DNA from: Candidatus Leucobacter sulfamidivorax | GTDB lineage: Bacteria > Actinomycetota > Actinomycetes > Actinomycetales > Microbacteriaceae | Assembly (NCBI GenBank): GCA_016771945.1 | Contig: QZLF01000001.1 | Coordinates: 887,447-951,446 of the forward strand | Reading direction: 5' to 3' | Length of the DNA stretch: 64,000 nt | Shown here: positions 1-64,000 of the stretch, one piece after another | How the letters are laid out: the number at the start of each line of letters is the position of its first letter | How positions within the stretch are numbered: the first letter of the stretch is position 1 | Made by a program: the position numbers and the translations under genes | The notes under the pieces: model-generated | Told to the model about the DNA's origin: nothing | Seen by the model: only the letters and a program-made list of their open reading frames with translations | Databases searched by the model: none

Positions 1-1065
1 CAGGGAAGCGAGAGCGATCTCGACGATCTGCTCACCGAGGCGCAGCGGGGCGTCTTCGCGGACGCGAGGGAGTTCTTCCCCTACCCGCACGAGCCTCTCA
101 CCGTGCTCGAGCGCGAAGGCGACTCGCCCGAGGCCGCCGAGCTCGCCGCCAGGTTCCGCGCGGCGGATCGGCTCTCGGTCATGGAGGTGACCAGGCGGAG
201 CGGGGTCTCGCAGGAACTGCTCGACGTCTTCGACGGATACTGGTCGGCCGCCTTCCAGGGCGATACCGAGACCGGTTCGTCCCTGATGGCGGCGCACTGG
301 GCCTCGCTCAGCGACTTCAGCATGTCGCTGCTCGACGAGCAGACCCTGCGCTTCAAGCTGACGAACGGGATGAAGGGCATCTACGAGGCCATCGCCCGCG
401 ACATCCGCGGCCCGATCCACCTGAGCACCCCCGTCTCGAGGATCACCCACGACCGGGACCGTGCCCAGGTGACTCTGGAGGACGGGCGCACCGTCGATGC
501 CGCGGCCGTCATCTGCACCGCCCCGACCGGCGCGCTCGAGCACATCGAGTTCTCGCCGCCGCTCAGCCCGCGAGTGCAGGAGCTCGTCCGGGAGAAGACC
601 AACAGCACGGGCTGCAAGATCTGGGTCAAGATCGAGGGGCACCACAGCGTGATCGCCTCTGCGCCGAGCGACCACCCGATCACGATGCTCCGCAGCGAGG
701 TCTTCCTGGACGACGGGACGACGATCCTCGTCGGCTTCGGCCCGGATCACGCGCGCCTGGAGCTCGACGACGTCGCCGCCGCGCAGGCGTTCATGGAGCA
801 GTGGATCCCGGACGTCAGGGTCGTCGACTGCACCGGTCACGACTGGGTCGCGGACAAATGGTCCGGTCAGACCTGGGCGACCATCAGGACCGGTCACTTC
901 ACCGACGGCTGGCATCATTTCCGCAGCACGGGCACGCGTCTGCACTTCGCCGGAGCCGACTGGGCGAAGGGATGGAACGGCGTGGTCGTGGACGGGGCCA
1001 TCGAGATGGGCATCACCTCCGCGCGCGAGGTCATCGACGAATTGCGAGCACAGCAGGTGCCCTAA
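1..1065 (+). CDS. Flavin monoamine oxidase family protein (5' truncated by window edge)
   Basis: The reading frame is open from the first base to a TAA at 1063-1065, so the N-terminus with the FAD-binding GxGxxG lies outside the window. What remains (354 residues) shows the C-terminal signature of the amine oxidase family: a GTRLHFAGADWAKGWNG stretch followed by VDGAIEMGITSAREV, which in this family closes over the FAD pyrophosphate and ribityl chain. Members oxidise primary or secondary amines, or polyamines, in the cytoplasm, making aldehyde and H2O2; the substrate cannot be told from the sequence. A TetR gene starts 9 bp downstream on the same strand and is a likely co-transcribed regulator. 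Confidence 0.85.
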   Translation, partial: QGSESDLDDLLTEAQRGVFADAREFFPYPHEPLTVLEREGDSPEAAELAARFRAADRLSVMEVTRRSGVSQELLDVFDGYWSAAFQGDTETGSSLMAAHWASLSDFSMSLLDEQTLRFKLTNGMKGIYEAIARDIRGPIHLSTPVSRITHDRDRAQVTLEDGRTVDAAAVICTAPTGALEHIEFSPPLSPRVQELVREKTNSTGCKIWVKIEGHHSVIASAPSDHPITMLRSEVFLDDGTTILVGFGPDHARLELDDVAAAQAFMEQWIPDVRVVDCTGHDWVADKWSGQTWATIRTGHFTDGWHHFRSTGTRLHFAGADWAKGWNGVVVDGAIEMGITSAREVIDELRAQQVP

Positions 1066-1074
1066 CCTGGGTGC

Positions 1075-1677
1075 ATGCAAGGTGCCCCCGAAACCCATGC
1101 CTCTCTTCCCGCGCGCACGAGCCCGGGGAGAGAGGCGCTGCTCGCCGCCACCATCACCGTCGGGCTGCGCGATGGGCTCACCCGGGTCTCGTATCGGAAG
1201 GTCGCGGACGAGGTCGGCGTGGCGCACGGGCTCGTCCGTCACCATTTCGGCACGCTGGAGGATCTGATCGCCGAGTCGCTGATCAGATCCATCGGGCTGA
1301 GCCTCGACGTCACCGGGATGGGATACGACGAGGACGCGCCAGGAGCCTTCGACGAGAACTTCGCCGCCCGTGCCGAACAGCACTCGGATATCCACGCGTT
1401 CCAGTACGAGGTGGCGCTGGAGGCCCGCCGGCGTCCGAAACTGAAGGCCGCGGTCGAGCAGTACTACGAGCGGTATCGCGCGATGGTGCAGCAGCGACTG
1501 CTGAGCATCGGCATCGACGACGACGGCATGACGGATCTGGTGTGGTTCGTGTTCGACGGGCTCGTCTTCCGCCAGAGCACGTCTCCCGATACCGAGGCGG
1601 CGGAGATCGCGCTTCAGCGGCTGCAGCTGCTGCTGGCGCTCTTCCGGGAGCGCGGAACGGCCGGACGAGAGGGATGA
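1075..1677 (+). CDS. TetR/AcrR family transcriptional regulator
   Basis: A 200-residue protein with an N-terminal TetR helix-turn-helix at about residues 18-65, recognisable by VADEVGVAHGLVRHHFG, where the YxHF-like end of the recognition helix is present as HHF. The C-terminal helical domain has no recognisable ligand signature. It follows the amine oxidase gene by 9 bp, so it probably forms an operon with it and senses an amine or aldehyde; that role is inferred from position only. The ATG at 1075 gives the usual length for the family. Confidence 0.85.
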   Translation: MQGAPETHASLPARTSPGREALLAATITVGLRDGLTRVSYRKVADEVGVAHGLVRHHFGTLEDLIAESLIRSIGLSLDVTGMGYDEDAPGAFDENFAARAEQHSDIHAFQYEVALEARRRPKLKAAVEQYYERYRAMVQQRLLSIGIDDDGMTDLVWFVFDGLVFRQSTSPDTEAAEIALQRLQLLLALFRERGTAGREG

Positions 1678-1815
1678 CCGCGTCCTGAGCCGCCCCGTGA
1701 AGACGATTTCCTCGTGTGGTGCGCGGCTGCGAGCCGGCAGTCACCGGCCGCGGTTCGCACGAATGTCGGAGGGTCGCGGTAGCGTCGGGACATCAGCCCA
1801 CAGGAAGGAGCGCGC

Positions 1816-4800
1816 ATGTTCCTGCAGCAGCGAGCCGACGGCTGCGGGGAGCGCCTCGTCACCAGCGCGAGCGACCTGACCGCGGCCTCGCAGTGCGAGT
1901 TCGCCTTCCTGCGCCGGGTCGACGCGCGGCTCGGGCGCGACGTCGAGGTCCCGCCCGACGACGACCCCATGCTGGCGCGCGCCGCCCGCCTGGGGGACGC
2001 GCACGAGGAGCGGGTGCTCGCGGCGTACCATCGCGAACTCGACGGCGGATCCGCGGATCCCGCAGGTGGGGTCATCGAGATCGCGCGCGCCGACTCGCGC
2101 GACGAGGCCGCGCTGCTCGCAGCCCAGGCCGAGACGCTCGCCGCGCTGCGGGGCGGGGCGGGGGTCGTGTTCCAGGCGACGTTCTTCGACCCCGAGCAGC
2201 GGCCGGCATCGGATGCGGATCCGGAGATCGCCTTCATCGGCTACGCCGACTTCCTGCAGCGCGTGCCTGACGGCTCGTACGAGGTGCAGGACACGAAGCT
2301 CGCCCGCCGGGCGAAGGCGACCGCGCTCATGCAGCTGGCGGCATACGCCGAGCAGCTCGAGCGCCTCGGGGTCCCGGTCTCGCCCGAGGTCGTCCTGATC
2401 CTCGGCGACGGATCGCGCAGCCGGCACCGGCTCGCCGACATCGCGCCCGTGTTCCGCGTGCGGCGCGAGCGGTTGCACGCGCTGCTCCTGGATCGCGCTC
2501 GGGCCAGGGGCACCGACGGACGCAGTGAGAGCGCGGCGCCCGTCGCCTGGGGCGCGCCGGACGTCGCCTGCTGCGGCCGCTGCGAGGTGTGCGAGCCCGA
2601 GATCGAGCGCACGCGCGATCCGCTGCTCATCGCCGGCATTCGCCGGGCGCAGCGCGATCGGCTCGTCGCCGCGGGCTTCGACACGATCGAGAAGGTCGCG
2701 GAGTTCTCGTCGACCGCGTCCGTCGAGTCCGTCGAGGGCATCGCGGATCCGGCGCTGGCGGGCATCTCGGTGCAGGCGGCCGTGCAGCTCGAGGCGGTTC
2801 CCGGGCAGCCGCCGCCGGTGCGGGTGGCGAACCCGGCCGAGCTCGCGGCGATCCCTCCGCCGGACCCCGGCGATCTCTTCTTCGATTTCGAGGGCGATCC
2901 GCTCTATCGCGAGCCCGGCTCCGACGCGACCGCGAGGTGGGGGCTCGACTACCTCTTCGGCATGGTCGATGCCCAGGAGCGATTCACCGCGCTCTGGGCG
3001 CACGACATGGACGAGGAGCGCTTGGCGCTCGAGCGCTTCCTGGCACTCTTCGAGGAGCGACGGCGCGCGCACCCCGGGATGCGCATCTACCACTACGCCG
3101 CCTACGAGCGGACTCACCTGCTGTCGATCGCCGCGCGTCACGGTGTGGGGGAGGCCGAGGTCGATCGCCTGCTGCGCGAGCACGTGCTCGTCGACCTCTA
3201 TCCGATCGTCCGCCGTGCGCTCAGGGTCGGCTCGCGCTCGTACTCGATCAAGAAGCTCGAGCCCCTCTACATGGGCGACGAGCTGCGCGACGAGTCGGGG
3301 GTCACGAACGCCGCGCAGTCGGTCTCGGAATATGCGGAGGCGAGCGCGTTCATCGCATCCGACGAACCGGAGCGTCAGGCCGAGGGCCGCCTCCGCCTCG
3401 AGGCGATCGCCGACTACAACCGCTATGACTGCGTCTCGACCCTGCGCCTGCGCGACTGGCTGCTGCGCCTCGCGGCGCAGCACGGGGTGCAGCCGCTGCC
3501 GAGCGGGGGAGCGTCCGAGCCGGAGAGCGGTGCCGAGACCGGGCCCGAGCTCGAGTTGAGCACGGTCGCGGCCGCCCTCACCCTGCACGCGAGCCTTGCG
3601 GAGGACCCGGCGGATCGCCGCGCAGCCGCGCTCGCGGGCAGCGCCATCGACTACCACCAGCGCGAGCAGAAGTCGTTCTGGTGGGCGCACTTCGCACGAC
3701 TCGTCGACCCGATCGAGGACTGGGCGGACACGCGCGACGTGATGCTCGTCGACGCCGTCGCGAGCGGCATCGACGACGAGTGGCGGGCGCCCGAGGGGCG
3801 ACAGCGCAAGCACCGCCGCTCGCTGCGCCTGCGCGGCGAGATCGCGCCCGGCAGCAGTCTCAAGGAGGGGAGCGAAGCCTACCTCCTCTACGAGTACCCG
3901 CCCCCGTTCGAGCCGCAGCCCGGCTCCGCCCCCGGGGCGCGGGGCACGCGTCTCGTGCGCATCCTGGAGCGGGGCGAGAACGAGATCGTCGTTCAGGAGA
4001 CCCGGGACGGCGACATGCCGCCGTACGGAAGGCTGCCCGTCGCGCTCGCGCCCGGGCCGCCGCCGCGACCGGGCGCGCAGAAGCCGGCCATCGAGGAATG
4101 GGGCGGTGCGCTCGTCGCGTCGCTCGACAGCGGCTATTTCCCCGCCGACCCGGTCGTCGACCTCATGCGGAGGGTGCCGCCTCGCCTGCGGGGAGGGACG
4201 CGCCTCGTCGATCCCGCATCCGGTGAGGCCCTCGATGCGGGCGGAGACGAGGATTCGGGCACGATCGGAGCCGTCGTGGCGAGCCTGCGCCGGCTCGACC
4301 GCTCATCGCTGGCGGTGCAGGGGCCGCCGGGCACCGGCAAGACCTATCTCGCGGCGCGGGTGATCCGCACGCTGATCGAGCGCGACGGCTGGTGCATCGG
4401 CGTCGTCGCGCAGTCGCACAGGGTGGTCGAGAACGTGCTCGAGGGGGTGGTCGCGGCGGGCCTCGACCCCGCCCAGGTGGGCAAGGTGCCGCAGGGCGGA
4501 CGCCTCGATCCCGAGGCTCCCGCTCCGGGCTACACCGTGCTGGGCAAGGATCGGCACTCGGCGTTCCTCGCGGGGCACCGCGCCGGGGGCCGCGGCGCTG
4601 TCATCGGCGGCACCGCCTGGGACTTCAGCAACGCCGCGCGAGTGCCGCGCCGGAGCCTCGACCTGCTCGTCGTCGACGAGGCGGGCCAGTTCTCGCTGGC
4701 GCCGACGATCGCGGCCTCCGTCGCCGCGGAGCGTCTGCTGCTGCTCGGCGACCCGCAGCAGCTGCCCCAGGTCTCGCAGGGTTCGCATCCCGAGCCCGTC

Positions 4801-5520
4801 GACACCTCGGCGCTCGGCTGGCTGCTCGGCGAGCACGAGACCATCCCCGAGGATGCCGGCTACTTCCTCGCGGAGACGCGGCGCATGCGACCGGAACTCG
4901 CGGAGGTGGTCTCCGAGCTGGCCTACGAGGGGCGGCTGCACGCGCACCCCGCCGCCGCGCAGCGCGAAGTGCGCGGGGGCGGACCGGCCGGGCTCGTGTG
5001 GCATCCGGTATCGCACCGCGGCAACTCGACCAGCTCGCCGGAGGAGGCCGAGGAGGTAGTGCGCATTGTGCGCTCCTCGCTGCGGGCGAGCCTGTGCGAG
5101 CCGGGAGAGGGGGAGCGGCGGCTCACCCGGGACGATCTCATCGTGGTCGCGCCCTACAACGCGCAGGTCGAGACCGTCTCGCTCGCGCTCGCCGCCGCGG
5201 GCCTCGACGGGGTGCGCGTGGGCACCGTCGACAAGTTCCAGGGGCAGGAGGCCGTGATCGCGATCGTCACGCTCGCCGCGTCGAGCGCCGAGGACGTGCC
5301 GCGCGGGCTCGAGTTCCTGCTCATGCGCAACCGGCTGAACGTGGCGATCAGCCGCGCGCAGTGGGCGGCGCACCTCGTCTCCTCCGACCGGCTCGGAGAG
5401 GGGCTCCCCACCACCGCCGAGGGCATCGCCGCCCTGAGCGGCTACCTGCGACTCACCGAGCGCGGCGCCCTGCAGCAGGTCGACCGTGCAGCTCCGGGCC
5501 CGATCGGCGGGGTAGCGTAG
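1816..5520 (+). CDS. TM0106 family RecB-like nuclease fused to SF1 DNA helicase
   Basis: A 1234-residue two-part enzyme. The N-terminal third has RecB/PD-(D/E)XK features, with EVQDTK at residues 156-161 resembling the D-x-K nuclease half-motif, plus a cysteine set (CCGRCEVCEPE, near residue 255) that could hold an iron-sulfur cluster or zinc. An RNase H-like TM0106 domain follows (DLFFDFEGDP near residue 355). The C-terminal part is a superfamily 1 helicase: Walker A GPPGTGKT with K842, Walker B DEAGQF at 954, then GDPQQLP and a VGTVDKFQGQE segment. A strong ribosome binding site (aggaaggag) precedes the ATG. It probably processes DNA ends or flaps; the actual substrate is unknown. The aminotransferase follows 5 bp later. 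Confidence 0.88.
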   Translation: MFLQQRADGCGERLVTSASDLTAASQCEFAFLRRVDARLGRDVEVPPDDDPMLARAARLGDAHEERVLAAYHRELDGGSADPAGGVIEIARADSRDEAALLAAQAETLAALRGGAGVVFQATFFDPEQRPASDADPEIAFIGYADFLQRVPDGSYEVQDTKLARRAKATALMQLAAYAEQLERLGVPVSPEVVLILGDGSRSRHRLADIAPVFRVRRERLHALLLDRARARGTDGRSESAAPVAWGAPDVACCGRCEVCEPEIERTRDPLLIAGIRRAQRDRLVAAGFDTIEKVAEFSSTASVESVEGIADPALAGISVQAAVQLEAVPGQPPPVRVANPAELAAIPPPDPGDLFFDFEGDPLYREPGSDATARWGLDYLFGMVDAQERFTALWAHDMDEERLALERFLALFEERRRAHPGMRIYHYAAYERTHLLSIAARHGVGEAEVDRLLREHVLVDLYPIVRRALRVGSRSYSIKKLEPLYMGDELRDESGVTNAAQSVSEYAEASAFIASDEPERQAEGRLRLEAIADYNRYDCVSTLRLRDWLLRLAAQHGVQPLPSGGASEPESGAETGPELELSTVAAALTLHASLAEDPADRRAAALAGSAIDYHQREQKSFWWAHFARLVDPIEDWADTRDVMLVDAVASGIDDEWRAPEGRQRKHRRSLRLRGEIAPGSSLKEGSEAYLLYEYPPPFEPQPGSAPGARGTRLVRILERGENEIVVQETRDGDMPPYGRLPVALAPGPPPRPGAQKPAIEEWGGALVASLDSGYFPADPVVDLMRRVPPRLRGGTRLVDPASGEALDAGGDEDSGTIGAVVASLRRLDRSSLAVQGPPGTGKTYLAARVIRTLIERDGWCIGVVAQSHRVVENVLEGVVAAGLDPAQVGKVPQGGRLDPEAPAPGYTVLGKDRHSAFLAGHRAGGRGAVIGGTAWDFSNAARVPRRSLDLLVVDEAGQFSLAPTIAASVAAERLLLLGDPQQLPQVSQGSHPEPVDTSALGWLLGEHETIPEDAGYFLAETRRMRPELAEVVSELAYEGRLHAHPAAAQREVRGGGPAGLVWHPVSHRGNSTSSPEEAEEVVRIVRSSLRASLCEPGEGERRLTRDDLIVVAPYNAQVETVSLALAAAGLDGVRVGTVDKFQGQEAVIAIVTLAASSAEDVPRGLEFLLMRNRLNVAISRAQWAAHLVSSDRLGEGLPTTAEGIAALSGYLRLTERGALQQVDRAAPGPIGGVA

Positions 5521-5525
5521 AGGCC

Positions 5526-6776
5526 ATGGCGAGACCAGGAGGCCCCTTCAAGACCCCGCCCGGGCGGCTGCCCGCCCCGGAGGCCGGTGCGGTGCGCCGG
5601 CTCGGAGCGTCGAGGCGATCCGCGATCCCGGCCTTCGAGGTGATGCGCATCACCGATCGCATCGCGCACCGCCGTGCCGAGGGGCACGACGTGGTCTCGC
5701 TCTGCGCCGGCGAGCCCAGCGCGCGCCCCGCGCCCGGCACGCTGAAACTCGCGGGCTACACCGGGCCGCTCGGCACGGCGCCCCTGCGCGAGGCCATCGC
5801 CGGACACTACCGCTCCTGGTACGGTGTCGAGGTCGAGCCCGGCCGCGTGGCAGTGACGACCGGCTCCTCCGGCGCCTTCCAGCTCGCGTTCCTCACCGCC
5901 TTCGACGCCGGCGATCGCGTCGCGCTCGCGAGCCCCGGCTATCCGGCCTACCGCAACATCCTCACGGCGCTCGGCGTGCAGGTGGTCGAGATCCCGACCG
6001 GCGGCGACACCCGGTACCAGCCGACCCCTGCCCTGCTCGACGCGGCCGTCGCGGAGCACGGCGAGCTCGCGGGGCTCGTCATCGCCTCGCCCGCGAACCC
6101 CACCGGCACCATGCTCGGCCGATCCGAGCTGACCGCCCTCGTGGAATGGTGCCGCGCCCGCGGGGTGCGGCTCGTCAGCGACGAGATCTATCACGGCATC
6201 ACCTTCCCGGCTCCGGACGATCCCGATCCGCGCGGAACCTCGGCGGCCGAGCTCGATTCCGAGGCGATCGTCATCAACTCGTTCTCGAAGTACTGGGGCA
6301 TGACAGGCTGGCGCCTGGGCTGGGCGCTGCTGCCGCAGGGCCTCGTCGCCCCCTTCGAGGCGCTCGCCTCGAACTTCGCCCTGTCGCCGCCCGCGCCCGC
6401 CCAGGAGCTCGCGCTCACCGCCTTCACCCCGGAGAGCTACGCCGAACGGGACGCCGTGGTCGAGGGCTTCGCCCGCGCTCGCGCGCTGATCCTCGAGGCC
6501 GAGCCGGCACTCGACTGGGGCGACGCGGCGCCGAGCGACGGCGCCTTCTACTACTACAGTGAGCTCGGCCCGCAGCTCGAGCGCTACGGCAGCGCCACCG
6601 CCTACGCCGCGGCGCTGCTGGAGCGGGCGGATGTCGCCATCGTCCCGGGCGTCGACTTCGACCCCTCGACAAGCTCGGGGCAAGCCGCGGGCGATCGCGC
6701 CGTCCGCCTGTCCTACGCCGCGGGCGAGGCCGCCGTGGCCGAGGCGCTCGACCGCATCCTGCGCTTCCAGGGCTGA
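5526..6776 (+). CDS. PLP-dependent aminotransferase (class I/II)
   Basis: A 416-residue fold-type I aminotransferase. The PLP lysine is K255 in the classic SFSKYWGMTGWRLGW motif, the cofactor-stacking region is SPANPTGTM, and SDEIYHG supplies the aspartate that pairs with the pyridine nitrogen. It transfers an amino group from an amino acid to a 2-oxo acid, giving a 2-oxo acid and a new amino acid; exact substrates are not readable. The ATG at 5526 lies 5 bp after the helicase stop codon. Near the C-terminus, FDPSTSSGQAAGD looks like a short in-frame insertion encoded by a low-symmetry repeat at 6662-6680. Confidence 0.9.
   Translation: MARPGGPFKTPPGRLPAPEAGAVRRLGASRRSAIPAFEVMRITDRIAHRRAEGHDVVSLCAGEPSARPAPGTLKLAGYTGPLGTAPLREAIAGHYRSWYGVEVEPGRVAVTTGSSGAFQLAFLTAFDAGDRVALASPGYPAYRNILTALGVQVVEIPTGGDTRYQPTPALLDAAVAEHGELAGLVIASPANPTGTMLGRSELTALVEWCRARGVRLVSDEIYHGITFPAPDDPDPRGTSAAELDSEAIVINSFSKYWGMTGWRLGWALLPQGLVAPFEALASNFALSPPAPAQELALTAFTPESYAERDAVVEGFARARALILEAEPALDWGDAAPSDGAFYYYSELGPQLERYGSATAYAAALLERADVAIVPGVDFDPSTSSGQAAGDRAVRLSYAAGEAAVAEALDRILRFQG
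6662..6680 (+). repeat. Intragenic dispersed-repeat-like insertion
   Basis: CCCCTCGACAAGCTCGGGG is an imperfect palindrome inside the aminotransferase gene. It is read as PSTSSG in frame, in a surface loop near the C-terminus. It resembles the short TTCGACAAGCTC-type repeats scattered in several actinobacterial genomes (recalled from general knowledge, not tested here). Confidence 0.45.
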
Positions 6777-6826
6777 GCGGGCCTGCTCGGCGCGGGGCTT
6801 CGGCCTCAGCCGGCCTCAGCCGGCCC

Positions 6827-7297
6827 TCAGTCGGCGACGATGCGGATCGGCGTGCCGGCCGTGATGCCGGTGCGCGCCTGCAGGGCGTCGTCCACGGCCG
6901 GTGCCGCGGGATCCGCCCCGAGCTCGGCCAGCAGCGCCGCGGCATCGACGCCGAGGCGTGCGCGGGAATCGGCGTCGAGGACCAGCTCGATCGACGTGGC
7001 GGTGGTGCGCAGCGGCTCCACGAGCTCGGCCTCGAGGCGCGACAGCACCGAGCGGATCGCGCCGGCCGCCGCGGCGGCCCCCTGCCCGGTCACGGCCTTG
7101 CCCGCCGTCGCGTAGGCGACCCCGCTCTCCGAGCGCGCCTCGCCCGAGATCCGCGCGTCCTCGAGCGTCAGCGCGAACTCGAGCGACCCGCCGCCGACCG
7201 GTGCCGGAGTGAGCGGCAGCTCCGCGACGCCCGCGGGCGCGCTTCCGTGGTCGTGGTGATCGGGCGATCCGCCGCCGAACGTGAACTTCAGACTCAT
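6827..7297 (-). CDS. Hypothetical protein with N-terminal His-rich segment
   Basis: A 156-residue protein that I do not recognise. It starts MSLKFTFGGG, has a short DHHDHG histidine cluster near residue 15 that could bind a metal, then an alanine-rich region and a predicted helical middle. There is no signal peptide or membrane segment. It is convergent with the aminotransferase gene, and the 50 bp between them holds cctcagccgg repeats that may form a shared terminator. Codon use matches the surrounding core genes, so it is probably real. Confidence 0.6.
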   Translation of the reverse strand: MSLKFTFGGGSPDHHDHGSAPAGVAELPLTPAPVGGGSLEFALTLEDARISGEARSESGVAYATAGKAVTGQGAAAAAGAIRSVLSRLEAELVEPLRTTATSIELVLDADSRARLGVDAAALLAELGADPAAPAVDDALQARTGITAGTPIRIVAD

Positions 7298-7382
7298 GCC
7301 TTCCAGGCTACGCCCTCGGGCGACCCGGTCCGGACAGGGTGACCGCGGCGCGACCGCGCGACCGCGCCTCCGGGCGTTCGGC

Positions 7383-8513
7383 CTACGCCCGCTGCGCCGC
7401 GACGACCTCGGCGTACGGGGCGTACGGCAGCTCGGGGAACGCCTCGGAGACGCCGTGGTTCGCGAGGACGCCCGCGTGGGCGTTCAGTCCCTTGGCGAGC
7501 GCCTCATCGGCGGCCAGGGCCGCCCCCCAGCCCCGGTCGGCCAGCGCCACGACGTAGGGCAGCGTGGCGTTCGTGAGCGCCGCCGTCGAGGTCTCGGGCA
7601 CCGCGCCCGGCATGTTCGCCACGCAGTAGTAGACGGTGTCGTGCACGCGGAACGTCGGATCGTCGTGCGTCGTCGGGCGCGAGTTCTCGAAGCAGCCGCC
7701 CTGGTCGATCGCGATGTCGACGAGCACCGCGCCCGGCTTCATCTGCGCGACCATCTCGTCGGTGACGAGCTTGGGCGCCTTCTCGCCGGGGATGAGCACG
7801 GAGCCGATCACGAGATCCGCATCCTTCAGCGCCTCGGTGATGTTGTGCGCATTCGAGGTGCGGGTCTGGATGCGGCCGGAGAACTCGTCCTCCAGCTGCT
7901 TGAGGCGGGGCATCGAGATGTCGATGACGGTGACCTCGGCGCCCATGCCGTAGGCGATGCGGGCCGCCTGCTCGCCGGCCGCGCCGCCGCCGATGACGAC
8001 GACCCTGCCGCGGCGGGTGGCGGTCACGCCGCCCAGCAGCACGCCGCGCCCGCCGTTCGCCTTCATCAGGGCGTTCGCGCCGACCTGCACCGAGAGGCGT
8101 CCCGCCACCTCGGACATGGGGGCGAGCAGCGGCAGCGAGCGGTTCGCCAGCTGCACGGTCTCGTAGGCGATCGCCGTCGTGCCCGAGGCGAGCACGGCGT
8201 CGGTGCACTCGCGCGAGGCGGCGAGGTGCAGGTAGGTGAAGAGCACCTGCCCCGCCCGCATCCTGCCGTACTCGGCGGCGATGGGCTCCTTGACCTTCAG
8301 GATCATGTCGCTGTCGGCCCAGACCTCGTCGGCATCGGCCACGACGCGCGCGCCGGCCGCTGCGTACTCGGCGTCGGTGATGGCCGAGCCGAGTCCGGCG
8401 CCGGCCTGCACGAGCACCTCGTGGCCGCGACGCGTCAGCTCGAAGACCCCGGCCTGGGTGATGGCGACGCGGTACTCGTTGTTCTTGATCTCGGTGGGGA
8501 TGCCGACGCGCAT
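7383..8513 (-). CDS. ald: Alanine dehydrogenase
   Basis: A 376-residue protein, close to the usual 371, with the [18 protein letters not shown]-terminus of NAD-dependent L-alanine dehydrogenase and a [23 protein letters not shown] dinucleotide fold (split here as [12 protein letters not shown]). It interconverts L-alanine and pyruvate with NH4+, linking amino acid catabolism to central carbon. I chose the ATG at 8513 because GGAG sits about 6 bases before it; a second in-frame ATG at 8528 lacks such a site. It is divergent from an Lrp-type gene, its probable regulator. Confidence 0.95.
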
Positions 8514-8544
8514 GGCTTTCTCCGTCATTGGTCTCGGTGCGTGA

Positions 8545-8650
8545 GTGGTGTTCCGATTCTGCACTATCTGCGCTTATCGGAATGAATATCCGAGTATAAT
8601 TCGATCAGTAGCGGAAATCGCATCGAGATTGCCGAATATCGGAGGAGGTC
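8545..8650. promoter_or_regulatory. Divergent ald/lrp control region with repeated CCGA/TCGG half-sites
   Basis: A TATAAT hexamer at 8595-8600 faces the Lrp gene. Around it are several related inverted half-sites: TTCCGAT near 8551 with ATCGGAA at 8576-8582, TCGGA..TCCGA across 8577-8593, and CCGAATATCGG near 8635. This stretch is clearly more AT-rich than its surroundings. Lrp/AldR proteins bind arrays of imperfect palindromes at divergent ald promoters, so autoregulation and ald control from here is a reasonable inference. Confidence 0.5.
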
Positions 8651-8652
8651 CC

Positions 8653-9168
8653 GTGGAACGGCCGAAGAATCTGCGAGGCGAGTCGGCGAGGGAGCCGGCC
8701 AGGGGAGAGGGCGCCATCGACGAGGTGGATCGCCGGATCCTCGACCAGCTGCAGCGCGACGGCCGCATCACCAATGCCGAGCTGGCCGAGCGCGCGGGCA
8801 TCGCCGCCTCCACCTGCGTGGCGCGGGTGCGCAGCCTGGTCTCGCGAGGCGTGATCACCGGGTTCACGACGCGCGTCGATCCCGCGATCACCGGCATGAC
8901 GCTGCAGGTGCTCGTGAGCGTCTCGATCCGCTCGGGCGCGCGTCAGCGGATCGCGGAGTTCAGTGAGGAGCTGCGCGAGCTGCCCGAGGTGCTGCAGCTG
9001 TTCTTCCTCGGCGGCGTCGAGGACTTCATCATCCACCTCGCCGCCCGCGACTCCGATCACGTGCGCGACTTCGTCATGGAGCACCTCTCGGCGCATCCGG
9101 CGGTCTCCTCGACCCGCACGAGCATCGTCTTCAGCCACTACCAGAACCCGGTGCGCGTGCTGGACTGA
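8653..9168 (+). CDS. Lrp/AsnC family transcriptional regulator (AldR-like)
   Basis: A 171-residue protein with an N-terminal winged helix (DEVDRRILDQLQRDGRITN, then ELAERAGIAASTCVARVRSL) and a C-terminal RAM/ACT-like ligand domain. The GTG at 8653 is preferred because GGAGGAGG stands just before it at 8641-8648; upstream in-frame starts would run through the promoter. Proteins of this type sense alanine or another amino acid and switch ald, which is transcribed in the opposite direction here. Confidence 0.9.
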   Translation: MERPKNLRGESAREPARGEGAIDEVDRRILDQLQRDGRITNAELAERAGIAASTCVARVRSLVSRGVITGFTTRVDPAITGMTLQVLVSVSIRSGARQRIAEFSEELRELPEVLQLFFLGGVEDFIIHLAARDSDHVRDFVMEHLSAHPAVSSTRTSIVFSHYQNPVRVLD

Positions 9169-9237
9169 GTCGACCCGCCCCTCGCCGGACCCCCGCCTCG
9201 GGCTTCGCCTCGTCTTGCTCCGGCTCGGTCCGTTCCG

Positions 9238-9298
9238 CGGAAGGGGACGCGAATCGCTCTGCCAGGTGCGGCGGCGGAGCGATTCGCGTCCCCTTCCG
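9238..9298. terminator. Perfect 22-bp inverted repeat between convergent genes
   Basis: The arms at 9238-9259 and 9277-9298 are fully complementary (start CGGAAGGGGACGCG), separated by a 17-base loop. The site lies between the converging lrp and antiporter genes, so a bidirectional terminator fits, but there is no T-run and the stem is longer than most terminators here. Confidence 0.55.
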
Positions 9299-9345
9299 TC
9301 CCGCTTCGCACGGGCCCGGGCGCTCGCCGATCCGGATCCGCGGCG

Positions 9346-11112
9346 TCAGCCCGGCGGCGTGAAGCGCAGCTCGTGGGCGTCGAGGGCCGACTCCGCGGCC
9401 CGCAGCGCGGCGCTGCTGAACTGGCCGATCGCCCGCTCCTCGAGCAGCGTCGCCCGCTGCGCCTCGAGCACGGCGCGGCTGAGCCGCAGGTAGGCGATGG
9501 CGTCGGACTGGTGCCCCCGCTCTTCGATCGCCCCCGGGGGCAGCGCGAAGGCGAGCGAAGCGACGGAGCTGTGGATGCTGGACCGCACCCGCCCGACGAC
9601 GGTCTCGGAGGGCGGCTCGACCTCGGGGTCCTCCTCGGCGGCCTCGCGCTCCTGCACCACGGCGGCCTCGAGCGCGACCTTGCCCGATTCGACGAGCTCC
9701 GTGTAGAGCGAGATCAGCTCCTCGCTGCGATCGTCCTTGCTCGGGCCGGCCGGGCGCAGCTTGCGGATCAGCGGCGGCAGCGTCAGCCCGTGCAGCAGCA
9801 GGGTGATGACCGCCACGCCGAAGGCGATGAGCACGAGCTGCGAGCGGAACGGCACGGTGGTGGGGATCGACTGCGCCGCCGCGAGCGTCACGACGCCGCG
9901 CATGCCGCTCCAGCCGAGAATGGTGGCCCCGCGCCAGTCGAGACCCTGCTCGCGGGCGTGCGCCGCATCGGCCGCGGTGCGGCGCTCCATGCGCTCGAGG
10001 CGCTGCAGTCGCAGCGCATGGCTGTCGGTGTCGGGCTCGTCGCCGTTCTGCTTGTCGCGCACCCGGGTGGCGAAGCGCTTCATGCCGGCGGCTCGCGCCT
10101 CGTAGCGGGGCAGTGCCCGGGCCAGCGACCAGGTGACCGGACCCATGAACAGCATGCGCAGCACGATGAGCAGCCCCGCGACGCAGAGCGCGAGCAGCAG
10201 GGTGTGGCTCAGATGCAGGTCGCTGTCCTCGACGTCCTCGACCAGCTTGTGCAGCTCGAGCCCCATCAGCAGGAACACGCCGTTCTCGAGCAGGAACTGC
10301 AGGGTGCGCCAGTTGAGCCGCTCGTTGATGCGGGCCGTCGCGCTGAACTTGCGCGCCGCGTGGTGGCCGGAGTAGAGGCCGGTGACCACGACCGCGAGCA
10401 CGCCGGAGGCGCCCAGGTACTCCGTCGGCACGAAGGAGATGAACGGCACGGCGAAGGAGACCACGGTGTCGTAGATGGGGCTCTTGATCTTCGAGCGCAC
10501 CCAGACCGTCACGATGCCGACGAGGAGGCCGACGATGATCGCGACGACCACGGCGAAGGCGAACTGGCCCGCCGCCTCCCAGAACACGAAGCTGCCGGCG
10601 GTCGCCGCGATGGCGGTGCGCAGCAGCACGAGCGAGGTGGCGTCGTTCACGAGGCTCTCGCCCTCGAGGATCGTGACGAGACGGGGCGGCATGCCCACCC
10701 GCTTGCCGATGGAGGTCGCCGCGACGGCGTCGGTCGGCGCGACGACCGCACCGAGCGCGACCGCGGCGGGGAAGGGGATCGCCGGCACCACGAGGTGCAG
10801 CAGCCAGCCGATGACGAGCGCCGAGATGAGCACGAGCACGACGGAGAGCGCCGAGATCGGGCCGACGTTGCGGCGCAGATCGATCACGGGCGTGTTCACC
10901 GCGGCCGCGTAGAGGATCGGCGGCAGCACCGCCAGCAGGATGATCTCGGGGTCGATCTCGATGAGCGGCACGCCCGGGATGTAGCCGATGCCGATGCCCA
11001 CGAGCACCAGGATCAGGGGCGCCGCGATGCCGATGCGCCCGGCGACCATCGCGATGCCCACCACGAGGACGAGCGCCCCGACGGCCACGAGCGACAGCTC
11101 TTCGATGTGCAT
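9346..11112 (-). CDS. Cation:proton antiporter (NhaP/CPA1 family)
   Basis: A 588-residue membrane protein. About the first 420 residues hold 11-12 hydrophobic segments typical of CPA1 Na+/H+ exchangers, including VVAPTDAVAATSIGKRVG and EGESLVNDATSLVLL, whose ND pair carries the ion-binding aspartate. The last 150 residues are a hydrophilic cytoplasmic tail rich in charged helices. It exchanges Na+ or K+ for H+ for pH and salt homeostasis. The ATG at 11112 begins the membrane part directly (MHIEELSLVAVGALVLVVG); the frame is open further upstream but overlaps the neighbouring gene. It is the last of three leftward genes with short gaps. Confidence 0.9.
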   Translation of the reverse strand: MHIEELSLVAVGALVLVVGIAMVAGRIGIAAPLILVLVGIGIGYIPGVPLIEIDPEIILLAVLPPILYAAAVNTPVIDLRRNVGPISALSVVLVLISALVIGWLLHLVVPAIPFPAAVALGAVVAPTDAVAATSIGKRVGMPPRLVTILEGESLVNDATSLVLLRTAIAATAGSFVFWEAAGQFAFAVVVAIIVGLLVGIVTVWVRSKIKSPIYDTVVSFAVPFISFVPTEYLGASGVLAVVVTGLYSGHHAARKFSATARINERLNWRTLQFLLENGVFLLMGLELHKLVEDVEDSDLHLSHTLLLALCVAGLLIVLRMLFMGPVTWSLARALPRYEARAAGMKRFATRVRDKQNGDEPDTDSHALRLQRLERMERRTAADAAHAREQGLDWRGATILGWSGMRGVVTLAAAQSIPTTVPFRSQLVLIAFGVAVITLLLHGLTLPPLIRKLRPAGPSKDDRSEELISLYTELVESGKVALEAAVVQEREAAEEDPEVEPPSETVVGRVRSSIHSSVASLAFALPPGAIEERGHQSDAIAYLRLSRAVLEAQRATLLEERAIGQFSSAALRAAESALDAHELRFTPPG

Positions 11113-11135
11113 GGTCTCAGAATAGCGGCGGCGGA

Positions 11136-12302
11136 TCAGGCCCCGAGCTCGATCTCGACGCCCCGGAAGGCGCCCCAGGCCTCGGCGGGCCCGCGCAGCC
11201 GCTCGAGGTCGAGCGTCTCTCCGGGGAACGGCAGGGCCTCGACCAGCACCCGCCTCGCACGGGGCGTGCGCAGCCAGACGCCGACGGCGCGGCCCCGCTC
11301 GACCACGGTCGCCCGGAACATGCCGTTGCGTCCCGGCACGACCAGCTCGAAGTGCTCGGGCGCGAGCATCGCCGAGCGATCGGTGTAGCCGAGCAGGTGC
11401 TCGTCGAAGCCGGGCAGCAGCAGGGCGGCCCCCGGTACGGCGGAGGGGCCCGCGAGCAGCTCGGGATCCGCCCAGTACCGCGCGCCCTCGACCTCGATCG
11501 GGGCGATGCGCCCGTCGGCCTCGGCCGCCGCGATGCCGCGCCTGACCTCGCGCAGAGTGAGGCCGGTCCACCAGGCCAGGTCCCGCTCCTGCACGGGGCC
11601 CCGGCCGCGCGCGAAGCGGTGGGCGAGCTCGGCGAGGGCCTCGTCGCCGTCCAGCCGTCGCGGGGCGGCGATCCACTCCTCGGCGAGCACGAGCCGCGGC
11701 TCGGGCACGCCGGATCCGGCCCCCGCGGTGCCGTCGCGCACCGGTCCCGCGACCGCGACGCCGTTCTGGCACAGCCACCAGATCACGTGGTAGCGCCACG
11801 GACCCACGCCCTTCTCGGGGTCGCCGATCCCCGCCTCGGACCAGGCCGCGGCGAGCTCGTCGCGGCTGAGCGAGCGGCCCCCGGTGAGGCGCTCGATCGC
11901 GACCTCGGTCATGCGGGCGAGGGTGTCGTCGTCGAGGCCGAGCTGCTGCCGCCGCTTCGCCGCGCCGGACAGCACCCGGTGACCCATGGCGGCCTGCATC
12001 CAGCCGATGTCCTCGGCGGCGAGCACGTGGATCGTGCCGCGCATGGGCCACGAGCGCACGAGTGAGCCCGAGTCGAAGGCCGCGAGCACGTCGTCGTCCG
12101 TCGTGCCCGGAGCGCGCACCCCGAGGGCCCAGCGCGACCCGTGCCAGTCCTGCCCCTGCAGGGCGAGCAGGTGATCCGCCACCGCGCGCACCCGCTCCGG
12201 TCCGGAGCCGTCGCCCGGTGCCGCACCCGGCACGGTCCCGTCGAGGCCGAGCGCGCGCATGCGCCACCCGACGAGGTCGTCGACGCCCGCCTTCCCGCTC
12301 AC
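11136..12302 (-). CDS. Winged-helix DNA-binding domain protein (HTH_42 / AlkZ-like)
   Basis: A 388-residue protein of the HTH_42 family, a group of tandem winged helices that includes the AlkZ/YcaQ DNA glycosylases. It has the conserved HLLALQGQDWHGSRWALG segment, in which Q49-x-Q51 matches the catalytic Q-x-Q of AlkZ enzymes, and later segments such as WPMRGTIHVL and RYHVIWWLCQNG. A role in repairing alkylated or cross-linked DNA is therefore possible, though many members are unstudied. The GTG at 12302 overlaps nothing but lies 2 bases after the upstream stop codon, so translation is probably coupled to the flavin oxidoreductase. Confidence 0.8.
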   Translation of the reverse strand: MSGKAGVDDLVGWRMRALGLDGTVPGAAPGDGSGPERVRAVADHLLALQGQDWHGSRWALGVRAPGTTDDDVLAAFDSGSLVRSWPMRGTIHVLAAEDIGWMQAAMGHRVLSGAAKRRQQLGLDDDTLARMTEVAIERLTGGRSLSRDELAAAWSEAGIGDPEKGVGPWRYHVIWWLCQNGVAVAGPVRDGTAGAGSGVPEPRLVLAEEWIAAPRRLDGDEALAELAHRFARGRGPVQERDLAWWTGLTLREVRRGIAAAEADGRIAPIEVEGARYWADPELLAGPSAVPGAALLLPGFDEHLLGYTDRSAMLAPEHFELVVPGRNGMFRATVVERGRAVGVWLRTPRARRVLVEALPFPGETLDLERLRGPAEAWGAFRGVEIELGA

Positions 12303-12304
12303 CG

Positions 12305-13402
12305 TCAGCCCCTGAACCTCGCGCGGAAATAGGGGCCGGGGACGAGCTCCCGCGCCGAGGGCGCGCCGAGCCGGTGCGCCCAGAGGATCGGCAGGTGCGG
12401 ATTCTCGAGCAGCGCGCGCCCGATGAGGATCACGTCGGCCTGCCCGCTCGCGAGAATGCCCTCCGCCTGTTCGGCCGAGGTGATGAGGCCGACGGCGCCG
12501 ACGGGCAGGCCGGCCGTGCGCACCCGGGCCGCGAGCGGCACCTGATAGGAGGGCCCGGTGGGGACGCGCACGCCGGGCACGTTCGCGGCGCTCGACACGT
12601 CGACGAGGTCGACCCCGTCCTCGGCGAGCCATCCGGCGAGCTCGGTCGCCGCGTCGAGGTCGAAACCGCCCTCGACCCACTCGGTGGCCGAGATGCGCAC
12701 GGTGAGCGGCAGCTCGGGGTGGTTCGCCCGGATCCCGCGCACGATCTCGCGCAGCAGCCGCGCCCGGTTCTCCGCACTGCCCCCGTACCGGTCGCCGCGC
12801 TCGTTGCTGAAGGGGGAGAGGAACTCGTGCAGCAGGTAGCCGTGCGCCGCGTGCAGCTCGACCGCGTCGAAGCCGGCCCGCACGGCGCGATCCGCCGCCG
12901 CGAGGAAGGCCTCGCGCACGCCGGCGACCTCCTCGGGCCCGAGCTCGTGCGGGACCGGAAGGTCGCCGAAGGCGATGGGGGAGGGCGCGACCGTCGGCCA
13001 GCCGCCCTCGGCGAGCGGCACCGCCGCGTCCGGCTGATCCGGCAGCATCGGATAAGTGGAGCCCTTGCGCCCCGCGTGCGCGAGCTGGATGCCGATGCGC
13101 GCGCCGTGCGAGTGGGCGATGCCGACGAGCCGCGCGAAGGCCTGCTGCTGCGCGTCGTTCCAGAGGCCCGGGCAGTTCGGGCTGATCCGCCCCTCGGGCA
13201 CGACGGCCGTCGCCTCGACCATCACGAGCCCCGCCCCGCCCCGGGCGAGGGCCCCGATGTGCTGCAGGTGCCAGTCGCCCGGCACGCCCAGCTCGGGGCC
13301 GTCGCTCGGGCACGAGTACTGGCACATCGGCGAGACCCAGAGCCGGTTGCGGGTGACGAGACCGCGCAGCTCGAAGGGCCGGAAGAGCAGGGGATCTGGC
13401 AT
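12305..13402 (-). CDS. NADH:flavin oxidoreductase, Old Yellow Enzyme family (YqjM-like)
   Basis: A 365-residue TIM-barrel flavoenzyme. It starts with LFRPFELRGLVTRNRLWVSPMCQYS, seen here as RNRLWVSPMCQYS, where the cysteine of PMCQYS is the YqjM-type redox sensor. HAGRKGS and a C-terminal RALLENPHLP stretch are also typical. It reduces activated alkenes (enones, nitro compounds, nitrate esters) using FMN and NAD(P)H. It is the first gene of a leftward set with the winged-helix protein and antiporter, and faces away from the helicase gene. Confidence 0.92.
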   Translation of the reverse strand: MPDPLLFRPFELRGLVTRNRLWVSPMCQYSCPSDGPELGVPGDWHLQHIGALARGGAGLVMVEATAVVPEGRISPNCPGLWNDAQQQAFARLVGIAHSHGARIGIQLAHAGRKGSTYPMLPDQPDAAVPLAEGGWPTVAPSPIAFGDLPVPHELGPEEVAGVREAFLAAADRAVRAGFDAVELHAAHGYLLHEFLSPFSNERGDRYGGSAENRARLLREIVRGIRANHPELPLTVRISATEWVEGGFDLDAATELAGWLAEDGVDLVDVSSAANVPGVRVPTGPSYQVPLAARVRTAGLPVGAVGLITSAEQAEGILASGQADVILIGRALLENPHLPILWAHRLGAPSARELVPGPYFRARFRG

Positions 13403-13516
13403 GGCTCAAGTGTAGGGTCGGCCTCCGACACGCCGGCGGGAGGGCCCCTGCGCGGCGGCGCGGCCCGAGTCGTCGGCGGTCTGTGCCACGCTTGATAGCG
13501 GATCGGAGGTGCACCC

Positions 13517-16135
13517 ATGAGTCTGGCCGACGCGCTCGACGCGCTGCGCGCTGCCGCGGCGGCGCAGCCTGGCGGCGCCGTGCCGGAGCCCGACGCGACG
13601 CTCGAGGCCTTCGAGCGCTGGGTGGCGGAGGAGCAGGGGCTGCAGCTCTACCCGGCGCAGGAGGAGGCGCTCACCGGTATCGCGCTCGGCTCGCACGTGA
13701 TCCTCTCGACGCCGACGGGCACCGGCAAGTCGCTCGTCGCGCTCGGCGCCCACTTCGCCGCGCTCGCCGAGGGGCGCCGCACCGCCTACACCGCCCCCAT
13801 CAAGGCGCTCGTGAGCGAGAAGTTCTTCGCGCTGGTCGACGCCTTCGGCGCCGAGAACGTGGGCATGGTCACCGGGGACACGTCCATCAACCCCGGCGCG
13901 CCGATCCTGTGCTGCACGGCCGAGATCCTCGCGAACATGGCGCTGCGCGACGCCGCCGTCGACGACCCCGAGGCGGACGGCATCACCCAGGTCGTCATGG
14001 ACGAGTTCCACTTCTACGCGGATCGCGACCGCGGCTGGGCGTGGCAGGTGCCGCTGCTGCTCATGCGCCGCGCGCAGTTCCTGCTCATGTCGGCGACCCT
14101 CGGCGACGTGACGGCGCTCGCCGATGACCTCGCGCGCCGCACCGGCCGCGACACCGAGCGCGTGACGGGCGTCGAGCGCCCCGTCCCGCTGCACTTCTCG
14201 TACGAGGTGCGCGCCGCGCACGAGGTCGTCGAGCTGCTGCTCGCAGGCGGCGGCACGCCCGCCTATCTCGTGCACTTCAACCAGTCGCAGGCGGTGGAGC
14301 AGGCGCAGGCGCTCGCCTCGATCAAGCTCGTGGATCGCGCGGGCCGGGATCGGATCGCGGAGGCGCTCGGCGAGTTCAGGTTCCGGGCCGGCTTCGGGGC
14401 GATGCTGTCGCGGCTCGTGCGCGCGGGCGTCGGCGTGCACCACGCGGGCATGCTGCCGCGCTACCGGCGCCTCGTCGAGCAGTTGGCCCAGCAGGGGCTG
14501 CTGCGTGTCATCTGCGGCACCGACACGCTGGGGGTGGGCATCAACGTGCCGATCCGCACCGTCGTCCTGAGCGCCCTCACCAAGTTCGACGGCGAGAGGA
14601 TGCGGCGCCTCTCGGCGCGCGAGTTCCACCAGGTCGCGGGGCGCGCGGGCCGCGCCGGCTTCGACACCGAGGGCGACGTGATCGCGCTCGCGCCCGAGCA
14701 CGAGGTCGAGAACGCGCGCGCCAGCGCCCGGGTCGAGGCGCAGCGGGCGGCGGGCAAGAAGGTCGGGAAGGGCCCCAAGAAGAAGGCGCCGCCGCAGGGC
14801 TTCGTCGCCTGGAACGAGCAGACGTTCGAGAAGCTCATCGCCTCGGAGCCCGAGCCGCTCGTCAGCCGTATGCGCGTCACCCACGCCATGGTGCTCGGCG
14901 TCATCGGACGAGGCGAGACCCGCGAGGGCGAGGCGCTCGAGACCATGCGCACGCTCGTCTTCGACAGCCATGAGCCGCGCGCCGTGCAGGTCGCCCACGC
15001 CCGCACCGCCATCGCGATCTTCCGCACGCTGCGCGCCGGCGGCATCGTCGAGGCCTACGCCGACGAGCGCGGGCAGCGCCTCCTGCGCCTCACCGTCGAG
15101 CTGCAGTCCAACTTCGCGCTCAACCAGCCGCTGTCGCCGTTCGCGCTCGCCGCCATCGAACTGCTCGACCCCGCCTCGCCCGACTACGCGCTCGACGTGA
15201 TCTCGGTGATCGAGGCGACGCTCGAGGATCCGCGGGTGATCCTGCGCGCCCAGGAGCATCGCGCCCGCGGCGAGGCCGTCGCCGCAATGAAGGCCGAGGG
15301 CATCGAGTACGACGAGCGCATGGAGCTGCTCGAGGGGGTCACGCATCCGCAGCCGCTGAAGGAGCTGCTCGACGAGGCCTTCGAGGCTTACGCGCGCGAG
15401 GTGCCGTGGGCGCGCGACTACGAGCTGAGCCCGAAGTCGGTGGTGCGCGAGATGGTCGAGCGCGCCTTCGGCTTCCGCGATCTCGTGTCGTTCTACCAGC
15501 TCGGACGCGCCGAGGGGGCGGTGCTGCGGTACCTGAGCGACGCGTTCCGCGCGATCGAGCGCACCGTTCCCGAGCAGGCGAAGACCCCTGAGCTCGAGGG
15601 GCTCATCGATTGGCTGGGCGAGCTCGTGCGCCAGGTGGACTCGAGCCTGCTCGACGAGTGGGCCGAACTGTCCGCCGACCCCGCGGATCCCGCCGCGTTG
15701 CAATCCCGCGATGGAGCACAGGATCTCGCGCCGCCGACCCGCTCGGTCCTCGCCAGCGAGCGCGCCTTCACCGTCATGGTGCGCAACGCCGTCTTCCGCC
15801 GGGTGCTCGCCGCCGCCTTCGAGCGGATGGACGAGCTCGAGGAGCTCGACGGCTCGAACGGCTTCGGGGCCGAGCGCTGGGGCGAGGCCCTCGACGCCTA
15901 CTTCGCCGAGTACGACGCGATCGGCACGGGCCCGGACGCGCGCGCGGCGGCGCTGTGCGAGATCGACCGGCGATCCGCCGCAGCGGAGGGCGTGTGGCGT
16001 TTCCGCCAGGTGCTCGACGACCCCGCCGGCGATCGCGACTGGGCGATCGAGGGCGTCGTCGACCTCGCGGCATCGGAGGAGGCCGGGGAGGCCGTCGTCG
16101 GGGTGGAGCGCGTCGGGCCCCGCACGACGGCGTAG
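13517..16135 (+). CDS. DEAD/DEAH-box helicase with DUF3516 domain (Ski2-like)
   Basis: An 872-residue superfamily 2 helicase. Motif I is TPTGTGKS with K71, motif II is DEFH at residues 162-165, motif III is MSATLGD, and motif VI is HQVAGRAGRAGFD. The second half (from about residue 420) is the DUF3516 region found with such helicases in actinobacteria. The order of motifs resembles Ski2/Mtr4 RNA helicases, so a role in RNA turnover is likely but unproven. It stands alone, divergent from the flavin oxidoreductase, with an ATG preceded by a GGAGG site. Confidence 0.9.
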   Translation: MSLADALDALRAAAAAQPGGAVPEPDATLEAFERWVAEEQGLQLYPAQEEALTGIALGSHVILSTPTGTGKSLVALGAHFAALAEGRRTAYTAPIKALVSEKFFALVDAFGAENVGMVTGDTSINPGAPILCCTAEILANMALRDAAVDDPEADGITQVVMDEFHFYADRDRGWAWQVPLLLMRRAQFLLMSATLGDVTALADDLARRTGRDTERVTGVERPVPLHFSYEVRAAHEVVELLLAGGGTPAYLVHFNQSQAVEQAQALASIKLVDRAGRDRIAEALGEFRFRAGFGAMLSRLVRAGVGVHHAGMLPRYRRLVEQLAQQGLLRVICGTDTLGVGINVPIRTVVLSALTKFDGERMRRLSAREFHQVAGRAGRAGFDTEGDVIALAPEHEVENARASARVEAQRAAGKKVGKGPKKKAPPQGFVAWNEQTFEKLIASEPEPLVSRMRVTHAMVLGVIGRGETREGEALETMRTLVFDSHEPRAVQVAHARTAIAIFRTLRAGGIVEAYADERGQRLLRLTVELQSNFALNQPLSPFALAAIELLDPASPDYALDVISVIEATLEDPRVILRAQEHRARGEAVAAMKAEGIEYDERMELLEGVTHPQPLKELLDEAFEAYAREVPWARDYELSPKSVVREMVERAFGFRDLVSFYQLGRAEGAVLRYLSDAFRAIERTVPEQAKTPELEGLIDWLGELVRQVDSSLLDEWAELSADPADPAALQSRDGAQDLAPPTRSVLASERAFTVMVRNAVFRRVLAAAFERMDELEELDGSNGFGAERWGEALDAYFAEYDAIGTGPDARAAALCEIDRRSAAAEGVWRFRQVLDDPAGDRDWAIEGVVDLAASEEAGEAVVGVERVGPRTTA

Positions 16136-16273
16136 CGATCCGGCGCGCGCGGGCGAATCGGCGGACACGGCTTCGCGCGCTCATCCGTTTCATAGGCGTT
16201 GCGGATGAGAATATGGAGCAGGGGACTGATCGGCCGAGACCGACAGGGGGAGCCCCGGGAAGAGGCACTCGCG

Positions 16274-17674
16274 ATGATCCACCATGTCATGACGGGCGAA
16301 TCGGGGGGCGCGATCGCGCACATCCGCGTGCTCGTCGTCATCGGCACCCGGCCCGAGACGATCAAGATGATCCCGGTGATCCGGGCCCTGCAGCAGTCGG
16401 GGGTCTTCCGGCCCGTCGTCATCGCCACCGGGCAGCACACGGACATGGTCGAGACGCTCATCGCCCAGGCCGGGCTGCGCCTCGACGCGAACCTGCACGC
16501 CGGTCGCCGCGACGAGGAGGGCCGTCCGCCCTCGCTCAACGAGCTCGTCGCCCGCATCATGACCGGCATCGACCGCATCTGGCGCGAGCAGCGGGTGCCG
16601 GAGGCCTTCAGCGCCGACGGGCGCCGCACCCCCGGCGGCGCGGCCGCCTGCCTCGTGCACGGCGACACCAGCTCGGCGATGGCGGCGGCGCTCGCCTCCT
16701 TCAATCTGCAGATCCCCGTCGTGCACGTCGAGGCGGGGCTGCGCACCTCGAACTTGAGCGAGCCCTTCCCCGAGGAGGGCAACCGGCAGATCATCTCGCG
16801 CCTCGCCGCGGTGCACTTCGCGCCGACCGAGGCGAATCGGCAGAACCTGCTGCGCGAGGGCGTCGAGTCCGACCGGATCGTCGTCACGGGCAACACCTCG
16901 ATCGACATGCTCGGCTGGGCGATGGAGCAGACCCGCGACTTCGGGCCCGGCCTCGAGGCGCTCACGGCCGATCCGGAACGCCGGCTCGTGCTGGTCACCG
17001 CGCACCGGCGCGAGAATTGGGGCGAGGGGCTGCGCGGCGTCGCGAGCGCGATCGCCCGGCTGAGCGAGGCCTACCCCGACGTCGACTTCGTCGTGCCCAT
17101 GCATCCGAACCCGATCGCCCGTCAGCCCATGCTCGACGCGCTCGGCGACCTGTCCAATGTGCACCTCGTGGAGCCCCGCGACTACTTCGCCTTCGTGCAC
17201 CTCACGGCCGCCGCGAGCCTCATCATCACCGACTCCGGCGGGGTGCAGGAGGAGGCGCCCGCGTTCGGCATCCCCGTGCTCGTCACGCGCGGGGTGACCG
17301 AGCGCGAGGAGGGCGTGCGCGCCGGAACCCTGCAGCTCGTCGGCACGGATCCCGACCGCATCGTCGCCGCGGCGAGCGTCGTGCTCGACCGCACGGCCGA
17401 GGAGGCCGCCCGGGCGAAGCTCGAGGCGCCCGAGAACCCGTACGGGGACGGCTGGGCAGCGATCCGCATCGTCGACTCGCTCAGGCTGCTGCTGCACGAG
17501 GGGCCCGTGCCGGCCGAGCTCGAGGTGGAGCTGCCCGGGCTACGCGAGGCGGTGCGCGAGCATCTGGGGCGGACCGCCGCGGCGTCGGTGCCGGCCCCGA
17601 TTCCGGCTGCGGTGTCGGCGCCCGTCGGCTCCGGTGTCGGCGCGGGCGATGTCTCCGCGGTGCCGCAGTCGTGA
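16274..17674 (+). CDS. wecB: UDP-N-acetylglucosamine 2-epimerase (non-hydrolysing)
   Basis: A protein of about 466 residues with VVIGTRPETIKMIPVI near the N-terminus, the family's hallmark, then VHGDTSSAMAAALA, HVEAGLRT and SDSGGVQEEAP-like segments (TDSGGVQEEAP). It interconverts UDP-GlcNAc and UDP-ManNAc for cell-surface polysaccharide. I chose the ATG at 16274 because a GAGG lies 8 bases upstream; an in-frame ATG at 16199 would add a basic extension without homology. About 50 extra C-terminal residues are rich in Ala, Pro and Val. Its stop codon overlaps the start of the glycosyltransferase gene, so the two probably act in one pathway. Confidence 0.88.
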   Translation: MIHHVMTGESGGAIAHIRVLVVIGTRPETIKMIPVIRALQQSGVFRPVVIATGQHTDMVETLIAQAGLRLDANLHAGRRDEEGRPPSLNELVARIMTGIDRIWREQRVPEAFSADGRRTPGGAAACLVHGDTSSAMAAALASFNLQIPVVHVEAGLRTSNLSEPFPEEGNRQIISRLAAVHFAPTEANRQNLLREGVESDRIVVTGNTSIDMLGWAMEQTRDFGPGLEALTADPERRLVLVTAHRRENWGEGLRGVASAIARLSEAYPDVDFVVPMHPNPIARQPMLDALGDLSNVHLVEPRDYFAFVHLTAAASLIITDSGGVQEEAPAFGIPVLVTRGVTEREEGVRAGTLQLVGTDPDRIVAAASVVLDRTAEEAARAKLEAPENPYGDGWAAIRIVDSLRLLLHEGPVPAELEVELPGLREAVREHLGRTAAASVPAPIPAAVSAPVGSGVGAGDVSAVPQS

Positions 17675-19107
17675 TGGAGGCGCCGGTGCGATCCGATCCG
17701 CTCGAGCCCGGGCCGGGGGTTCCGGGCCTGGTGGATCCGGGCCTCACCGATCCGGGCATCCCGGATCTCTACTCGGGCCTGCCCTGGTGGAGCGTGCCCT
17801 TCTACTGGCTCGCGCTCCTCGTCGTCGTGTGCTCGGCGATCTCGCTCGTCGTGCTCGTGGTGCGGGCGCAGATCGCGATCTCCCGTGCGGAGCGCGGCCG
17901 GGGCCGTCACCGCGACGCCGGGGCGCGGGCGAGCGAGCGCGACTACCTCTGGGTCTTCGTGGTGCCCGCGCTCAACGAGGAGGTGACGATCGCCGACTCC
18001 GTGGGGCGCCTCGCGCTGGTCGAGGCGACGCACAAGCGCATCCTGGTGGTGAACGACGGCTCGGACGACCGTACGGGCGAGATCCTCGACGGGCTGCGCG
18101 CCGGGGTGCCCGAGCTCACCGTGCTGACGCGGGTCGCCCCGAACGCGAGGCAGGGCAAGTCGGAGGCGCTGAACGACGCCTGGCGGTTCCTGACGCACGA
18201 GATCCTGCGATCCGGACCCTACGCGGGCTGGGACCCGGCGAAGGTGATCGTCACGATCGTCGACGCCGACGGGCGGCTCGATCCGGCCGCTGCCGCGATC
18301 GCCTCGCACTTCGAGGATGAGCGCGTCGGGGGTGTGCAGGCGCTCGTGCGCATCTACAACCGCCGCGGCCCGCTCACCTGGGCCCAGGACGTCGAGTTCG
18401 GCGTCTTCGGCCATGTCTACCAGATGGGCCGCAAGGAGTGGGGCATCTCGAACATGGGCGGCAACGGCCAGTTCAATCGGCTCGCGGCGCTGAACGACGT
18501 CGCGATCGAGGACAGCCGCGGCAACCTCGGCCCGTGGCGCGAGGGTCGCCTCACCGAGGATCAGGACATCGGCCTGCGCATCATCCGCGCGGGGTGGCGG
18601 GGTTCGCAGTCGACGACGGTGACGATCCACCAGCAGGGGCTCAACTCGCTGCGCCCGCTCTACCGGCAGCGCACCCGCTGGGCGCAGGGCGGCTGGCAGT
18701 CGCTCGACATGGCGCCGAGCCTCGCGCGCAACCGGCACGTCGGCCTCATCGCGCGCTGGGATCAGTTCTGGTACCTCATGACGCCGCTCATCCAGGCCTA
18801 TCTGGGCCTCATCCTGGCACTCACCGTCGTGCTGCTGGCCACCGGCACGACGAGGGTGCACTGGTCGTGGCCGATCCTGCTCGTCATCTACGCGCTGTCG
18901 ATCCTGCCGAGCATCGTGGGCGTCGTCTTCGCGCGGCGGCGATTCGGGCTGATCGGCATCATCGTGAGCTTCCTCGCGGGGCACGCCTACGTGCTCTACA
19001 CCTGGCTCATCTACCCGGTCGTCTTCCACGCGCTCTTCCGCCAGCTCGGCAGGCGCACCTCGTGGACGAAGACGAAGCGCGAGGCGATCGCGGCTACGGC
19101 CGGGTAG
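17674..19107 (+). CDS. Membrane glycosyltransferase family 2 (processive type)
   Basis: A 477-residue protein with one N-terminal membrane segment (about residues 40-65), a cytoplasmic GT-A domain, and three or four membrane segments near the C-terminus. Catalytic motifs are VVNDGSDDRT, D197-A-D199, the TEDQD acceptor-base region and YRQRTRW at 330-336, the Q-x-x-R-W of cellulose/hyaluronan synthase-like enzymes. It probably polymerises and exports a surface glycan from a nucleotide sugar, perhaps using the ManNAc made by the upstream epimerase. The ATG overlaps the epimerase stop as ATGA-type coupling; a GTG three bases earlier is also possible. Confidence 0.88.
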   Translation: MEAPVRSDPLEPGPGVPGLVDPGLTDPGIPDLYSGLPWWSVPFYWLALLVVVCSAISLVVLVVRAQIAISRAERGRGRHRDAGARASERDYLWVFVVPALNEEVTIADSVGRLALVEATHKRILVVNDGSDDRTGEILDGLRAGVPELTVLTRVAPNARQGKSEALNDAWRFLTHEILRSGPYAGWDPAKVIVTIVDADGRLDPAAAAIASHFEDERVGGVQALVRIYNRRGPLTWAQDVEFGVFGHVYQMGRKEWGISNMGGNGQFNRLAALNDVAIEDSRGNLGPWREGRLTEDQDIGLRIIRAGWRGSQSTTVTIHQQGLNSLRPLYRQRTRWAQGGWQSLDMAPSLARNRHVGLIARWDQFWYLMTPLIQAYLGLILALTVVLLATGTTRVHWSWPILLVIYALSILPSIVGVVFARRRFGLIGIIVSFLAGHAYVLYTWLIYPVVFHALFRQLGRRTSWTKTKREAIAATAG

Positions 19108-19531
19108 CGGTGACGGCCCCGATGAGATAGCGGATCGCGCGCTCGTCGTCGACGCCCAGCCGGCGCAGGCGATCCGCCGCATCGAGCGCGACGCGGCGGG
19201 CCTCCGCCTCGACGGGATCGTCGCCCAGGCGCACGAAGGTGCCGCTGCGCCCGCGGCCCTCGACCACGCCCGAGTCCTCGAGGGCGCGATAGCCCGCCGC
19301 CACGGTGTTGGCGGCGAGCCCCAGATGCGCCGCCAGGGCCCGCACGGTGGGCAGGCGCTCGCCGGGGCGGATCCGCCCGTCCGCGAGCGCGGCGACCACC
19401 GCGTCGTGCAGCTGGCGGTACGGGGGAGCGTCGGCGCGCTGGTCGACGGCGAAGATCGCGAGTGCGGGCGGGTCCGGGGTTGCGGCGGCGTTCGTAGCGG
19501 CGGAGTCGGAGGCTGCGACAGCTGCGGTCAT
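19094..19531 (-). CDS. GntR family transcriptional regulator (YtrA-like)
   Basis: A 145-residue protein with a GntR winged helix: PPYRQLHDAVVAALADGRI, GERLPTVRALAAHLGLAANT and ALEDSGVVEGRGRSGTFV. The short C-terminal tail lacks an FCD or UTRA ligand domain, as in YtrA-type regulators of transport genes. The ATG at 19531 has GAGA just upstream; a longer frame exists but runs into non-homologous sequence. Its 3' end overlaps the converging glycosyltransferase gene by 14 bp. Its target is not evident. Confidence 0.85.
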   Translation of the reverse strand: MTAAVAASDSAATNAAATPDPPALAIFAVDQRADAPPYRQLHDAVVAALADGRIRPGERLPTVRALAAHLGLAANTVAAGYRALEDSGVVEGRGRSGTFVRLGDDPVEAEARRVALDAADRLRRLGVDDERAIRYLIGAVTATRP

Positions 19532-19695
19532 GTTCTCAGCGTAGAGCACCGCCCCCTCGTGCTCGGTTCGGGCTGGGGCTTCCTGAACTCCGCCTTCCCG
19601 CGTATCGGGGTCGTCGTCGACTGCGAATCCCGTCGCCCCGCGGATACGACCCCGGAACCCGGAAGGTCGGTCATCGACCCGGCCGAGAGGACAAG

Positions 19696-19727
19696 AATCG
19701 TGGTGTCTGCCGGCGAAGACCACGATT
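19696..19727. promoter_or_regulatory. Inverted repeat upstream of ppx gene
   Basis: AATCGTGGT at 19696-19704 pairs with ACCACGATT at 19719-19727 across a 14-base loop, followed by TTTC. It may be a terminator for upstream read-through or an operator in the divergent GntR/Ppx interval. A TAGACT hexamer at 19782-19787, only 7 bases before the Ppx start codon, would fit a leaderless transcript. Confidence 0.35.
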
Positions 19728-19794
19728 TTCGACCATTCGCGGGCTTCTCGCGTGCTGCGGGGTCTCTGCCAGGCTTGGCCCTAGACTTTTTCCC

Positions 19795-20757
19795 ATGCGC
19801 CTCGGAGTGATCGACGTCGGATCAAACACCGTGCACCTGCTCGTCGTCGACGCGCACCCCGGTGCGAGCCCCGTTCCGTACCATTCGCAGCGCTCGACGC
19901 TGCGGCTGATGCGCTACCTCGACAGCGAGGGCGCGATCGTGGAGGAGGGCGTGCAGCGCATCGTCGAGGCGATCCGCGATGCCGTGCAGACGGTGGCCGA
20001 GATCGGGGTCGACGACCTCATCGCGACGGCGACCTCGGCGATCCGCGAGGCGGCGAACGGAACCGAGGTGCTCGCGCGCATCGAGCGCGAGGCAGGCATC
20101 TCGCTGCGGGTGCTCTCGGGCGAGGACGAGGCGCGCATCACCATGCTCGCAGTGCGGCGGTGGCTCGGTTGGTCGGCGGGGGAGATCCTGCTCTTCGACA
20201 TCGGCGGCGGCTCGTTCGAGATCGCCCAGGGCGCCGACGAGTACCCCGATGTGGAGGTGTCGCTGCCGCTCGGCGCCGGACGAACGACCGTCAACTTCCT
20301 GGTCGAGGATCCGCCGCCGCGCGAGGCCGTGTCGCAGCTGCGCGCGCACGCGCGGGCCGAGTTCACGCGGGTGCGCGAGGAGCTGTTCGCGGATCGGCCC
20401 CGGCCGAAGCGGGTGGTGGGCACGTCGAAGACGATCCGCTCGCTGGCGCGCCTCATCGGCGGGCCGCCCGACCCGGTGACCGGCGACCTGGCGCAGCTGC
20501 ACTACGTCGGCCTGCGCGAATGGGAGCCGACGCTGCGCGAGATGCCCGGCAGCGTGCGCGAGTACCTGCCCGGTGTGACGCCCGAGCGCGGCTACCAGCT
20601 GATCGCCGGCGCGATCGTGCTGCGCACCGCGATGAAGGTGTTCGAGGTCGACACGCTGACCATCTCGCCGTGGGCGCTGCGCGAGGGCATCGTGCTGCGC
20701 TACATCGACGCGCTCGACGGGCGGGGTGCGGATCCGGTGGTCGGGGAAGCGGCCTAG
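19795..20757 (+). CDS. Ppx/GppA phosphatase family protein
   Basis: A 320-residue member of the actin/hexokinase-like Ppx/GppA family. RLGVIDVGSNTVHLLVVD holds the phosphate-1 loop at residues 2-19, SGEDEARI follows the family's usual order, and FDIGGGSFE is the phosphate-2 loop. It hydrolyses inorganic polyphosphate or pppGpp; the short form lacking C-terminal domains, as here, is the usual actinobacterial Ppx type. The gene stands alone between a GntR regulator and a hypothetical gene. Confidence 0.92.
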   Translation: MRLGVIDVGSNTVHLLVVDAHPGASPVPYHSQRSTLRLMRYLDSEGAIVEEGVQRIVEAIRDAVQTVAEIGVDDLIATATSAIREAANGTEVLARIEREAGISLRVLSGEDEARITMLAVRRWLGWSAGEILLFDIGGGSFEIAQGADEYPDVEVSLPLGAGRTTVNFLVEDPPPREAVSQLRAHARAEFTRVREELFADRPRPKRVVGTSKTIRSLARLIGGPPDPVTGDLAQLHYVGLREWEPTLREMPGSVREYLPGVTPERGYQLIAGAIVLRTAMKVFEVDTLTISPWALREGIVLRYIDALDGRGADPVVGEAA

Positions 20758-20784
20758 TCTTCGGTCGCGGTCGCCCCTCGCCCG

Positions 20785-20846
20785 GCATTCGCCGCTCGTG
20801 TGGCATTCGCCTCTGCCTGGCATTCGCCGCTCGTGCCGCATTCGCC
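20785..20846. repeat. Four tandem GCATTCGCC repeats with a 17-18 bp period
   Basis: GCATTCGCC occurs at 20785, 20803, 20820 and 20838. Copies 1 and 3 share the longer unit GGCATTCGCCGCTCGTG. The array lies just after the ppx stop codon and about 100 bp before the next start, on the same face of the helix only every few turns (17-18 bp period). It could be a protein-binding array or a simple tandem repeat. Confidence 0.7.
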
Positions 20847-20940
20847 GTGCACAGGGGTGGATCGCCTGAGAGTTCGGTGATCCCTCCACAGATCCGGCCT
20901 TCCGGCCGTGTGGTCTGAGCCGCGCCCGCATGCTGGGAGC

Positions 20941-21399
20941 ATGACACCGGATACGACCCCGATCGCCGAACAAGCCTTCGAGACGGATGACCAGCTGCAC
21001 GACATGCTCGGGCACCTGCTCTCGCGGGCGAGCATCCGGCAGATCTGGCTGTTCTTCTTCGGGGCGGATCACCGCCTCATGGAGCCCATCATGCCGATGG
21101 ACGATCACCCGATCTCTCCCGATGAGATGTGCGACACCGAGGACCTCGGCCGACTGCCCTTCGGCCGGGTGTTCGCCGAGCGGGTGGCCTGGATCACGGA
21201 GTTCATCGGGGCGGCCTCGGTCGTCGTGGTGTGGGAGCGAGTAGGGCCACCGAAGCCCACCGTGCTCGATCTGGAGTGGGCGCGTACGGTCGGCCGGGAG
21301 GCGGAACGCCTGGGGGTGAACCTGCGCGCGCAGTTCACGCTGCACAACGGCGGCGTGCGGCAGCTGACGGGTGCGGAGCTGCGGGGGAGCGCAGCCTGA
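20941..21399 (+). CDS. Hypothetical protein
   Basis: A 152-residue soluble protein I cannot assign to a named family. It contains an acidic N-terminus, RASIRQIWLFFFGADHRLMEPIMPMDD-like core (RQIWLFFFGADHR, then PIMPMDDHP) and a hydrophobic strand AASVVVVWERVG. The pattern of alternating strands and helices suggests a compact alpha/beta fold. The ATG at 20941 is preceded by GGGAG at close spacing; an upstream GTG at 20908 in the same frame would add 11 residues. Confidence 0.7.
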   Translation: MTPDTTPIAEQAFETDDQLHDMLGHLLSRASIRQIWLFFFGADHRLMEPIMPMDDHPISPDEMCDTEDLGRLPFGRVFAERVAWITEFIGAASVVVVWERVGPPKPTVLDLEWARTVGREAERLGVNLRAQFTLHNGGVRQLTGAELRGSAA

Positions 21400-21481
21400 T
21401 CCGCCCGGATTTCTCATGCTTCGGGTGCGAGGCCGACACTCCCCATCTCCGGTCTCGCGCCCGAATACTCTGCCGCATCCC

Positions 21482-21534
21482 CAGGTTGACTGACACCAGT
21501 TGACCAACCTGAGCCATCTGCCTAATCTGGAGCC
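21482..21534 (+). promoter_or_regulatory. Promoter and operator of the Phd/PIN toxin-antitoxin pair
   Basis: CAGGTTG at 21482-21488 pairs with CAACCTG at 21505-21511. The repeat overlaps a TTGACC -35 hexamer at 21500-21505 that is 17 bp from TAATCT at 21523-21528. Transcription would begin at or next to the ATG at 21535, giving a leaderless or near-leaderless message. Autorepression by the antitoxin at the inverted repeat is inferred from how such pairs work. Confidence 0.5.
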
Positions 21535-21756
21535 ATGAGGAACGTGAAGGTGCAATACGCCAAGACCCACCTCTCCGCCCTGCTCGCCGCAGTCGAGAGC
21601 GGGGAGGAGGTGACGATCGCGCGGGGCGACACGCCCGTGGCGAGGCTCGTCCCGGTCGACCCGGCAAAGGAGCGGGAACTGGGTTTCGTCGATTACACGG
21701 TGCCCGACGAGTTCTGGGATGAGCTTTCGGAATCGGAGCTCGCGGCATGGGAATGA
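21535..21756 (+). CDS. Type II antitoxin, Phd/YefM (prevent-host-death) family
   Basis: A 73-residue protein starting MRNVKVQYAKTHLSALLAAV, continuing GEEVTIARGDTPVARLVPV, the Phd/YefM DNA-binding fold that binds as a dimer to its own promoter. The acidic tail (DEFWDELSESELAAWE) is the likely toxin-wrapping segment. Its 3' end overlaps the toxin gene by 10 bp, as expected for a coupled pair. Confidence 0.9.
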   Translation: MRNVKVQYAKTHLSALLAAVESGEEVTIARGDTPVARLVPVDPAKERELGFVDYTVPDEFWDELSESELAAWE

Positions 21757-22142
21757 GATATCTGCTCGACACCCACGCGCTCCTTTGGGCGATCACCGAT
21801 CCCGATCGTCTCGGCGCCGAGGTGCGCAGGACCATCGCCGACCGGTCGAATCCGCTGGTCGTCTCAGCGGTATCCGCGTGGGAGATCGCGACGAAGCAGC
21901 GTGCGGGCAAGCTGCCGCAGGCGGACGTGCTGGTCGGCGCCTATTCGAGGCATCTGGATCGACTGGGGGTCGAGCGCCTGCCGGTGACGGAGGAGCATGC
22001 GCTGCTCGCGGGAAGCCTGCAGTGGGAGCACCGCGATCCCTTCGACCGCATGCTCGCCGCGCAGGCGATGCTCGAGTCGATGCCGATCGTGACCGGCGAA
22101 GCGGCTTTCGCTGAGCTTTCCGGGGTTGCGACGGTGTGGTGA
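21747..22142 (+). CDS. Type II toxin, PIN domain ribonuclease
   Basis: A 131-residue PIN-domain protein: YLLDTHALLWAI gives the first catalytic aspartate (D8), SAVSAWEIATK the glutamate, and WEHRDPFDRMLAAQA the later acidic residues. Such toxins cut RNA in the cytoplasm and are held inactive by the antitoxin encoded immediately upstream. The start may be the ATG at 21747 or the one at 21753. All catalytic acidic residues appear present, so the toxin should be active. Confidence 0.9.
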   Translation: MGMRYLLDTHALLWAITDPDRLGAEVRRTIADRSNPLVVSAVSAWEIATKQRAGKLPQADVLVGAYSRHLDRLGVERLPVTEEHALLAGSLQWEHRDPFDRMLAAQAMLESMPIVTGEAAFAELSGVATVW

Positions 22143-22153
22143 AAGCCGACGCC

Positions 22154-22378
22154 TCACTTCGCGTTCGGCTCGGCGAACGCCAGGCCGTTCTCGGCGAGGG
22201 CCTCCTCGAGGATCCGCACGGCCTTCGGACCGACGCCGTGCAGTTCGAGCAGCTCGGCCTTCGTGAACACCGCGACCTGCTTCAGCGAGGTGACCCCGAT
22301 CGTGAGGAGCGCGGAGTTGGCTGGCCGGCCGATCGCCGGCAGGTCTCCGATCCGGGCGGGAACGTCGCGCGTGCTCAT
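22154..22378 (-). CDS. Small helix-hairpin-helix DNA-binding protein
   Basis: A 74-residue protein with DLPAIGRPANSALLTIGVTS and LELHGVGPKAVRILEEAL, two helix-hairpin-helix GxG hairpins like those of the RNA polymerase alpha C-terminal domain. It probably binds DNA backbone non-specifically or acts as a small helix-hairpin-helix adaptor. It is convergent with the PIN toxin gene, 11 bp apart. Confidence 0.8.
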   Translation of the reverse strand: MSTRDVPARIGDLPAIGRPANSALLTIGVTSLKQVAVFTKAELLELHGVGPKAVRILEEALAENGLAFAEPNAK

Positions 22379-22489
22379 GGCCTCAGCCTACGGGTTTCGC
22401 CCCCGCCGCCCTCGCTTTGAGTTCGGCAGAATAAGGCGGTAGAGTAGTCTCTCGGTGCCGGGCTCCACGGAGTCTCGGAATCACGCCTT

Positions 22490-22561
22490 TGGGATATGGT
22501 GTAATTGGCAACACTACGGTTTCTGGTACCGTCATTCTAGGTTCGAGTCCTGGTATCCCAG
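22490..22561 (+). tRNA. tRNA-Gln (anticodon CTG)
   Basis: A full cloverleaf can be drawn: acceptor strands TGGGATA (22490-22496) and TATCCCA (22554-22560), anticodon stem ACGGT/ACCGT, loop TTCTGGT with anticodon CTG at 22523-22525, and a TTCGAGT T-loop. G at 22561 is the discriminator base and CCA is encoded at 22562-22564. Its 3' end is repeated with two differences at 25149-25170, which suggests it was once an integration target. Confidence 0.95.
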
Positions 22562-22771
22562 CCATTCGAGTCACTGCCGAAACGGTGTCCTGCGCTGCCC
22601 TCGCGAAGAGGTTCGATGTGCGCTCGCCCGATCCGGTCCTCACACGCCTCTCCGACTCTGCGCGAGCGGGGGATCGCGACACGCCCTATCTCAGCTTCTC
22701 CCGCCGATCAAGGGTCTGTTCCCTCGCGATCGTTCGCATCATGCTGATGCTGTTCACGATCGGAGGCCCCC

Positions 22772-23818
22772 ATGCTCGACACTGTTCTCGCCGAGTCCCC
22801 CGACGTCGGCTGCTCGTCCCGAGGGCCGCTCAGCGAAGCGCTGCTTCGCGTGCTGACGGGGGAGTGCGGGCGCGAGGACCTGAGCGCGCTCGCGCATCGG
22901 GCGATCGAGCGGGCGAGCGATGTGGTCGCCGACGACGACGTCCAGCTCGGGCTCTTCCTGCTCTACGCCTCGTCGTACGGATCGCTGCCGCAGATCCTCC
23001 CCGAACTGGAGTGGGACCTCGACCTCATCGCCGCACGGCGGATCCTGGAGGAGTCCTTCGAACTCGTGCTCCGGGAGCGGGTCCCCGTCCCCGATCTCCC
23101 CGCCGCGACCGCCGCCGACGTGTCGCGCTCTCTCTTCGCACTGACCTCCGCCGATGCGGGCCCGAGCCTCGCGCGCTACCTCTCCAAGCAGGCGAGCGCG
23201 GAGCAGGCTCGCGAGTTCCTCATCCAACGGTCCATCTACACGCTGCGGGAGGCGGATCCGCACTCCTGGGCGATCCCGCGCCTGCACGGCAGGCCGAAGG
23301 CGGCGCTCGTCGAGATCCAGGCGGACGAGTACGGCGGCGGTCGCCCCGATCGCGTGCACGCCGAGATCTTCGCGAGGGCGATGCGCGGCGCCGGGCTCGA
23401 CGATCGCTACGGCGGCTACCTCGACGTCGTGCCCGCCCTCACGCTGGCCTCTCACAACCTGATGTCGATGTTCGGGCTCAACCGCAGGCTGATCGGCGCG
23501 ATCGTGGGGCATCTCGCCGCGTTCGAGATGACCTCTTCGATTCCCAGCCGCATGAGCGGCGACGGCCTGCGTCGGCTCGGGTTCGGCGCCGAAGTGACCG
23601 ACTACTTCGACGAGCACGTCGAGGCCGACGCGGTGCACGAGCAGATCGCGGGGCGGGATCTCGCCGGCTCACTCGCCGAGGATCGCCCCGAACTGCTGCC
23701 CGACATCATGTTCGGCGCGGCCGCCTACCTGACGGTCGAGGGGTGGACCTCCTCGCACATCCTCGAGGCGTGGAATCGAGGAGCCTCGTCATTGCGTGCG
23801 GAGGACGAAGAACGGTGA
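22772..23818 (+). CDS. Iron-containing redox enzyme family protein
   Basis: A 348-residue all-helical protein of the iron-containing redox enzyme group (haem-oxygenase-like fold, related to the diiron oxygenases such as CADD). The segment QADEYGGGRPDRVHAEIF near residue 190 carries Glu and His ligand candidates, and YFDEHVEADAVHEQIA near the C-terminus carries the second EH..D..H set. It probably binds two irons and oxidises a small molecule with O2; the substrate is unknown. Its stop codon overlaps the start of a CDGSH iron-sulfur gene, which could supply electrons. Confidence 0.85.
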   Translation: MLDTVLAESPDVGCSSRGPLSEALLRVLTGECGREDLSALAHRAIERASDVVADDDVQLGLFLLYASSYGSLPQILPELEWDLDLIAARRILEESFELVLRERVPVPDLPAATAADVSRSLFALTSADAGPSLARYLSKQASAEQAREFLIQRSIYTLREADPHSWAIPRLHGRPKAALVEIQADEYGGGRPDRVHAEIFARAMRGAGLDDRYGGYLDVVPALTLASHNLMSMFGLNRRLIGAIVGHLAAFEMTSSIPSRMSGDGLRRLGFGAEVTDYFDEHVEADAVHEQIAGRDLAGSLAEDRPELLPDIMFGAAAYLTVEGWTSSHILEAWNRGASSLRAEDEER

Positions 23819-24018
23819 GCGACGAATCCCCGAGCATCACCCCGTACCCCGACGGCCCGCTGCTGGTCCGCGGAGCCGTCGAGCTGCGCACGGCGGACGG
23901 AGACCCGATCCCCTGCCGCCGGAAGACCGTCGCGCTCTGCAGGTGCGGGCTGTCGAGCATCAAGCCGTTCTGCGACGGCACGCACAAGCCAGCCGGCTTC
24001 CGCACCGACGATCAGTGA
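23815..24018 (+). CDS. CDGSH iron-sulfur domain protein
   Basis: A 67-residue protein starting at a GTG that overlaps the previous stop as GTGA. It has the complete signature C-R-C-G-L-S-S-I-K-P-F-C-D-G-T-H, three Cys and one His binding a [2Fe-2S] cluster, as in mitoNEET-type proteins. Small bacterial forms like this are soluble electron or cluster carriers. The coupling to the diiron enzyme suggests it is its redox partner, which is an inference. Confidence 0.9.
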   Translation: MSDESPSITPYPDGPLLVRGAVELRTADGDPIPCRRKTVALCRCGLSSIKPFCDGTHKPAGFRTDDQ

Positions 24019-24159
24019 TCGGCAGGAAAGCGAAGCGGGCATTCCGGACCCGCGCGAGCCGCGCCGCGCCGACCGGCTCGCCCGAGGCGCACTGTACGGA
24101 TCCGGCGTTTCGCGATAGCGTCGGCACACTCCCGGCAGGTCCTACGAAGAGGTGGTCAC

Positions 24160-25029
24160 GTGTGTCGCTGGCTCGCATATCTCGGCTCGCCGATCGCGCT
24201 CGAGGAGGTGCTCGTCCGGCCCAACCATTCGCTCATCGATCAGAGCCTGCTGGCGAGAGATCTCTACCTGCCGGGTGAGGCAGCTGTCGAGCAGTTCCCG
24301 CACCGCGCGTTCCCGACGAACGGCGACGGTTTCGGGATCGCCTGGGCCGGGCGCTCGGGCCTGATCGGCCAGTATCGGCAGGTGGATCCCGCGTGGGGCA
24401 GCCAGAACCTCAGGCATCTTGCCTCCCAGATCGAATCGGGGTGCTTCCTCGCCCACGTGCGTGCGGCTCCCCACGGCACGATCTCCGAGCAGAACTGCCA
24501 CCCCTTCGTGCATGCCGGATGGATGTTCCAGCACAACGGAGAGATCCACGGTTTCGAACAGGTGAAGCGGGAGCTGACCTTCGACGTGGCTCCGGCGCTG
24601 TACCCTTCGATCCTCGGCAACGCGGACTCGGAGGTCTGCTTCCACCTGGCACTCACGTACGGACTCGCCGACGATCCCGTCGCGGGGCTCTCGCGCATGG
24701 TGGAGCGCGTGGAGCGCGCCCGTCGCGAGCGCGGCATCACTGATGCGTTCCGGGCGACGATGTGCGCCTCCGACGGCTCGCAGCTCGTCGTGCTGCGCTG
24801 GGTGAGCCCGGATGCGCCGGCGGAGACCGCGCCGACCCTGTTCCACGCCTCCGGCCCGACCATGCTGCGCGCGGTCGACGGCTCCGAGCAGGCGCTGCCG
24901 ACCGATGCGCAGCTCGTGGTGTCGGAGCCGTTGGAGCTGCACTGGAGCAACGAGACCTGGGTCGAGATCCCCGAGGGGACCATCGGCGTGTTCCGCACGG
25001 GAGAGCAGCCGGTCTTCACCCCGGTGTGA
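24160..25029 (+). CDS. Class II glutamine amidotransferase
   Basis: A 289-residue Ntn-hydrolase of the YafJ/EgtC-like amidotransferase type. It starts at the GTG at 24160, so Cys2 becomes the N-terminal nucleophile after methionine removal. FPTNGDGFGIAW, FLAHVRAAPHG and CHPFVHAGWMFQHNGEIHG are the conserved glutamine-site segments. It releases ammonia from glutamine, or cleaves a gamma-glutamyl bond, in the cytoplasm; the acceptor is unknown. A GAGG-type site (gaagagg) stands about 9 bases upstream. Confidence 0.9.
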   Translation: MCRWLAYLGSPIALEEVLVRPNHSLIDQSLLARDLYLPGEAAVEQFPHRAFPTNGDGFGIAWAGRSGLIGQYRQVDPAWGSQNLRHLASQIESGCFLAHVRAAPHGTISEQNCHPFVHAGWMFQHNGEIHGFEQVKRELTFDVAPALYPSILGNADSEVCFHLALTYGLADDPVAGLSRMVERVERARRERGITDAFRATMCASDGSQLVVLRWVSPDAPAETAPTLFHASGPTMLRAVDGSEQALPTDAQLVVSEPLELHWSNETWVEIPEGTIGVFRTGEQPVFTPV

Positions 25030-25136
25030 GTACCCGAGGGCGGGTGTCCGCGACGCGCCCGCGTGAGACAGGGGGTGGCCTCGGGGACCCGCGGTCGTGT
25101 CGGCGTTCGGTCCATCATAGAGGCCCAATAAGGCAA

Positions 25137-25158
25137 TCAGTTGTTCTTGGTTCGAGTC
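25137..25158 (+). repeat. Left attachment repeat (attL)
   Basis: TCAG followed by TTGTTCTTGGTTCGAGTC. The sequence continues as CCAGGTACCCCAG, so the site is the T-arm and acceptor 3' half of a tRNA-Gln-like gene without its 5' half. It matches 47080-47101 except for G at 25149 versus A at 47092. Confidence 0.85.
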
Positions 25159-25170
25159 CAGGTACCCCAG
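25149..25170 (+). repeat. tRNA-Gln 3'-end fragment
   Basis: This 22-base stretch matches the 3' end of tRNA-Gln(CTG) at 22540-22561 with two differences. No matching 5' acceptor strand is found within 80 bases upstream, so this is not a working tRNA. It looks like the scar of an older integration at the tRNA. Confidence 0.7.
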
Positions 25171-25240
25171 CGCAAAACTCCTCAGATTCCGCGGGAATCG
25201 GAGGAGTTTCATGGTTCCTGGGTACTCGAGAACCGGCTGC

Positions 25241-25270
25241 GGGGTCCTAAACGGGGTCCAAAACCCCTTT
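25241..25270 (+). repeat. GGGGTCC repeats inside the left end (arm-type site candidate)
   Basis: GGGGTCC occurs at 25241 and 25253, exactly 12 bp apart, followed by AAAACCCCTTTC. The same arrangement recurs at 46932-46970 near the other end, in the same orientation. Paired short repeats at both element ends are what arm-type integrase or excisionase binding sites look like. Confidence 0.55.
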
Positions 25271-25363
25271 CGGAGGGTGCTCCCCGAAGCGTGGCACGGG
25301 TTGTCCCGTGTCGCCCGCACACTGGCTGCAACGGCTGTGGTGTGGCGAGCGCACCTAATGGGT

Positions 25364-25555
25364 ATGGACACCCGAGACGAGCCCCTGATCATGACCGGCG
25401 AGCAGGTCGCCGAGCTGCTGCAGGTCTCGCCGCGCACCATCGAGGAATGGCGGCAGACGAACGGCGGCCCGCCGTTCCGTCGCGTCGGACGCCACGTGCG
25501 CTACCTGCGCCCCGAGGTGCTCGCCTGGTTCCAGGAGCTGGTGCGCCATGGCTAG
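25364..25555 (+). CDS. Helix-turn-helix excisionase-like protein
   Basis: A 63-residue protein: LIMTGEQVAELLQVSPRTIE, then GGPPFRRVGRHVRYLRPEVLAWFQEL. This is the MerR-like winged helix shared by AlpA and Xis proteins. Its 3' end overlaps the integrase start by 8 bp, the usual order of directionality factor and integrase. ATGs at 25358 and 25364 are both possible. It probably bends DNA at the element ends and controls excision and perhaps its own promoter. Confidence 0.85.
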   Translation: MDTRDEPLIMTGEQVAELLQVSPRTIEEWRQTNGGPPFRRVGRHVRYLRPEVLAWFQELVRHG

Positions 25556-26792
25556 GCCGAGACTCGAGCCCGGTGAGATCGGCGCGATCCAGATCCGAAC
25601 TCTCGCATCCGGCCGCGTGCAGGCTACTGCGAAGATGCGTGACGAGGTCGGTGAGCTACGCCGCCTGAAAGCCACCGGCGACACCGAGCATGAGGCACGC
25701 ACGGGGCTTGCGAAGCAGGCTGAAGACATTCGCTACCGCACGGTCGGCCCCGTGCTCGGCCTGGACGCCACGATCGCCCAGGCGTGCGAGGTGTTCGTCT
25801 ACGAGAAGGAGCAGTCGCAGACCGTCGAAGACACCACAATGGAGTCCTACCGCTCGACGATCAGACACGTCGTGAACCCCGCCTGCGGCAATCTGCGGCT
25901 GAGGGATCTCAGCGTGCTGCGCTGTAACCGCATCCTCCAGTCGATCCGCGAGCAGAAGTCGCTGTCTGCTGCGAGGCGCGCCAGGAGCGTGCTCTCGCAG
26001 GTGTGCCAGACCGGCATCGAGCACGAGGTGCTCACCGCGAATCCGATCCGCGACGCGAGACGGCTGCCGCTGCCGGAGAAGAAGGAATCGGTGCTGAACC
26101 CCGCGCAGGTGATGGTGGTGCAGAGCCTCATCCACGACTGGCGCAAAGATGGCGACGGCTACGGGCCGCGCCCGAACGTCGCGGTGCTGGAGCATGTGAT
26201 GTGGATCATGATCGGTACCAGCGCCCGCATCGGCGAAGTGCTCGGCCTGCGCCGCTGCGATGTGGACGTGACCTCACGCCCCGCGACCGTGCTGATTGCC
26301 GGCACCATCAAGCAGAGCAAAGCGAACGGGCTGTATCGGAAGAACACCCCGAAACGCTCACGGCAGAAGCGCCGCGTTGCGCTGCCGAGCTTCTCCGCCG
26401 CGGCGATCCGCCGCCAGCTCGCGACCGCCGATCGTGACCCGGAGGCGTTCCTGTTCTCGACCAAGACCGGTCGACCGCTCAGCGTCAGCAACTACGAGCG
26501 CCTGCTGCGCACCTTCGTGGACGACAACGCGGACGCCCTGCAACAGGCGGGCATCGATCCGACCGAGTTCTCGACGCACATCTTCCGCCGCACCACCGCG
26601 ACGATCATCGATGCGGCGGCAGGCATCACCCTCGCCTCTCGACTGCTCGGCCACGCGAACGAGCAGGTCACCCGCAGCAACTACGTCGTCACCGCCGAGA
26701 TGGTTGACCCGGTCACCGCCGACATCATGGACGACGCGTTCACGGCGATGCTCGGCACCGCAGGCAGCCGCCTCGAAAGCGATCTGCTGTGA
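25548..26792 (+). CDS. int: Tyrosine recombinase / site-specific integrase
   Basis: A 414-residue integrase with an N-terminal arm-binding part, a SAM-like core-binding domain (about residues 70-160) and a catalytic domain. The catalytic set is complete: R227 in GTSARIGEVLGL, H344-x-x-R347 in HIFRRT, H369 in LGH and Y379 in SNYVV. It cuts and joins at the att repeats; attL lies 390 bp upstream. It is coupled by overlap to the excisionase-like gene. Confidence 0.95.
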   Translation: MARPRLEPGEIGAIQIRTLASGRVQATAKMRDEVGELRRLKATGDTEHEARTGLAKQAEDIRYRTVGPVLGLDATIAQACEVFVYEKEQSQTVEDTTMESYRSTIRHVVNPACGNLRLRDLSVLRCNRILQSIREQKSLSAARRARSVLSQVCQTGIEHEVLTANPIRDARRLPLPEKKESVLNPAQVMVVQSLIHDWRKDGDGYGPRPNVAVLEHVMWIMIGTSARIGEVLGLRRCDVDVTSRPATVLIAGTIKQSKANGLYRKNTPKRSRQKRRVALPSFSAAAIRRQLATADRDPEAFLFSTKTGRPLSVSNYERLLRTFVDDNADALQQAGIDPTEFSTHIFRRTTATIIDAAAGITLASRLLGHANEQVTRSNYVVTAEMVDPVTADIMDDAFTAMLGTAGSRLESDLL

Positions 26793-26870
26793 AGGCTGGG
26801 AGTGCGCCCGGATGTGTTGGCCGATCGCTTGCCGTACCTGTCAGAGTGAGCTACCGTATTTGCACCGCGG

Positions 26871-26902
26871 TCCCGTCCGCGCGGGATAGCGATCAGTTTT
26901 TT
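26871..26902 (+). terminator. Weak terminator candidate after int
   Basis: TCCCG (26871-26875) pairs with CGGGA (26882-26886), and a run of six T stands at 26897-26902, 10 bases further on. The stem is short, so support is limited. Confidence 0.3.
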
Positions 26903-26920
26903 GCTCGCCGCAACGTCGAA

Positions 26921-27020
26921 AACCACGGTGGTGTCGATTCGGCACCACCGCACAAGGCCCCGGCGTGGGCGTGCCGAATCGGCACCCCCACGGCTCCGGC
27001 AAATTGCCGCCACCGTGGTT
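26921..27020. other. Candidate origin of transfer (oriT), nested inverted repeats
   Basis: AACCACGGTGG at 26921-26931 is the exact inverse of CCACCGTGGTT at 27010-27020. Inside lie GGTGGTG (26927-26933) against CACCACC (26943-26949), and the palindrome GTGCCGAATCGGCAC at 26971-26985. The region is non-coding and lies 335 bp upstream of the MobF relaxase gene, the usual place for oriT. The nick site cannot be assigned by eye. The rest of 26793-27354 shows no convincing gene. Confidence 0.5.
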
Positions 27021-27354
27021 CCTGCGCTGGAAGTATCCGCTGCTGGACTCCCAATAGTTGGGAGGCCGCGGAACTCTTGACGGTGGTGGAAATTTTCCCG
27101 GACCGTGAAGCTCCTCTCTTGGAGCTAACCCTCTGCTTCGTCTCATCCTGACCACGCTCAGCGTCGTCAACCGCAGAAGCTGCTTCGATGCCCAGCGCGA
27201 TCTTCATCACGCCCTGCGACTCCGCGAATCTCACGCCTGTGAAACGCTGCCCCTCGATTCCCCGTTGCTGCCCGACAAATGATTCATGGACGTATGCCAC
27301 CGATGGTGGGGCGTGCGCACCTCTCTCATGAGACGACTCGTGAGGAGGCTCGAG

Positions 27355-30300
27355 ATGAAGGGTGGTGTGATCCTGTTCCGGGGCACCGGTGCCGCGGCGC
27401 GCCGCTACTTGGAGTCGGACAGGTCGACCGCCGACGAGTACTACTTGGAGGGCGGTACCGCGCTCGCGGAGTTCGCCGTGAGCGACCATGACGGCGAAGT
27501 CATCGAAACGAGAACGCTCGATCCGGAGAGCTACGCGGCCTGGGTCGACTGGATCGATCCGATCACCGGCACGTCGATGGGAACGCCCCGAGCGGCAAGC
27601 GACAGGTCGAAGGAGTCGCCGCGCTTTGCGGAGATGGTCATCAACGCACCGAAGTCGCTCTCGATTGCCGCTGCTTTGCATCCGGAAGTCTCTGACGCGC
27701 TTGATGCGGCGCAGCAGTACGCGGCAGAGGAGATTCGCCGCTGGCTCGCGGAGCACTCAGTGACACGGGTCGGCCGGCGGAACGCACGCGAGATCGTGCC
27801 GGTGCAGCAGTTGCAGACGGTCACCGTCGCGCACAAGACCAGCCGGGCTGGCGACCCGCACCGGCACATCCACTTTCAGGTCGGCACACGCGTCTACGCC
27901 GCGGGCAAGTGGCGCGGCCTCGATACCGCGGCGCTGTTCAAGCAGCAGGGTGCGATCCGCGCACTCGGCACCGCGGTCATCGCCGCGCACCCGCAGCTTG
28001 CCGCAGTGCTCGACCAGCACGGCCTCACCCTCGACTTGGCGACCGGTGAGGTGGCAGAGCTGGAGCCGTTCAACGCGGTCATGTCGAAGCGGGGCGCTCA
28101 GGTCGAGCGCAATCTTGCCCGCTTCGAAGCCGAGTGGGAAACAGCCCATCCAGGCGAGGAACCTGGCCCTGTCGTGCGGGCGAGATTGAAGGCGAAGGCG
28201 TGGGAACACGAGCGGCCGGGAAAGAAGCCCGCAGTGCTCGGCAGCGAAGCCGGCTGGCGCGCCGAGCTCGAGAACGCCGGCTACATCCAGAACCTGCCCC
28301 GCGCACGGCGCGCTGCACCCGTCGCGCTGGACGAGTTGCATATCGAGGAGATCGCCTCGCGTGCGCTCGACCGCTGCGCCGCAGGAGCGTCGGCGTGGAC
28401 GATGCACACGGTGCGCGAATACGTTACGAGAATCACGACCGAGCATGGCGTGCAAGCCGAGCCAACGGACTTGCGCGAGTTCGTGCAACTCGCGACGCAG
28501 CTCGCTGCGGAGAATTGCTTCTCCGTGCTCCCGCCCGACACACCGACACCGGAACACGTCGCGCATCTCACATCGCTACGAGTGGTTGCGGTAGAGACGG
28601 AGCTGCGCGACCTGCTCACCGCACGCGCGGAGAGGTCCATCGAGCCTGCCCCGGATGTCCAACAGCTCGCTGCGCGGGTGAGGCTGGATGACGATCAGGA
28701 ACACGCAGCATCCGCCGTCGCATCCGTCAACCCACTTGTCGTGATCGAAGGCGCGGCCGGATCGGGCAAGACCACGATGCTCAAGACTGCCATCGCCGCG
28801 ATAGCGTCGGAGGGCCGCTCGACGCGAGTCGTGACACCGACGAAGAAGGCCGCTGACGTTGCGGCCCAAGAACTCGGCATCCCCACCGACTCCGTTGCCG
28901 CGCTCGTCTACGCACACGGGTTCCGGTGGAACAGCGACGGCGTGTGGACACGTCTGCGACCGGGCGACACTGATCCAGAAACCGGCGGCACGTACCGAGG
29001 GCCAGCGGTGGAAGCACGGCTCGTGAAGGGGGAACGGATCGTCGTCGACGAAGCTGGAATGCTCGACCAGGACAGCGCGCTCGCACTATTGCGCATCGCC
29101 GACGAAGCCGGAGCAACCATCGCACTCGTCGGCGACCGCGCGCAACTCCCCGCGGTCGGACGCGGCGGTCTGCTCGACTTCGTCACCCGTCTCACTCCCG
29201 CTGTCGTGGACATGACCAGTTTGCACCGCTTCACTGATGACGCCTACGCGACTCTCACTCTCGAACTGCGGCACGGCCGCAACCCCGCCACGATCTTCGA
29301 CAAGCTCAACGCGCTCGGGCTCATCAAGCTGCACGAGAACGACGACGACATGCAGGAGGCCATCGCGAAGACTGTGAGCCCGGAGGACGCGATCACCGCC
29401 GCGACGAACGACGAAGCACGGACGCTGAACGAACGCATCCGCGTTGAGCGCATCAACCGTGGCGAGGTCGACGACCTGCGAACGGTGTGCGGTAACGACG
29501 GGCTCCCCATCGGCGCCGGAGATGTGATCCAGACCCGTCGCAACGAGAGCACGCTCAGCGTCGCGAACCGGCAGACCTGGACCGTGCAGCACGTGGGCGA
29601 GGACGGCGCGCTGAGCGTCGTCGAGACCGTCAACGGCCGGAAGCAGCAGCGCACTGTGACACTGGCCGCGGAGTATACGTCCGAGGATGCGCACCTGGCT
29701 TATGCCGTCACCGCCTACGGCGTCCAGGGCGCGACAGTGAACGCTTCGCACACGGTGCTCTCCGACGTGCTTGACGCCGCTGCCGTCTACGTTGGCATGA
29801 CCCGCGGTCGAGCGACGAACACCTTGCACGTCGTCGCCACCGACCTCGACGATGCGAAGCAGCAGTTCGTCGAAGCACTCACTCGAGACCGTGCCGACCG
29901 TGGCCTGGAAGACGCCACCGAACGCGCCCGCCAGGCCGTTGCAGACCTCGTCGCGGAAGGGCCTGTGTCGATCGTGAGCGCGGAGCGCGACCGGATCGTC
30001 GAGCGGATCGCGAAGGCTGACGCGGAGCGAGAGCGCTTGGTGTCAGCAGCCGCCACGTTGCGTGACCAATCCGAGCGGCACAAGGCCGAGTATGAGCCGC
30101 AGCGCGAGCTGGCGGCAGCCGCCGATGCGAAAGTCACCGCACTTCTCGCGAGTGTTGTGGAATCGCTTGCCCAGGAAGCAGCGACGGACGGAGCTGAGTT
30201 CCTGGCCGCGCAGCAGGCTGCATATACAGCACACCGCGCGAAAGCGAACGCACCCCGTTTCCGAAAGCGCTCGGCTACCCGCACTGCGAAAGACGCAGAC

Positions 30301-30792
30301 GCCCGCCGAGAGGAGGCAGAGCAGATCGTGCACGGCAGATGGCAGAGCATTCCGCACAGCGAGAGTGGCCTCCCCGCGTGGGCGAAGGCAGTCGCCCAGC
30401 GTCAGGCCGACCGCGTGCCCGAGGTCATCGAAGCACGCGAGGAAGCTGCGCAGGCCCACCAGAACGCCAAGGAGATCGCCGCAAGGCAGTCGAGAGAACA
30501 CACGGCGCTGAATGAGCGGGTGCTCGGCAACCGCCGGCCAAGTGCGGTCGCTGGGCGGGTGAATGCCCTGCGCGAGCAGGCCGCGCAGGATCGGCTCTAC
30601 CTCGCCCAACTTGATGCGCTCCCGCCAGATGAAGCGGTGCAGCTCGTCCGCGAGCGTGCCGCCCAGGACGTGGCCCAGCGTCTCGCCGGCGAGACGGCCC
30701 GTCGTGCCGAAGAGACACACGAAGGCCGCTTTGCGTGGACCCGGCACCGAGACAGCGACCCGCACCGGCCGCCTCCACGCCTTGGTTTGTAG
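27355..30792 (+). CDS. MobF family relaxase with helicase domain (TraA/TrwC-like)
   Basis: An 1145-residue conjugative relaxase-helicase. The N-terminal relaxase has tyrosines at Y18 and Y29-Y30, spaced like the two catalytic tyrosines of TrwC, and the metal triad in DPHRHIHFQV (H169, H171, H173). A RecD-like helicase follows: GAAGSGKTT with K472, VDEAGMLDQD, VGDRAQLPAVG and AYTAYGVQGAT-like motif (VTAYGVQGATVNASH). The last 300 residues are charged and helical, likely coiled coil. It would nick oriT and unwind the strand to be transferred. The ATG at 27355 has GGAGG six bases upstream, which decides it over an earlier start at 27286. Confidence 0.92.
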   Translation: MKGGVILFRGTGAAARRYLESDRSTADEYYLEGGTALAEFAVSDHDGEVIETRTLDPESYAAWVDWIDPITGTSMGTPRAASDRSKESPRFAEMVINAPKSLSIAAALHPEVSDALDAAQQYAAEEIRRWLAEHSVTRVGRRNAREIVPVQQLQTVTVAHKTSRAGDPHRHIHFQVGTRVYAAGKWRGLDTAALFKQQGAIRALGTAVIAAHPQLAAVLDQHGLTLDLATGEVAELEPFNAVMSKRGAQVERNLARFEAEWETAHPGEEPGPVVRARLKAKAWEHERPGKKPAVLGSEAGWRAELENAGYIQNLPRARRAAPVALDELHIEEIASRALDRCAAGASAWTMHTVREYVTRITTEHGVQAEPTDLREFVQLATQLAAENCFSVLPPDTPTPEHVAHLTSLRVVAVETELRDLLTARAERSIEPAPDVQQLAARVRLDDDQEHAASAVASVNPLVVIEGAAGSGKTTMLKTAIAAIASEGRSTRVVTPTKKAADVAAQELGIPTDSVAALVYAHGFRWNSDGVWTRLRPGDTDPETGGTYRGPAVEARLVKGERIVVDEAGMLDQDSALALLRIADEAGATIALVGDRAQLPAVGRGGLLDFVTRLTPAVVDMTSLHRFTDDAYATLTLELRHGRNPATIFDKLNALGLIKLHENDDDMQEAIAKTVSPEDAITAATNDEARTLNERIRVERINRGEVDDLRTVCGNDGLPIGAGDVIQTRRNESTLSVANRQTWTVQHVGEDGALSVVETVNGRKQQRTVTLAAEYTSEDAHLAYAVTAYGVQGATVNASHTVLSDVLDAAAVYVGMTRGRATNTLHVVATDLDDAKQQFVEALTRDRADRGLEDATERARQAVADLVAEGPVSIVSAERDRIVERIAKADAERERLVSAAATLRDQSERHKAEYEPQRELAAAADAKVTALLASVVESLAQEAATDGAEFLAAQQAAYTAHRAKANAPRFRKRSATRTAKDADARREEAEQIVHGRWQSIPHSESGLPAWAKAVAQRQADRVPEVIEAREEAAQAHQNAKEIAARQSREHTALNERVLGNRRPSAVAGRVNALREQAAQDRLYLAQLDALPPDEAVQLVRERAAQDVAQRLAGETARRAEETHEGRFAWTRHRDSDPHRPPPRLGL

Positions 30793-30954
30793 CAGATAAG
30801 CGACCGTGGGTATCAGTGGGGTCGCTGTTGGGATGCCACGACTCTGCCCAAGCGGCGCGGCACTCTATCGGCGTCGGTGACCGCCGGTAGCGTAAGACAC
30901 GGCACTATGAGCACAACTTAAGACGCGCCCTGCGGCGCAGAGGAGACCCACAGC

Positions 30955-32520
30955 ATGGCACGCGCCGCGAAGCCGAAACCGACGAAGACACTCGAGCAGA
31001 CCCTCTGGGAAGCTGCCGACAAGCTGCGCGGCAACCAGGAGCCGAGCGAGTACAAGCACGTCGTGCTGGGTCTGGTGTTCCTCAAGTACATCTCCGACCG
31101 CTTCGAAGAGCGACGGGCGACCCTCGAGGCTGAGCTCGCCGCGGAGGGCATCAAGCCGGAGCGGCTACCGGACTTCCTCGAAGACCGCGACGAGTACACC
31201 AGTCACAACGTGTTCTGGGTGCCGGAGCTGGCGCGATGGGGCTATATCCAGTCGGTGGCGAAGCAGCCCGAGGTCGGGCAGCAGATCGACCAGGCGATGG
31301 ATCTCATCGAGAAGGAGAACCCGTCGCTACGCGGTGTGCTGCCGCGCAACTACGGGCGCGACGGCCTGGACAAGCGGCGCCTGGGAGAGCTGGTCGACCT
31401 GATCGGTTCTATCGGCTTCACCGAGACCGACGATCACGGAGCCGACGACGTGCTTGGTCGGGTGTACGAGTACTTCCTCGGCCAGTTCGCGGGCAAGGAG
31501 ACCGGCAAGGACGCCGGAGCCTTCTACACGCCGCGTTCGGTAGTCAAGACGTTGGTCGAGATGCTGGAGCCTTACAGGGGCCGCGTGTACGACCCTGCTG
31601 CTGGCTCGGGCGGCATGTTCGTGCAGTCGGCCGAGTTTGTGAAGGCACACGGCGGCAAGCGCACCGACATCTCCGTCTATGGGCAGGAGTTCACCGACAC
31701 CACGTGGAAGCTCGCGAAGATGAACCTCGCGCTGCGGGGCATCGAAGCCGACATGGGGCCGCGCTCGGCTGACTCGTTCACCGATGACCTGCACCCGGAT
31801 CTGCGGGCGGACTTCGTGCTCGCGAACCCGCCGTTCAACGTCTCGGACTGGTGGGACGCGAAGCTGGACGGCGACCCGCGCTGGCAGTACGGCACCCCGC
31901 CGCAGGGGAACGCCAACTTCGCGTGGGTACAGCACTTTATCCACCACCTCGCGCCGAACGGAACCGCGGGCTTTGTGCTCGCAAATGGCTCGCTGTCCTC
32001 CAAAAGCGGTGGCGAGGGTGAGATCCGGCGGAAGCTAGTCGAGGCGGGTCTGGTGGACTGCATCGTGGCGATGCCCGACAAGCTCTTCTTCAACACCGGC
32101 ATCCCCGTCTCTCTCTGGTTCGTCTCAAAAGGCCGTGACGGCAACGGACATCGCGAGCGGCGCGACGAAGTGCTGTTCATCGACGCACGCAAGCTTGGCA
32201 CGATGGAGAGTCGTCGACTACGTGTGCTCACCGACGACGACATCGCGAAGATCGCCGGCACCTACCACGCCTGGCGCAACCACGACGGCGGCTACGAGGA
32301 CGTACCGGGCTTCGCGAAGGCCGCCTCGCTGGAAGAAATCACCAAGCACGACTACGTGCTCACACCGGGCCGATACGTCGGCACCGCCGAGGCCGAGGCA
32401 GACAACGAACCGATCGACGAGAAGATCGCGCGCCTCACGATGGAGCTGTTCGCCGAGTTCGAGCGCGGACGGGAACTCGAGGGCGAGATCCGGCGGCAGC
32501 TCGGGGGGCTTGAGCTGTGA
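30955..32520 (+). CDS. hsdM: Type I restriction-modification system, methyltransferase subunit
   Basis: A 521-residue HsdM. The N-terminal helical domain ([38 protein letters not shown]) is followed by the adenine methyltransferase: [20 protein letters not shown] (SAM site) and NPPF at residues 291-294 (catalytic). It forms M2S for host methylation and R2M2S for restriction. AGAGGAGA stands 9 bases before the ATG. First gene of a tightly coupled operon; its stop overlaps the hsdS start as GTGA. Confidence 0.96.
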
Positions 32521-33728
32521 GCTTCATGTTCTCCGAACTCATCGCCCGCGGCTCGATAATCGTCAACGACGGATACCGAACGAAACAGTCGGAGCTTTCA
32601 CCGACAGGCATCCCAATTCTTCGGGTAGCCGAGATCGGTGACGGGTTCCTCGCACCAAAATCTGAGGATCGCATCGACGAGAGCTTCCGACCGGCGATCG
32701 GCATCAAGATCTCTCAGCCTGGCGACGTATTGCTCACGACCAAGGGCACCGTCGGGCGACGTGCGATCGTGCCAGATTCTGGGGCTGGGTTCGCCTATTC
32801 CCCGCAGGTTTGCTTCTTTAGGGTGCTTGACAAGTCGATCGATCCGCAATGGCTCTATTACTGGCTTGGAGGACGCGAGTTCTGGGCTCAAGCAATAGGG
32901 GTCTCGGCACAAACCGACATGGCACCATACATAAGCCTGCGTGACCTACGAGCCATTGCTATCGAGTTGCCGACGATTGGGGAACAACGCGCCATTGCCG
33001 CGACGCTCGGCGCGCTCGACGACAAGACCGAGTCGAATCAGCGAACTATGCTGCTCCTATCTGAGCTGGTCAGCGCCGAGTTTGCGCGCGTAGTATCAGG
33101 ATCGGAAATTCCGCATGAATTTCTGGGTGACGTGACGACGACTACCAAAGGCCGATCGTACAAGAGCGCCGAACTCGAAGAATCCGACACGGCACTGGTA
33201 ACGCTCAAGAGCATAGACCGCAACGGTGGTTACAAGCGCGATGGTTTGAAGCCATACACCGGTATCTACAAGCCAGATCAAATCGTGCGTCCTGGAGAGA
33301 TCGTCGTCGCTCAAACTGATCTCACGCAAGGGGCCGAGGTGGTGGGACGTGGTGTCCGCGTACCCGAATCTGGCGAGTATCAAACACTCGTCGCGTCACT
33401 TGATCTTGCAATCGTGCGGCCCAAGGGCGATATGCCGGTCGAGTACCTCTACGGGCTGCTAAGTAGCGAAGCTTTCCGCCAGCATTGCCGCAGTCACGTC
33501 ACGGGTACAACAGTTCTTCACCTTGCCAAAGACGCGATTCCGAGCTGGCGGGCTCCAATCGCTGCTACGAACGATCAGCATGAGTTTGCAGTTACTGCGC
33601 GCGCATTGCTGACACGCGCAGACTTCCTTGGCAGAGAGAATGAGCGGCTCATCGCGCTCCGTGACTCGTTACTGCCAGAACTGCTGTCTGGCCGCATCCG
33701 AGTCCCGATTAAGGAAGCTGCACCATGA
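32517..33728 (+). CDS. hsdS: Type I restriction-modification system, specificity subunit
   Basis: A 403-residue HsdS with two target recognition domains (about residues 1-155 and 200-370), each ending in a conserved helix: [24 protein letters not shown] and the final [20 protein letters not shown]. Each domain reads one half of a bipartite target. Its base composition is lower in GC than the neighbouring hsdM and hsdR, as is common for fast-changing specificity genes. It starts at a GTG overlapping the hsdM stop and overlaps the next ATG. No frameshift is seen. Confidence 0.93.
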
Positions 33729-34459
33729 CAAGCCTCAACACTGAATGGGCGGTTCGTGAACTCGACCGTTTCATCGACATGACGGTGACCGAGCATACGA
33801 AAGAGCCAGGGCTTGTCGGCTTCTACGAGACTGCTGCTTCATCAGAGGAGATCACTCAGCAGCTACAAGTCGTAGAGATGATCGTCCGTCGTGTGCTCCC
33901 AATCGATGCGCTGTCTAACCTCGCACTGATGAGCGGCGCCACCGGAGAGTGGAAACAGGTGCGTCCGCTTTGCCTACGCGCGAAGTCGCTGCTGGAACGC
34001 AAAGCCGAGATCGAACAGAACCTCGGAGACGGCGCGCCAGAGATGTCGGCTTCCAAGATGCATCCGTGGATCTGGGACGGCGCCGCATCGCTTTGGAAGT
34101 CGGGGCACTTCCGAGAGGCCGTAGAGGGTGCGATTCGCAAGCTGAATGCCGAGACCCAGAATAAGCTCGGTCGCCGCGATGTAAGCGAGACTGACCTATT
34201 CAATCAAGCGTTCAGTGACCAGGAACCGGTCGCTGGGAAGCCCCGGTTGCGCCGCATGAAAGATGACGGGAGCAAGACCTTCAAATCGGTGCAGCGTGGT
34301 GCCCGCTCCTTCGCCGAAGGTGTCTTCGCGGGAATCCGCAACCCGCTTGCTCACGAAGCTGACCAGGAAATGCCCGAACAGCAGGCGCTCGAATACCTTG
34401 CGGCACTGAGCGTTCTGGCACGCTGGGTAGACGAGTCGACGCTGGAGGTCGCTCCGTGA
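33725..34459 (+). CDS. TIGR02391 (Ymh) family protein with HEPN-type motif
   Basis: A 244-residue protein of the Ymh/TIGR02391 family. The C-terminal segment [15 protein letters not shown] contains R205-N-x3-H210, the R(N)x4-H pattern of HEPN ribonucleases. It lies between hsdS and hsdR, overlapping both by 4 bp (ATGA and GTGA), so it is made in step with the restriction enzyme. Proteins of this family are often found in restriction or abortive infection loci. An RNase that acts when restriction fails or is inhibited is a plausible inferred role; no partner nucleotidyltransferase of the MNT type is adjacent. Confidence 0.85.
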
Positions 34460-37400
34460 GCGCGTTCAACGAGAACACCGTCGAGCTGGCGGCGCTGGAG
34501 TACTTCGCGGAGCTGGGCTACCGCACCCTGCACGGCCCGGACATCGCTCCTGGCGAGCCTGGGGCGGAGCGCGATTCCTATGAGGAAGTGTTTCTCTGGG
34601 GACGGCTGCGTGACGCGATCAGGCGGATCAATCCGGGGGCTTCCCCTGCCCTTGTCGACGATGCGATCAAGCGGGTGCGTCGTGCGGAGTCGCAGAGCCC
34701 GATCGATGAGAACTACCGGCTGCATCGGCTCATCACCGACGGCGTGCCGGTCGAGCATCGGGATGCAGACGGTGCGCTGCGCACGACACGGCTCTGGCTG
34801 GTGGATGTCGAGCAGCCGGAGAACAACGACTGGGTAGCGATCAATCAGTTTACGATCGTTGAGAATGGCAAGAACCGCCGGCCCGATGTCCTGGTCCTGG
34901 TCAACGGCCTGCCGCTGGCACTGCTGGAGCTGAAGAACCCAGCAGCGGAGCACGCGACGCTGAAGTCGGCGTGGAACCAGGTGCAGACATACCGGCAGGA
35001 CATCCCGTCGGTGTTCGTGCCGAACGCCGTAACCGTCATCTCCGATGGAACCTCGGCCGCGATGAGCAGCTATGCGGGGGCGTTCGAGCACTATGCCCCG
35101 TGGAAAACGATCGAGGGGCGCGAGGTTGTGAGCGACCGCCCCGCCCTTGAGGTGCTGATCAAGGGAGTGTTTGAGCCGAAGCGGTTCCTTGACATCGTCC
35201 AGAACTTCGTCGTGTTCAGCGACGAGACGGCGACGGACAAGGCCACCGGGCAGCCGACGAGGGTGCTGGTGAAGCGTGCGGCGAAGTACCACCAGTACTG
35301 GGCGGTGAATGCGGCTGTCGAGTCGACTGTGCAGGCGTCCCGGCCGGATGGTGACCGTCGTGGTGGTGTGGTCTGGCACACCCAAGGATCGGGCAAGAGC
35401 TTCGAGATGGTGTTCTATGCCGCGAAGATCATGCGCGATCCTCGGATGGCGAATCCGACGCTGGTGTTCATTACCGACCGCAACGACTTGGACGACCAGC
35501 TGTTCGGGGAGACATTCGCCCCTGCCCGTATCCTGCCGGAGACCCCGGTGCAGGCCGCGACACGTACTGACCTGCGGACGAAGTTGAAGCGCGCGTCGGG
35601 TGGCATCGTCTTTACGACGCTGCAGAAGTTCGCTCCTGGTGAGGATGGCGATGCCAACCCAGTGCTGACGGATCGTCGCAACGTCGTCGTCGTGGCCGAC
35701 GAAGCGCATCGAAGCCAGTACGGCTTCGGAGAGACGCTGGATCGTCACGGACGCTTGCGCTCAGGTTTGGCGAAGCACATGCGAGATGCTTTGCCCGGCG
35801 CCACCTACCTCGGCTTCACCGGTACACCGATCGAGTCGAACGACAAGTCTACCCGCTCGGTGTTCGGTGACTACGTCGACGTCTACGACCTCACGCGTGC
35901 GGTCGAGGACGGCGCGACGGTGAAGATCTTCTACGAGTCGCGCCTGGCGAAGATCGATCTGTCCGACGATGACCTTGCCGCGCTCGACGAGCTGGCGGAT
36001 GAGATCACCGAGACCGTCGAGGAGGATGCCGCTACGGCGGCGAAGTCCCGCTGGTCGCGCTTGGAAGCGATCGTCGGCGCTGACTCCCGTCTTGAGCTGA
36101 TCGCCCGGGACATCGTCGAGCACTGGGAGAAGCGGCGCGAGGCGCTGTTCGGTAAGGGCATGATCGTCACGATGAGCCGCCGCATCGCGGTGCGGCTCTA
36201 CGAGAAGATCGTCGCTCTCCGCCCCGATTGGCATTCTGACGACCCGGACAAGGGCAAGATCAAGGTCGTCATGACCGGCTCAGCGGCCGACCCGGCCGAG
36301 TTCCAGCCGCACATCCACTCCAAGGACGTCCGCAAAGACCTCAAGCTCCGGGCGAAGAACCCCGATGATGAGCTCGAGCTGGTGATCGTCCGCGATATGT
36401 GGCTGACCGGCTTCGACGCTCCGTCGATGCACACGATGTACGTCGATAAGACCATGCAGGGCGCCGGGCTCATGCAGGCCATCGCCCGGGTCAACCGCAC
36501 CTTCCGCGACAAGCCCGGTGGACTGATCGTCGACTACATCGGCGTGTTCGCGAACCTCCAGGCGGCGCTCCAGGAGTACTCGCCCTCCGACCGTGACCAG
36601 GCAGGCGTACCGATCGACGAGATGGTCGCCGTCATGCTGGAGAAACACGACATCATCCGCGGGCTGCTTCACGGCGTTGATTACAACTCCTCACCCTCGC
36701 TCACCGCCTCGCAGCGCCTGACGGAGTACGCCAAGGTGCTCGACTTCGTCATGGCCGACCCCGACCGCACCAAGCGCTTCAACGACCAGGTGCTCGCGCT
36801 CGCCAAGGCATTCGCGCTGGCTGGTGCCCGTGACGAGGCTGCCGCGATCCGTGATGACGTTCGCTTGTTCACCGACGTACGTGCGGCGATCCTGAAGATC
36901 CAGAACCCCGACTCGGGGCGTGGAGGCTCCGGGGCAGTCGAGATCGACACGGCGCTCGGGCAGTTGCTCAACGAGGCAGTCGCTGCTGACCAGGTTGTCG
37001 ACATCTACAAGCTCGCTGGCGTCGAGACACCGGAGCTGTCAATCCTCAGCGACGAGTTCCTCGACTCCCTCGCGGAGAAGGACAAGCCGAACCTCCAGGT
37101 AGGGCTGCTGCGGCGTCTTCTCAATGACCAGATCCGCACCGTCCAGCGCACCAACCTCGTACAGGCGCGGAAGTTCTCAGAACTGCTAGACGAGGCGATC
37201 AACAGGTACACGAACCGATCGCTGACGACGGCGGAGATCATCGCGGAGTTGGTGAAGCTCGCCAAACAGATGCGCGATGACCAGAAGCGGCACGAGGAGC
37301 TGGGACTGTCCGCGGCTGAGATCGCACTGTATGACGCAATCGTGCAGAGCGACGCTGCTGTGATGGAGATGGGCGACGACACCCTCAAGAAGATCGCCGT

Positions 37401-37590
37401 CGACCTCGTCTGGGCCGTCCGCACCAGCGTTGTTATCGACTGGGACCAGAAGGAGAGTGTTCGTGCTTCGATGCGATCGAAGGTGCGGCGTCTGCTCGCC
37501 AAGTACGACTACCCGCCAGATGCGGAGGCCAAAGCTATCGAGCTAGTGATCGAGCAGGCGGAACTTTTTGCCAAGGAGGAGGCCGCTTAG
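34456..37590 (+). CDS. hsdR: Type I restriction-modification system, endonuclease/translocase subunit
   Basis: A 1044-residue HsdR. The N-terminal nuclease is PD-(D/E)XK, with D144 in RRPDVLVLV and E158-x-K160 in LLELKNP. The SF2 translocase follows: WHTQGSGKS with K314, ADEAH at 414-418, GFTGTPI and QAIARVNR. The C-terminal helical domain (from about residue 830) docks to the methylase. It pumps DNA and cuts when translocation stalls. It starts at a GTG overlapping the Ymh stop. All catalytic residues seem intact, so the system should be active. Confidence 0.96.
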
Positions 37591-37592
37591 CG

Positions 37593-40500
37593 ATGAATCA
37601 AGACTCGCAAGATTCTCCCCAGTGGAACCTCATCCCGCTCACCCCTGAGTATCTCGAAGCTGAGCACAGTGACTACGTCTCGGCACTTCAGGCTGCACTT
37701 GAAGACGATGAGATCCGCAACATCGCGCTGTCCGGCAACTACGGCGTCGGCAAGAGCAGCATCTTACGGGAACTCGGGAAGCGCCTTGACGGCCGCGTCG
37801 TCGAACTCTCGCTGTCGACGCTTGCACCGATCGAGGTATCAAAGCTCGATGAGTCGGTACCTATTCAGGCGACGACCCCGACCAATCGCATCCAGCAGGA
37901 GATCGTTAAACAGCTGCTCTACCGAGAGGATCCCAGCAAGACTCCTGCATCGCGGTTTCGCCGGATCGAACGCTTTCAGTGGCGGAGAGAACTCGGCACT
38001 GCCGCCCTGTTGGGCCTCGCCGTTGCCGTCGTATTCCTGCTGACCGGGTGGACCGCACAGATCGCGGCGACCTTCACGGCGCTGAACGATCTCGGGGTCT
38101 GGGCACACCTGATCGTCTGGGGTGCCGCGGCGATCGCCGTGCTGATGGTGCGCTGGCTGTTCTACGGGAAGCTCCGCATCAAGCAGTTCTCGGCGGGTGC
38201 GGCGACGGTCACCCTCGATGACAACTCCGTCTCATACTTCGATCAGTACCTCGACGAGATCGTCTACTTCTTCGACGTGACGGATCGTGACGTCGTGATC
38301 TTTGAGGACATCGACCGCTTCAACGACTCACACATCTTCGAGACGCTGCGCGCGCTCAATACTTTGCTCAACGCTTCGCCTCAGATCGAGAAGCCGATCC
38401 GCTTCATCTATGCGATCAAGGACAGCATCTTCGACCGAATCGGGCTGGAATCGGAAGGCCGCAAGCTCGAGACAGGCGTGCTCGCAATCGAGGATCCGGC
38501 GCAAGCCGAGGCGGTCCGTGCGAACCGCACCAAGTTCTTCGATCTCGTGATTCCGGTGGTTCCGTTCATCACGCATCGCAGTGCCCGGAATCTGGCGACC
38601 CAGTTGCTGGGCAAGATCGAGCACAAGGTGGCGCCGGAACTGCTCGATCTGGCTGCGCAGTACGTCCCTGACATGCGGCTGCTGAAGAACGTCCGCAACG
38701 AGTTCATCGTCTTCCGCGAGCGAATCTTCTCAGGCGACGGTGAGCAACTCGACCTGAGCGAGACCGACCTGTTCGCGATGATGCTCTACAAGAGCACGCA
38801 CCTCACGGACTTCGAGACGATCCGGCTCGGCAAGAGCAATCTGGACACTCTCTACAAGCTCAGTCGCGAGCTGGTAGCCGAGAACATCAAGCGGATCGAG
38901 GGCGAGCGTCGAGTGCTTCGACAGCGGCTTACGCGGATCAACGGAGCGGCAACTCGAAGCGCTCAGCTGGGAGATCACGTCGTGGCGCACGTCCAACGGG
39001 TTGTGGCTGCTGTCGGGTACCAGCGACAGAATGCGACGTATGTATTCGAGCGTCAGGGTAAATCCGTTGATGACCTCAAGAGCGTGCAGTTCTGGACGAG
39101 CTTCGTCGTGGCTGATGGCGACCCCGCGCTCCAGTGGCGAAACAATTACGGGCACACGCTGTCATTCACTCGGAGTCACCTCGCGACGGAACTGGGCGAT
39201 CCGCTAGACGCGGACAGTTGGAGCGAGGCGGATCGGAATTCGCTGAATGAACAGATCGAGGACAAGGCCGAGGAGATCAAGTTCCTACGGAGCGCCGACC
39301 TTGGAGACCTCGTGAGGCGTCCCGAGTTCCTTGTCACCCACGAGAAGACGGCGCGGTCGCTCACTTCTGTGGCCGAGGAACTCCTGAAGCCTGGGCTCGC
39401 GTACCAGCTGGTGCGTGCGGGATATCTCAACCGCAACTTCACGCTGTACACGTCGACCTTCCACGGCGACCGAGTGAGTCCGGCGGCAACGAACTTCATC
39501 ATCCACCACGTCGAGCGGGACCTGATGGATGAGCATTTTGAGCTCGGCCCGGAGGATGTCGACGCCGTTGTGCGGGAGCGAGGCAAGAGCGCGCTGAAAG
39601 AACCCGCGCTCTACAACATCGCGATCCTCGACCGTCTCCTTGCGGCCGACATTGACGCAGCCGACATCATGATTCGCTCGCTGGTTGGCTTGGGGAAGAG
39701 TCAGACGCAGTTCTTGCAGGCGTACCTGAATGCCAGTGAGCAGCGCTCACAACTCGTCCAGCGGTTTACGACGATGTCGTCGAGAGCGCTCGCCTACCTC
39801 GTGAACGAAGCGGAGCTGGATGAAGCTTCGCAGCTGTCGCTGGTGGATGCCGTCCTGGCGAACCCTTCGACATCCGCGCAGCGCACGGACGCGGGAGTTG
39901 TCGACTACCTGCGGACGCACTATGCAGAGTTTCCGACCCTCACCTCCGATACAACGACGTCTGCGCAAGCCGAACGCGTCGGAACGCTCTTCAGTGAGAC
40001 AGGGATTGTCGTGTCCGCGCTGAAGCCTCTCGGAGCAGGCGTTCGAGCATCGTTCGTTTCACGCAGTCTGTATGACATCACGCATGAGAACCTGACCATC
40101 GCGATTGGCAATGAGGAGACCGTGGCGCTCGACGTCATCCGATCGGCGGACAAGACGGTCTATGGCTATCTTCTTGAGCACGTGGGTACGTATCTGGCTG
40201 CGGTCGAGGGCTCCTCTGCGACGGTCGACACGCGTGAGCAGTTCATCGCTGTGCTTGAGGATCTACTCGAGCAAGGAGCGCCTCGTCTGGCCGACGTGGT
40301 TGAGCGTGCTGCGCCAGGTTGTCAGGTCGTCGATCTTGGTGCCATCTCCGAGGGAGCGTGGCCGGCGTTGGCCTTGCATCAGCGGTTCCCGGCAACGTTC
40401 AACAACGTGAGCCGATATGTTGTCGCTCTTGGAGTCGACGTCCACCTCGCTCCGCTGCTGGCCGCAGCAGGCATGATCACCGAGGTTGCGTCGGCTGACG

Positions 40501-41225
40501 AGGATGAGAAAATCACGTTGGCGACCACGATTCTCGCGGCACGTGAGCAGCTGCCAGCCGCAACGCTGCGCGCGGACCTTGTTGCTAGCTTGGAACTGGG
40601 CAGCTACCTCGATGCTGGGGAGATTGCGGCCGAGACGGGCGACTTGTTCGCGTTGCTGCTCAAGCACGATGTCATCTCGGACACCGCCGAGTCATACGAG
40701 CACCTTGCGACAACTGATTGGCCAACGCGAAGGGCGCTCATCTGCGAGTCAGCGAATTTCGCAACCTACATGACGCCGGAGCTGGTGCAGCCGGATCTCG
40801 CGGCGGTTCTGGCCGACGATGAAATCGATGACGCGATCAAGCGGCTGATCGTTGAGCGGTCTGCAGCGTACGCCGAGGTGGCTGGGCAACGCGGGCTGAA
40901 TGAATTGGCGCGACTCGCTGTGCAGTATGGGTGCACCATCCCATCCGCCGTAGTGCGGAAGATGGCGCAGGGCGGCGCTCCAGCGCGGCACATCGTGATC
41001 CTTCTCGAACCACACCTCGGCGCTCTTGCGCGCGGAGACCTCTTCGCAATCCTGCAGGGGATGGGCGGTGAGTACTCGAAGCTGACAACCGTGGGACGAA
41101 CCGCTCTACACATCTCAAACACCCCAGCAGACCGCGCGCTCCTTGAATGCCTGAAGGCGCACGGAATCGTCAGTTCGTATGATCCGGATGTCTCGCCTAT
41201 CAAGGTGAACAGGAAACACAAGTAG
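37593..41225 (+). CDS. YobI family membrane-anchored P-loop ATPase
   Basis: A 1210-residue protein starting 2 bp after hsdR. The NTPase has Walker A SGNYGVGKSS with K54 and a Walker B-like VVIFEDIDRF at about 234-243, typical of YobI/KAP-like STAND-type ATPases. Two hydrophobic segments at about 135-153 and 171-191 are inserted in the ATPase, so it is probably fixed to the inner face of the membrane. The 800-residue C-terminal half is helical, repeat-like and unrecognised. KAP-like NTPases are known in phage defence; coupling to a type I operon suggests a second-line or sensor role, which is inferred. Confidence 0.8.
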   Translation: MNQDSQDSPQWNLIPLTPEYLEAEHSDYVSALQAALEDDEIRNIALSGNYGVGKSSILRELGKRLDGRVVELSLSTLAPIEVSKLDESVPIQATTPTNRIQQEIVKQLLYREDPSKTPASRFRRIERFQWRRELGTAALLGLAVAVVFLLTGWTAQIAATFTALNDLGVWAHLIVWGAAAIAVLMVRWLFYGKLRIKQFSAGAATVTLDDNSVSYFDQYLDEIVYFFDVTDRDVVIFEDIDRFNDSHIFETLRALNTLLNASPQIEKPIRFIYAIKDSIFDRIGLESEGRKLETGVLAIEDPAQAEAVRANRTKFFDLVIPVVPFITHRSARNLATQLLGKIEHKVAPELLDLAAQYVPDMRLLKNVRNEFIVFRERIFSGDGEQLDLSETDLFAMMLYKSTHLTDFETIRLGKSNLDTLYKLSRELVAENIKRIEGERRVLRQRLTRINGAATRSAQLGDHVVAHVQRVVAAVGYQRQNATYVFERQGKSVDDLKSVQFWTSFVVADGDPALQWRNNYGHTLSFTRSHLATELGDPLDADSWSEADRNSLNEQIEDKAEEIKFLRSADLGDLVRRPEFLVTHEKTARSLTSVAEELLKPGLAYQLVRAGYLNRNFTLYTSTFHGDRVSPAATNFIIHHVERDLMDEHFELGPEDVDAVVRERGKSALKEPALYNIAILDRLLAADIDAADIMIRSLVGLGKSQTQFLQAYLNASEQRSQLVQRFTTMSSRALAYLVNEAELDEASQLSLVDAVLANPSTSAQRTDAGVVDYLRTHYAEFPTLTSDTTTSAQAERVGTLFSETGIVVSALKPLGAGVRASFVSRSLYDITHENLTIAIGNEETVALDVIRSADKTVYGYLLEHVGTYLAAVEGSSATVDTREQFIAVLEDLLEQGAPRLADVVERAAPGCQVVDLGAISEGAWPALALHQRFPATFNNVSRYVVALGVDVHLAPLLAAAGMITEVASADEDEKITLATTILAAREQLPAATLRADLVASLELGSYLDAGEIAAETGDLFALLLKHDVISDTAESYEHLATTDWPTRRALICESANFATYMTPELVQPDLAAVLADDEIDDAIKRLIVERSAAYAEVAGQRGLNELARLAVQYGCTIPSAVVRKMAQGGAPARHIVILLEPHLGALARGDLFAILQGMGGEYSKLTTVGRTALHISNTPADRALLECLKAHGIVSSYDPDVSPIKVNRKHK

Positions 41226-41309
41226 AGGAGCGCTGACCGACCTCGTCCCAGCTGGAGCTCGAGAAGCCGCCCGATCGCTGGAGGATCACCCCGTGGGAGA
41301 GAATGAAGC

Positions 41310-42341
41310 ATGAGGTTTCGTACAGCTGAAGGGGCAAGCCACGAGGGACGCGACGGTTCAGGGCACGAGCGTTTTCGCGTGTCGATTCCGTTCGACGAGC
41401 ACGGCTTCTTTGGGCGGCAATGTCCCTCATGCATGCAGATCTTCCGGATGCATGGCGAGGACTATCACCACCTGCCTGACGACTTGCAGCTGACCTGTCC
41501 GTACTGCGGGCACGTCAGCGAGCACTCGGAGTTCATGACCGAGCAGCAGCGGGATCGGGTCATGCAGGTTGCGCGAGACGCCGCGCTCCAGATGGTCAGC
41601 GACGCATTCAAGGGCCTGTCGCGCCGATCGACTGGATCGAGCCGACGGGGTGGGGTCACGGTTACCTTCCGTTCCAAGCCGTTCTACCCGCGACCGCTTC
41701 CTGGTATCAACGAGGAGTCGCTGATCCGCGAGCGTCGGTGCGAGACGTGCGGTGTACGGTACGCGGTGTTCGGCGAGCATCGCTTCTGCCCGGTGAGCGG
41801 GCTCCTTGCGCCCGGTGATATTGCGGCTGACGCTCTCGCTTCGGAAGAGGCCAAGCTGAGTGCGCTCTCTGCCATTCCGGCCGACCAGATTCCAATCCTT
41901 CGCGAACAAGGCGTGTTCGAGAGGATCAATGTCGACGTGCTTGGTCGAGTCGTTGGTGCCGTAGAGGCGTGCGCGTCATCGGTGTTCAGGAACCATGCGC
42001 TGAACGCGGAGGCGGCCCTCCGCGGGAAGGGGAACGTGTTTCAGCGGCTCGATGACCTGGCCGGACTATTCCGCGACGCGTTTGGCGTCGAACTTGCCAC
42101 AGTTGACGGAGTTCGCTGGCCAGAGTTAGTGCGCTTGTGGGCAGCCCGGCACGTCCACACTCACGCGGGAGGGCTCGTCGATGATCGTTACCTTCGTGCC
42201 GTTCCAGCGTCTCGCCTTGCGGCCGGTCAACGAGTTGTGGTCACGGATGCCGATGCTCACCTTGCCATCCAACAGGCTCGACTGCTCTGCGACGCGATCA
42301 CTCTCGTCGGCGGAACGCAGGCGTCCGTGCCCTCCGCGTAG
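41310..42341 (+). CDS. Zinc-ribbon protein with C-terminal HEPN-like domain
   Basis: A 343-residue protein I cannot match to a named family. CPSC near residue 37 with CPYC near residue 64 forms one zinc ribbon; CETCGVRYAVFGEHRFCP near residue 145 gives part of a second. The C-terminal helical domain ends in RHVHTHAGGLVDDRYL: R280-x4-H285 followed by G and D/Y positions is the pattern of HEPN-type RNase or abortive-infection domains. It follows the YobI gene by 84 bp on the same strand and may be the last gene of the defence operon. Function in RNA binding or cleavage is an inference. Confidence 0.7.
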   Translation: MRFRTAEGASHEGRDGSGHERFRVSIPFDEHGFFGRQCPSCMQIFRMHGEDYHHLPDDLQLTCPYCGHVSEHSEFMTEQQRDRVMQVARDAALQMVSDAFKGLSRRSTGSSRRGGVTVTFRSKPFYPRPLPGINEESLIRERRCETCGVRYAVFGEHRFCPVSGLLAPGDIAADALASEEAKLSALSAIPADQIPILREQGVFERINVDVLGRVVGAVEACASSVFRNHALNAEAALRGKGNVFQRLDDLAGLFRDAFGVELATVDGVRWPELVRLWAARHVHTHAGGLVDDRYLRAVPASRLAAGQRVVVTDADAHLAIQQARLLCDAITLVGGTQASVPSA

Positions 42342-42389
42342 GTGGAAACCGGCGCGTGGCGCGAATCTTCCTAACTTTTCTCCGACCGC

Positions 42390-42762
42390 TCACTCCCAGG
42401 TATGGAGGCGGGGATTCCATCGCCTTCTTGCCGCAGAGGAAAGCATCGGGTCGGCAAAGCCCGCGACCGCCGAGAGAACGTCGGCAAACGCTGCTGGGAG
42501 CTCGCCTTCGCGGCGGGATCGTATGCGCCACGCACGGTATTTCTGCTGAGCCCGTTCGTTCATCGGCGCAAGCGTGGGCAACAGGGGTGCGAGTGTGACT
42601 TTGCGGTGCTCGGCGACGGTCTCGATAGATGTGCGGAGTTCGCCTGCGTCGAGCGAGTGAAGTCGGGTGAGGGTGTAGACGTCAGCGAAGTCGCGCCAGC
42701 GAGTGTTGGCAACGCCGCGGTCGACGGCGGTGACGAGCTTCTCAGCGAGCACCATCGTCAGC
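42390..42762 (-). pseudogene. AbiEii/AbiGii toxin gene, 3' fragment (split by IS21-type element)
   Basis: This is the C-terminal part of a nucleotidyltransferase toxin (LTMVLAEKLVTAVDRGVANTRWRDFADVYTL; K and the RWRDFAD segment are typical of AbiEii). It is separated from its 5' part at 45408-45940 by a complete insertion sequence. Removing the element and one copy of the 6-bp duplication rejoins ...GYPLT and MVLAEK in frame and gives a 299-residue protein. The fragment has an internal ATG at 42755 but no likely function. Confidence 0.9.
42757..42762 (+). repeat. Target-site duplication (left copy)
   Basis: GTCAGC, repeated at 45408-45413 on the other side of the IS21-family element. Confidence 0.85.
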
Positions 42763-42850
42763 TGTTTAGCCGATGGTTCGGAAAGCGCCTGTGTGAGGAT
42801 CGGAAAGCGTGGGCGCGACGGTCGGAAAGCGTGCCGCCGCGCCCGAGCGC

Positions 42851-43630
42851 CTATCCGGTGTGAGTATCTTCCGCGTTCTCGGCCGCGGTGTGGCGGCGCA
42901 TGTTGGGGCCGGCCAGTTGCACGATCTCGGCATTGGAAATGATCCGGTTCAGGATGGATTCGGCGATGACGGCGTCGTGGAGCGATTTGTACCAGTCTTC
43001 GGGATCGAACTGGCTGGTCACCGCGGTGGAGCCTCTGCCTTCGCGTGCGGCGAGGATGTTGAGAAGCTCGGCCGCGGTCTCGCTGGTGATCGGCGTCGTG
43101 AGGAAGTCGTCGAGCACGAGCAGGTCGCAGGAGTGCAATTCATTCAGGAATCGGAGCCGTGCGGGGTCTGTGTGATGGTGGACGGCGAGCTGGTTGGCGA
43201 GGTCGTCGAGCCGGTAGTACCGGGCGGTGTAGTCGCGTCGGCAGGCGGCGTGCACGAGCGCTTGCGCGAGGTAGGACTTGCCCACGCTGGAGGACCCCAG
43301 GACGACGAGATTCGTGGTGCGGTCGATCCAGTGGCATGCGGCGAGACGGGCCACGACCTCACGGTTCAGGCTGCGGCCTTCGAGGTAGCGGATGTCTTCG
43401 ACGCAGGCGGCCGGGTTCGGGGTGCGGGACGCCTTCAACAGCTTCATCATGCGCCGCTCGCCCCTGGCTGTGGTCTCTTGCTCGAGGGCGTGGCGGATCT
43501 TCTGCGAGAACGTCCATTCATCGAAGGTGGGGTCGTTGGCGATGTCGATGACGGCTTCTCCGAACGCGGTCATCCGCAACCGGGTGAACAGGGGCATGTC
43601 ATCGATGGTGAGGTGTTGGTCACGCATCAT
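42851..43630 (-). CDS. istB: IS21-family helper ATPase IstB
   Basis: A 259-residue AAA+ protein. VVLGSSSVGKSYLAQAL is the Walker A, DLLVLDDFLT the Walker B, and FNQ-like sensor region ends with RIISNAEIVQLAGPNMR. It assists IstA in target choice. Its ATGATG start overlaps the istA stop by 11 bp, the usual translational coupling. Confidence 0.93.
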   Translation of the reverse strand: MMRDQHLTIDDMPLFTRLRMTAFGEAVIDIANDPTFDEWTFSQKIRHALEQETTARGERRMMKLLKASRTPNPAACVEDIRYLEGRSLNREVVARLAACHWIDRTTNLVVLGSSSVGKSYLAQALVHAACRRDYTARYYRLDDLANQLAVHHHTDPARLRFLNELHSCDLLVLDDFLTTPITSETAAELLNILAAREGRGSTAVTSQFDPEDWYKSLHDAVIAESILNRIISNAEIVQLAGPNMRRHTAAENAEDTHTG

Positions 43631-45269
43631 CACCCTCGATTCCCTGGTCGCGGCCGATGAGGTTGTCGAGGCTGAACGCGCTGATTCCGGCCAGGTGAGC
43701 ACGGCTGGTATCCCGCCCGGCGGGTGGGCGCGACGACGGCGGAGTATCCGCTCTGGCCCAGGCCTCTGGGTCTGTGGTGGGTCTGGCGTTCTGCTCGGCG
43801 CGGATCGCCGCGATGGCATGCTTCACGGCGGTGTAGCTGATCTGCCGGTGGGGGTCACCGTCCGTGAGCCTTCGGCAGGCGAGCTCGAGGAGCCCACGGT
43901 TCCCGCGCTTTCCGAGGTCGAGGATATTCATGCAGGAGCGGAACCCCTGCGCCTCGATCGTCTTCGAGTCCAGCAGGCGGGTCAGGGCTGTCACGGTTCC
44001 CGGGCCTGCTTTCGCGGCTTGGCGGAGGAAGTAGGCGCGGGTCCAGAGCCCTGCCTGATCTTCAAGGTAGGCGGGCGCATGCCCAGGGTCGGTGACGTAG
44101 CGATTGCGATGCCTGCCGCGCTGGTGGGTGGCGATCACTTCCCCGTCGGCGAGGACGTCGAGTGTGTCACCGACGATCCGCACGTCCACGCCGAGACCGG
44201 CGAACGCGTACGGAACGGAGTACTTGATGGTGTCGATCTGGATATGCCAGTCGCGATGCACCTTCGCTTTCCGCCACGACACCGGCTCCCACCGCTGTTC
44301 GGGCAGCTCGAGCAGCGCCGGCTTCTCGTGCTCGGCGAACCACTCCCAGCGCGATCGCTGATCCCCGCGGAACGGGGTTCGGTGGTTGATCCATTCCACC
44401 CGCTCGGCGATCGCTTCGTTCAGGTCGTCGAGCGAGGCGAACGAGCGGTCGGCGAGGTAGTGGATGACCCAGTTCGTGACGACCTTCACGCCGGATTCGA
44501 CGTGGCCCTTGTCTCTGGGGGCCGCGGATCTGGTCGGGACCGCAGCGGTCCGGTAATGCTCAAGGAACCCACTGTAGGAGGAGTTCACGTCCCGGGCCCG
44601 TTCGCTCTTGCTGATCTGGTTCGACGCCGTCGATGCGTTATCGGGCACCACCAGCAGCGTGACGCCGTCGATGTATTCAAACGCTCGCCGGTGCGCATCA
44701 GCCCAGGCAGGGAACTTCTCATCCAGGCACCCGTACGCGAACACGAGCCCGGAGTAGGGCAGCGACGCCACGAACACCGACACCGCAGACACCTCACCGG
44801 AGATCGGGTCGACGATCTGCATCCGAGTGCCCGCCCAGTCGACCTGCATCGTATGCCCGGGGACGTGCTGGATCGGGGCGGTGAGATCATTGACTCGCAC
44901 GTGCTCAGCGACGATCTGGCAGAACCGTTCATACCCATAGTGGCCGCGGCCATCGGCAGCATCGACGTGCAGATACTGCGCCCACAACACCTTCAGCGGA
45001 GGCTTGTTCCGCCCCAGCCTCGCAGCGACCACCTTGTCGATATCGACCGGCACGAACTCGCCGGTCACGCTCTTGCGCCCGTCAGAGAACAACCCGTCAA
45101 CGTCTTCGCGTGAGAGCGCGTCGACCTGGCTGACAGCCGTCAACTGGTGTTCGTCGAGCACACGACGGACCTTCGCGATCGTACGCTGCGAGCACCCCTG
45201 CCTGGCAGCGATCTCGCGATACGGGACCTTGTCCAGCACAAGCCGCATCAACTGGCGGTAATCGGTCAT
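43620..45269 (-). CDS. istA: IS21-family transposase IstA
   Basis: A 549-residue DDE transposase. The N-terminal helix-turn-helix (VPYREIAARQGCSQRTIAKV) binds the terminal repeats. Catalytic residues are D144 in MQVDWAG, the aspartate of VVPDN and the glutamate of DKGHVES. Full length, no frameshift. Confidence 0.95.
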   Translation of the reverse strand: MTDYRQLMRLVLDKVPYREIAARQGCSQRTIAKVRRVLDEHQLTAVSQVDALSREDVDGLFSDGRKSVTGEFVPVDIDKVVAARLGRNKPPLKVLWAQYLHVDAADGRGHYGYERFCQIVAEHVRVNDLTAPIQHVPGHTMQVDWAGTRMQIVDPISGEVSAVSVFVASLPYSGLVFAYGCLDEKFPAWADAHRRAFEYIDGVTLLVVPDNASTASNQISKSERARDVNSSYSGFLEHYRTAAVPTRSAAPRDKGHVESGVKVVTNWVIHYLADRSFASLDDLNEAIAERVEWINHRTPFRGDQRSRWEWFAEHEKPALLELPEQRWEPVSWRKAKVHRDWHIQIDTIKYSVPYAFAGLGVDVRIVGDTLDVLADGEVIATHQRGRHRNRYVTDPGHAPAYLEDQAGLWTRAYFLRQAAKAGPGTVTALTRLLDSKTIEAQGFRSCMNILDLGKRGNRGLLELACRRLTDGDPHRQISYTAVKHAIAAIRAEQNARPTTDPEAWARADTPPSSRPPAGRDTSRAHLAGISAFSLDNLIGRDQGIEGDDA

Positions 45270-45407
45270 GAAGAATCATTCCTCCCACCCCACGAACACT
45301 CGTCGAAGGGTTGAGAGTCATCATCGAGCAGCCACACGCGCTACCCGATGCTTACACGCACGCTTTCCGATCTCTACACAGGCGCTTTCCGAAGCGTCGT
45401 CCTAACA

Positions 45408-45413
45408 GTCAGC
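45408..45413 (+). repeat. Target-site duplication (right copy)
   Basis: GTCAGC, identical to 42757-42762. Together they show simple insertion into the toxin gene. Confidence 0.85.
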
Positions 45414-45940
45414 GGGTATCCGAGTAGTGCCAATGGCGGGAGGCCGAGATCGGTAACACGAGGCAGCTCGATGAGCTGGGGTGCTGGCCAGATAGGGTCG
45501 CCGAAGTTCACGTCCATTCCCACGGTCAGCCGGGCAGTGCCGAGCGTTGCTATGAGCTTGACCCGAACCCCGGCGTACTCGTCCTCGTCACGAATCGTTG
45601 TCGCGGTGACGCTCGCGGGATCGAACACGAGTCCGTCGGCAAGCTCTAACCTTGCGATGGCGCGGACACGTTCGGCGACCTCGTCAGGATCATCGGTGAG
45701 CCGGGTTGCTTGCAGATCGATGTCCTTCGTCGGGCGGCGTGCGGCGAAAGCGGCGAGCAGCACGCCGCCTTTCAGAACGAAGTCGTCGCGGTATTCAGAG
45801 GCTGCAATGCGTGCCAGCAGCCCTTCGAGCGCGTACAGGGTCATCAGCTCCTGCACGTCTCCGCCGGTTTGCCGGGCGAGCTTTCGGAGGGCGATGCTCG
45901 CGTCGCCCGCGGGAGTTCCATGCTGCGGGTTTGGACTCAT
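45408..45940 (-). pseudogene. AbiEii/AbiGii toxin gene, 5' fragment
   Basis: This fragment encodes the nucleotidyltransferase core of an AbiEii toxin: FVLKGGVLLAAFAARRPTKDIDLQA carries the GG...DxD-type active site (KGG, then DID). Read on into the insertion sequence it stops after about 11 foreign codons (stop near 45374). Its start overlaps the antitoxin stop as ATGA. As the C-terminal third is lost, the toxin is probably inactive, although a truncated protein could still be made. Confidence 0.9.
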
Positions 45941-46518
45941 AGCAGAACCTCCAAGGCCTGCTGGATTGCAGGGCGTGCCTTCGGGAACTCCTCGGCCATG
46001 GTGAGCAGTGAACCCGGACTGCTACCACGCCCGCGCAACCACCGTTTGAGCGCGCCGAGAGCGAGGTCGCTACCCCAAGCGTGACGCAGGCGGAACAGAT
46101 CGATGAGGGTCCGCTCAGCTGAGTAGAAGCCGATGGAAGATCCATCCGGTAACGCATGCTCGGTGCGGCCGATGTGGAACGTGTCTGCGTCGAAGCGGTG
46201 CCAGGCGATAGGCGCATGGTGGACGGTGACCGGTTGTGTGCCGCGGGGGATGGTGATGTCGCTTCGAGCGGGGATCTCGTCGGTCAGTTCGTGCAGCGAC
46301 AGTGCTGTTAGCAAACACAGCGTGGCCTCAGGTCTCTTTGCGGCGATGGCGATCCACGCTGCCGTTGTGTCGTCTGCAATCCCTGATCTGAGGAAGAGTC
46401 CAGGGGCGATGCGCTCGAACTCACCCGACTCAATCAACCGGTCGAGGCCATGCCGAGTGAGGCCCCGGGAGCCCAGATCGTTGTAGCTCAGTAGATTAGG
46501 CATCGTCGCGATGTCCAT
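45937..46518 (-). CDS. Type IV antitoxin, AbiEi family
   Basis: A 193-residue protein with an N-terminal winged helix (LGSRGLTRHGLDRLIESGEFERIAPGLFLR, seen as RHGLDRLIESGEFERI) and the AbiEi C-terminal region (IPRGTQPVTVHHAPIAWHRF, ERTLIDLFRLRHAWG). It represses its own operon and counteracts the AbiEii toxin without direct binding. The ATG at 46518 has GGAGG 6 bases upstream; ATG 46521 and GTG 46524 are closer. The antitoxin is intact while the toxin is disrupted. Confidence 0.88.
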   Translation of the reverse strand: MDIATMPNLLSYNDLGSRGLTRHGLDRLIESGEFERIAPGLFLRSGIADDTTAAWIAIAAKRPEATLCLLTALSLHELTDEIPARSDITIPRGTQPVTVHHAPIAWHRFDADTFHIGRTEHALPDGSSIGFYSAERTLIDLFRLRHAWGSDLALGALKRWLRGRGSSPGSLLTMAEEFPKARPAIQQALEVLL

Positions 46519-46545
46519 CATCACCTCCGACCAACAGAATCTTTT

Positions 46546-46564
46546 ACAGATACAGTCTACCTGT
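46546..46564 (-). promoter_or_regulatory. Inverted repeat upstream of the AbiE genes (operator candidate)
   Basis: ACAGATA (46546-46552) and TACCTGT (46558-46564) form an inverted repeat with one mismatch and a 5-base spacer, 28-46 bases upstream of the antitoxin start. AbiEi proteins bind inverted repeats at this place. Confidence 0.45.
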
Positions 46565-46793
46565 TATGGTTTCTGTTGACCAGCATCGGTTCGATCGACG
46601 TTGTGGCGTTGGCTGCCGGAGAAGGTGACCTCCAGTCGGTTCGGATAAAAACCGCACACAACCGCGATAAATGTGATCGGATTGTATCCATGAATGATCA
46701 GCCGAGAACGCTGGGAGCCGTCGTCCGGATCGAACGATGAGTCACGCTACCTGCGTCGGCCTTCACGATGCTCCTCGAAGAAGTACCACCGCC

Positions 46794-46976
46794 ATGACGA
46801 GCGAGCCCATGTGCCAGTGCCGAGTCGAGGGCTGCCATTGTGACGGCATCGCCGATCTCGCCGAGCACGGTTTCGACCGATGCGTCTGCTGTCTCGCCGA
46901 CTGCCCAGCCGTTCATGACGATCCTTCCCGCGGGGTCCGAAACGGGGTCCTAAACCCCTCTGCGGGGTCCGAATGA
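46794..46976 (+). CDS. Small cysteine-rich ORF (metallothionein-like candidate)
   Basis: A possible 60-residue protein with eight Cys within residues 7-37 in pairs typical of metal clusters (MCQCRVEGCHC, then RCVCCLADC) and nearby His at 15, 25 and 41. The pattern resembles small bacterial metallothioneins, but the match is by eye. There is no strong ribosome binding site, and its last 20 codons run through the GGGGTCC repeats. The opposite strand also has an open frame (46698-46916), which I consider less likely. Confidence 0.35.
   Translation: MTSEPMCQCRVEGCHCDGIADLAEHGFDRCVCCLADCPAVHDDPSRGVRNGVLNPSAGSE
46932..46970 (+). repeat. GGGGTCC repeats inside the right end (arm-type site candidate)
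   Basis: GGGGTCC at 46932, 46944 and 46964. The first two are 12 bp apart and followed by TAAACCCCTCTG, closely matching the left-end set at 25241-25270. They lie about 110 bp inside the right attachment repeat. Confidence 0.55.
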
Positions 46977-47079
46977 GGTCGTATCAACCCGCAACAACGC
47001 GTAGACTGGTGCCGTAAGAACCGCATGAATACGCGGATCGAGCAGGTTTGCACGGAGCAACCAGCAGAGCCAGAGCCCC

Positions 47080-47101
47080 TCAGTTGTTCTTAGTTCGAGT
47101 C
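47080..47101 (+). repeat. Right attachment repeat (attR)
   Basis: TCAG followed by TTGTTCTTAGTTCGAGTC, the 21/22 match to 25137-25158. Similarity stops exactly at ...GAGTC; the chromosome beyond (GGCGCGTGCC) does not continue the tRNA-like sequence. Confidence 0.85.
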
Positions 47102-47228
47102 GGCGCGTGCCCGCACCTTTTCGGGCCTCACGAAGCCCGCGGGCACCGTCCCTCCGGCGTGGTCTGGGTGACTCGCCCCGGCATTGAGTGTGGCAACGCC
47201 CAGCCGCACGATGCGGCAGGATAGGCCC

Positions 47229-47615
47229 ATGATCATCGTCGCACTCATCCTCGCCGGCCTCGCCGCGCTGCTGCACGTCTACATCTTCTACATGGAGTCG
47301 ATCGCCTGGACGAGCCGCCGCGTCCGCGCCGTCTTCGGCACCACCGAGGAAGAGGCGCAGACGACGAAGCTGCTCGCCTTCAACCAGGGCTTCTATAACC
47401 TCTTCCTCGTGATCGCGGTGGTGCTCGGGATCGTGCTTTGGCTGGCCGGTCGGCCGGTCGTCGGGGCGACGCTCGTGTTCGTCGGCGCGGGTTCGATGGT
47501 CGCGGCCGCTCTCGTGCTGCTGCTCTCGAGCAAGGGGAGGGGCCGGGCGGCCCTCGTGCAGGGGACATTGCCCGCCCTCGCGATCATCGCGCTGGCGATC
47601 GGCCTCGCAGTCTGA
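47229..47615 (+). CDS. DUF1304 family membrane protein
   Basis: A 128-residue protein with four membrane segments: IIVALILAGLAALLHVYIF, a segment after FNQGFYNLFLVIAVVLGIV, one near VVGATLVFVGAG, and the C-terminal LPALAIIALAIGLAV. EHFYIFYMESIAW-like FYMESIAW and AFNQGFYN are typical of DUF1304. Function unknown. The ATG at 47229 has AGGA 8-9 bases upstream; the first gene beyond attR. Confidence 0.85.
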   Translation: MIIVALILAGLAALLHVYIFYMESIAWTSRRVRAVFGTTEEEAQTTKLLAFNQGFYNLFLVIAVVLGIVLWLAGRPVVGATLVFVGAGSMVAAALVLLLSSKGRGRAALVQGTLPALAIIALAIGLAV

Positions 47616-47664
47616 GCCGTCCACGCCCTGACCGCCGAGGAGGTGGTGCAGATAGTCTCATCTC

Positions 47665-48558
47665 GTGCCCAGTGTGAACTACCACGAGAAGCAGTTCGAG
47701 GTCTTCATCCAAGATGAGATCCGAACGCGCTCGTTCGGCGCGAAGACCTACTTCGCGCCCGTCGGGCAGGTCGTCGAGGCCAAAGTCGGGTACGACCTCG
47801 GTGTGCAGACCCGCGGGTGGCACGAGATCTGGAAGATCCTCGGCGTTCCCTTTCTTCCCGGTCGGGATATCCACTCGTGGAACAGTCGCCTCACCCCGAG
47901 CGATGCCGTGTCCTCGCGCGCCACGAACCTGTTCTTCCAGTTCAAGCGGCCCAAGGTGCTGAAAGGGTCCCGAGCCGCCCATCTTGCGAGATTCGGCGGA
48001 CCGTATCTGCGGTTCAAAGCGGATCGAAGCGCCAACGGTAACTACCCGAGTCAGCATGAGCTGCTCGAAGAGCTGGAACAGTTCAGCGCTGGCCAGGCGC
48101 TCGTGCGCTACGCCGCGCCCGTCTGCTTCGATTACCTCGAGCTCGAAGACGCCGCGACTCGGGGCAAGCTCCTCGAGAGCACGATCTTCATCGAGCCGTC
48201 ACGGTTCATGCCGGATCACACGGCGTGCTGCTATACGACGCCGCACAATGCGCTCGTGAACCCCGAACCCATGGAGATCGAGCCCGAGACCTGGCCCGAG
48301 TTCATTCGCAAGGTTTCGACGGCGACTCGTGAAGGGCAGGAGGTCGACCGAGCGGTGTTCGGCGCCCTTGACTGGACGGCTACGGCGCTACCGGCGAATG
48401 AGACCCCCTGGAGCGGGCACGCTGCACAGGGCGCCGAGCTGCCGTTCTGGAACGATCTCTCGGGCGAGACGCGGGACTTCCTCAACGCCGCGCTGACGAC
48501 GTCGGCCAACCTCGAGCGCCTGGGCTTGACCTGGTACCTCGGGCTGCGCGCCGCGTAG
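47665..48558 (+). CDS. Hypothetical protein, possible PD-(D/E)XK-like fold
   Basis: A 297-residue protein I do not recognise. Early segments KQFEVFIQDEIRTRSFG, QVVEAKVGYDLGVQ and NLFFQFKRPKVL have the spacing of a restriction-like fold (E...D...Q-x-K), with glutamine in place of the second acidic residue. The rest contains a CFDYLELEDA segment and an aromatic-rich C-terminus. It starts at a GTG. It lies 560 bp outside the mobile element, in codon use like the core. A nuclease role is only an inference. Confidence 0.7.
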   Translation: MPSVNYHEKQFEVFIQDEIRTRSFGAKTYFAPVGQVVEAKVGYDLGVQTRGWHEIWKILGVPFLPGRDIHSWNSRLTPSDAVSSRATNLFFQFKRPKVLKGSRAAHLARFGGPYLRFKADRSANGNYPSQHELLEELEQFSAGQALVRYAAPVCFDYLELEDAATRGKLLESTIFIEPSRFMPDHTACCYTTPHNALVNPEPMEIEPETWPEFIRKVSTATREGQEVDRAVFGALDWTATALPANETPWSGHAAQGAELPFWNDLSGETRDFLNAALTTSANLERLGLTWYLGLRAA

Positions 48559-48569
48559 CGGCGCCCCGG

Positions 48570-50402
48570 CTACTCCACGAGCTTGCCGGCGACCGACTCG
48601 TCCGCCTGCTCGTAAGCGAGTTCGCGGAACGAGTCCGGTGCCTCGGCCACGGGCTCGAAGGTCACGCCCGCCCCCGGAGCCCAGATGAAGCTGCCGCGCA
48701 GCGCGTCGCTCTGCTCGGGGAAATCCGAGCGGTTGTGGCAGCCGCGAGTCTCCCGACGCTCGAGCGCGCACTCGAGCGTCGCGCGAGCCGCGAGCATCGA
48801 GCCGTAGAGGTCGAAGGCGTGGGCGAGATCGTCGAAGCCCGCGATGTCGGGATGCGCGGTCAGGTGATCCACGCGATCCTGCAGCGCATCGAGCTTCGCG
48901 AGCCCGGCCCGCAGCCCCTCTTCGCTTCGCACCACGCCCGCATGATCGGTCATCAGATCCCGCACCGCGCGCTGCAGCAGCCGCGGGCTCGCGGTGCTCC
49001 CAGCCGAAGGCGAGGCAGGAGAGGCAGGGTCCGCGAGCAGCTTCCGCATCTCGGCCCGAGCCTCGGCCACAGCCTCCGGCGAGCGGCGCACCTCGGTAAG
49101 ACCCGACACGTATTCGGCGGCATCCGTGCCGGTGATGCGGCCGTAGACCAGCAACTCGATGAGCGAGTTGCCGCCGAGCCGGTTCGCCCCGTGCAGCCCC
49201 GACGACGCCTCGCCGATCGCATAGAGGCCGTCGACACCGGTGCTGTGGTCTTCGGGTCGCACCCAGACCCCGCCCATCGAGTAGTGCGCGGTCGGCGCGA
49301 TCTCGATCGGCCGTTCGGTGATGTCGAGCATCTGCAGGTCGATCAGCGTGCGGTAGACCCGCGGCAGCTTCGAGAGGATCTGCTCGCGCGGCAGATGCGA
49401 TACGTCGAGGAAGACCCCGCCGTTGGTTGTGCCGCGACCCTCGATGATCTCGGTGTAGCTCGCGAGTGCGACCCGGTCGCGGGTCGACAGCTCCATGCGC
49501 TCGGGGTCGTACTTCTCCATGTAACGCTCACCGAGCGCGTTGCGCAGGATCCCGCCCTCGCCGCGCGCTGCCTCCGAGACGAGCGTGCCCGCGGCCTCCG
49601 CCGGCTCGAGGATGCCCGAGGGATGGAACTGCACGAGTTCGGCGTCCCGGATGCGAGCCCCCGCGAGCGCCGCAAGCCGGAATGAGTCGCCCGTGTTCTC
49701 ATCCCGCCGCGACGAGGTGTTGCGCCAGATGCGGTTGTGGCCGCCGGCCGCGAGGATCACGGCATCCGAGTGGATCACGATCGGGGTGCCGTCGACGATG
49801 TCGAAGCCGTAGGCACCGAAGATGCGCCCGTCAGCGGCGAGCAGCCGCGTGATGTAGATCGTGTCGACAATGGGCACGTCGAGCTCGCGGGCCCGGCGCA
49901 GCAGCGTCCGCTGGATCTCGAGCCCCGTGTAGTCGCCCGCGTAGCAAGTGCGGCGGTACTTGTGCGCGCCGAAGAAGCGCTGGCTGATCCGCCCATCCGC
50001 CTCGCGGGCGAAGGGCATGCCCCAGCGCTCGAGATCCTCGATGCCTCGTGCGGCGTTCCGGGCGACGATCTCGACGATCGCCGGATCGGCGAGGTAGTAC
50101 GACTCGCGCAGCGTGTCGGCCGCGTGCTGCTGCCAGCTGTCCTGGGGGTCCATGGTGCCGAGCGCGGCGTTGATGCCGCCCGCCGCGAGGGTCGTATGGG
50201 CGTCGTGCTTGCGGCGCTTGCCGACGGCGAGCACCTGCACGCCGCGCTCGGCGAGCTCGATGGAAGCGCGGAGGCCGGCCCCGCCCGTGCCGATGACGAG
50301 CACCGAGGTCGCGAGCAGACGCTCACCGCGCGAGATGTGCGGGGCGGATGAAACCGAGAACGAGGCGGGAGAGAAAGCGGATGAGGTATCGGAAGTGGTC
50401 AT
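48570..50402 (-). CDS. FAD-dependent fumarate reductase/succinate dehydrogenase-type flavoprotein
   Basis: A 610-residue FrdA/SdhA/NadB-superfamily flavoprotein: VLVIGTGGAGLRASIELAERG binds FAD, HTTLAAGGINAAL includes the His usually linked covalently to FAD, and TAHYSMGGVWV and GANRLGGNSLIELLVYGR are the substrate and C-terminal FAD segments. It reduces fumarate or oxidises succinate or L-aspartate. No iron-sulfur subunit or membrane anchor gene is adjacent. It is divergent from a LysR regulator. The ATG at 50402 is used; GTG codons upstream are possible. Confidence 0.88.
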   Translation of the reverse strand: MTTSDTSSAFSPASFSVSSAPHISRGERLLATSVLVIGTGGAGLRASIELAERGVQVLAVGKRRKHDAHTTLAAGGINAALGTMDPQDSWQQHAADTLRESYYLADPAIVEIVARNAARGIEDLERWGMPFAREADGRISQRFFGAHKYRRTCYAGDYTGLEIQRTLLRRARELDVPIVDTIYITRLLAADGRIFGAYGFDIVDGTPIVIHSDAVILAAGGHNRIWRNTSSRRDENTGDSFRLAALAGARIRDAELVQFHPSGILEPAEAAGTLVSEAARGEGGILRNALGERYMEKYDPERMELSTRDRVALASYTEIIEGRGTTNGGVFLDVSHLPREQILSKLPRVYRTLIDLQMLDITERPIEIAPTAHYSMGGVWVRPEDHSTGVDGLYAIGEASSGLHGANRLGGNSLIELLVYGRITGTDAAEYVSGLTEVRRSPEAVAEARAEMRKLLADPASPASPSAGSTASPRLLQRAVRDLMTDHAGVVRSEEGLRAGLAKLDALQDRVDHLTAHPDIAGFDDLAHAFDLYGSMLAARATLECALERRETRGCHNRSDFPEQSDALRGSFIWAPGAGVTFEPVAEAPDSFRELAYEQADESVAGKLVE

Positions 50403-50429
50403 GCGCACCACGCTAGGGATCGCGCGACG

Positions 50430-50444
50430 ATTACTCCAATGAAT
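50430..50444 (+). promoter_or_regulatory. LysR-type binding site candidate
   Basis: ATTACTCCAATGAAT is an imperfect T-N11-A-type palindrome in the short interval between the divergent flavoprotein and LysR genes. If real, it argues for the LysR start at 50481 rather than the ATG at 50439. Confidence 0.35.
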
Positions 50445-50480
50445 AGATCTGATCGTGAAGATGCAGATAGGCTATTGAAC

Positions 50481-51413
50481 GTGAATCTCGAACAGCTGCG
50501 CGGATTTGCCGAGATCGCTGGCACCGGTCACTTCACCCGGGCCGCCGAGCACCTCCACCTCGCACAGCCCTCACTGAGCCGTCAGATCGCGGGCCTCGAA
50601 TCCGAGCTCGGGGTCCGGCTCTTCCACCGCGTGCGCGGCAACGTCGCGCTCACGGTCGCGGGGGAGCGGCTGCTGCCCATCGCGCGCCGCATGCTCGCCG
50701 ACGCCGAAACGGCCCGCAGCGAGATGGCCGAACTTGTCGGGCTCAGCCGCGGGCGCATCCGTCTCGGCGCGACGCCGACCCTCTGCACGAGCCTCGTCGC
50801 CGAGGTGCTCGCCGAGTTCCGGGCGCGCTACCCGGGCATCGACGTCGAGATCCTCGAACGCGGATCCCGCAGCCTGCTCGAGGCGCTCGCCGAGGGGGCG
50901 TTCGACCTCGCGCTCATCGTCACGAGCGTCTCGTCGGGCGCGGCGCGCGCGGTGCTGGAGCGCGAGCCGATCCTCAGCGAACGCCTGGTCGTCGTGTCGG
51001 CGGCGGCCGAGCCCGATCCGTTCGCTCAGGGTAAGGCGGTGGAGCTCGCGGAGCTCGCCACGGTGCCGCAGATCGCCTTCCCCGAGAACTACGACCTGCG
51101 CGTCGCCATGGACGCCGCCTTCGGCGCCGAAGGGCTCGACCCGATCGTGGCCGTCTCGGGCGCCGAGATGGATGCCGCCCTGCGCTTCGCCGAGCGCGGC
51201 CTCGGTGTCGCGGTCGTGCCCGCGATGGTCGCGGTGGATCGCCCGACCCTGCGCAGCGCGCCTCTCGCGGGCGCCGACCTCACCCGTACGATCAGCATCG
51301 CCCGGCGCTCAGACATGGCTCCGAGCCACGCGGGTGCGGCCCTGCAGGCGCTCATCCGCGAGATCGCGGATCGCCTCGCAGCCACCGAGCCCGAGCTCGT
51401 GACGCGGGTGTGA
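50481..51413 (+). CDS. LysR family transcriptional regulator
   Basis: A 310-residue LysR protein: NLEQLRGFAEIAGTGHFTRAAE and LHLAQPSLSRQIAGLESELG form the winged helix, followed by a two-lobed substrate-binding domain. It probably regulates the divergent flavoprotein gene in response to a small acid. I chose the GTG at 50481 (NLEQLRGF is the normal family start); an in-frame ATG at 50439 adds 14 residues. Confidence 0.9.
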   Translation: MNLEQLRGFAEIAGTGHFTRAAEHLHLAQPSLSRQIAGLESELGVRLFHRVRGNVALTVAGERLLPIARRMLADAETARSEMAELVGLSRGRIRLGATPTLCTSLVAEVLAEFRARYPGIDVEILERGSRSLLEALAEGAFDLALIVTSVSSGAARAVLEREPILSERLVVVSAAAEPDPFAQGKAVELAELATVPQIAFPENYDLRVAMDAAFGAEGLDPIVAVSGAEMDAALRFAERGLGVAVVPAMVAVDRPTLRSAPLAGADLTRTISIARRSDMAPSHAGAALQALIREIADRLAATEPELVTRV

Positions 51414-51476
51414 GGCCGGATCGCCCAGAGAGCGTCGCGCGCTCGAAGAGCGGCGCAGCCGAAGTGTTCGAGCGCC

Positions 51477-52133
51477 TCAGCTCGCCGCGCCCAGGCCTGG
51501 CCAGATGCCCGGCATGGCCGTGAGAATCTGGTCCACGCAGATCGCGAGCAGGATGAGGCCGAAGAGCTTCTGGAAGATGTTCATGCCCGCCGCGCCGAAC
51601 GCCTTGGCGAGGTAGGGGGCGAAGAAGAAGACCACCGCTGTGGCCACCGCCGAGATCAGGATGATGAGCAGGCCCCACAGATAGTCCGTGAACGCCGGAT
51701 TGTCCTTCGCAAACGCGATGACCAGGGCGATGGCGCCCGGGCCCGCCACGACGGGCATCGCGAGCGGAACGATGGCGGGGTTGCCGCCCTGTTGCTCGGG
51801 AAGGATCGATCCCGTCTTCGTCATCATGGCCCAGGCGATCGAGGCGACGAAGAGGAAGCCCGCGATCTTCAGCGCCGGCACTCCGATGCCGAAGAACTGC
51901 AGGATGAAGGATCCGAGCAGGAGCGACACGGCGAGCACCGCGAACACGCCGGCGCCGGTCATGAGGGCGATCCTGCGCTGCTTCGCGATCGGAATGCCCG
52001 CCGTGACGCTCAGGAAGACCGGGATCGTGCCGATGGGGTTGCAGATGGTGAACAGGGCGACGCCCGCGGTGATGAGTGCTGCCTCGTCGATGAGCCGACC
52101 TCCTCGTTCTTCGGAGATTCTAGCGAAGGGCAC
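51477..52133 (-). CDS. MarC family integral membrane protein
   Basis: A protein of up to 218 residues with six membrane segments, including ALFTICNPIGTIPVFLSVTAG (the NP-G family motif, here split: FTICNPIGTIPVF) and PLAMPVVAGPGAI. Function is unclear; MarC proteins are not multidrug pumps despite the name. The only standard start in frame is the GTG at 52133, but its first 15 residues look non-homologous, and an AGGAGGT site stands 6 bases before an ATC codon at the position where the family normally starts (IDEAALITAGV). Confidence 0.85.
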   Translation of the reverse strand: MPFARISEERGGRLIDEAALITAGVALFTICNPIGTIPVFLSVTAGIPIAKQRRIALMTGAGVFAVLAVSLLLGSFILQFFGIGVPALKIAGFLFVASIAWAMMTKTGSILPEQQGGNPAIVPLAMPVVAGPGAIALVIAFAKDNPAFTDYLWGLLIILISAVATAVVFFFAPYLAKAFGAAGMNIFQKLFGLILLAICVDQILTAMPGIWPGLGAAS

Positions 52134-52167
52134 GATTCCGCGGGCGCTCGGGCCGTCGCGTCCACGG

Positions 52168-53115
52168 TCAGCGCTGCGAAGCTCCGAGCAGTCGGTCGAT
52201 CTCGCACTGGACGTTCGCCCGGGCCCGCTCCTCCCAGAGCTGCCGTGCGGCGGCGGTCCGATAGATCGCGGGCTGCTCCAGGTAGCTGCCGAGAATGCGA
52301 GCCCGCCCCGCGGCGAAATCGGGATCCGGAATGTGCGCGTACTCCAGCCGCACCGCCGCCGAGTACTGCTCGTAGCGATGCGGCGACGAGGCGAAGATCG
52401 AGAGGTCGGCGTCGAGCAGGTGGGCGAGCGGCGCGGCCGGATCCGCGATCGAACGCGCAGGTGTGGTCTCGACGATGAGCTCCGACACCTGGCTCACCAG
52501 CGAGGGCTCGAGGCCGAACGCACGGAGGGACGCCGCGGCGAGGTGCGCCGAATCGAGCTCGTCCGATCCGCCGTTGCCCGTGTAGACGGCGTCGTGGAAC
52601 CAGGCCGCGAGCAGGGTTCCGGAGGAGAGGCGTTCGCCGCGGATCGCGAGGTGATCGAGGGCGAGCAGCACGTCTTCGAGGTGCCGCTCGTCGTGGTAGG
52701 TGCGATGCGGCTCGTTCCAGCGGGTGATCAGACCCTCGCCGAGGTGCAGCCAGTCGTCGGTGACCCGCCCGGATATGCCGAGGCCGAGCGCATCGCCGAG
52801 CCGCGACCACTCGGCCTTCAGGTATTGCCGGCGCCGCACTGGGAGCACCGCGTCGCGCTCCACCTGGCGTACGCGCAGGCCGGCGTCGCGCAGCCGGTGC
52901 ACGATGTCCTTCGCCCCGACCGGAAGTGCGCCGAGCGCGACGGCCTCCGCGTATCGCGCGGCCGGGAGGTCGTAGTGGTCGAGGTCGAATCCGCGGCGGG
53001 GGATCCGCAGTCGCACCGCGAAGGCGTGCAGCTCGTCGTAGTCGGCATCCGAGACGAGGTGGCTCCAAAGCGTGCCGTGGGCCGGCCACGCGGGCGGGTC
53101 GATGAGGATCGCCAT
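52168..53115 (-). CDS. DUF4031 domain fused to HD phosphohydrolase domain
   Basis: A 315-residue two-domain protein. Residues 1-80 (MAILIDPPAWPAHGTLWSHL, then HYDLPAARYAEAVALGA) are DUF4031. Residues about 110-300 are an HD domain with HDERHLEDVLLAL and AAWFHDAVYTG (metal-binding H and HD). It probably hydrolyses a phosphate ester or nucleotide. Its gene is 9 bp downstream of the SixA gene on the same strand. Confidence 0.87.
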   Translation of the reverse strand: MAILIDPPAWPAHGTLWSHLVSDADYDELHAFAVRLRIPRRGFDLDHYDLPAARYAEAVALGALPVGAKDIVHRLRDAGLRVRQVERDAVLPVRRRQYLKAEWSRLGDALGLGISGRVTDDWLHLGEGLITRWNEPHRTYHDERHLEDVLLALDHLAIRGERLSSGTLLAAWFHDAVYTGNGGSDELDSAHLAAASLRAFGLEPSLVSQVSELIVETTPARSIADPAAPLAHLLDADLSIFASSPHRYEQYSAAVRLEYAHIPDPDFAAGRARILGSYLEQPAIYRTAAARQLWEERARANVQCEIDRLLGASQR

Positions 53116-53124
53116 CGCATCAGC

Positions 53125-53619
53125 CTAACGGGGCGTCTCGAGGCTCCAGGTATGCGCCGGCGCGGTCTCGCGAAGGGCGGATCCCTGCGGCGAAACGGTG
53201 TCCCAGGCGTCGACGTTCCATGCGAAGCGGGCCACCGCGCACGTGGGCATGTGCTCGATGCCGCCGTCGGACAGCAGCGAGGCGAGATCGGAGATGCCGG
53301 GGTCGTGCGCGACCAGCATGACTCGTGGCGCCTGTGACTCGATGGCCTTCGCGAGGAGTCTCGACGCCGGCGCGAGATACAGCTGCTCGTCGAGCTCGAC
53401 CTCGACACCGAGTTCGGCGCCGAATACCGCAGCCGTGGTCCGCGCGCGCAGCGCGGTGCTCGAGATGATGCGCTCGACGGTAGACCTGGCCTCGGTGAGT
53501 CGCCGGGCCATCATCGGGGCATCGCGCGTGCCGCGCGCATTGAGCGGTCGGTCGTGGTCGGCGAGGCTCGGATCGCCCCAGTCCGACTTTGCGTGACGCA
53601 CGAGGATGAGTTCTCTCAC
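53125..53619 (-). CDS. SixA-like histidine phosphatase
   Basis: A 164-residue protein starting MRELILVRHAKSDWGDP, the RHxKS catalytic motif of the SixA branch of histidine phosphatases, with a second histidine in MLVAHDPGISDL. It removes phosphate from phosphohistidine proteins or small molecules. It is the first gene of a pair with the DUF4031-HD protein. Confidence 0.9.
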   Translation of the reverse strand: MRELILVRHAKSDWGDPSLADHDRPLNARGTRDAPMMARRLTEARSTVERIISSTALRARTTAAVFGAELGVEVELDEQLYLAPASRLLAKAIESQAPRVMLVAHDPGISDLASLLSDGGIEHMPTCAVARFAWNVDAWDTVSPQGSALRETAPAHTWSLETPR

Positions 53620-53709
53620 TTCATACTTCCCTTCGCTCGTTCAGCGTTATCGGATCGAGTCGGTGTACTCGTCCATCACCTCGAGTACTCCTGGTCCTGC
53701 TCTGCGCCT

Positions 53710-53741
53710 TTAGTAACAGTTTCTCGAGAAAGTGTTACTAA
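53710..53741. repeat. 32-bp near-perfect palindrome
   Basis: TTAGTAACA (53710-53718) and TGTTACTAA (53733-53741) flank TTTCTCGAGAAA; only the G pair at 53719/53732 breaks the symmetry. It is AT-rich compared with its surroundings and lies 91 bp upstream of sixA and just outside the insertion sequence. It could be an operator (TetR-like size) or a terminator without direction. Confidence 0.6.
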
Positions 53742-53755
53742 CGGCAGACAGCGAC

Positions 53756-55180
53756 GTACCTTACGTTTATTGATCGCGTAGCCCAAGTCGTGCCTCACAT
53801 ACTTTGATCGCGTACTTCCTACGCTCGGCAGGTATGAACAAGGGTGTGGTGTCGGTGGCGACTCGTATCGAGGTGACGAAACAACTCAAGCAGGCGTATC
53901 GAGTTGCGACACGGTCTGAGAAGTCTGGGATTCTGGATCATTTCTGCAGCTCGACCGGGGTCTCCAGGGTCACTGCGAGACGGTATCTCACTGACCCGTT
54001 GCTCGGGGTGAAGAACGTCACAAAGATCGACCGACGCCGTCACCGTCCCACGAAGTATTCGGCCGCGTCGAAACGAGTGCTGGTGTGGTTGTGGCGGGTG
54101 ATGATGTACCCGTGTGGGAAGTACATGAAACCGATGCTCCCTGAATGGATTAGCCGGCTTGAAGCGCATGGCGAGCTGCGCGAGGGTGAGCATGAGTACT
54201 CGGCTCGGGTGCGTGACGAGTTGCTCCGGATGTCTGCGGCGACGATCGACCGATACCTACGCGAACACCGGAACGCACTCGAGCGGAAAGGGATCTCCGC
54301 GACTCGTTCTGGTGCGCTGCTGCGCACCTCGATCACGATCAGGAAAGCCGGGGACGAGGCAGAGCACGAGCCCGGGTTCATGGAGTGTGACACCGTCGCG
54401 CATTGCGGGCCAACGTTGAAGGGCGAGTTCGCGAGAACCCTCACCGCCACCTGTGTGGAGACAGGATGGACCCACCTGGAAGTGCTGCGCAACAACGCCC
54501 GAGTGCACATGCTCGCAGCCCTTGATCGGGTCGAGGCCGCGTTGCCGTTCGGGATTGCGGGCCTGGACTGCGATAACGGGAGCGAGTTCATCAACGACAA
54601 AGTCGTCGAGTGGGCAGGTGAGCGGAAGATCTTCTTCACTCGCTCGCGCCCGTACAAAAAGAACGATCAAGCCGTCGTGGAATCAAAGAACAACCACATC
54701 GTCCGCAAGTACGGGTTCTACTACCGATACGACACCACCGACGAGCGAGAGGTGCTCGCCAAACTCTGGCAGGTAGTGACGCTGAAGATGAACTTCTTCA
54801 CCCCGACAAGAAAACCCATCGGCTGGGTAAGTGACGGGCAGGGGCGGAGACTGCGCGTGTATGACAAGCCGAAGACCCCGTACCAGCGGGTTCTCGAGTC
54901 AGGGGTGCTCTCCCGCGTGCAAGAACGAGCGCTGCGGGCACAGTATATGAAACTCAACCCGGTCGAACTCACCCGCGACATCGTGAGGTACCAGGGCATG
55001 CTCATCACCAAGGCGAAGTGGAAGACCGAGGTGCTCACCGCCGAGGTCGAGGACGCGAAGAAGAACCGGCGCAAACGCCAGACCGGTGGGGTGAAACTCC
55101 GCACCGCCTGAGCAATGGGTTATGCGATCAATCTATGTGAGGCACAACACCGATTACGCGATCAACTTGACATGAGGCAC
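53756..55180 (+). mobile_element. DDE-transposase insertion sequence with doubled terminal repeats
   Basis: Each end has two copies, 34-35 bp apart, of a motif of the form GTGCCTCA..TTGATCGCGTA: 53756-53780 and 53790-53814 at the left, and inverted at 55121-55145 and 55155-55180 at the right. The single transposase gene lies between. No clear target duplication is visible, so the outer borders are approximate. Confidence 0.75.
53834..55111 (+). CDS. Transposase with integrase (rve) catalytic domain
   Basis: A 425-residue transposase. The N-terminal part contains helix-turn-helix regions (SSTGVSRVTARRYLT). The catalytic triad is D186 in ECDTVAHCG, D247 in LDCDNGSEF and E283 in QAVVESKNN, with the classic 35-residue D-E spacing. 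It belongs to the IS481/ISNCY-like rve group; I cannot fix the exact family. The ATG at 53834 follows the inner left terminal repeat closely. No frameshift, so it may be active. Confidence 0.9.
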   Translation: MNKGVVSVATRIEVTKQLKQAYRVATRSEKSGILDHFCSSTGVSRVTARRYLTDPLLGVKNVTKIDRRRHRPTKYSAASKRVLVWLWRVMMYPCGKYMKPMLPEWISRLEAHGELREGEHEYSARVRDELLRMSAATIDRYLREHRNALERKGISATRSGALLRTSITIRKAGDEAEHEPGFMECDTVAHCGPTLKGEFARTLTATCVETGWTHLEVLRNNARVHMLAALDRVEAALPFGIAGLDCDNGSEFINDKVVEWAGERKIFFTRSRPYKKNDQAVVESKNNHIVRKYGFYYRYDTTDEREVLAKLWQVVTLKMNFFTPTRKPIGWVSDGQGRRLRVYDKPKTPYQRVLESGVLSRVQERALRAQYMKLNPVELTRDIVRYQGMLITKAKWKTEVLTAEVEDAKKNRRKRQTGGVKLRTA

Positions 55181-55208
55181 CACGGACAGAGCAGCTTGAT
55201 TGACCCGA

Positions 55209-55355
55209 TCAGTCCTTCGATCCATCTCGAAGATCACAGTTGAGACTCTCCTCATCGCGCAATTCAGGAATCAGTTCGGCAAGCGTCCCTTCGCGAATCT
55301 CGCGAAGTAGGGCAGACTGTCCGCGACAAGAGCGCCGTTTCTCGAGCGAGGCTAT
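55209..55355 (-). pseudogene. Possible gene remnant without start codon
   Basis: A clean 48-codon frame with protein-like composition (ASLEKRRSCRGQSALLREI, then GTLAELIPELRDEES) ends in TGA at 55209. There is no ATG, GTG or TTG near its beginning. It lies right beside the insertion sequence and may be what is left of a disrupted gene; it could also be chance. The rest of 55181-55421 shows nothing I can name. Confidence 0.25.
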
Positions 55356-55421
55356 TCAGGCTCGAAACCGGTGCAGCGACATACCCGACACGAGAAGCTT
55401 CCAAGAAAGGGCTTGCTGAGC

Positions 55422-55625
55422 ATGGGACTCATCCAGTACCAGGAGATCGTGGAGATCAAGGTGCGCAATGTCGTCGGTTCCTCGGTCAAGGACGCGATCG
55501 ATGCGGTGCTCGCGCAGAAGCCCCTGCACAGGATCGTCTCGATGTCGATGACTTCGAGCGAGGAGTTCAATACTGCTGCGGTCGTGCTGCTGGTGATCGA
55601 GTACCTCGATCCGTCTACGAGTTGA
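55422..55625 (+). CDS. Small hypothetical protein
   Basis: A 67-residue protein: QYQEIVEIKVRNVVGSSVKD, then a helix DAIDAVLAQK and a strand AAVVLLVIEYLD. The beta-alpha-beta pattern resembles small ligand-binding or Cse60-like proteins, but I cannot assign it. The ATG at 55422 is preferred to an upstream start at 55371; AAAGG lies about 12 bases ahead. Lower GC than neighbours, near an insertion sequence, so perhaps acquired. Confidence 0.5.
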   Translation: MGLIQYQEIVEIKVRNVVGSSVKDAIDAVLAQKPLHRIVSMSMTSSEEFNTAAVVLLVIEYLDPSTS

Positions 55626-55782
55626 CGACCACCTATCTGAGTCTGCTGCAGCTTGGCAGCCCGCAGCGCAACCCCTTGATCCGCACATTCGCGACTCAAT
55701 AGGCTGCGGAGACCGCGGGGGATCTGGGAGAGGAAACGGCGCCGGGTCCGGCCGATCGGAGCGCGAAGAGAATGGGGACACC

Positions 55783-56199
55783 GTGAGCGGACGCATCGTG
55801 GACCGGGTGGCGACGCCCGCCGAGCACGCCGCGCTCGCCGCAGCCGTGGGCTGGCAGTCGCACTTCGACGACCACCTGCGCGCGGCCTCCCTCGAGGCCT
55901 CGATCGCCGGCGTCGTCTACGTGGACGACGAGGCCGGAACGGTCGGCATGGCGCGAGCCGTCGGCGACGGGCTGCAGTACGCCTACATCCAGGACGTGAT
56001 CGTGCACCCCGACCACGAGGGCGAGGGCATCGCGTCCGTCCTCGTGGAGCGGCTCGTCGAGCTGCTGCGCCCCAGGCCGGGGGAGGAGGTCTTCCTCGGC
56101 CTCTTCGCGAGCGACGAGGCCGTCGGGGTCTACGAGTCGCTCGGCTTCACGAGCGAGGGCGCCCTGGGCATGCACCGGCGCATCGCGGGCGACGACTGA
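55783..56199 (+). CDS. GNAT family N-acetyltransferase
   Basis: A 138-residue GNAT protein. IQDVIVHPDHEGEGIASVLVERLVELL contains the acetyl-CoA site (HPDHEGEGIAS is the RGxGxG-like loop with Glu in place of Arg). ASDEAVGVYESLGF is the usual motif B. It acetylates an unknown amine. It starts at a GTG at 55783. Confidence 0.88.
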   Translation: MSGRIVDRVATPAEHAALAAAVGWQSHFDDHLRAASLEASIAGVVYVDDEAGTVGMARAVGDGLQYAYIQDVIVHPDHEGEGIASVLVERLVELLRPRPGEEVFLGLFASDEAVGVYESLGFTSEGALGMHRRIAGDD

Positions 56200-56354
56200 G
56201 CCCGACGCGACGATGAAGCAGACGGGGCGGCAGACAACCCGACTATGCACACGCCGTGACCAGGCGCAAGCCCCTACGCGGTGACCTCCGACTTCGCGAA
56301 GCTTGGGATGCGACGGCGACAGCCGAGCCACGTACCCCAGACGAGGAGGCCCCA

Positions 56355-56837
56355 ATGGTCCAGCAGAAACTTTCGACCCCGGACGAGCTGTTCCACTTCC
56401 AGCTGCGCAGCGCGACGACCATGGAGAAGCACTCGCTCGAAGCGCTCGGCGAACTGCGCGCGGCGGCCAAGGACGCGAAGATCAAGAAGCTCTTCCGCCA
56501 TCACTCCGATGAGACCCGCGAACAGATCGAGAACCTGTCGAAGGCCTTCGCGCTGCTCGAGTGGAAGGAGTCGAGCGCTCCTCACCCCGCCACGACCGGC
56601 ATCTCGAAGCAGGCGGCCTCGCTCCTCGAGCGCACGGCAGGCAAGCTGCACAATCAGGTCGCCCTCACCAGTGCCCTCGGCAACGAGCACTTCGAGATCT
56701 CCGCTTACCAGGCGATGATCCTGCAGGCGCGCTCCCTCGACCTCGGGGAGGTGGCGGAACTGCTGACCGCGAATCTCGACCAGGAGACGCACACGAGCGA
56801 AGAGCTGTACTCGACACTGGAAGAGCTGCTCGCCTGA
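56355..56837 (+). CDS. DUF892 / YciE-YciF family ferritin-like protein
   Basis: A 160-residue four-helix protein: PDELFHFQLRSATTMEKHSLEAL, FRHHSDETREQIENL and ALGNEHFEISAYQAM and QETHTSEELY carry the Glu and His expected for a ferritin-like diiron site. Such proteins respond to oxidative or osmotic stress. The ATG at 56355 has GAGGAGG six bases ahead, which decides it over longer frames. Confidence 0.85.
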   Translation: MVQQKLSTPDELFHFQLRSATTMEKHSLEALGELRAAAKDAKIKKLFRHHSDETREQIENLSKAFALLEWKESSAPHPATTGISKQAASLLERTAGKLHNQVALTSALGNEHFEISAYQAMILQARSLDLGEVAELLTANLDQETHTSEELYSTLEELLA

Positions 56838-56938
56838 CCGCCCGGGCGACGGGCCGGAAAAACACCAGCTCGACAGCCTGGCGGGACGAGTTTCAGAATT
56901 CTCGTCAGATGAAGCTCAGCATCGCTTAAACTAGGAGT

Positions 56939-57406
56939 GTGAACTTCGACGAGCATCCCGCTGACAGCGCCGAGAGCGCCGAGCACGGGCATGATGACTT
57001 CATCTTCATCTGCCCGAGCTACCTCGAGTGCGTGCTCGCCGCCGGCGACGCGGGCGACATCGCGACGCTGCGCGATTGGCTGGCGGCCCTGCCTCGCAAG
57101 AGCTACGGCCGGGTGTTCATCGAATTGGATTCGCCGATGCAGATCCAGCTGCTCGACGCCCCGCCCGGCGTCGGGATCACCTGGATCGAGCGGAACCCCT
57201 CCGAGGCGAGCGGCACGGGGCTGATGCGCGCCGTGGAGGGCTGGCTCGACGAGTGGCTGCGGGGCGATCCGCTCAGCGGCCGGTACGTGCACCTGTGGAC
57301 CGGGGCGCGCGACAACTTCGCGGTGGCCGAGCACTGGAACCGCCTCGAGACGGAGCTCTCCGAGATCTGGGCGGCCGCCGCCGAGTATCGCGACCATCTC
57401 GCCTAG
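56939..57406 (+). CDS. SIP-like domain protein (siderophore-interacting protein C-terminal domain)
   Basis: A 155-residue protein resembling the NAD(P)H-binding half of siderophore-interacting reductases: ICPSYLECVLAAGDAGDIATLRDWLAALP corresponds to the ADETALPAIARWLE-type region, then GRVFIELDSPMQIQLLD and GVGITWIERN. The N-terminal FAD-binding half is missing. It may act as a single-domain partner in ferric-siderophore reduction; moderate support. Starts at a GTG just after TAGGAG. Confidence 0.55.
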   Translation: MNFDEHPADSAESAEHGHDDFIFICPSYLECVLAAGDAGDIATLRDWLAALPRKSYGRVFIELDSPMQIQLLDAPPGVGITWIERNPSEASGTGLMRAVEGWLDEWLRGDPLSGRYVHLWTGARDNFAVAEHWNRLETELSEIWAAAAEYRDHLA

Positions 57407-57585
57407 CCGGGGTGATGAGCCGGAACCGGCTCGGATCCCGCTCGACCTCTACCAGGGCCGCGATCCCGACGGCAAGCCCCTTGGCGCCCGGACGCCCGAG
57501 TGCGAGGCTCGTCATCACGTACCAGATGGCGAGCGAGTGAGGTGCGCTGCGGCGCACCCGTGACGCGCGACGAGGGAAGCCGGCC

Positions 57586-58170
57586 ATGACCACTGACACG
57601 GACCGTGAACTGCAGATCGGCATCATCGTGGGCTCGATCAGGCATGGGCGCAAGGGTGCCCAGGTCGGGAGATGGGTGGCCGACCTCGCCGGCGAGCGCG
57701 ACGATGCGAGGTTCCGATTGATCGAGCTGGCCGACTACGACCTGCCTCTGCTCACCGCCGAGACGGTGCCCGGCGCGGCGAACCGCGAGTACGACTCCGA
57801 GCAGCGGCAGCGCTGGGGCCGGGACATCGACGCCTGCGACGCCTTCGTCTTCGTCACGCCCGAGTACAACCACGGCGTGCCCGGCGCCTTCAAGAACGCC
57901 TTCGACTCGATCGGCCCCGAGTGGTCCGACAAGGCGGTCGGCTTCGTCAGCTACGGCTCGGAGAGCGGGGTGCGCGCCGTCGAGCAGTGGCGCCAGATCG
58001 TCGCGACCTTCAACATGGTCGACGTTCGCGCCCAGGTCTCGATGGCGACCTTCACCGAGTTCGACGAGCAGGGCGGGTTCACGCCGGCTGAGCGGCGGGC
58101 GAAAGAACTCGGCTCCCTGCTCGATCAGCTTCTCGCCAGGGCCCGCGCACTGCGAGATGCCGCCCGATGA
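57586..58170 (+). CDS. NADPH-dependent FMN reductase family protein
   Basis: A 194-residue flavodoxin-like protein: GIIVGSIRHGRKGAQVGRWV is the FMN phosphate loop, and FVTPEYNHGVPGAFKNAFDSI the conserved FMN-ring segment of the quinone/azo reductase type. It reduces FMN, quinones or metal oxyanions with NADPH. GAGGGAAG precedes the ATG. Confidence 0.92.
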   Translation: MTTDTDRELQIGIIVGSIRHGRKGAQVGRWVADLAGERDDARFRLIELADYDLPLLTAETVPGAANREYDSEQRQRWGRDIDACDAFVFVTPEYNHGVPGAFKNAFDSIGPEWSDKAVGFVSYGSESGVRAVEQWRQIVATFNMVDVRAQVSMATFTEFDEQGGFTPAERRAKELGSLLDQLLARARALRDAAR

Positions 58171-58230
58171 CCGACAGCGGGAAGAGTCGGTACTTCCGCG
58201 AGTTCGTCGGCGTGCTCAGGCGTCTCTCCC

Positions 58231-58593
58231 TCAATCCGGTGTGTCGAGCGAGATGATGTCCTCGTCCCGCTGATCGTCCCGCGTCTGCTTGATCCTGTGC
58301 GCTTCCTCGCGGGTCTCGAGCACGTCGGCGGCCTCGTCCGGATCGAGGTCCGCGCCGGGGTCGACGTCCCGCGAGTCGGGTCGGACCTCCGGCTCGTGCT
58401 TACCCGCCGCCGCCGTCGGGTCGGCCGCATCCGGGCCCTCCTGCCCGGCGTGCTCCGCCTCCTCATAGACCGACTCCTCGACCGAATCGGGGCCGGTGGC
58501 GGTGGGGCGGCGCGGGTCGCGCTCCGAGCGCGGCGAATCGCCGTCGTCCGGTCCCGGCACCTGCGGAAACTGCTCTGCCTCGCCCAAGCTCAT
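58231..58593 (-). CDS. Hypothetical acidic protein
   Basis: A 120-residue very hydrophilic, acidic protein rich in Asp, Glu, Pro and Arg, with no hydrophobic core, so probably largely disordered; the only helix-like stretch is DPDEAADVLETREEAHRIKQ. Not recognised. It is convergent with the FMN reductase gene. Confidence 0.6.
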   Translation of the reverse strand: MSLGEAEQFPQVPGPDDGDSPRSERDPRRPTATGPDSVEESVYEEAEHAGQEGPDAADPTAAAGKHEPEVRPDSRDVDPGADLDPDEAADVLETREEAHRIKQTRDDQRDEDIISLDTPD

Positions 58594-58724
58594 GATCCTG
58601 GATCACCTGCTCTCTCATCCGTGTGACCCGAGCGTATGGCGGCCCTCGGCGCCTCAGAAGGGGCTTGCGGAGAAGGGCCCATCGCGTTATGAAAGGCAGC
58701 ACCCGAGCGCGGGATCCGCCGACC

Positions 58725-59624
58725 CTACTCGGAGTCCCCGATCAGCAGCGCGGCGAGCGGATCGCCCCGCTTCGCGACGCGGCCGAGCACCTCGCGGTAC
58801 CGGAGCTGACGCAGGTGGGGAGACGCGAGCTCGCGCCAGGTGCGCGGGGCCGCGACGGTCGGAGCGATCCTGCCCCGCATCGAGTAGGGGGCGACCGTCG
58901 TCTTCGCCGCGTTGTTCTGACTCCAGTCGATGAACACCCGGCCCGGGCGCACGGCGCGCTTCATGGAGCTCGTGATCTCATCGGGGCGCTCGGCCTCGAG
59001 CGATCGGGCGAGCTCGTGGGCCGCGTTCGAGGCGTCGTCGGAGGTCAGCGAGCCGTCGAGCGCCGCATAGACGTGGATGCCCGAGCCTCCGCTCGTCACC
59101 GGCACGGCGTCGAGCCCCATGCCTCGAAGGGCATCGCGGACGAGGAACGCGACCCGCGCGCAGCGCGGCAGGGAGACGCCCTCGCCGGGGTCGAGGTCGA
59201 ACACCATCCGGTCGGGGCGCCCGGGCTCGCCGGAGGCGTCGAAGCGCCACTGCGGCACGTGGAGCTCCAGCGAGGCGAGCTGCGCCAGCCAGACGAGCGT
59301 CGCCGTGTCGTTCACCAGGGGATAGGTGTTGACGTGATCCTTGTGCTGCATACGGCCCGTGCGCACCCAATCGGGAGCGGATCCGCCGAGATCCTTCTGG
59401 AAGAAGGATTCGCCGCGGCCATCGTCGCCGACGCCGTCGGGCCAGCGCTTCCGCGTCGCGGGCCGATCCCGGCAGTACGGCAGCATCCTCTCCGCGATCG
59501 CCCGGTAGTAGCCGATCACGTCTCCTTTGGTGGTTCCGGTCGACGGATAGAGCACCTTGCCCAGATTCGAGACCCGGATCCGGTGGCCGTCCACCTCGAG
59601 CGCTTCCTCGTGTTTCGCCACCAC
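58725..59624 (-). CDS. Stand-alone LigD polymerase domain protein
   Basis: A 299-residue archaeo-eukaryotic primase-type polymerase as in LigD: VSNLGKVLYPSTGTTKGDVIGYY, then VFDLDPGEG with the catalytic D-x-D (FDLDP), SGGSGIHVY (family SGxxGxH motif) and KRAVRPGRVFIDWSQN with the third aspartate. It adds nucleotides during end joining. No ligase or Ku gene is adjacent in the window. Starts at GTG 59624 or 59621. The gene is divergent from an SDR gene with about 100 bp between. Confidence 0.9.
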   Translation of the reverse strand: MVAKHEEALEVDGHRIRVSNLGKVLYPSTGTTKGDVIGYYRAIAERMLPYCRDRPATRKRWPDGVGDDGRGESFFQKDLGGSAPDWVRTGRMQHKDHVNTYPLVNDTATLVWLAQLASLELHVPQWRFDASGEPGRPDRMVFDLDPGEGVSLPRCARVAFLVRDALRGMGLDAVPVTSGGSGIHVYAALDGSLTSDDASNAAHELARSLEAERPDEITSSMKRAVRPGRVFIDWSQNNAAKTTVAPYSMRGRIAPTVAAPRTWRELASPHLRQLRYREVLGRVAKRGDPLAALLIGDSE

Positions 59625-59723
59625 TCCATCATGACCCTCGCGCGCCTCGAACAGTAGGGCTTGACAGCGGATCGGGCCCCGGAACACCGGAGAAGCGCAG
59701 AGCCGTGCCCCTAGGATCGAAGC

Positions 59724-60593
59724 ATGTCGACGAAGCGCGCCCGGCAGCCGGTGGTCCCGGGATCCACCGTGCTCATCACGGGCGCAGCCCGCGGCATGGG
59801 CGAGCTGTACGCGCGCCGCGCCGCCCGCGAGGGCGCGGCGGCGATCGCGCTCTGGGACGTCGACGGGGATCGAGCCGAGGCGCTCGCCGCAGAGCTCGCT
59901 GCGGCGCCGGTCACGGCTCGGGGCGGAAGGAAGCCCGAGGTGCGCGCCTACACGGTCGACCTCTCGGATCGCGAGGCGATTCAGCAAACCGCCCGACTCT
60001 CCTGCGATGAGCTCGGAACGCCCGACATCCTCGTCAACAACGCGGGGATCGTGCGCGGCGCCCTGTTCTGGGAGCACGATCCCGAGCGCGACATCGAGCT
60101 CACCATGCGGGTGAACGCGCTCGCGCCGATGTGGCTCACCCGAGAGCTGCTCCCGGCGATGATCGCCGACGCGGGACGTCCGAAGCGGATCCTGAACATC
60201 GCCTCCGCCGCGGGCACCCTCGCGAACCCGCGGATGAGCGTCTACGCGGCCTCGAAGTGGGCCATGATCGGCTGGAGCGAATCGGTGCGGCTCGAGCTCG
60301 AGCGCGAGGGGCACGGGCACGTCTCGGTGACGACGTTCTGCCCGAGCTACATCTCGACCGGCATGTTCGCGGGCGCACGCGGGCCGCTGCTCACCCCGAT
60401 CATGACCCCGGAGAAGGCGGTGCGCGCGGCGTGGGAGGGCATGCTCGCCGGTGTGCCGATCGTGTCGAAGCCGTGGACGGTGAAGCTCGCCATGGCGCTG
60501 CGCGGCGTGCTGCCGACCCGGGCGTGGGACGCGGTGGCGGGCAGGGTCTTCCACGTCTACTCGTCGATGGATCGCTTCACCGGGCGCGTCTGA
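59724..60593 (+). CDS. SDR family oxidoreductase
   Basis: A 289-residue classical short-chain dehydrogenase: VLITGAARGMGELYARRAA (TGxxxGxG), NNAGIV, a catalytic Ser in NIASAAG, and YAASK (Tyr-xxx-Lys). It oxidises or reduces an alcohol/ketone using NAD(P)H. The C-terminus carries no second domain. Substrate unknown. Confidence 0.92.
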   Translation: MSTKRARQPVVPGSTVLITGAARGMGELYARRAAREGAAAIALWDVDGDRAEALAAELAAAPVTARGGRKPEVRAYTVDLSDREAIQQTARLSCDELGTPDILVNNAGIVRGALFWEHDPERDIELTMRVNALAPMWLTRELLPAMIADAGRPKRILNIASAAGTLANPRMSVYAASKWAMIGWSESVRLELEREGHGHVSVTTFCPSYISTGMFAGARGPLLTPIMTPEKAVRAAWEGMLAGVPIVSKPWTVKLAMALRGVLPTRAWDAVAGRVFHVYSSMDRFTGRV

Positions 60594-60744
60594 CGGGGCC
60601 GGACCGGCATCGACACACGGGGCCGGGCCGGGACCACACACAGGGCCGGAGCCGACGCATGGGCCGGAGCCCGCGCGCGCTCGCCGCTCGGTCAGCGGGC
60701 GAGCCGGCCGAGCGGGCGGTCGGAGACCACCCGCTCGGGCCCGC

Positions 60745-61233
60745 TCAGGCCGCGATGTGCGAGTTCAGGAACCAGCGATCCTTGTCGAGCTGCCGGGCCA
60801 GGCCGATGACGATGTCCTGGCTCGGAAGATCGATATCGCCGAGCCCGTCGATCGCGGCGTAGACGGTGGTGATCGCAGCGTCCAGGTTCGCGATGACCTC
60901 GCGGATGGTGTCCTCGGACTGCTGGAATCCGGCGCTCAGCCCGGGCAGGCTGCTCTGCTCCGCGACCGACGCGAGCCTCGCGTCGACGGGGAGCCCCAGC
61001 GCCACGACGCGCTCCGCGACCTCGTCGGCGCCCTCCTGGGCGTGATCGACGAGGTCGTCGAGGAACTCGTGCACGCCGATGAAGTTGGCGCCCCGCACGT
61101 GCCAGTGGGCCTGCTTCCCGTTCACCGCGAGGGCGACCAGGTCGCGCACCACCGGAGTGAGGTAGCGCTCGATTCCCGCCGCGCGGTCGAGATCCACCTT
61201 GGAGACGACGATTGACTTGTTCTTGGTGACCAT
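60745..61233 (-). CDS. dps: Dps family DNA-protection ferritin
   Basis: A 162-residue Dps. AVNGKQAHWHVRGANFIGVHEFLDDLVDHAQEGADEVAER contains the ferroxidase-site residues (HWHV, then H...D...E) shared between two subunits. It forms a 12-mer that oxidises and stores iron using H2O2 and protects DNA. Not in an operon with the next leftward gene's usual partners; a possible iron box lies 80 bp upstream. Confidence 0.95.
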   Translation of the reverse strand: MVTKNKSIVVSKVDLDRAAGIERYLTPVVRDLVALAVNGKQAHWHVRGANFIGVHEFLDDLVDHAQEGADEVAERVVALGLPVDARLASVAEQSSLPGLSAGFQQSEDTIREVIANLDAAITTVYAAIDGLGDIDLPSQDIVIGLARQLDKDRWFLNSHIAA

Positions 61234-61312
61234 GTTGATTCCCGCCCTTCAACTCGCGATACGGAACCGGCCTGACACCATCTAAGCTACTCGGATCGTG
61301 CGACTCCGCAAG

Positions 61313-61331
61313 CAAGGCAAGACATGCCTAA
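61313..61331 (-). promoter_or_regulatory. Possible DtxR/IdeR-type box upstream of dps
   Basis: This 19-base site, read toward dps as TTAGGCATGTCTTGCCTTG, matches the iron-box consensus TTAGGTTAGSCTAACCTAA at about 11 of 19 positions, with AGGCA/TGCCT arms. It is about 80 bp upstream of the dps start. Support is modest. Confidence 0.3.
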
Positions 61332-61359
61332 CCCGCCGCCCGCAGGGCTCGAGAAGGCG

Positions 61360-62010
61360 CTATCGCTCCCGCGCCGCCCGTGCGTCGAGCGCCTCCCGCA
61401 GCGACCTCTCGCTGCGGATCACGCCCGCGTTCCGCCGCAGCCACGGCCGCAGCGTCCGCGTCACGAGCGGCATCACCGCGAAGGTCATCGTCGGCGCCAG
61501 AACCGAGACCATCACGAGCGAGCGCAGCGGCACGGACACCGCGCCCCACCACGGCAGGAGCGACACGAGCCACGAGATGAGCATGTTGAGCGGCAGCATG
61601 CCGATCCAGATCGCGCACATCTGCTTCCAGCGCAGGGGAGCGGATCGCACCCCGATCGTGCGCACCCGCCCCGTGGGCAGATCGAGCTCCTCGCGCAGTT
61701 CGGGCCCGTCGAACCACCCCTCGATGCCGGTGCGCCGCTGCACCCGCACGTTCAGCACGAGCGGCGCCCCGCCGCGCAGCCAGCGCCGCCGCTCCTCCGA
61801 GCGCTCCCACCGTTCGAGCGCGCTCTCGTCGCGGAAGCGGTACACGACGTGCAGCACGTTCTCGTTCTCGGCGTCGCGCATCATCCCGCCGCCGAGGCAG
61901 CCGTCGAAGCCGCGGGCCAGGGCGAGCCCCTCGTCGACCCACGCGATCGCGTCGCCCGCCGATTCGGGGGCGGTCTCGCGCCGCACTTCGACGGTCACCG
62001 GATTGGCCAT
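61360..62010 (-). CDS. Antibiotic biosynthesis monooxygenase-like domain with membrane C-terminus
   Basis: A 216-residue protein. Residues 1-100 (PVTVEVRRETAPESAGDAIAW, GCLGGGMMRDAENENVLHVVYRF) are an ABM-type ferredoxin-like domain. Two or three membrane segments follow from about residue 135 (MCAIWIGMLPLNMLISWLVSLL in part, then VMVSVLAPTMTFAVM). This ABM-membrane fusion is common in bacteria; the reaction is unknown. The ATG at 62010 is chosen over longer open frames as the family starts here. Confidence 0.82.
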   Translation of the reverse strand: MANPVTVEVRRETAPESAGDAIAWVDEGLALARGFDGCLGGGMMRDAENENVLHVVYRFRDESALERWERSEERRRWLRGGAPLVLNVRVQRRTGIEGWFDGPELREELDLPTGRVRTIGVRSAPLRWKQMCAIWIGMLPLNMLISWLVSLLPWWGAVSVPLRSLVMVSVLAPTMTFAVMPLVTRTLRPWLRRNAGVIRSERSLREALDARAARER

Positions 62011-62175
62011 GCCTCTACCCAAGCGCACCGAGGTGTCCGGCCGGTTTCGCACGGTAACGTCCGTGTGACGCGTCGCTAGGATGTGGCTGAGAGCGGATCC
62101 GTCCGCCGGGTACAGTGCGACCCGCGGCGGCCCGGCCGATCCGTTCGAACGGCGCATTCGCGAGGAGGCGACCCG

Positions 62176-62967
62176 ATGCCCCATCCCTACCTGAGCGGAG
62201 CGCCCCGCCCGCGCGTGTTCGCCCATCGCGGGCTGGTGACTCCCGAGGCCGCAGCGCGCGGCGTGGTCGAGAACTCGCGCGCCGCGTTCGTCTCCGCGGT
62301 GGAGGCCGGGGCGGATCATCTCGAGTCCGACTGCCGGCTCACGAGCGACGGCGTCCCCGTGCTCTTCCACGACGCCACGCTGCGCCGCGTGCTCGGCGAT
62401 CCGCGCCCCGTCGCGGCCGTCACCCGGGTGCAGCTCGCCGATCTGATGGCGGATCGCGGCGGCCTCCTCGCCCTCGACGAAGCACTCGAGGCATTCCCGC
62501 GCGCCCGTTTCAACCTCGATGTCAAGGCGGCCGCCGCCGCCGAGCCGATGGGGCGGATCGTCGCGCCCCATGCCGAGCGGGTGCTGCTGACGAGCTTCTC
62601 CGAGCGGTTCCGGATCGCCGCGCTGCGCGCGGCCGAGGCCGCGGGCGGAGAAGCCGGGCGCCCGGCGACCTCGCCGGGGCGCGGCGCCCTGATCCGCATC
62701 CTGCTCGCGATCGCCTCGCGCTCGCGCACCCGCACCACGGCTGCGCTCGGGGGCTTCGACGCGCTGCAGATCCCCGAGCGCTACCGGCGCGCGCGAGTGC
62801 TCACCCCCAGTCTCGTCGCCGCTGCGCACGGCGCCGGGGTCGAGGTGCACGTCTGGACGGTCAACGACCCCGCGGACATGGTCCGCCTCGCGGGGCGCGG
62901 CATCGACGGCATCATCACCGACCGCACCGACCTCGCGCTCGAGACGCTGGGAGAGCGCCGAGGGTAG
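62176..62967 (+). CDS. Glycerophosphodiester phosphodiesterase
   Basis: A 263-residue TIM-barrel enzyme: FAHRGLV and ENSRAAF hold the catalytic His, Arg and Glu, LESDCRLTSDGVPVLFHD adds the second His, and WTVNDPADM is the C-terminal family motif. It splits glycerophosphodiesters to glycerol-3-phosphate and an alcohol. No signal peptide, so it is cytoplasmic. The ATG at 62176 is preceded by GAGGAGG. Confidence 0.93.
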   Translation: MPHPYLSGAPRPRVFAHRGLVTPEAAARGVVENSRAAFVSAVEAGADHLESDCRLTSDGVPVLFHDATLRRVLGDPRPVAAVTRVQLADLMADRGGLLALDEALEAFPRARFNLDVKAAAAAEPMGRIVAPHAERVLLTSFSERFRIAALRAAEAAGGEAGRPATSPGRGALIRILLAIASRSRTRTTAALGGFDALQIPERYRRARVLTPSLVAAAHGAGVEVHVWTVNDPADMVRLAGRGIDGIITDRTDLALETLGERRG

Positions 62968-63073
62968 TCGCGGCGCCGCGGCGGAAGGGCTCTCCCGGGG
63001 CGACCGAGCCGCGACCCCGATGCTAGGGTGAAAACGCCGCGACAGCCCGCCGGACCAGTGGAGGCGATACCGC

Positions 63074-63799
63074 TTGATCGAGAGTTTCGACGCCTACCTC
63101 TTCGACCTCGACGGGGTGATCACCCCGACCGTGCTGCTGCACCGTCGGGCCTGGCGCGAGACCTTCGACCGGGTCTTCGCCGCCGTCGGGGCCGAGCCCT
63201 ACCGCGAGAGCGACTACTTCGACTCCCTCGACGGGCGACCCCGCTTCGAGGGTGTCGCCGCTCTGCTGCGGGCGCGGGGCATCGAGCTGCCCGAGGGCGT
63301 GGAGGACGCCGAGGGCGCCGAGGCAACGGATGCCGACGACCTGGGCACGATCCGCGGCATCGGCACCGCCAAGAACCGGATCTTCGCCGAGATGCTCGAG
63401 CGCGACGGCATCGACCCCTACCCTGGCACGGTCGCGCTCATCGACCGGCTCGCGGCGGCGGGCAAGCCGCTCGCCGTCGTGTCGAGCTCGCGCAACGCCG
63501 AGCAGGTGCTGCGCGCCGCCCGGCTGCGCGGCCGCTTCGCGGCGGTCGTCGACGGCGTCGTCGCCGATGTCGAAGGGCTGCCGGGCAAGCCCGCGCCCGA
63601 CACCTTCCTGCGCGCGGTGGAGTTGCTCGGCGCGGCGCCGGAACGCGCGGTCGTGTTCGAGGACGCGGCCTCCGGCGTCGAGGCCGGCAGGCGGGGCGGA
63701 TTCGGCCTCGTCGTGGGCGTGGATCGCGGCGCCGGCCGCGCGGCGCTCGAGACCGCCGGCGCGCACCTGATCGTCGAGGACCTGGGGGAGTTGGACTGA
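63074..63799 (+). CDS. Beta-phosphoglucomutase-type HAD hydrolase
   Basis: A 241-residue HAD protein. AYLFDLDGVIT is motif I (two aspartates), VSSSRNAEQVLRAA motif II, GKPAPDTFLRA motif III and VFEDAASGVEAGR motif IV. It likely turns beta-glucose-1-phosphate into glucose-6-phosphate. It starts at a TTG with GGAGG 8 bases ahead. Its stop overlaps the start of a GH65 phosphorylase gene, the classic partner that makes beta-glucose-1-phosphate from maltose, trehalose or kojibiose. Confidence 0.92.
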   Translation: MIESFDAYLFDLDGVITPTVLLHRRAWRETFDRVFAAVGAEPYRESDYFDSLDGRPRFEGVAALLRARGIELPEGVEDAEGAEATDADDLGTIRGIGTAKNRIFAEMLERDGIDPYPGTVALIDRLAAAGKPLAVVSSSRNAEQVLRAARLRGRFAAVVDGVVADVEGLPGKPAPDTFLRAVELLGAAPERAVVFEDAASGVEAGRRGGFGLVVGVDRGAGRAALETAGAHLIVEDLGELD

Positions 63800-64000
63800 T
63801 GGGACCCGTCGCAGGCGAGCAGGATCCGGCAGCGCCGCACGCAGGTGCATCGAGCACCGGCGGGCCGCACCTGGGCGAGCCCCACCGTGATTTCGGCAGC
63901 GATCCCTGGCGGCTCACCGTCACGGGCATCGATCCGGCGTTCTCGGGCCAGGACGAGACCATCTTCGCCCTCGCCAACGGCTACCTGGGCATGCGCGGCA
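63799..64000 (+). CDS. Glycoside hydrolase family 65 phosphorylase (3' truncated by window edge)
   Basis: Only the first 67 codons are present. WRLTVTGIDPAFSGQDETIF and ALANGYLGMRG are the conserved N-terminal segments of GH65 maltose/trehalose/kojibiose phosphorylases. It overlaps the phosphoglucomutase stop as ATGA, so the two act together in disaccharide breakdown with phosphate. The catalytic domain lies beyond the window, so the sugar cannot be named. Confidence 0.88.
   Translation, partial: MGPVAGEQDPAAPHAGASSTGGPHLGEPHRDFGSDPWRLTVTGIDPAFSGQDETIFALANGYLGMRG

What the first reader, a model, noticed from the sequence alone, without database searches (positions are those of the whole stretch)
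30955..42341. Composite defence operon: type I restriction plus HEPN (Ymh), giant membrane ATPase and zinc-ribbon/HEPN protein
hsdM, hsdS, ymh and hsdR overlap by 4 bp at each junction, the YobI ATPase starts 2 bp after hsdR, and the zinc-ribbon protein follows on the same strand. Such strict coupling means the accessory proteins are produced with the restriction enzyme. Restriction with two RNase-type HEPN proteins and a membrane STAND-like ATPase could be a layered system in which restriction failure triggers RNA cleavage or membrane action. I do not know this six-gene set as a described system.
Basis: partly seen in the sequence, partly recalled or inferred. Interest (0 to 1): 0.8.

Follow-up and report, generated by a model that had tools for sequence, protein, structure and literature searches.

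The report
Restriction operon carrying swappable defence genes
A bacterial DNA-cutting immune operon carries an extra gene of a predicted RNA-cutting family and a membrane-ATPase defence gene; relatives show that these extras are exchanged like cassettes, and that the membrane ATPase is found attached to quite different restriction systems.

Summary
In detail: hsdM, hsdS, ymh and hsdR overlap by 4 bp at each junction, the ATPase starts 2 bp after hsdR, and a zinc/HEPN-like gene follows after 84 bp. The ATPase is a Tmn relative, a known anti-phage membrane NTPase. Ymh belongs to a published R-M-linked HEPN family.

The six-gene set was not found a second time. Relatives follow hsdM-hsdS-[X]-hsdR-[Y]-tmn-[Z]. 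X is ymh, another Abi-type protein, a BstXI-like nuclease or nothing; Y is nothing or a YgjP-like peptidase; Z varies. The zinc/HEPN-like gene was beside tmn in 0 of 80 other loci.

Most tmn relatives show no hsd genes nearby (8 of 80 do). Where they do, hsd genes lie on tmn's strand and upstream; one locus also has hsdR downstream. Linkage changes at least 7 times on a quick Tmn tree. Timonella and Gulosibacter share leader region and tmn at 90-93% DNA identity around distantly related restriction operons (HsdR 28.5% identical).

Best reading: a mobile composite defence operon, restriction first, HEPN RNase and Tmn as back-up layers. Functional coupling is inferred, not shown. New variant of a known kind.

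The parts
30837..30954 (+). leader of the operon (region directly before hsdM), shared with operons of a distantly related type I family
   Evidence: blastn 78-89% to L028/L044 (one record), L064, L045, L162
30955..32520 (+). hsdM, type I DNA methylase subunit, 521 aa
   Evidence: PF02384 7.8e-108, PF12161 8.7e-28; PADLOC MTase_I 2.9e-197; 95.6% aa identical to L162. Below the NCBIfam TIGR00497 cut-off, 159 against 243 bits
32517..33728 (+). hsdS, specificity subunit, 403 aa, GTG start, 4-bp overlap
   Evidence: PF01420 1.1e-7; 28% identical to HsdS of L162
33725..34459 (+). ymh, HEPN-family protein, 244 aa, RNPLAH at residue 205; slot X
   Evidence: PF09509 1.8e-33; R205, N206, H210 invariant in 7 aligned proteins; PADLOC PD-Lambda-3_B 1e-8
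34456..37590 (+). hsdR, type I endonuclease/translocase subunit, 1044 aa, GTG start
   Evidence: PF04313, PF18766, PF11867; 94-95% to L044 and L162
37593..41225 (+). tmn-like YobI-type P-loop NTPase, 1210 aa, two predicted membrane helices (about 134-152 and 168-186)
   Evidence: PF20693 6.5e-118; PADLOC Tmn 4.7e-52; hydropathy; G48, G53, K54, S55 and E238, D239, D241, R242 invariant in 12 of 12
41310..42341 (+). zinc-ribbon (PDC-M14A) plus HEPN-like protein, 343 aa; probably a separate gene
   Evidence: PADLOC PDC-M14A 2.7e-20; RHxxxH in the C-half invariant in the 4 proteins aligned

Best explanation
This is a composite anti-phage operon on what looks like a mobile island of a Micrococcales genome. 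Its core is an apparently complete type I restriction-modification system. A HEPN-family protein (Ymh) sits in the hsdS-hsdR slot, where other genomes carry other defence-type genes, and a Tmn-like membrane NTPase is appended to hsdR with a 2-bp gap. Most likely mechanism: (1) HsdMSR methylates host DNA and cuts unmodified phage DNA. (2) Ymh is an RNase held quiet by the restriction complex and released when restriction is blocked or overwhelmed, as proposed for HEPN-R-M pairs by analogy with PrrC. (3) Tmn is a second, largely autonomous membrane-acting layer; its fast-changing C-terminal half is the likelier sensor and its conserved ATPase/membrane N-half the effector. Joint expression lets a phage that escapes restriction meet the other layers. 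The zinc/HEPN-like gene is probably an independent neighbour. Shown here: anatomy, open frames, gene packing, recurrence of hsd-tmn linkage, and exchange of the restriction module between a constant leader and a constant tmn. Inferred: every functional step, co-transcription and anti-phage activity included.
For: Families. Tight spacing; no + strand sigma-70-like promoter in 30600-42500, and the one + strand terminator-like site lies inside hsdR, counts no higher than in shuffles. hsd beside tmn in 8 of 80 loci. Counting any hsd hit of at least 150 aa, 9 of 80, all with hsd upstream on tmn's strand, 0 of 80 on the opposite strand (L053 also has hsdR downstream, L111 only a 330-aa HsdM-like piece about 9 kb away). 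In 7 of 8 linked loci the ORF before tmn is on its strand and ends within 60 nt (hsdR, hsdS, the YgjP-like gene or, in L071, a 96-aa ORF), against 10 of 70 unlinked loci (L052 and L105 not evaluated). The Tmn tree of 85 rows needs 8 changes of linkage, 7 forced by starred branches. L044 versus L064: 1.5 kb upstream 90.4% and tmn 92.9% identical DNA, but HsdR 28.5% and HsdM 29.5% aa. Third codon positions differ more than first and second in hsdM, hsdR and tmn (part printed before its error). The window Tmn is 83-99% identical to that of L045 in 100-residue blocks up to 700 and 38-62% beyond.
Against: No functional data. Most tmn relatives seen have no linked R-M operon, so physical coupling is not needed. 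0 of 20 hsdR loci fetched (from 105 of 248 genomes with a match; window and G172 not among the 20) carry tmn next to that hsdR. The linkage label is only weakly clustered on the tree (34 of 500 shuffles as low). L055 is loosely linked. The Ymh N-half does not track HsdS (L162-L054: 63% against 21%). Ymh scores below the NCBIfam TIGR02391 cut-off (34.0 against 39.45 bits). Structure predictions were too poor to test the HEPN folds (pLDDT 52 and 37).
Confidence: 0.6

Rival explanations
1. Passenger or recombination-arm model: tmn and the other extras are independent defence genes in a hotspot. The constant leader and constant tmn serve only as homology arms through which restriction operons are exchanged, and there is no functional coupling.
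For: The accessory set differs among the relatives read; most tmn are unlinked; L044/L064 shows exchange between two homologous arms; a published paper calls the hsdS-hsdR site a potential recombination hotspot (PMC12255303, passages read).
Against: hsd genes near tmn lie on its strand and upstream, except that L053 also has hsdR downstream, with overlaps or small gaps in 7 of 8, in two distantly related operon families. A neutral hotspot need not preserve orientation and spacing.
Confidence: 0.3
2. A true six-gene system in which restriction failure triggers two RNases and a membrane effector together.
For: All six genes lie on one strand, closely packed.
Against: No second example seen: ZnH beside tmn in 0 of 80 loci; G001 (L162) has a like leader, hsdM, ymh and hsdR (HsdR 95%) but a Schlafen/AlbA-type gene instead of tmn; Timonella (L044) has close hsdM, hsdR and tmn but neither ymh nor ZnH.
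Confidence: 0.07
3. Ymh and ZnH are toxin-antitoxin or addiction parts that stabilise the mobile island rather than defend.
For: Integrase, TrwC relaxase, IS21 and AbiE-type genes surround the operon.
Against: Ymh sits inside the hsd gene order in L051, L054, L162 and L193 too. No antitoxin partner was noticed beside either gene, but none was searched for.
Confidence: 0.08

Closest known systems
PrrC-type and HEPN-linked restriction (proposal in PMC3710099, passages read)
   Same: HEPN protein encoded with an R-M operon; Ymh (PF09509) listed there as 'In operon with R-M'
   Different: this Ymh has no fused ATPase domain in Pfam; control by HsdMSR is a proposal only; here a Tmn is added
Tmn, anti-phage transmembrane NTPase of E. 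coli
   Same: YobI/KAP-type ATPase with two membrane helices; 31% identity over 428 aligned columns of the N-part
   Different: the C-terminal two thirds give no convincing alignment; the E. coli Tmn on plasmid stretch L188 has no hsd gene beside it, this one is coupled to hsdR
Type I operons with embedded defence genes: TgvAB (PMC11411939), DarTG2/RptR island (PMC12255303); passages read
   Same: defence genes in the hsdS-hsdR region of a type I operon
   Different: other cargo; here tmn is also appended after hsdR
Gabija-Tmn pair (synergy cited in PMC12735699, passage read)
   Same: Tmn beside a second defence system
   Different: the partner here is type I restriction in the same gene row; synergy untested
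PDC-M14A (PADLOC candidate)
   Same: N-terminal zinc-ribbon domain of the sixth protein
   Different: here fused to a HEPN-like domain; elsewhere a separate short gene, beside a TIR gene (CAP12/Pycsar type) in 3 of 4 short homologues

Membership tests
Type I restriction-modification | HsdM, HsdS and HsdR subunits with their domains, open and contiguous (ymh inserted) | tested here: met
Type I restriction-modification | methylation and cleavage of DNA | not testable with these tools
Ymh HEPN family (PF09509) | Pfam match above cut-off and RxxxxH motif | tested here: met
   115.4 bits against 25; RNPLAH
TIGR02391 (NCBIfam model of the same family) | score above the curated cut-off | tested here: not met
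   34.0 bits against 39.45
Ymh HEPN family (PF09509) | HEPN fold | tested here: inconclusive
   AlphaFold pLDDT 52, helical only
Tmn | YobI/KAP-type P-loop ATPase with two membrane helices | tested here: met
Tmn | full-length similarity to E. coli Tmn | tested here: not met
   only the N-part aligns convincingly, so it is called Tmn-like
Tmn | anti-phage activity | not testable with these tools
   -
HEPN (sixth protein) | RxxxxH conserved in homologues | tested here: met
   invariant in 4 of 4 aligned
HEPN (sixth protein) | profile or fold match to a HEPN family | tested here: not met
   no Pfam HEPN hit; PDB profile search only one chain at E 0.52; model unusable
MADS (methylation-associated defence) | MAD2/MAD5 equivalog score | tested here: not met
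   46.5 bits against 720 and 52.1 against 400
Conserved six-gene system | same six genes in another genome | tested here: not met
   none among 80 tmn loci and 20 hsdR loci read

The most novel reading that the evidence does not exclude
Type I restriction operons of several families have repeatedly recruited Tmn as a dedicated membrane effector: restriction supplies an exchangeable self/non-self sensor, Tmn the constant back-up that fires when restriction is inhibited or overwhelmed, and the Tmn C-terminal half is a rapidly diversifying recognition region. The restriction module can be swapped while leader and Tmn stay.
Probability: 0.3. Interest if true: 0.75.

Novelty: new variant of a known kind. 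Interest (0 to 1): 0.5.

Why it matters
If restriction and Tmn are coupled, a classical restriction enzyme would be a front end for a membrane effector, extending the reported Gabija-Tmn synergy to one of the most widespread kinds of bacterial immunity (prevalence recalled). The pair Timonella/Gulosibacter is a natural experiment: nearly the same Tmn behind two distantly related restriction systems.

Tried and rejected
Six-gene system: rejected (no second example among the loci read). MADS: rejected on score. 'STAND-like': not supported, the family is YobI-type. Ymh N-half matched to HsdS: tested on 6 pairs, not supported. Structure predictions of the sixth protein (single sequence) and of Ymh (3 sequences) gave no usable model, so no fold search was run. 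PDB sequence searches gave nothing meaningful. PF20693 in a phylum sample gave little (7 of 396 genomes with a match, 3 over the cut-off). A viral-contig search for the sixth protein confirmed no relative; its alignment could not be used for such a search. Rfam found no family at gathering threshold in 30600-42900. Linkage of Tmn to type I restriction was not noticed in the listings (open-licence PMC only; titles and abstract starts, passages of a few papers). Wu 2024 (PMC11009048) and the 2026 Tmn preprint are not held; of the latter I saw only the title in a reference list.
Full report
What is there. Six same-strand genes at 30955-42341 are confirmed with exact junctions. hsdM/hsdS/ymh/hsdR overlap by 4 bp three times, tmn starts 2 bp after hsdR, and the sixth gene 84 bp after tmn. 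The frames are open, and the core domains are present. The genome (3.84 Mb in 11 contigs) is probably of the Microbacteriaceae: a same-family genome, G125, has a contig of the same length (400,324) as the Cryobacterium record L088, and Cryobacterium is in the Microbacteriaceae, order Micrococcales. An integrase (25548-26792) and a TrwC relaxase (27286-30792) lie upstream, IS21 and AbiE-type genes downstream.

What the parts are. The 'YobI ATPase' matches PADLOC Tmn (4.7e-52) in its N-part. BLASTP to an E. coli plasmid gene annotated 'anti-phage transmembrane ATPase' gives 31% over 428 columns and nothing convincing beyond. It has two hydrophobic helices, and its Walker-type residues are invariant in 12 of 12 aligned relatives (motif names recalled). 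Ymh is a PF09509 protein, though below the NCBIfam TIGR02391 cut-off; its family was described as HEPN, 'In operon with R-M', in PMC3710099 (passages read). The sixth protein joins a PDC-M14A zinc-ribbon domain to a C-terminal part with an RHxxxH that is invariant in the four proteins aligned. The three others, covering 88-97% of it, lie on plasmids of Miltoncostaea, Aliarcobacter and Emticicia; no hsd or tmn relative was detected in the 17-kb stretches read. In three of four genomes with only the short zinc protein (L041, L042, L043; not L040) the gene beside it encodes a TIR protein (CAP12/Pycsar type, Pfam-tested in L041 and L042, by similarity in L043). So this zinc module seems to change effector partners.

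Is it a conserved system? Among 297 genomes of the order 12 have a relative of the window Tmn; of those 12 the window, L028 and L033 have hsd genes before tmn. Eight of the 80 have under 4 kb upstream, so linkage could be missed there. Slot X: ymh in L051 and L054 and in L162 (G001, no tmn); an Abi_C/AbiJ-type gene in L055 and (no tmn) L164; a BstXI-like endonuclease in L044; nothing called in L045 and L064. Slot Y: a YgjP-like peptidase in L045, L051, L054 and L064, one sequence cluster, Pfam-tested in L051. After tmn: a Ppl-like protein in L044, an AAA_13/PDC-S06 protein in L045, other genes elsewhere. In L053 tmn itself lies between hsdS and hsdR. L055 is a loose case, with 1.5 kb and an opposite-strand ORF between hsdR and tmn. 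The zinc/HEPN-like gene is beside tmn in 0 of 80.

Why the hsd-tmn pairing may be more than island noise. With any hsd hit of at least 150 aa, 9 of 80 loci qualify; all 9 have hsd upstream on tmn's strand, none has hsd on the other strand, and L053 has hsdR downstream as well. In 7 of 8 linked loci the preceding ORF is within 60 nt on the same strand, against 10 of 70 unlinked ones; L052 and L105 had no gene called before tmn, and starts are longest-ORF starts. A quick tree of 85 Tmn proteins (window, 79 of the 80 loci, L091 left out as split, and L033, L182, L183, L184, L188) with 10 labelled as linked needs 8 changes, at least 7 by starred branches; shuffled labels need 9.6 on average and 34 of 500 are as low. 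The label 'unlinked' includes loci with short flanks. As far as the tree holds, linkage arose or was lost many times. Two main operon families are involved: family A (window, L044, L055) and family B (L045, L064, L051, L054), with best-segment HsdR identity of 25-29% between them (L053 is nearer to A, 46-47%), while Tmn of L044 and L064 are 92.6% identical. In DNA, L044 and L064 share a 1.5-kb upstream block with the leader (90.4%) and tmn (92.9%), but of the operon between only a 121-bp stretch (71%) aligns. The about 110-bp leader of the window also precedes family B operons in L064 and L045 and a family A operon without tmn in L162.

Variation inside the parts. Window and L162: HsdM 95.6%, HsdS 28.6%, Ymh 68.5%, HsdR 95.1%. 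Ymh N-half is 26-63% identical among five proteins while the C-half is 67-95%; in the 6 pairs where HsdS could be compared, N-half likeness does not follow HsdS. The window Tmn and that of L045 are 83-99% identical in blocks up to residue 700 and 38-62% after it. A variable C-terminal half fits a recognition role, which is inference.

Results against. In 248 order genomes 105 have an hsdR match; of 20 loci fetched, none has tmn beside that hsdR. Ymh-family genes occur at 27 places in 25 of 248 genomes, with hsdS or hsdR detected within 1.5 kb at 5 of 27, the window included. Of 7 plasmid records with a Tmn relative over at least 80% of its length three were read, and no hsd gene was detected in those 21.6-kb stretches.

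Mechanism and novelty. Restriction is the first layer; Ymh is the likely RNase back-up of the PrrC kind; Tmn is a membrane layer. PMC11846954 (passage read) says that Tmn's precise mechanism remains unexplored. [quoted passage not shown] PMC12735699 (passage) cites Gabija-tmn synergy. Embedded defence genes in type I operons are known (PMC11411939 and PMC12255303, passages). What I did not find described is the recurrent, orientation-true attachment of Tmn to several type I operons and the exchange of the operon under a constant leader and Tmn. It is a new variant of a known kind.

Noticed in passing
window 42390-45940: IS21 genes (IstB 42851-43819 and a transposase 43620-45269, - strand) appear to lie inside an AbiEii-type gene: AbiEii N-part at 45374-45940 and a possible C-part ORF at 42390-42755 (the latter by eye only).
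   Followed up: partly
window 41310-42341; L041 1596-2952; L042 8838-10267; L043 8828-10257: The PDC-M14A zinc domain occurs fused to a HEPN-like domain or as a separate gene beside a TIR gene (3 of 4 short homologues): a possible common adaptor with exchangeable effectors.
   Followed up: partly
window 33725-34459 and L051, L054, L162, L193: The N-terminal half of Ymh is far more variable than its HEPN half.
   Followed up: partly
L044 9986-13680 (same record as L028): tmn of Timonella has a frame break near its 3' end.
   Followed up: no
L039 9290-10470: The nearest zinc/HEPN-like relative in the order sample (G285) reads in two overlapping frames.
   Followed up: no
L043 9745-19900: The short zinc gene and its TIR partner lie about 2 kb from a type I operon on the opposite strand.
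   Followed up: no
L045 9243-9992, L051 9204-9935, L054 9103-9840, L064 9252-9989: A YgjP-like metallopeptidase gene sits between hsdR and tmn in family B operons.
   Followed up: partly
L053 8574-18818: In Methylobacillus tmn lies between hsdS and hsdR, with a 90-aa HSDR_N piece and a Schlafen/AlbA-type gene also in between.
   Followed up: partly
window 22490-22564: tRNA-Gln about 3 kb before the integrase; a possible attachment site was not tested.
   Followed up: no
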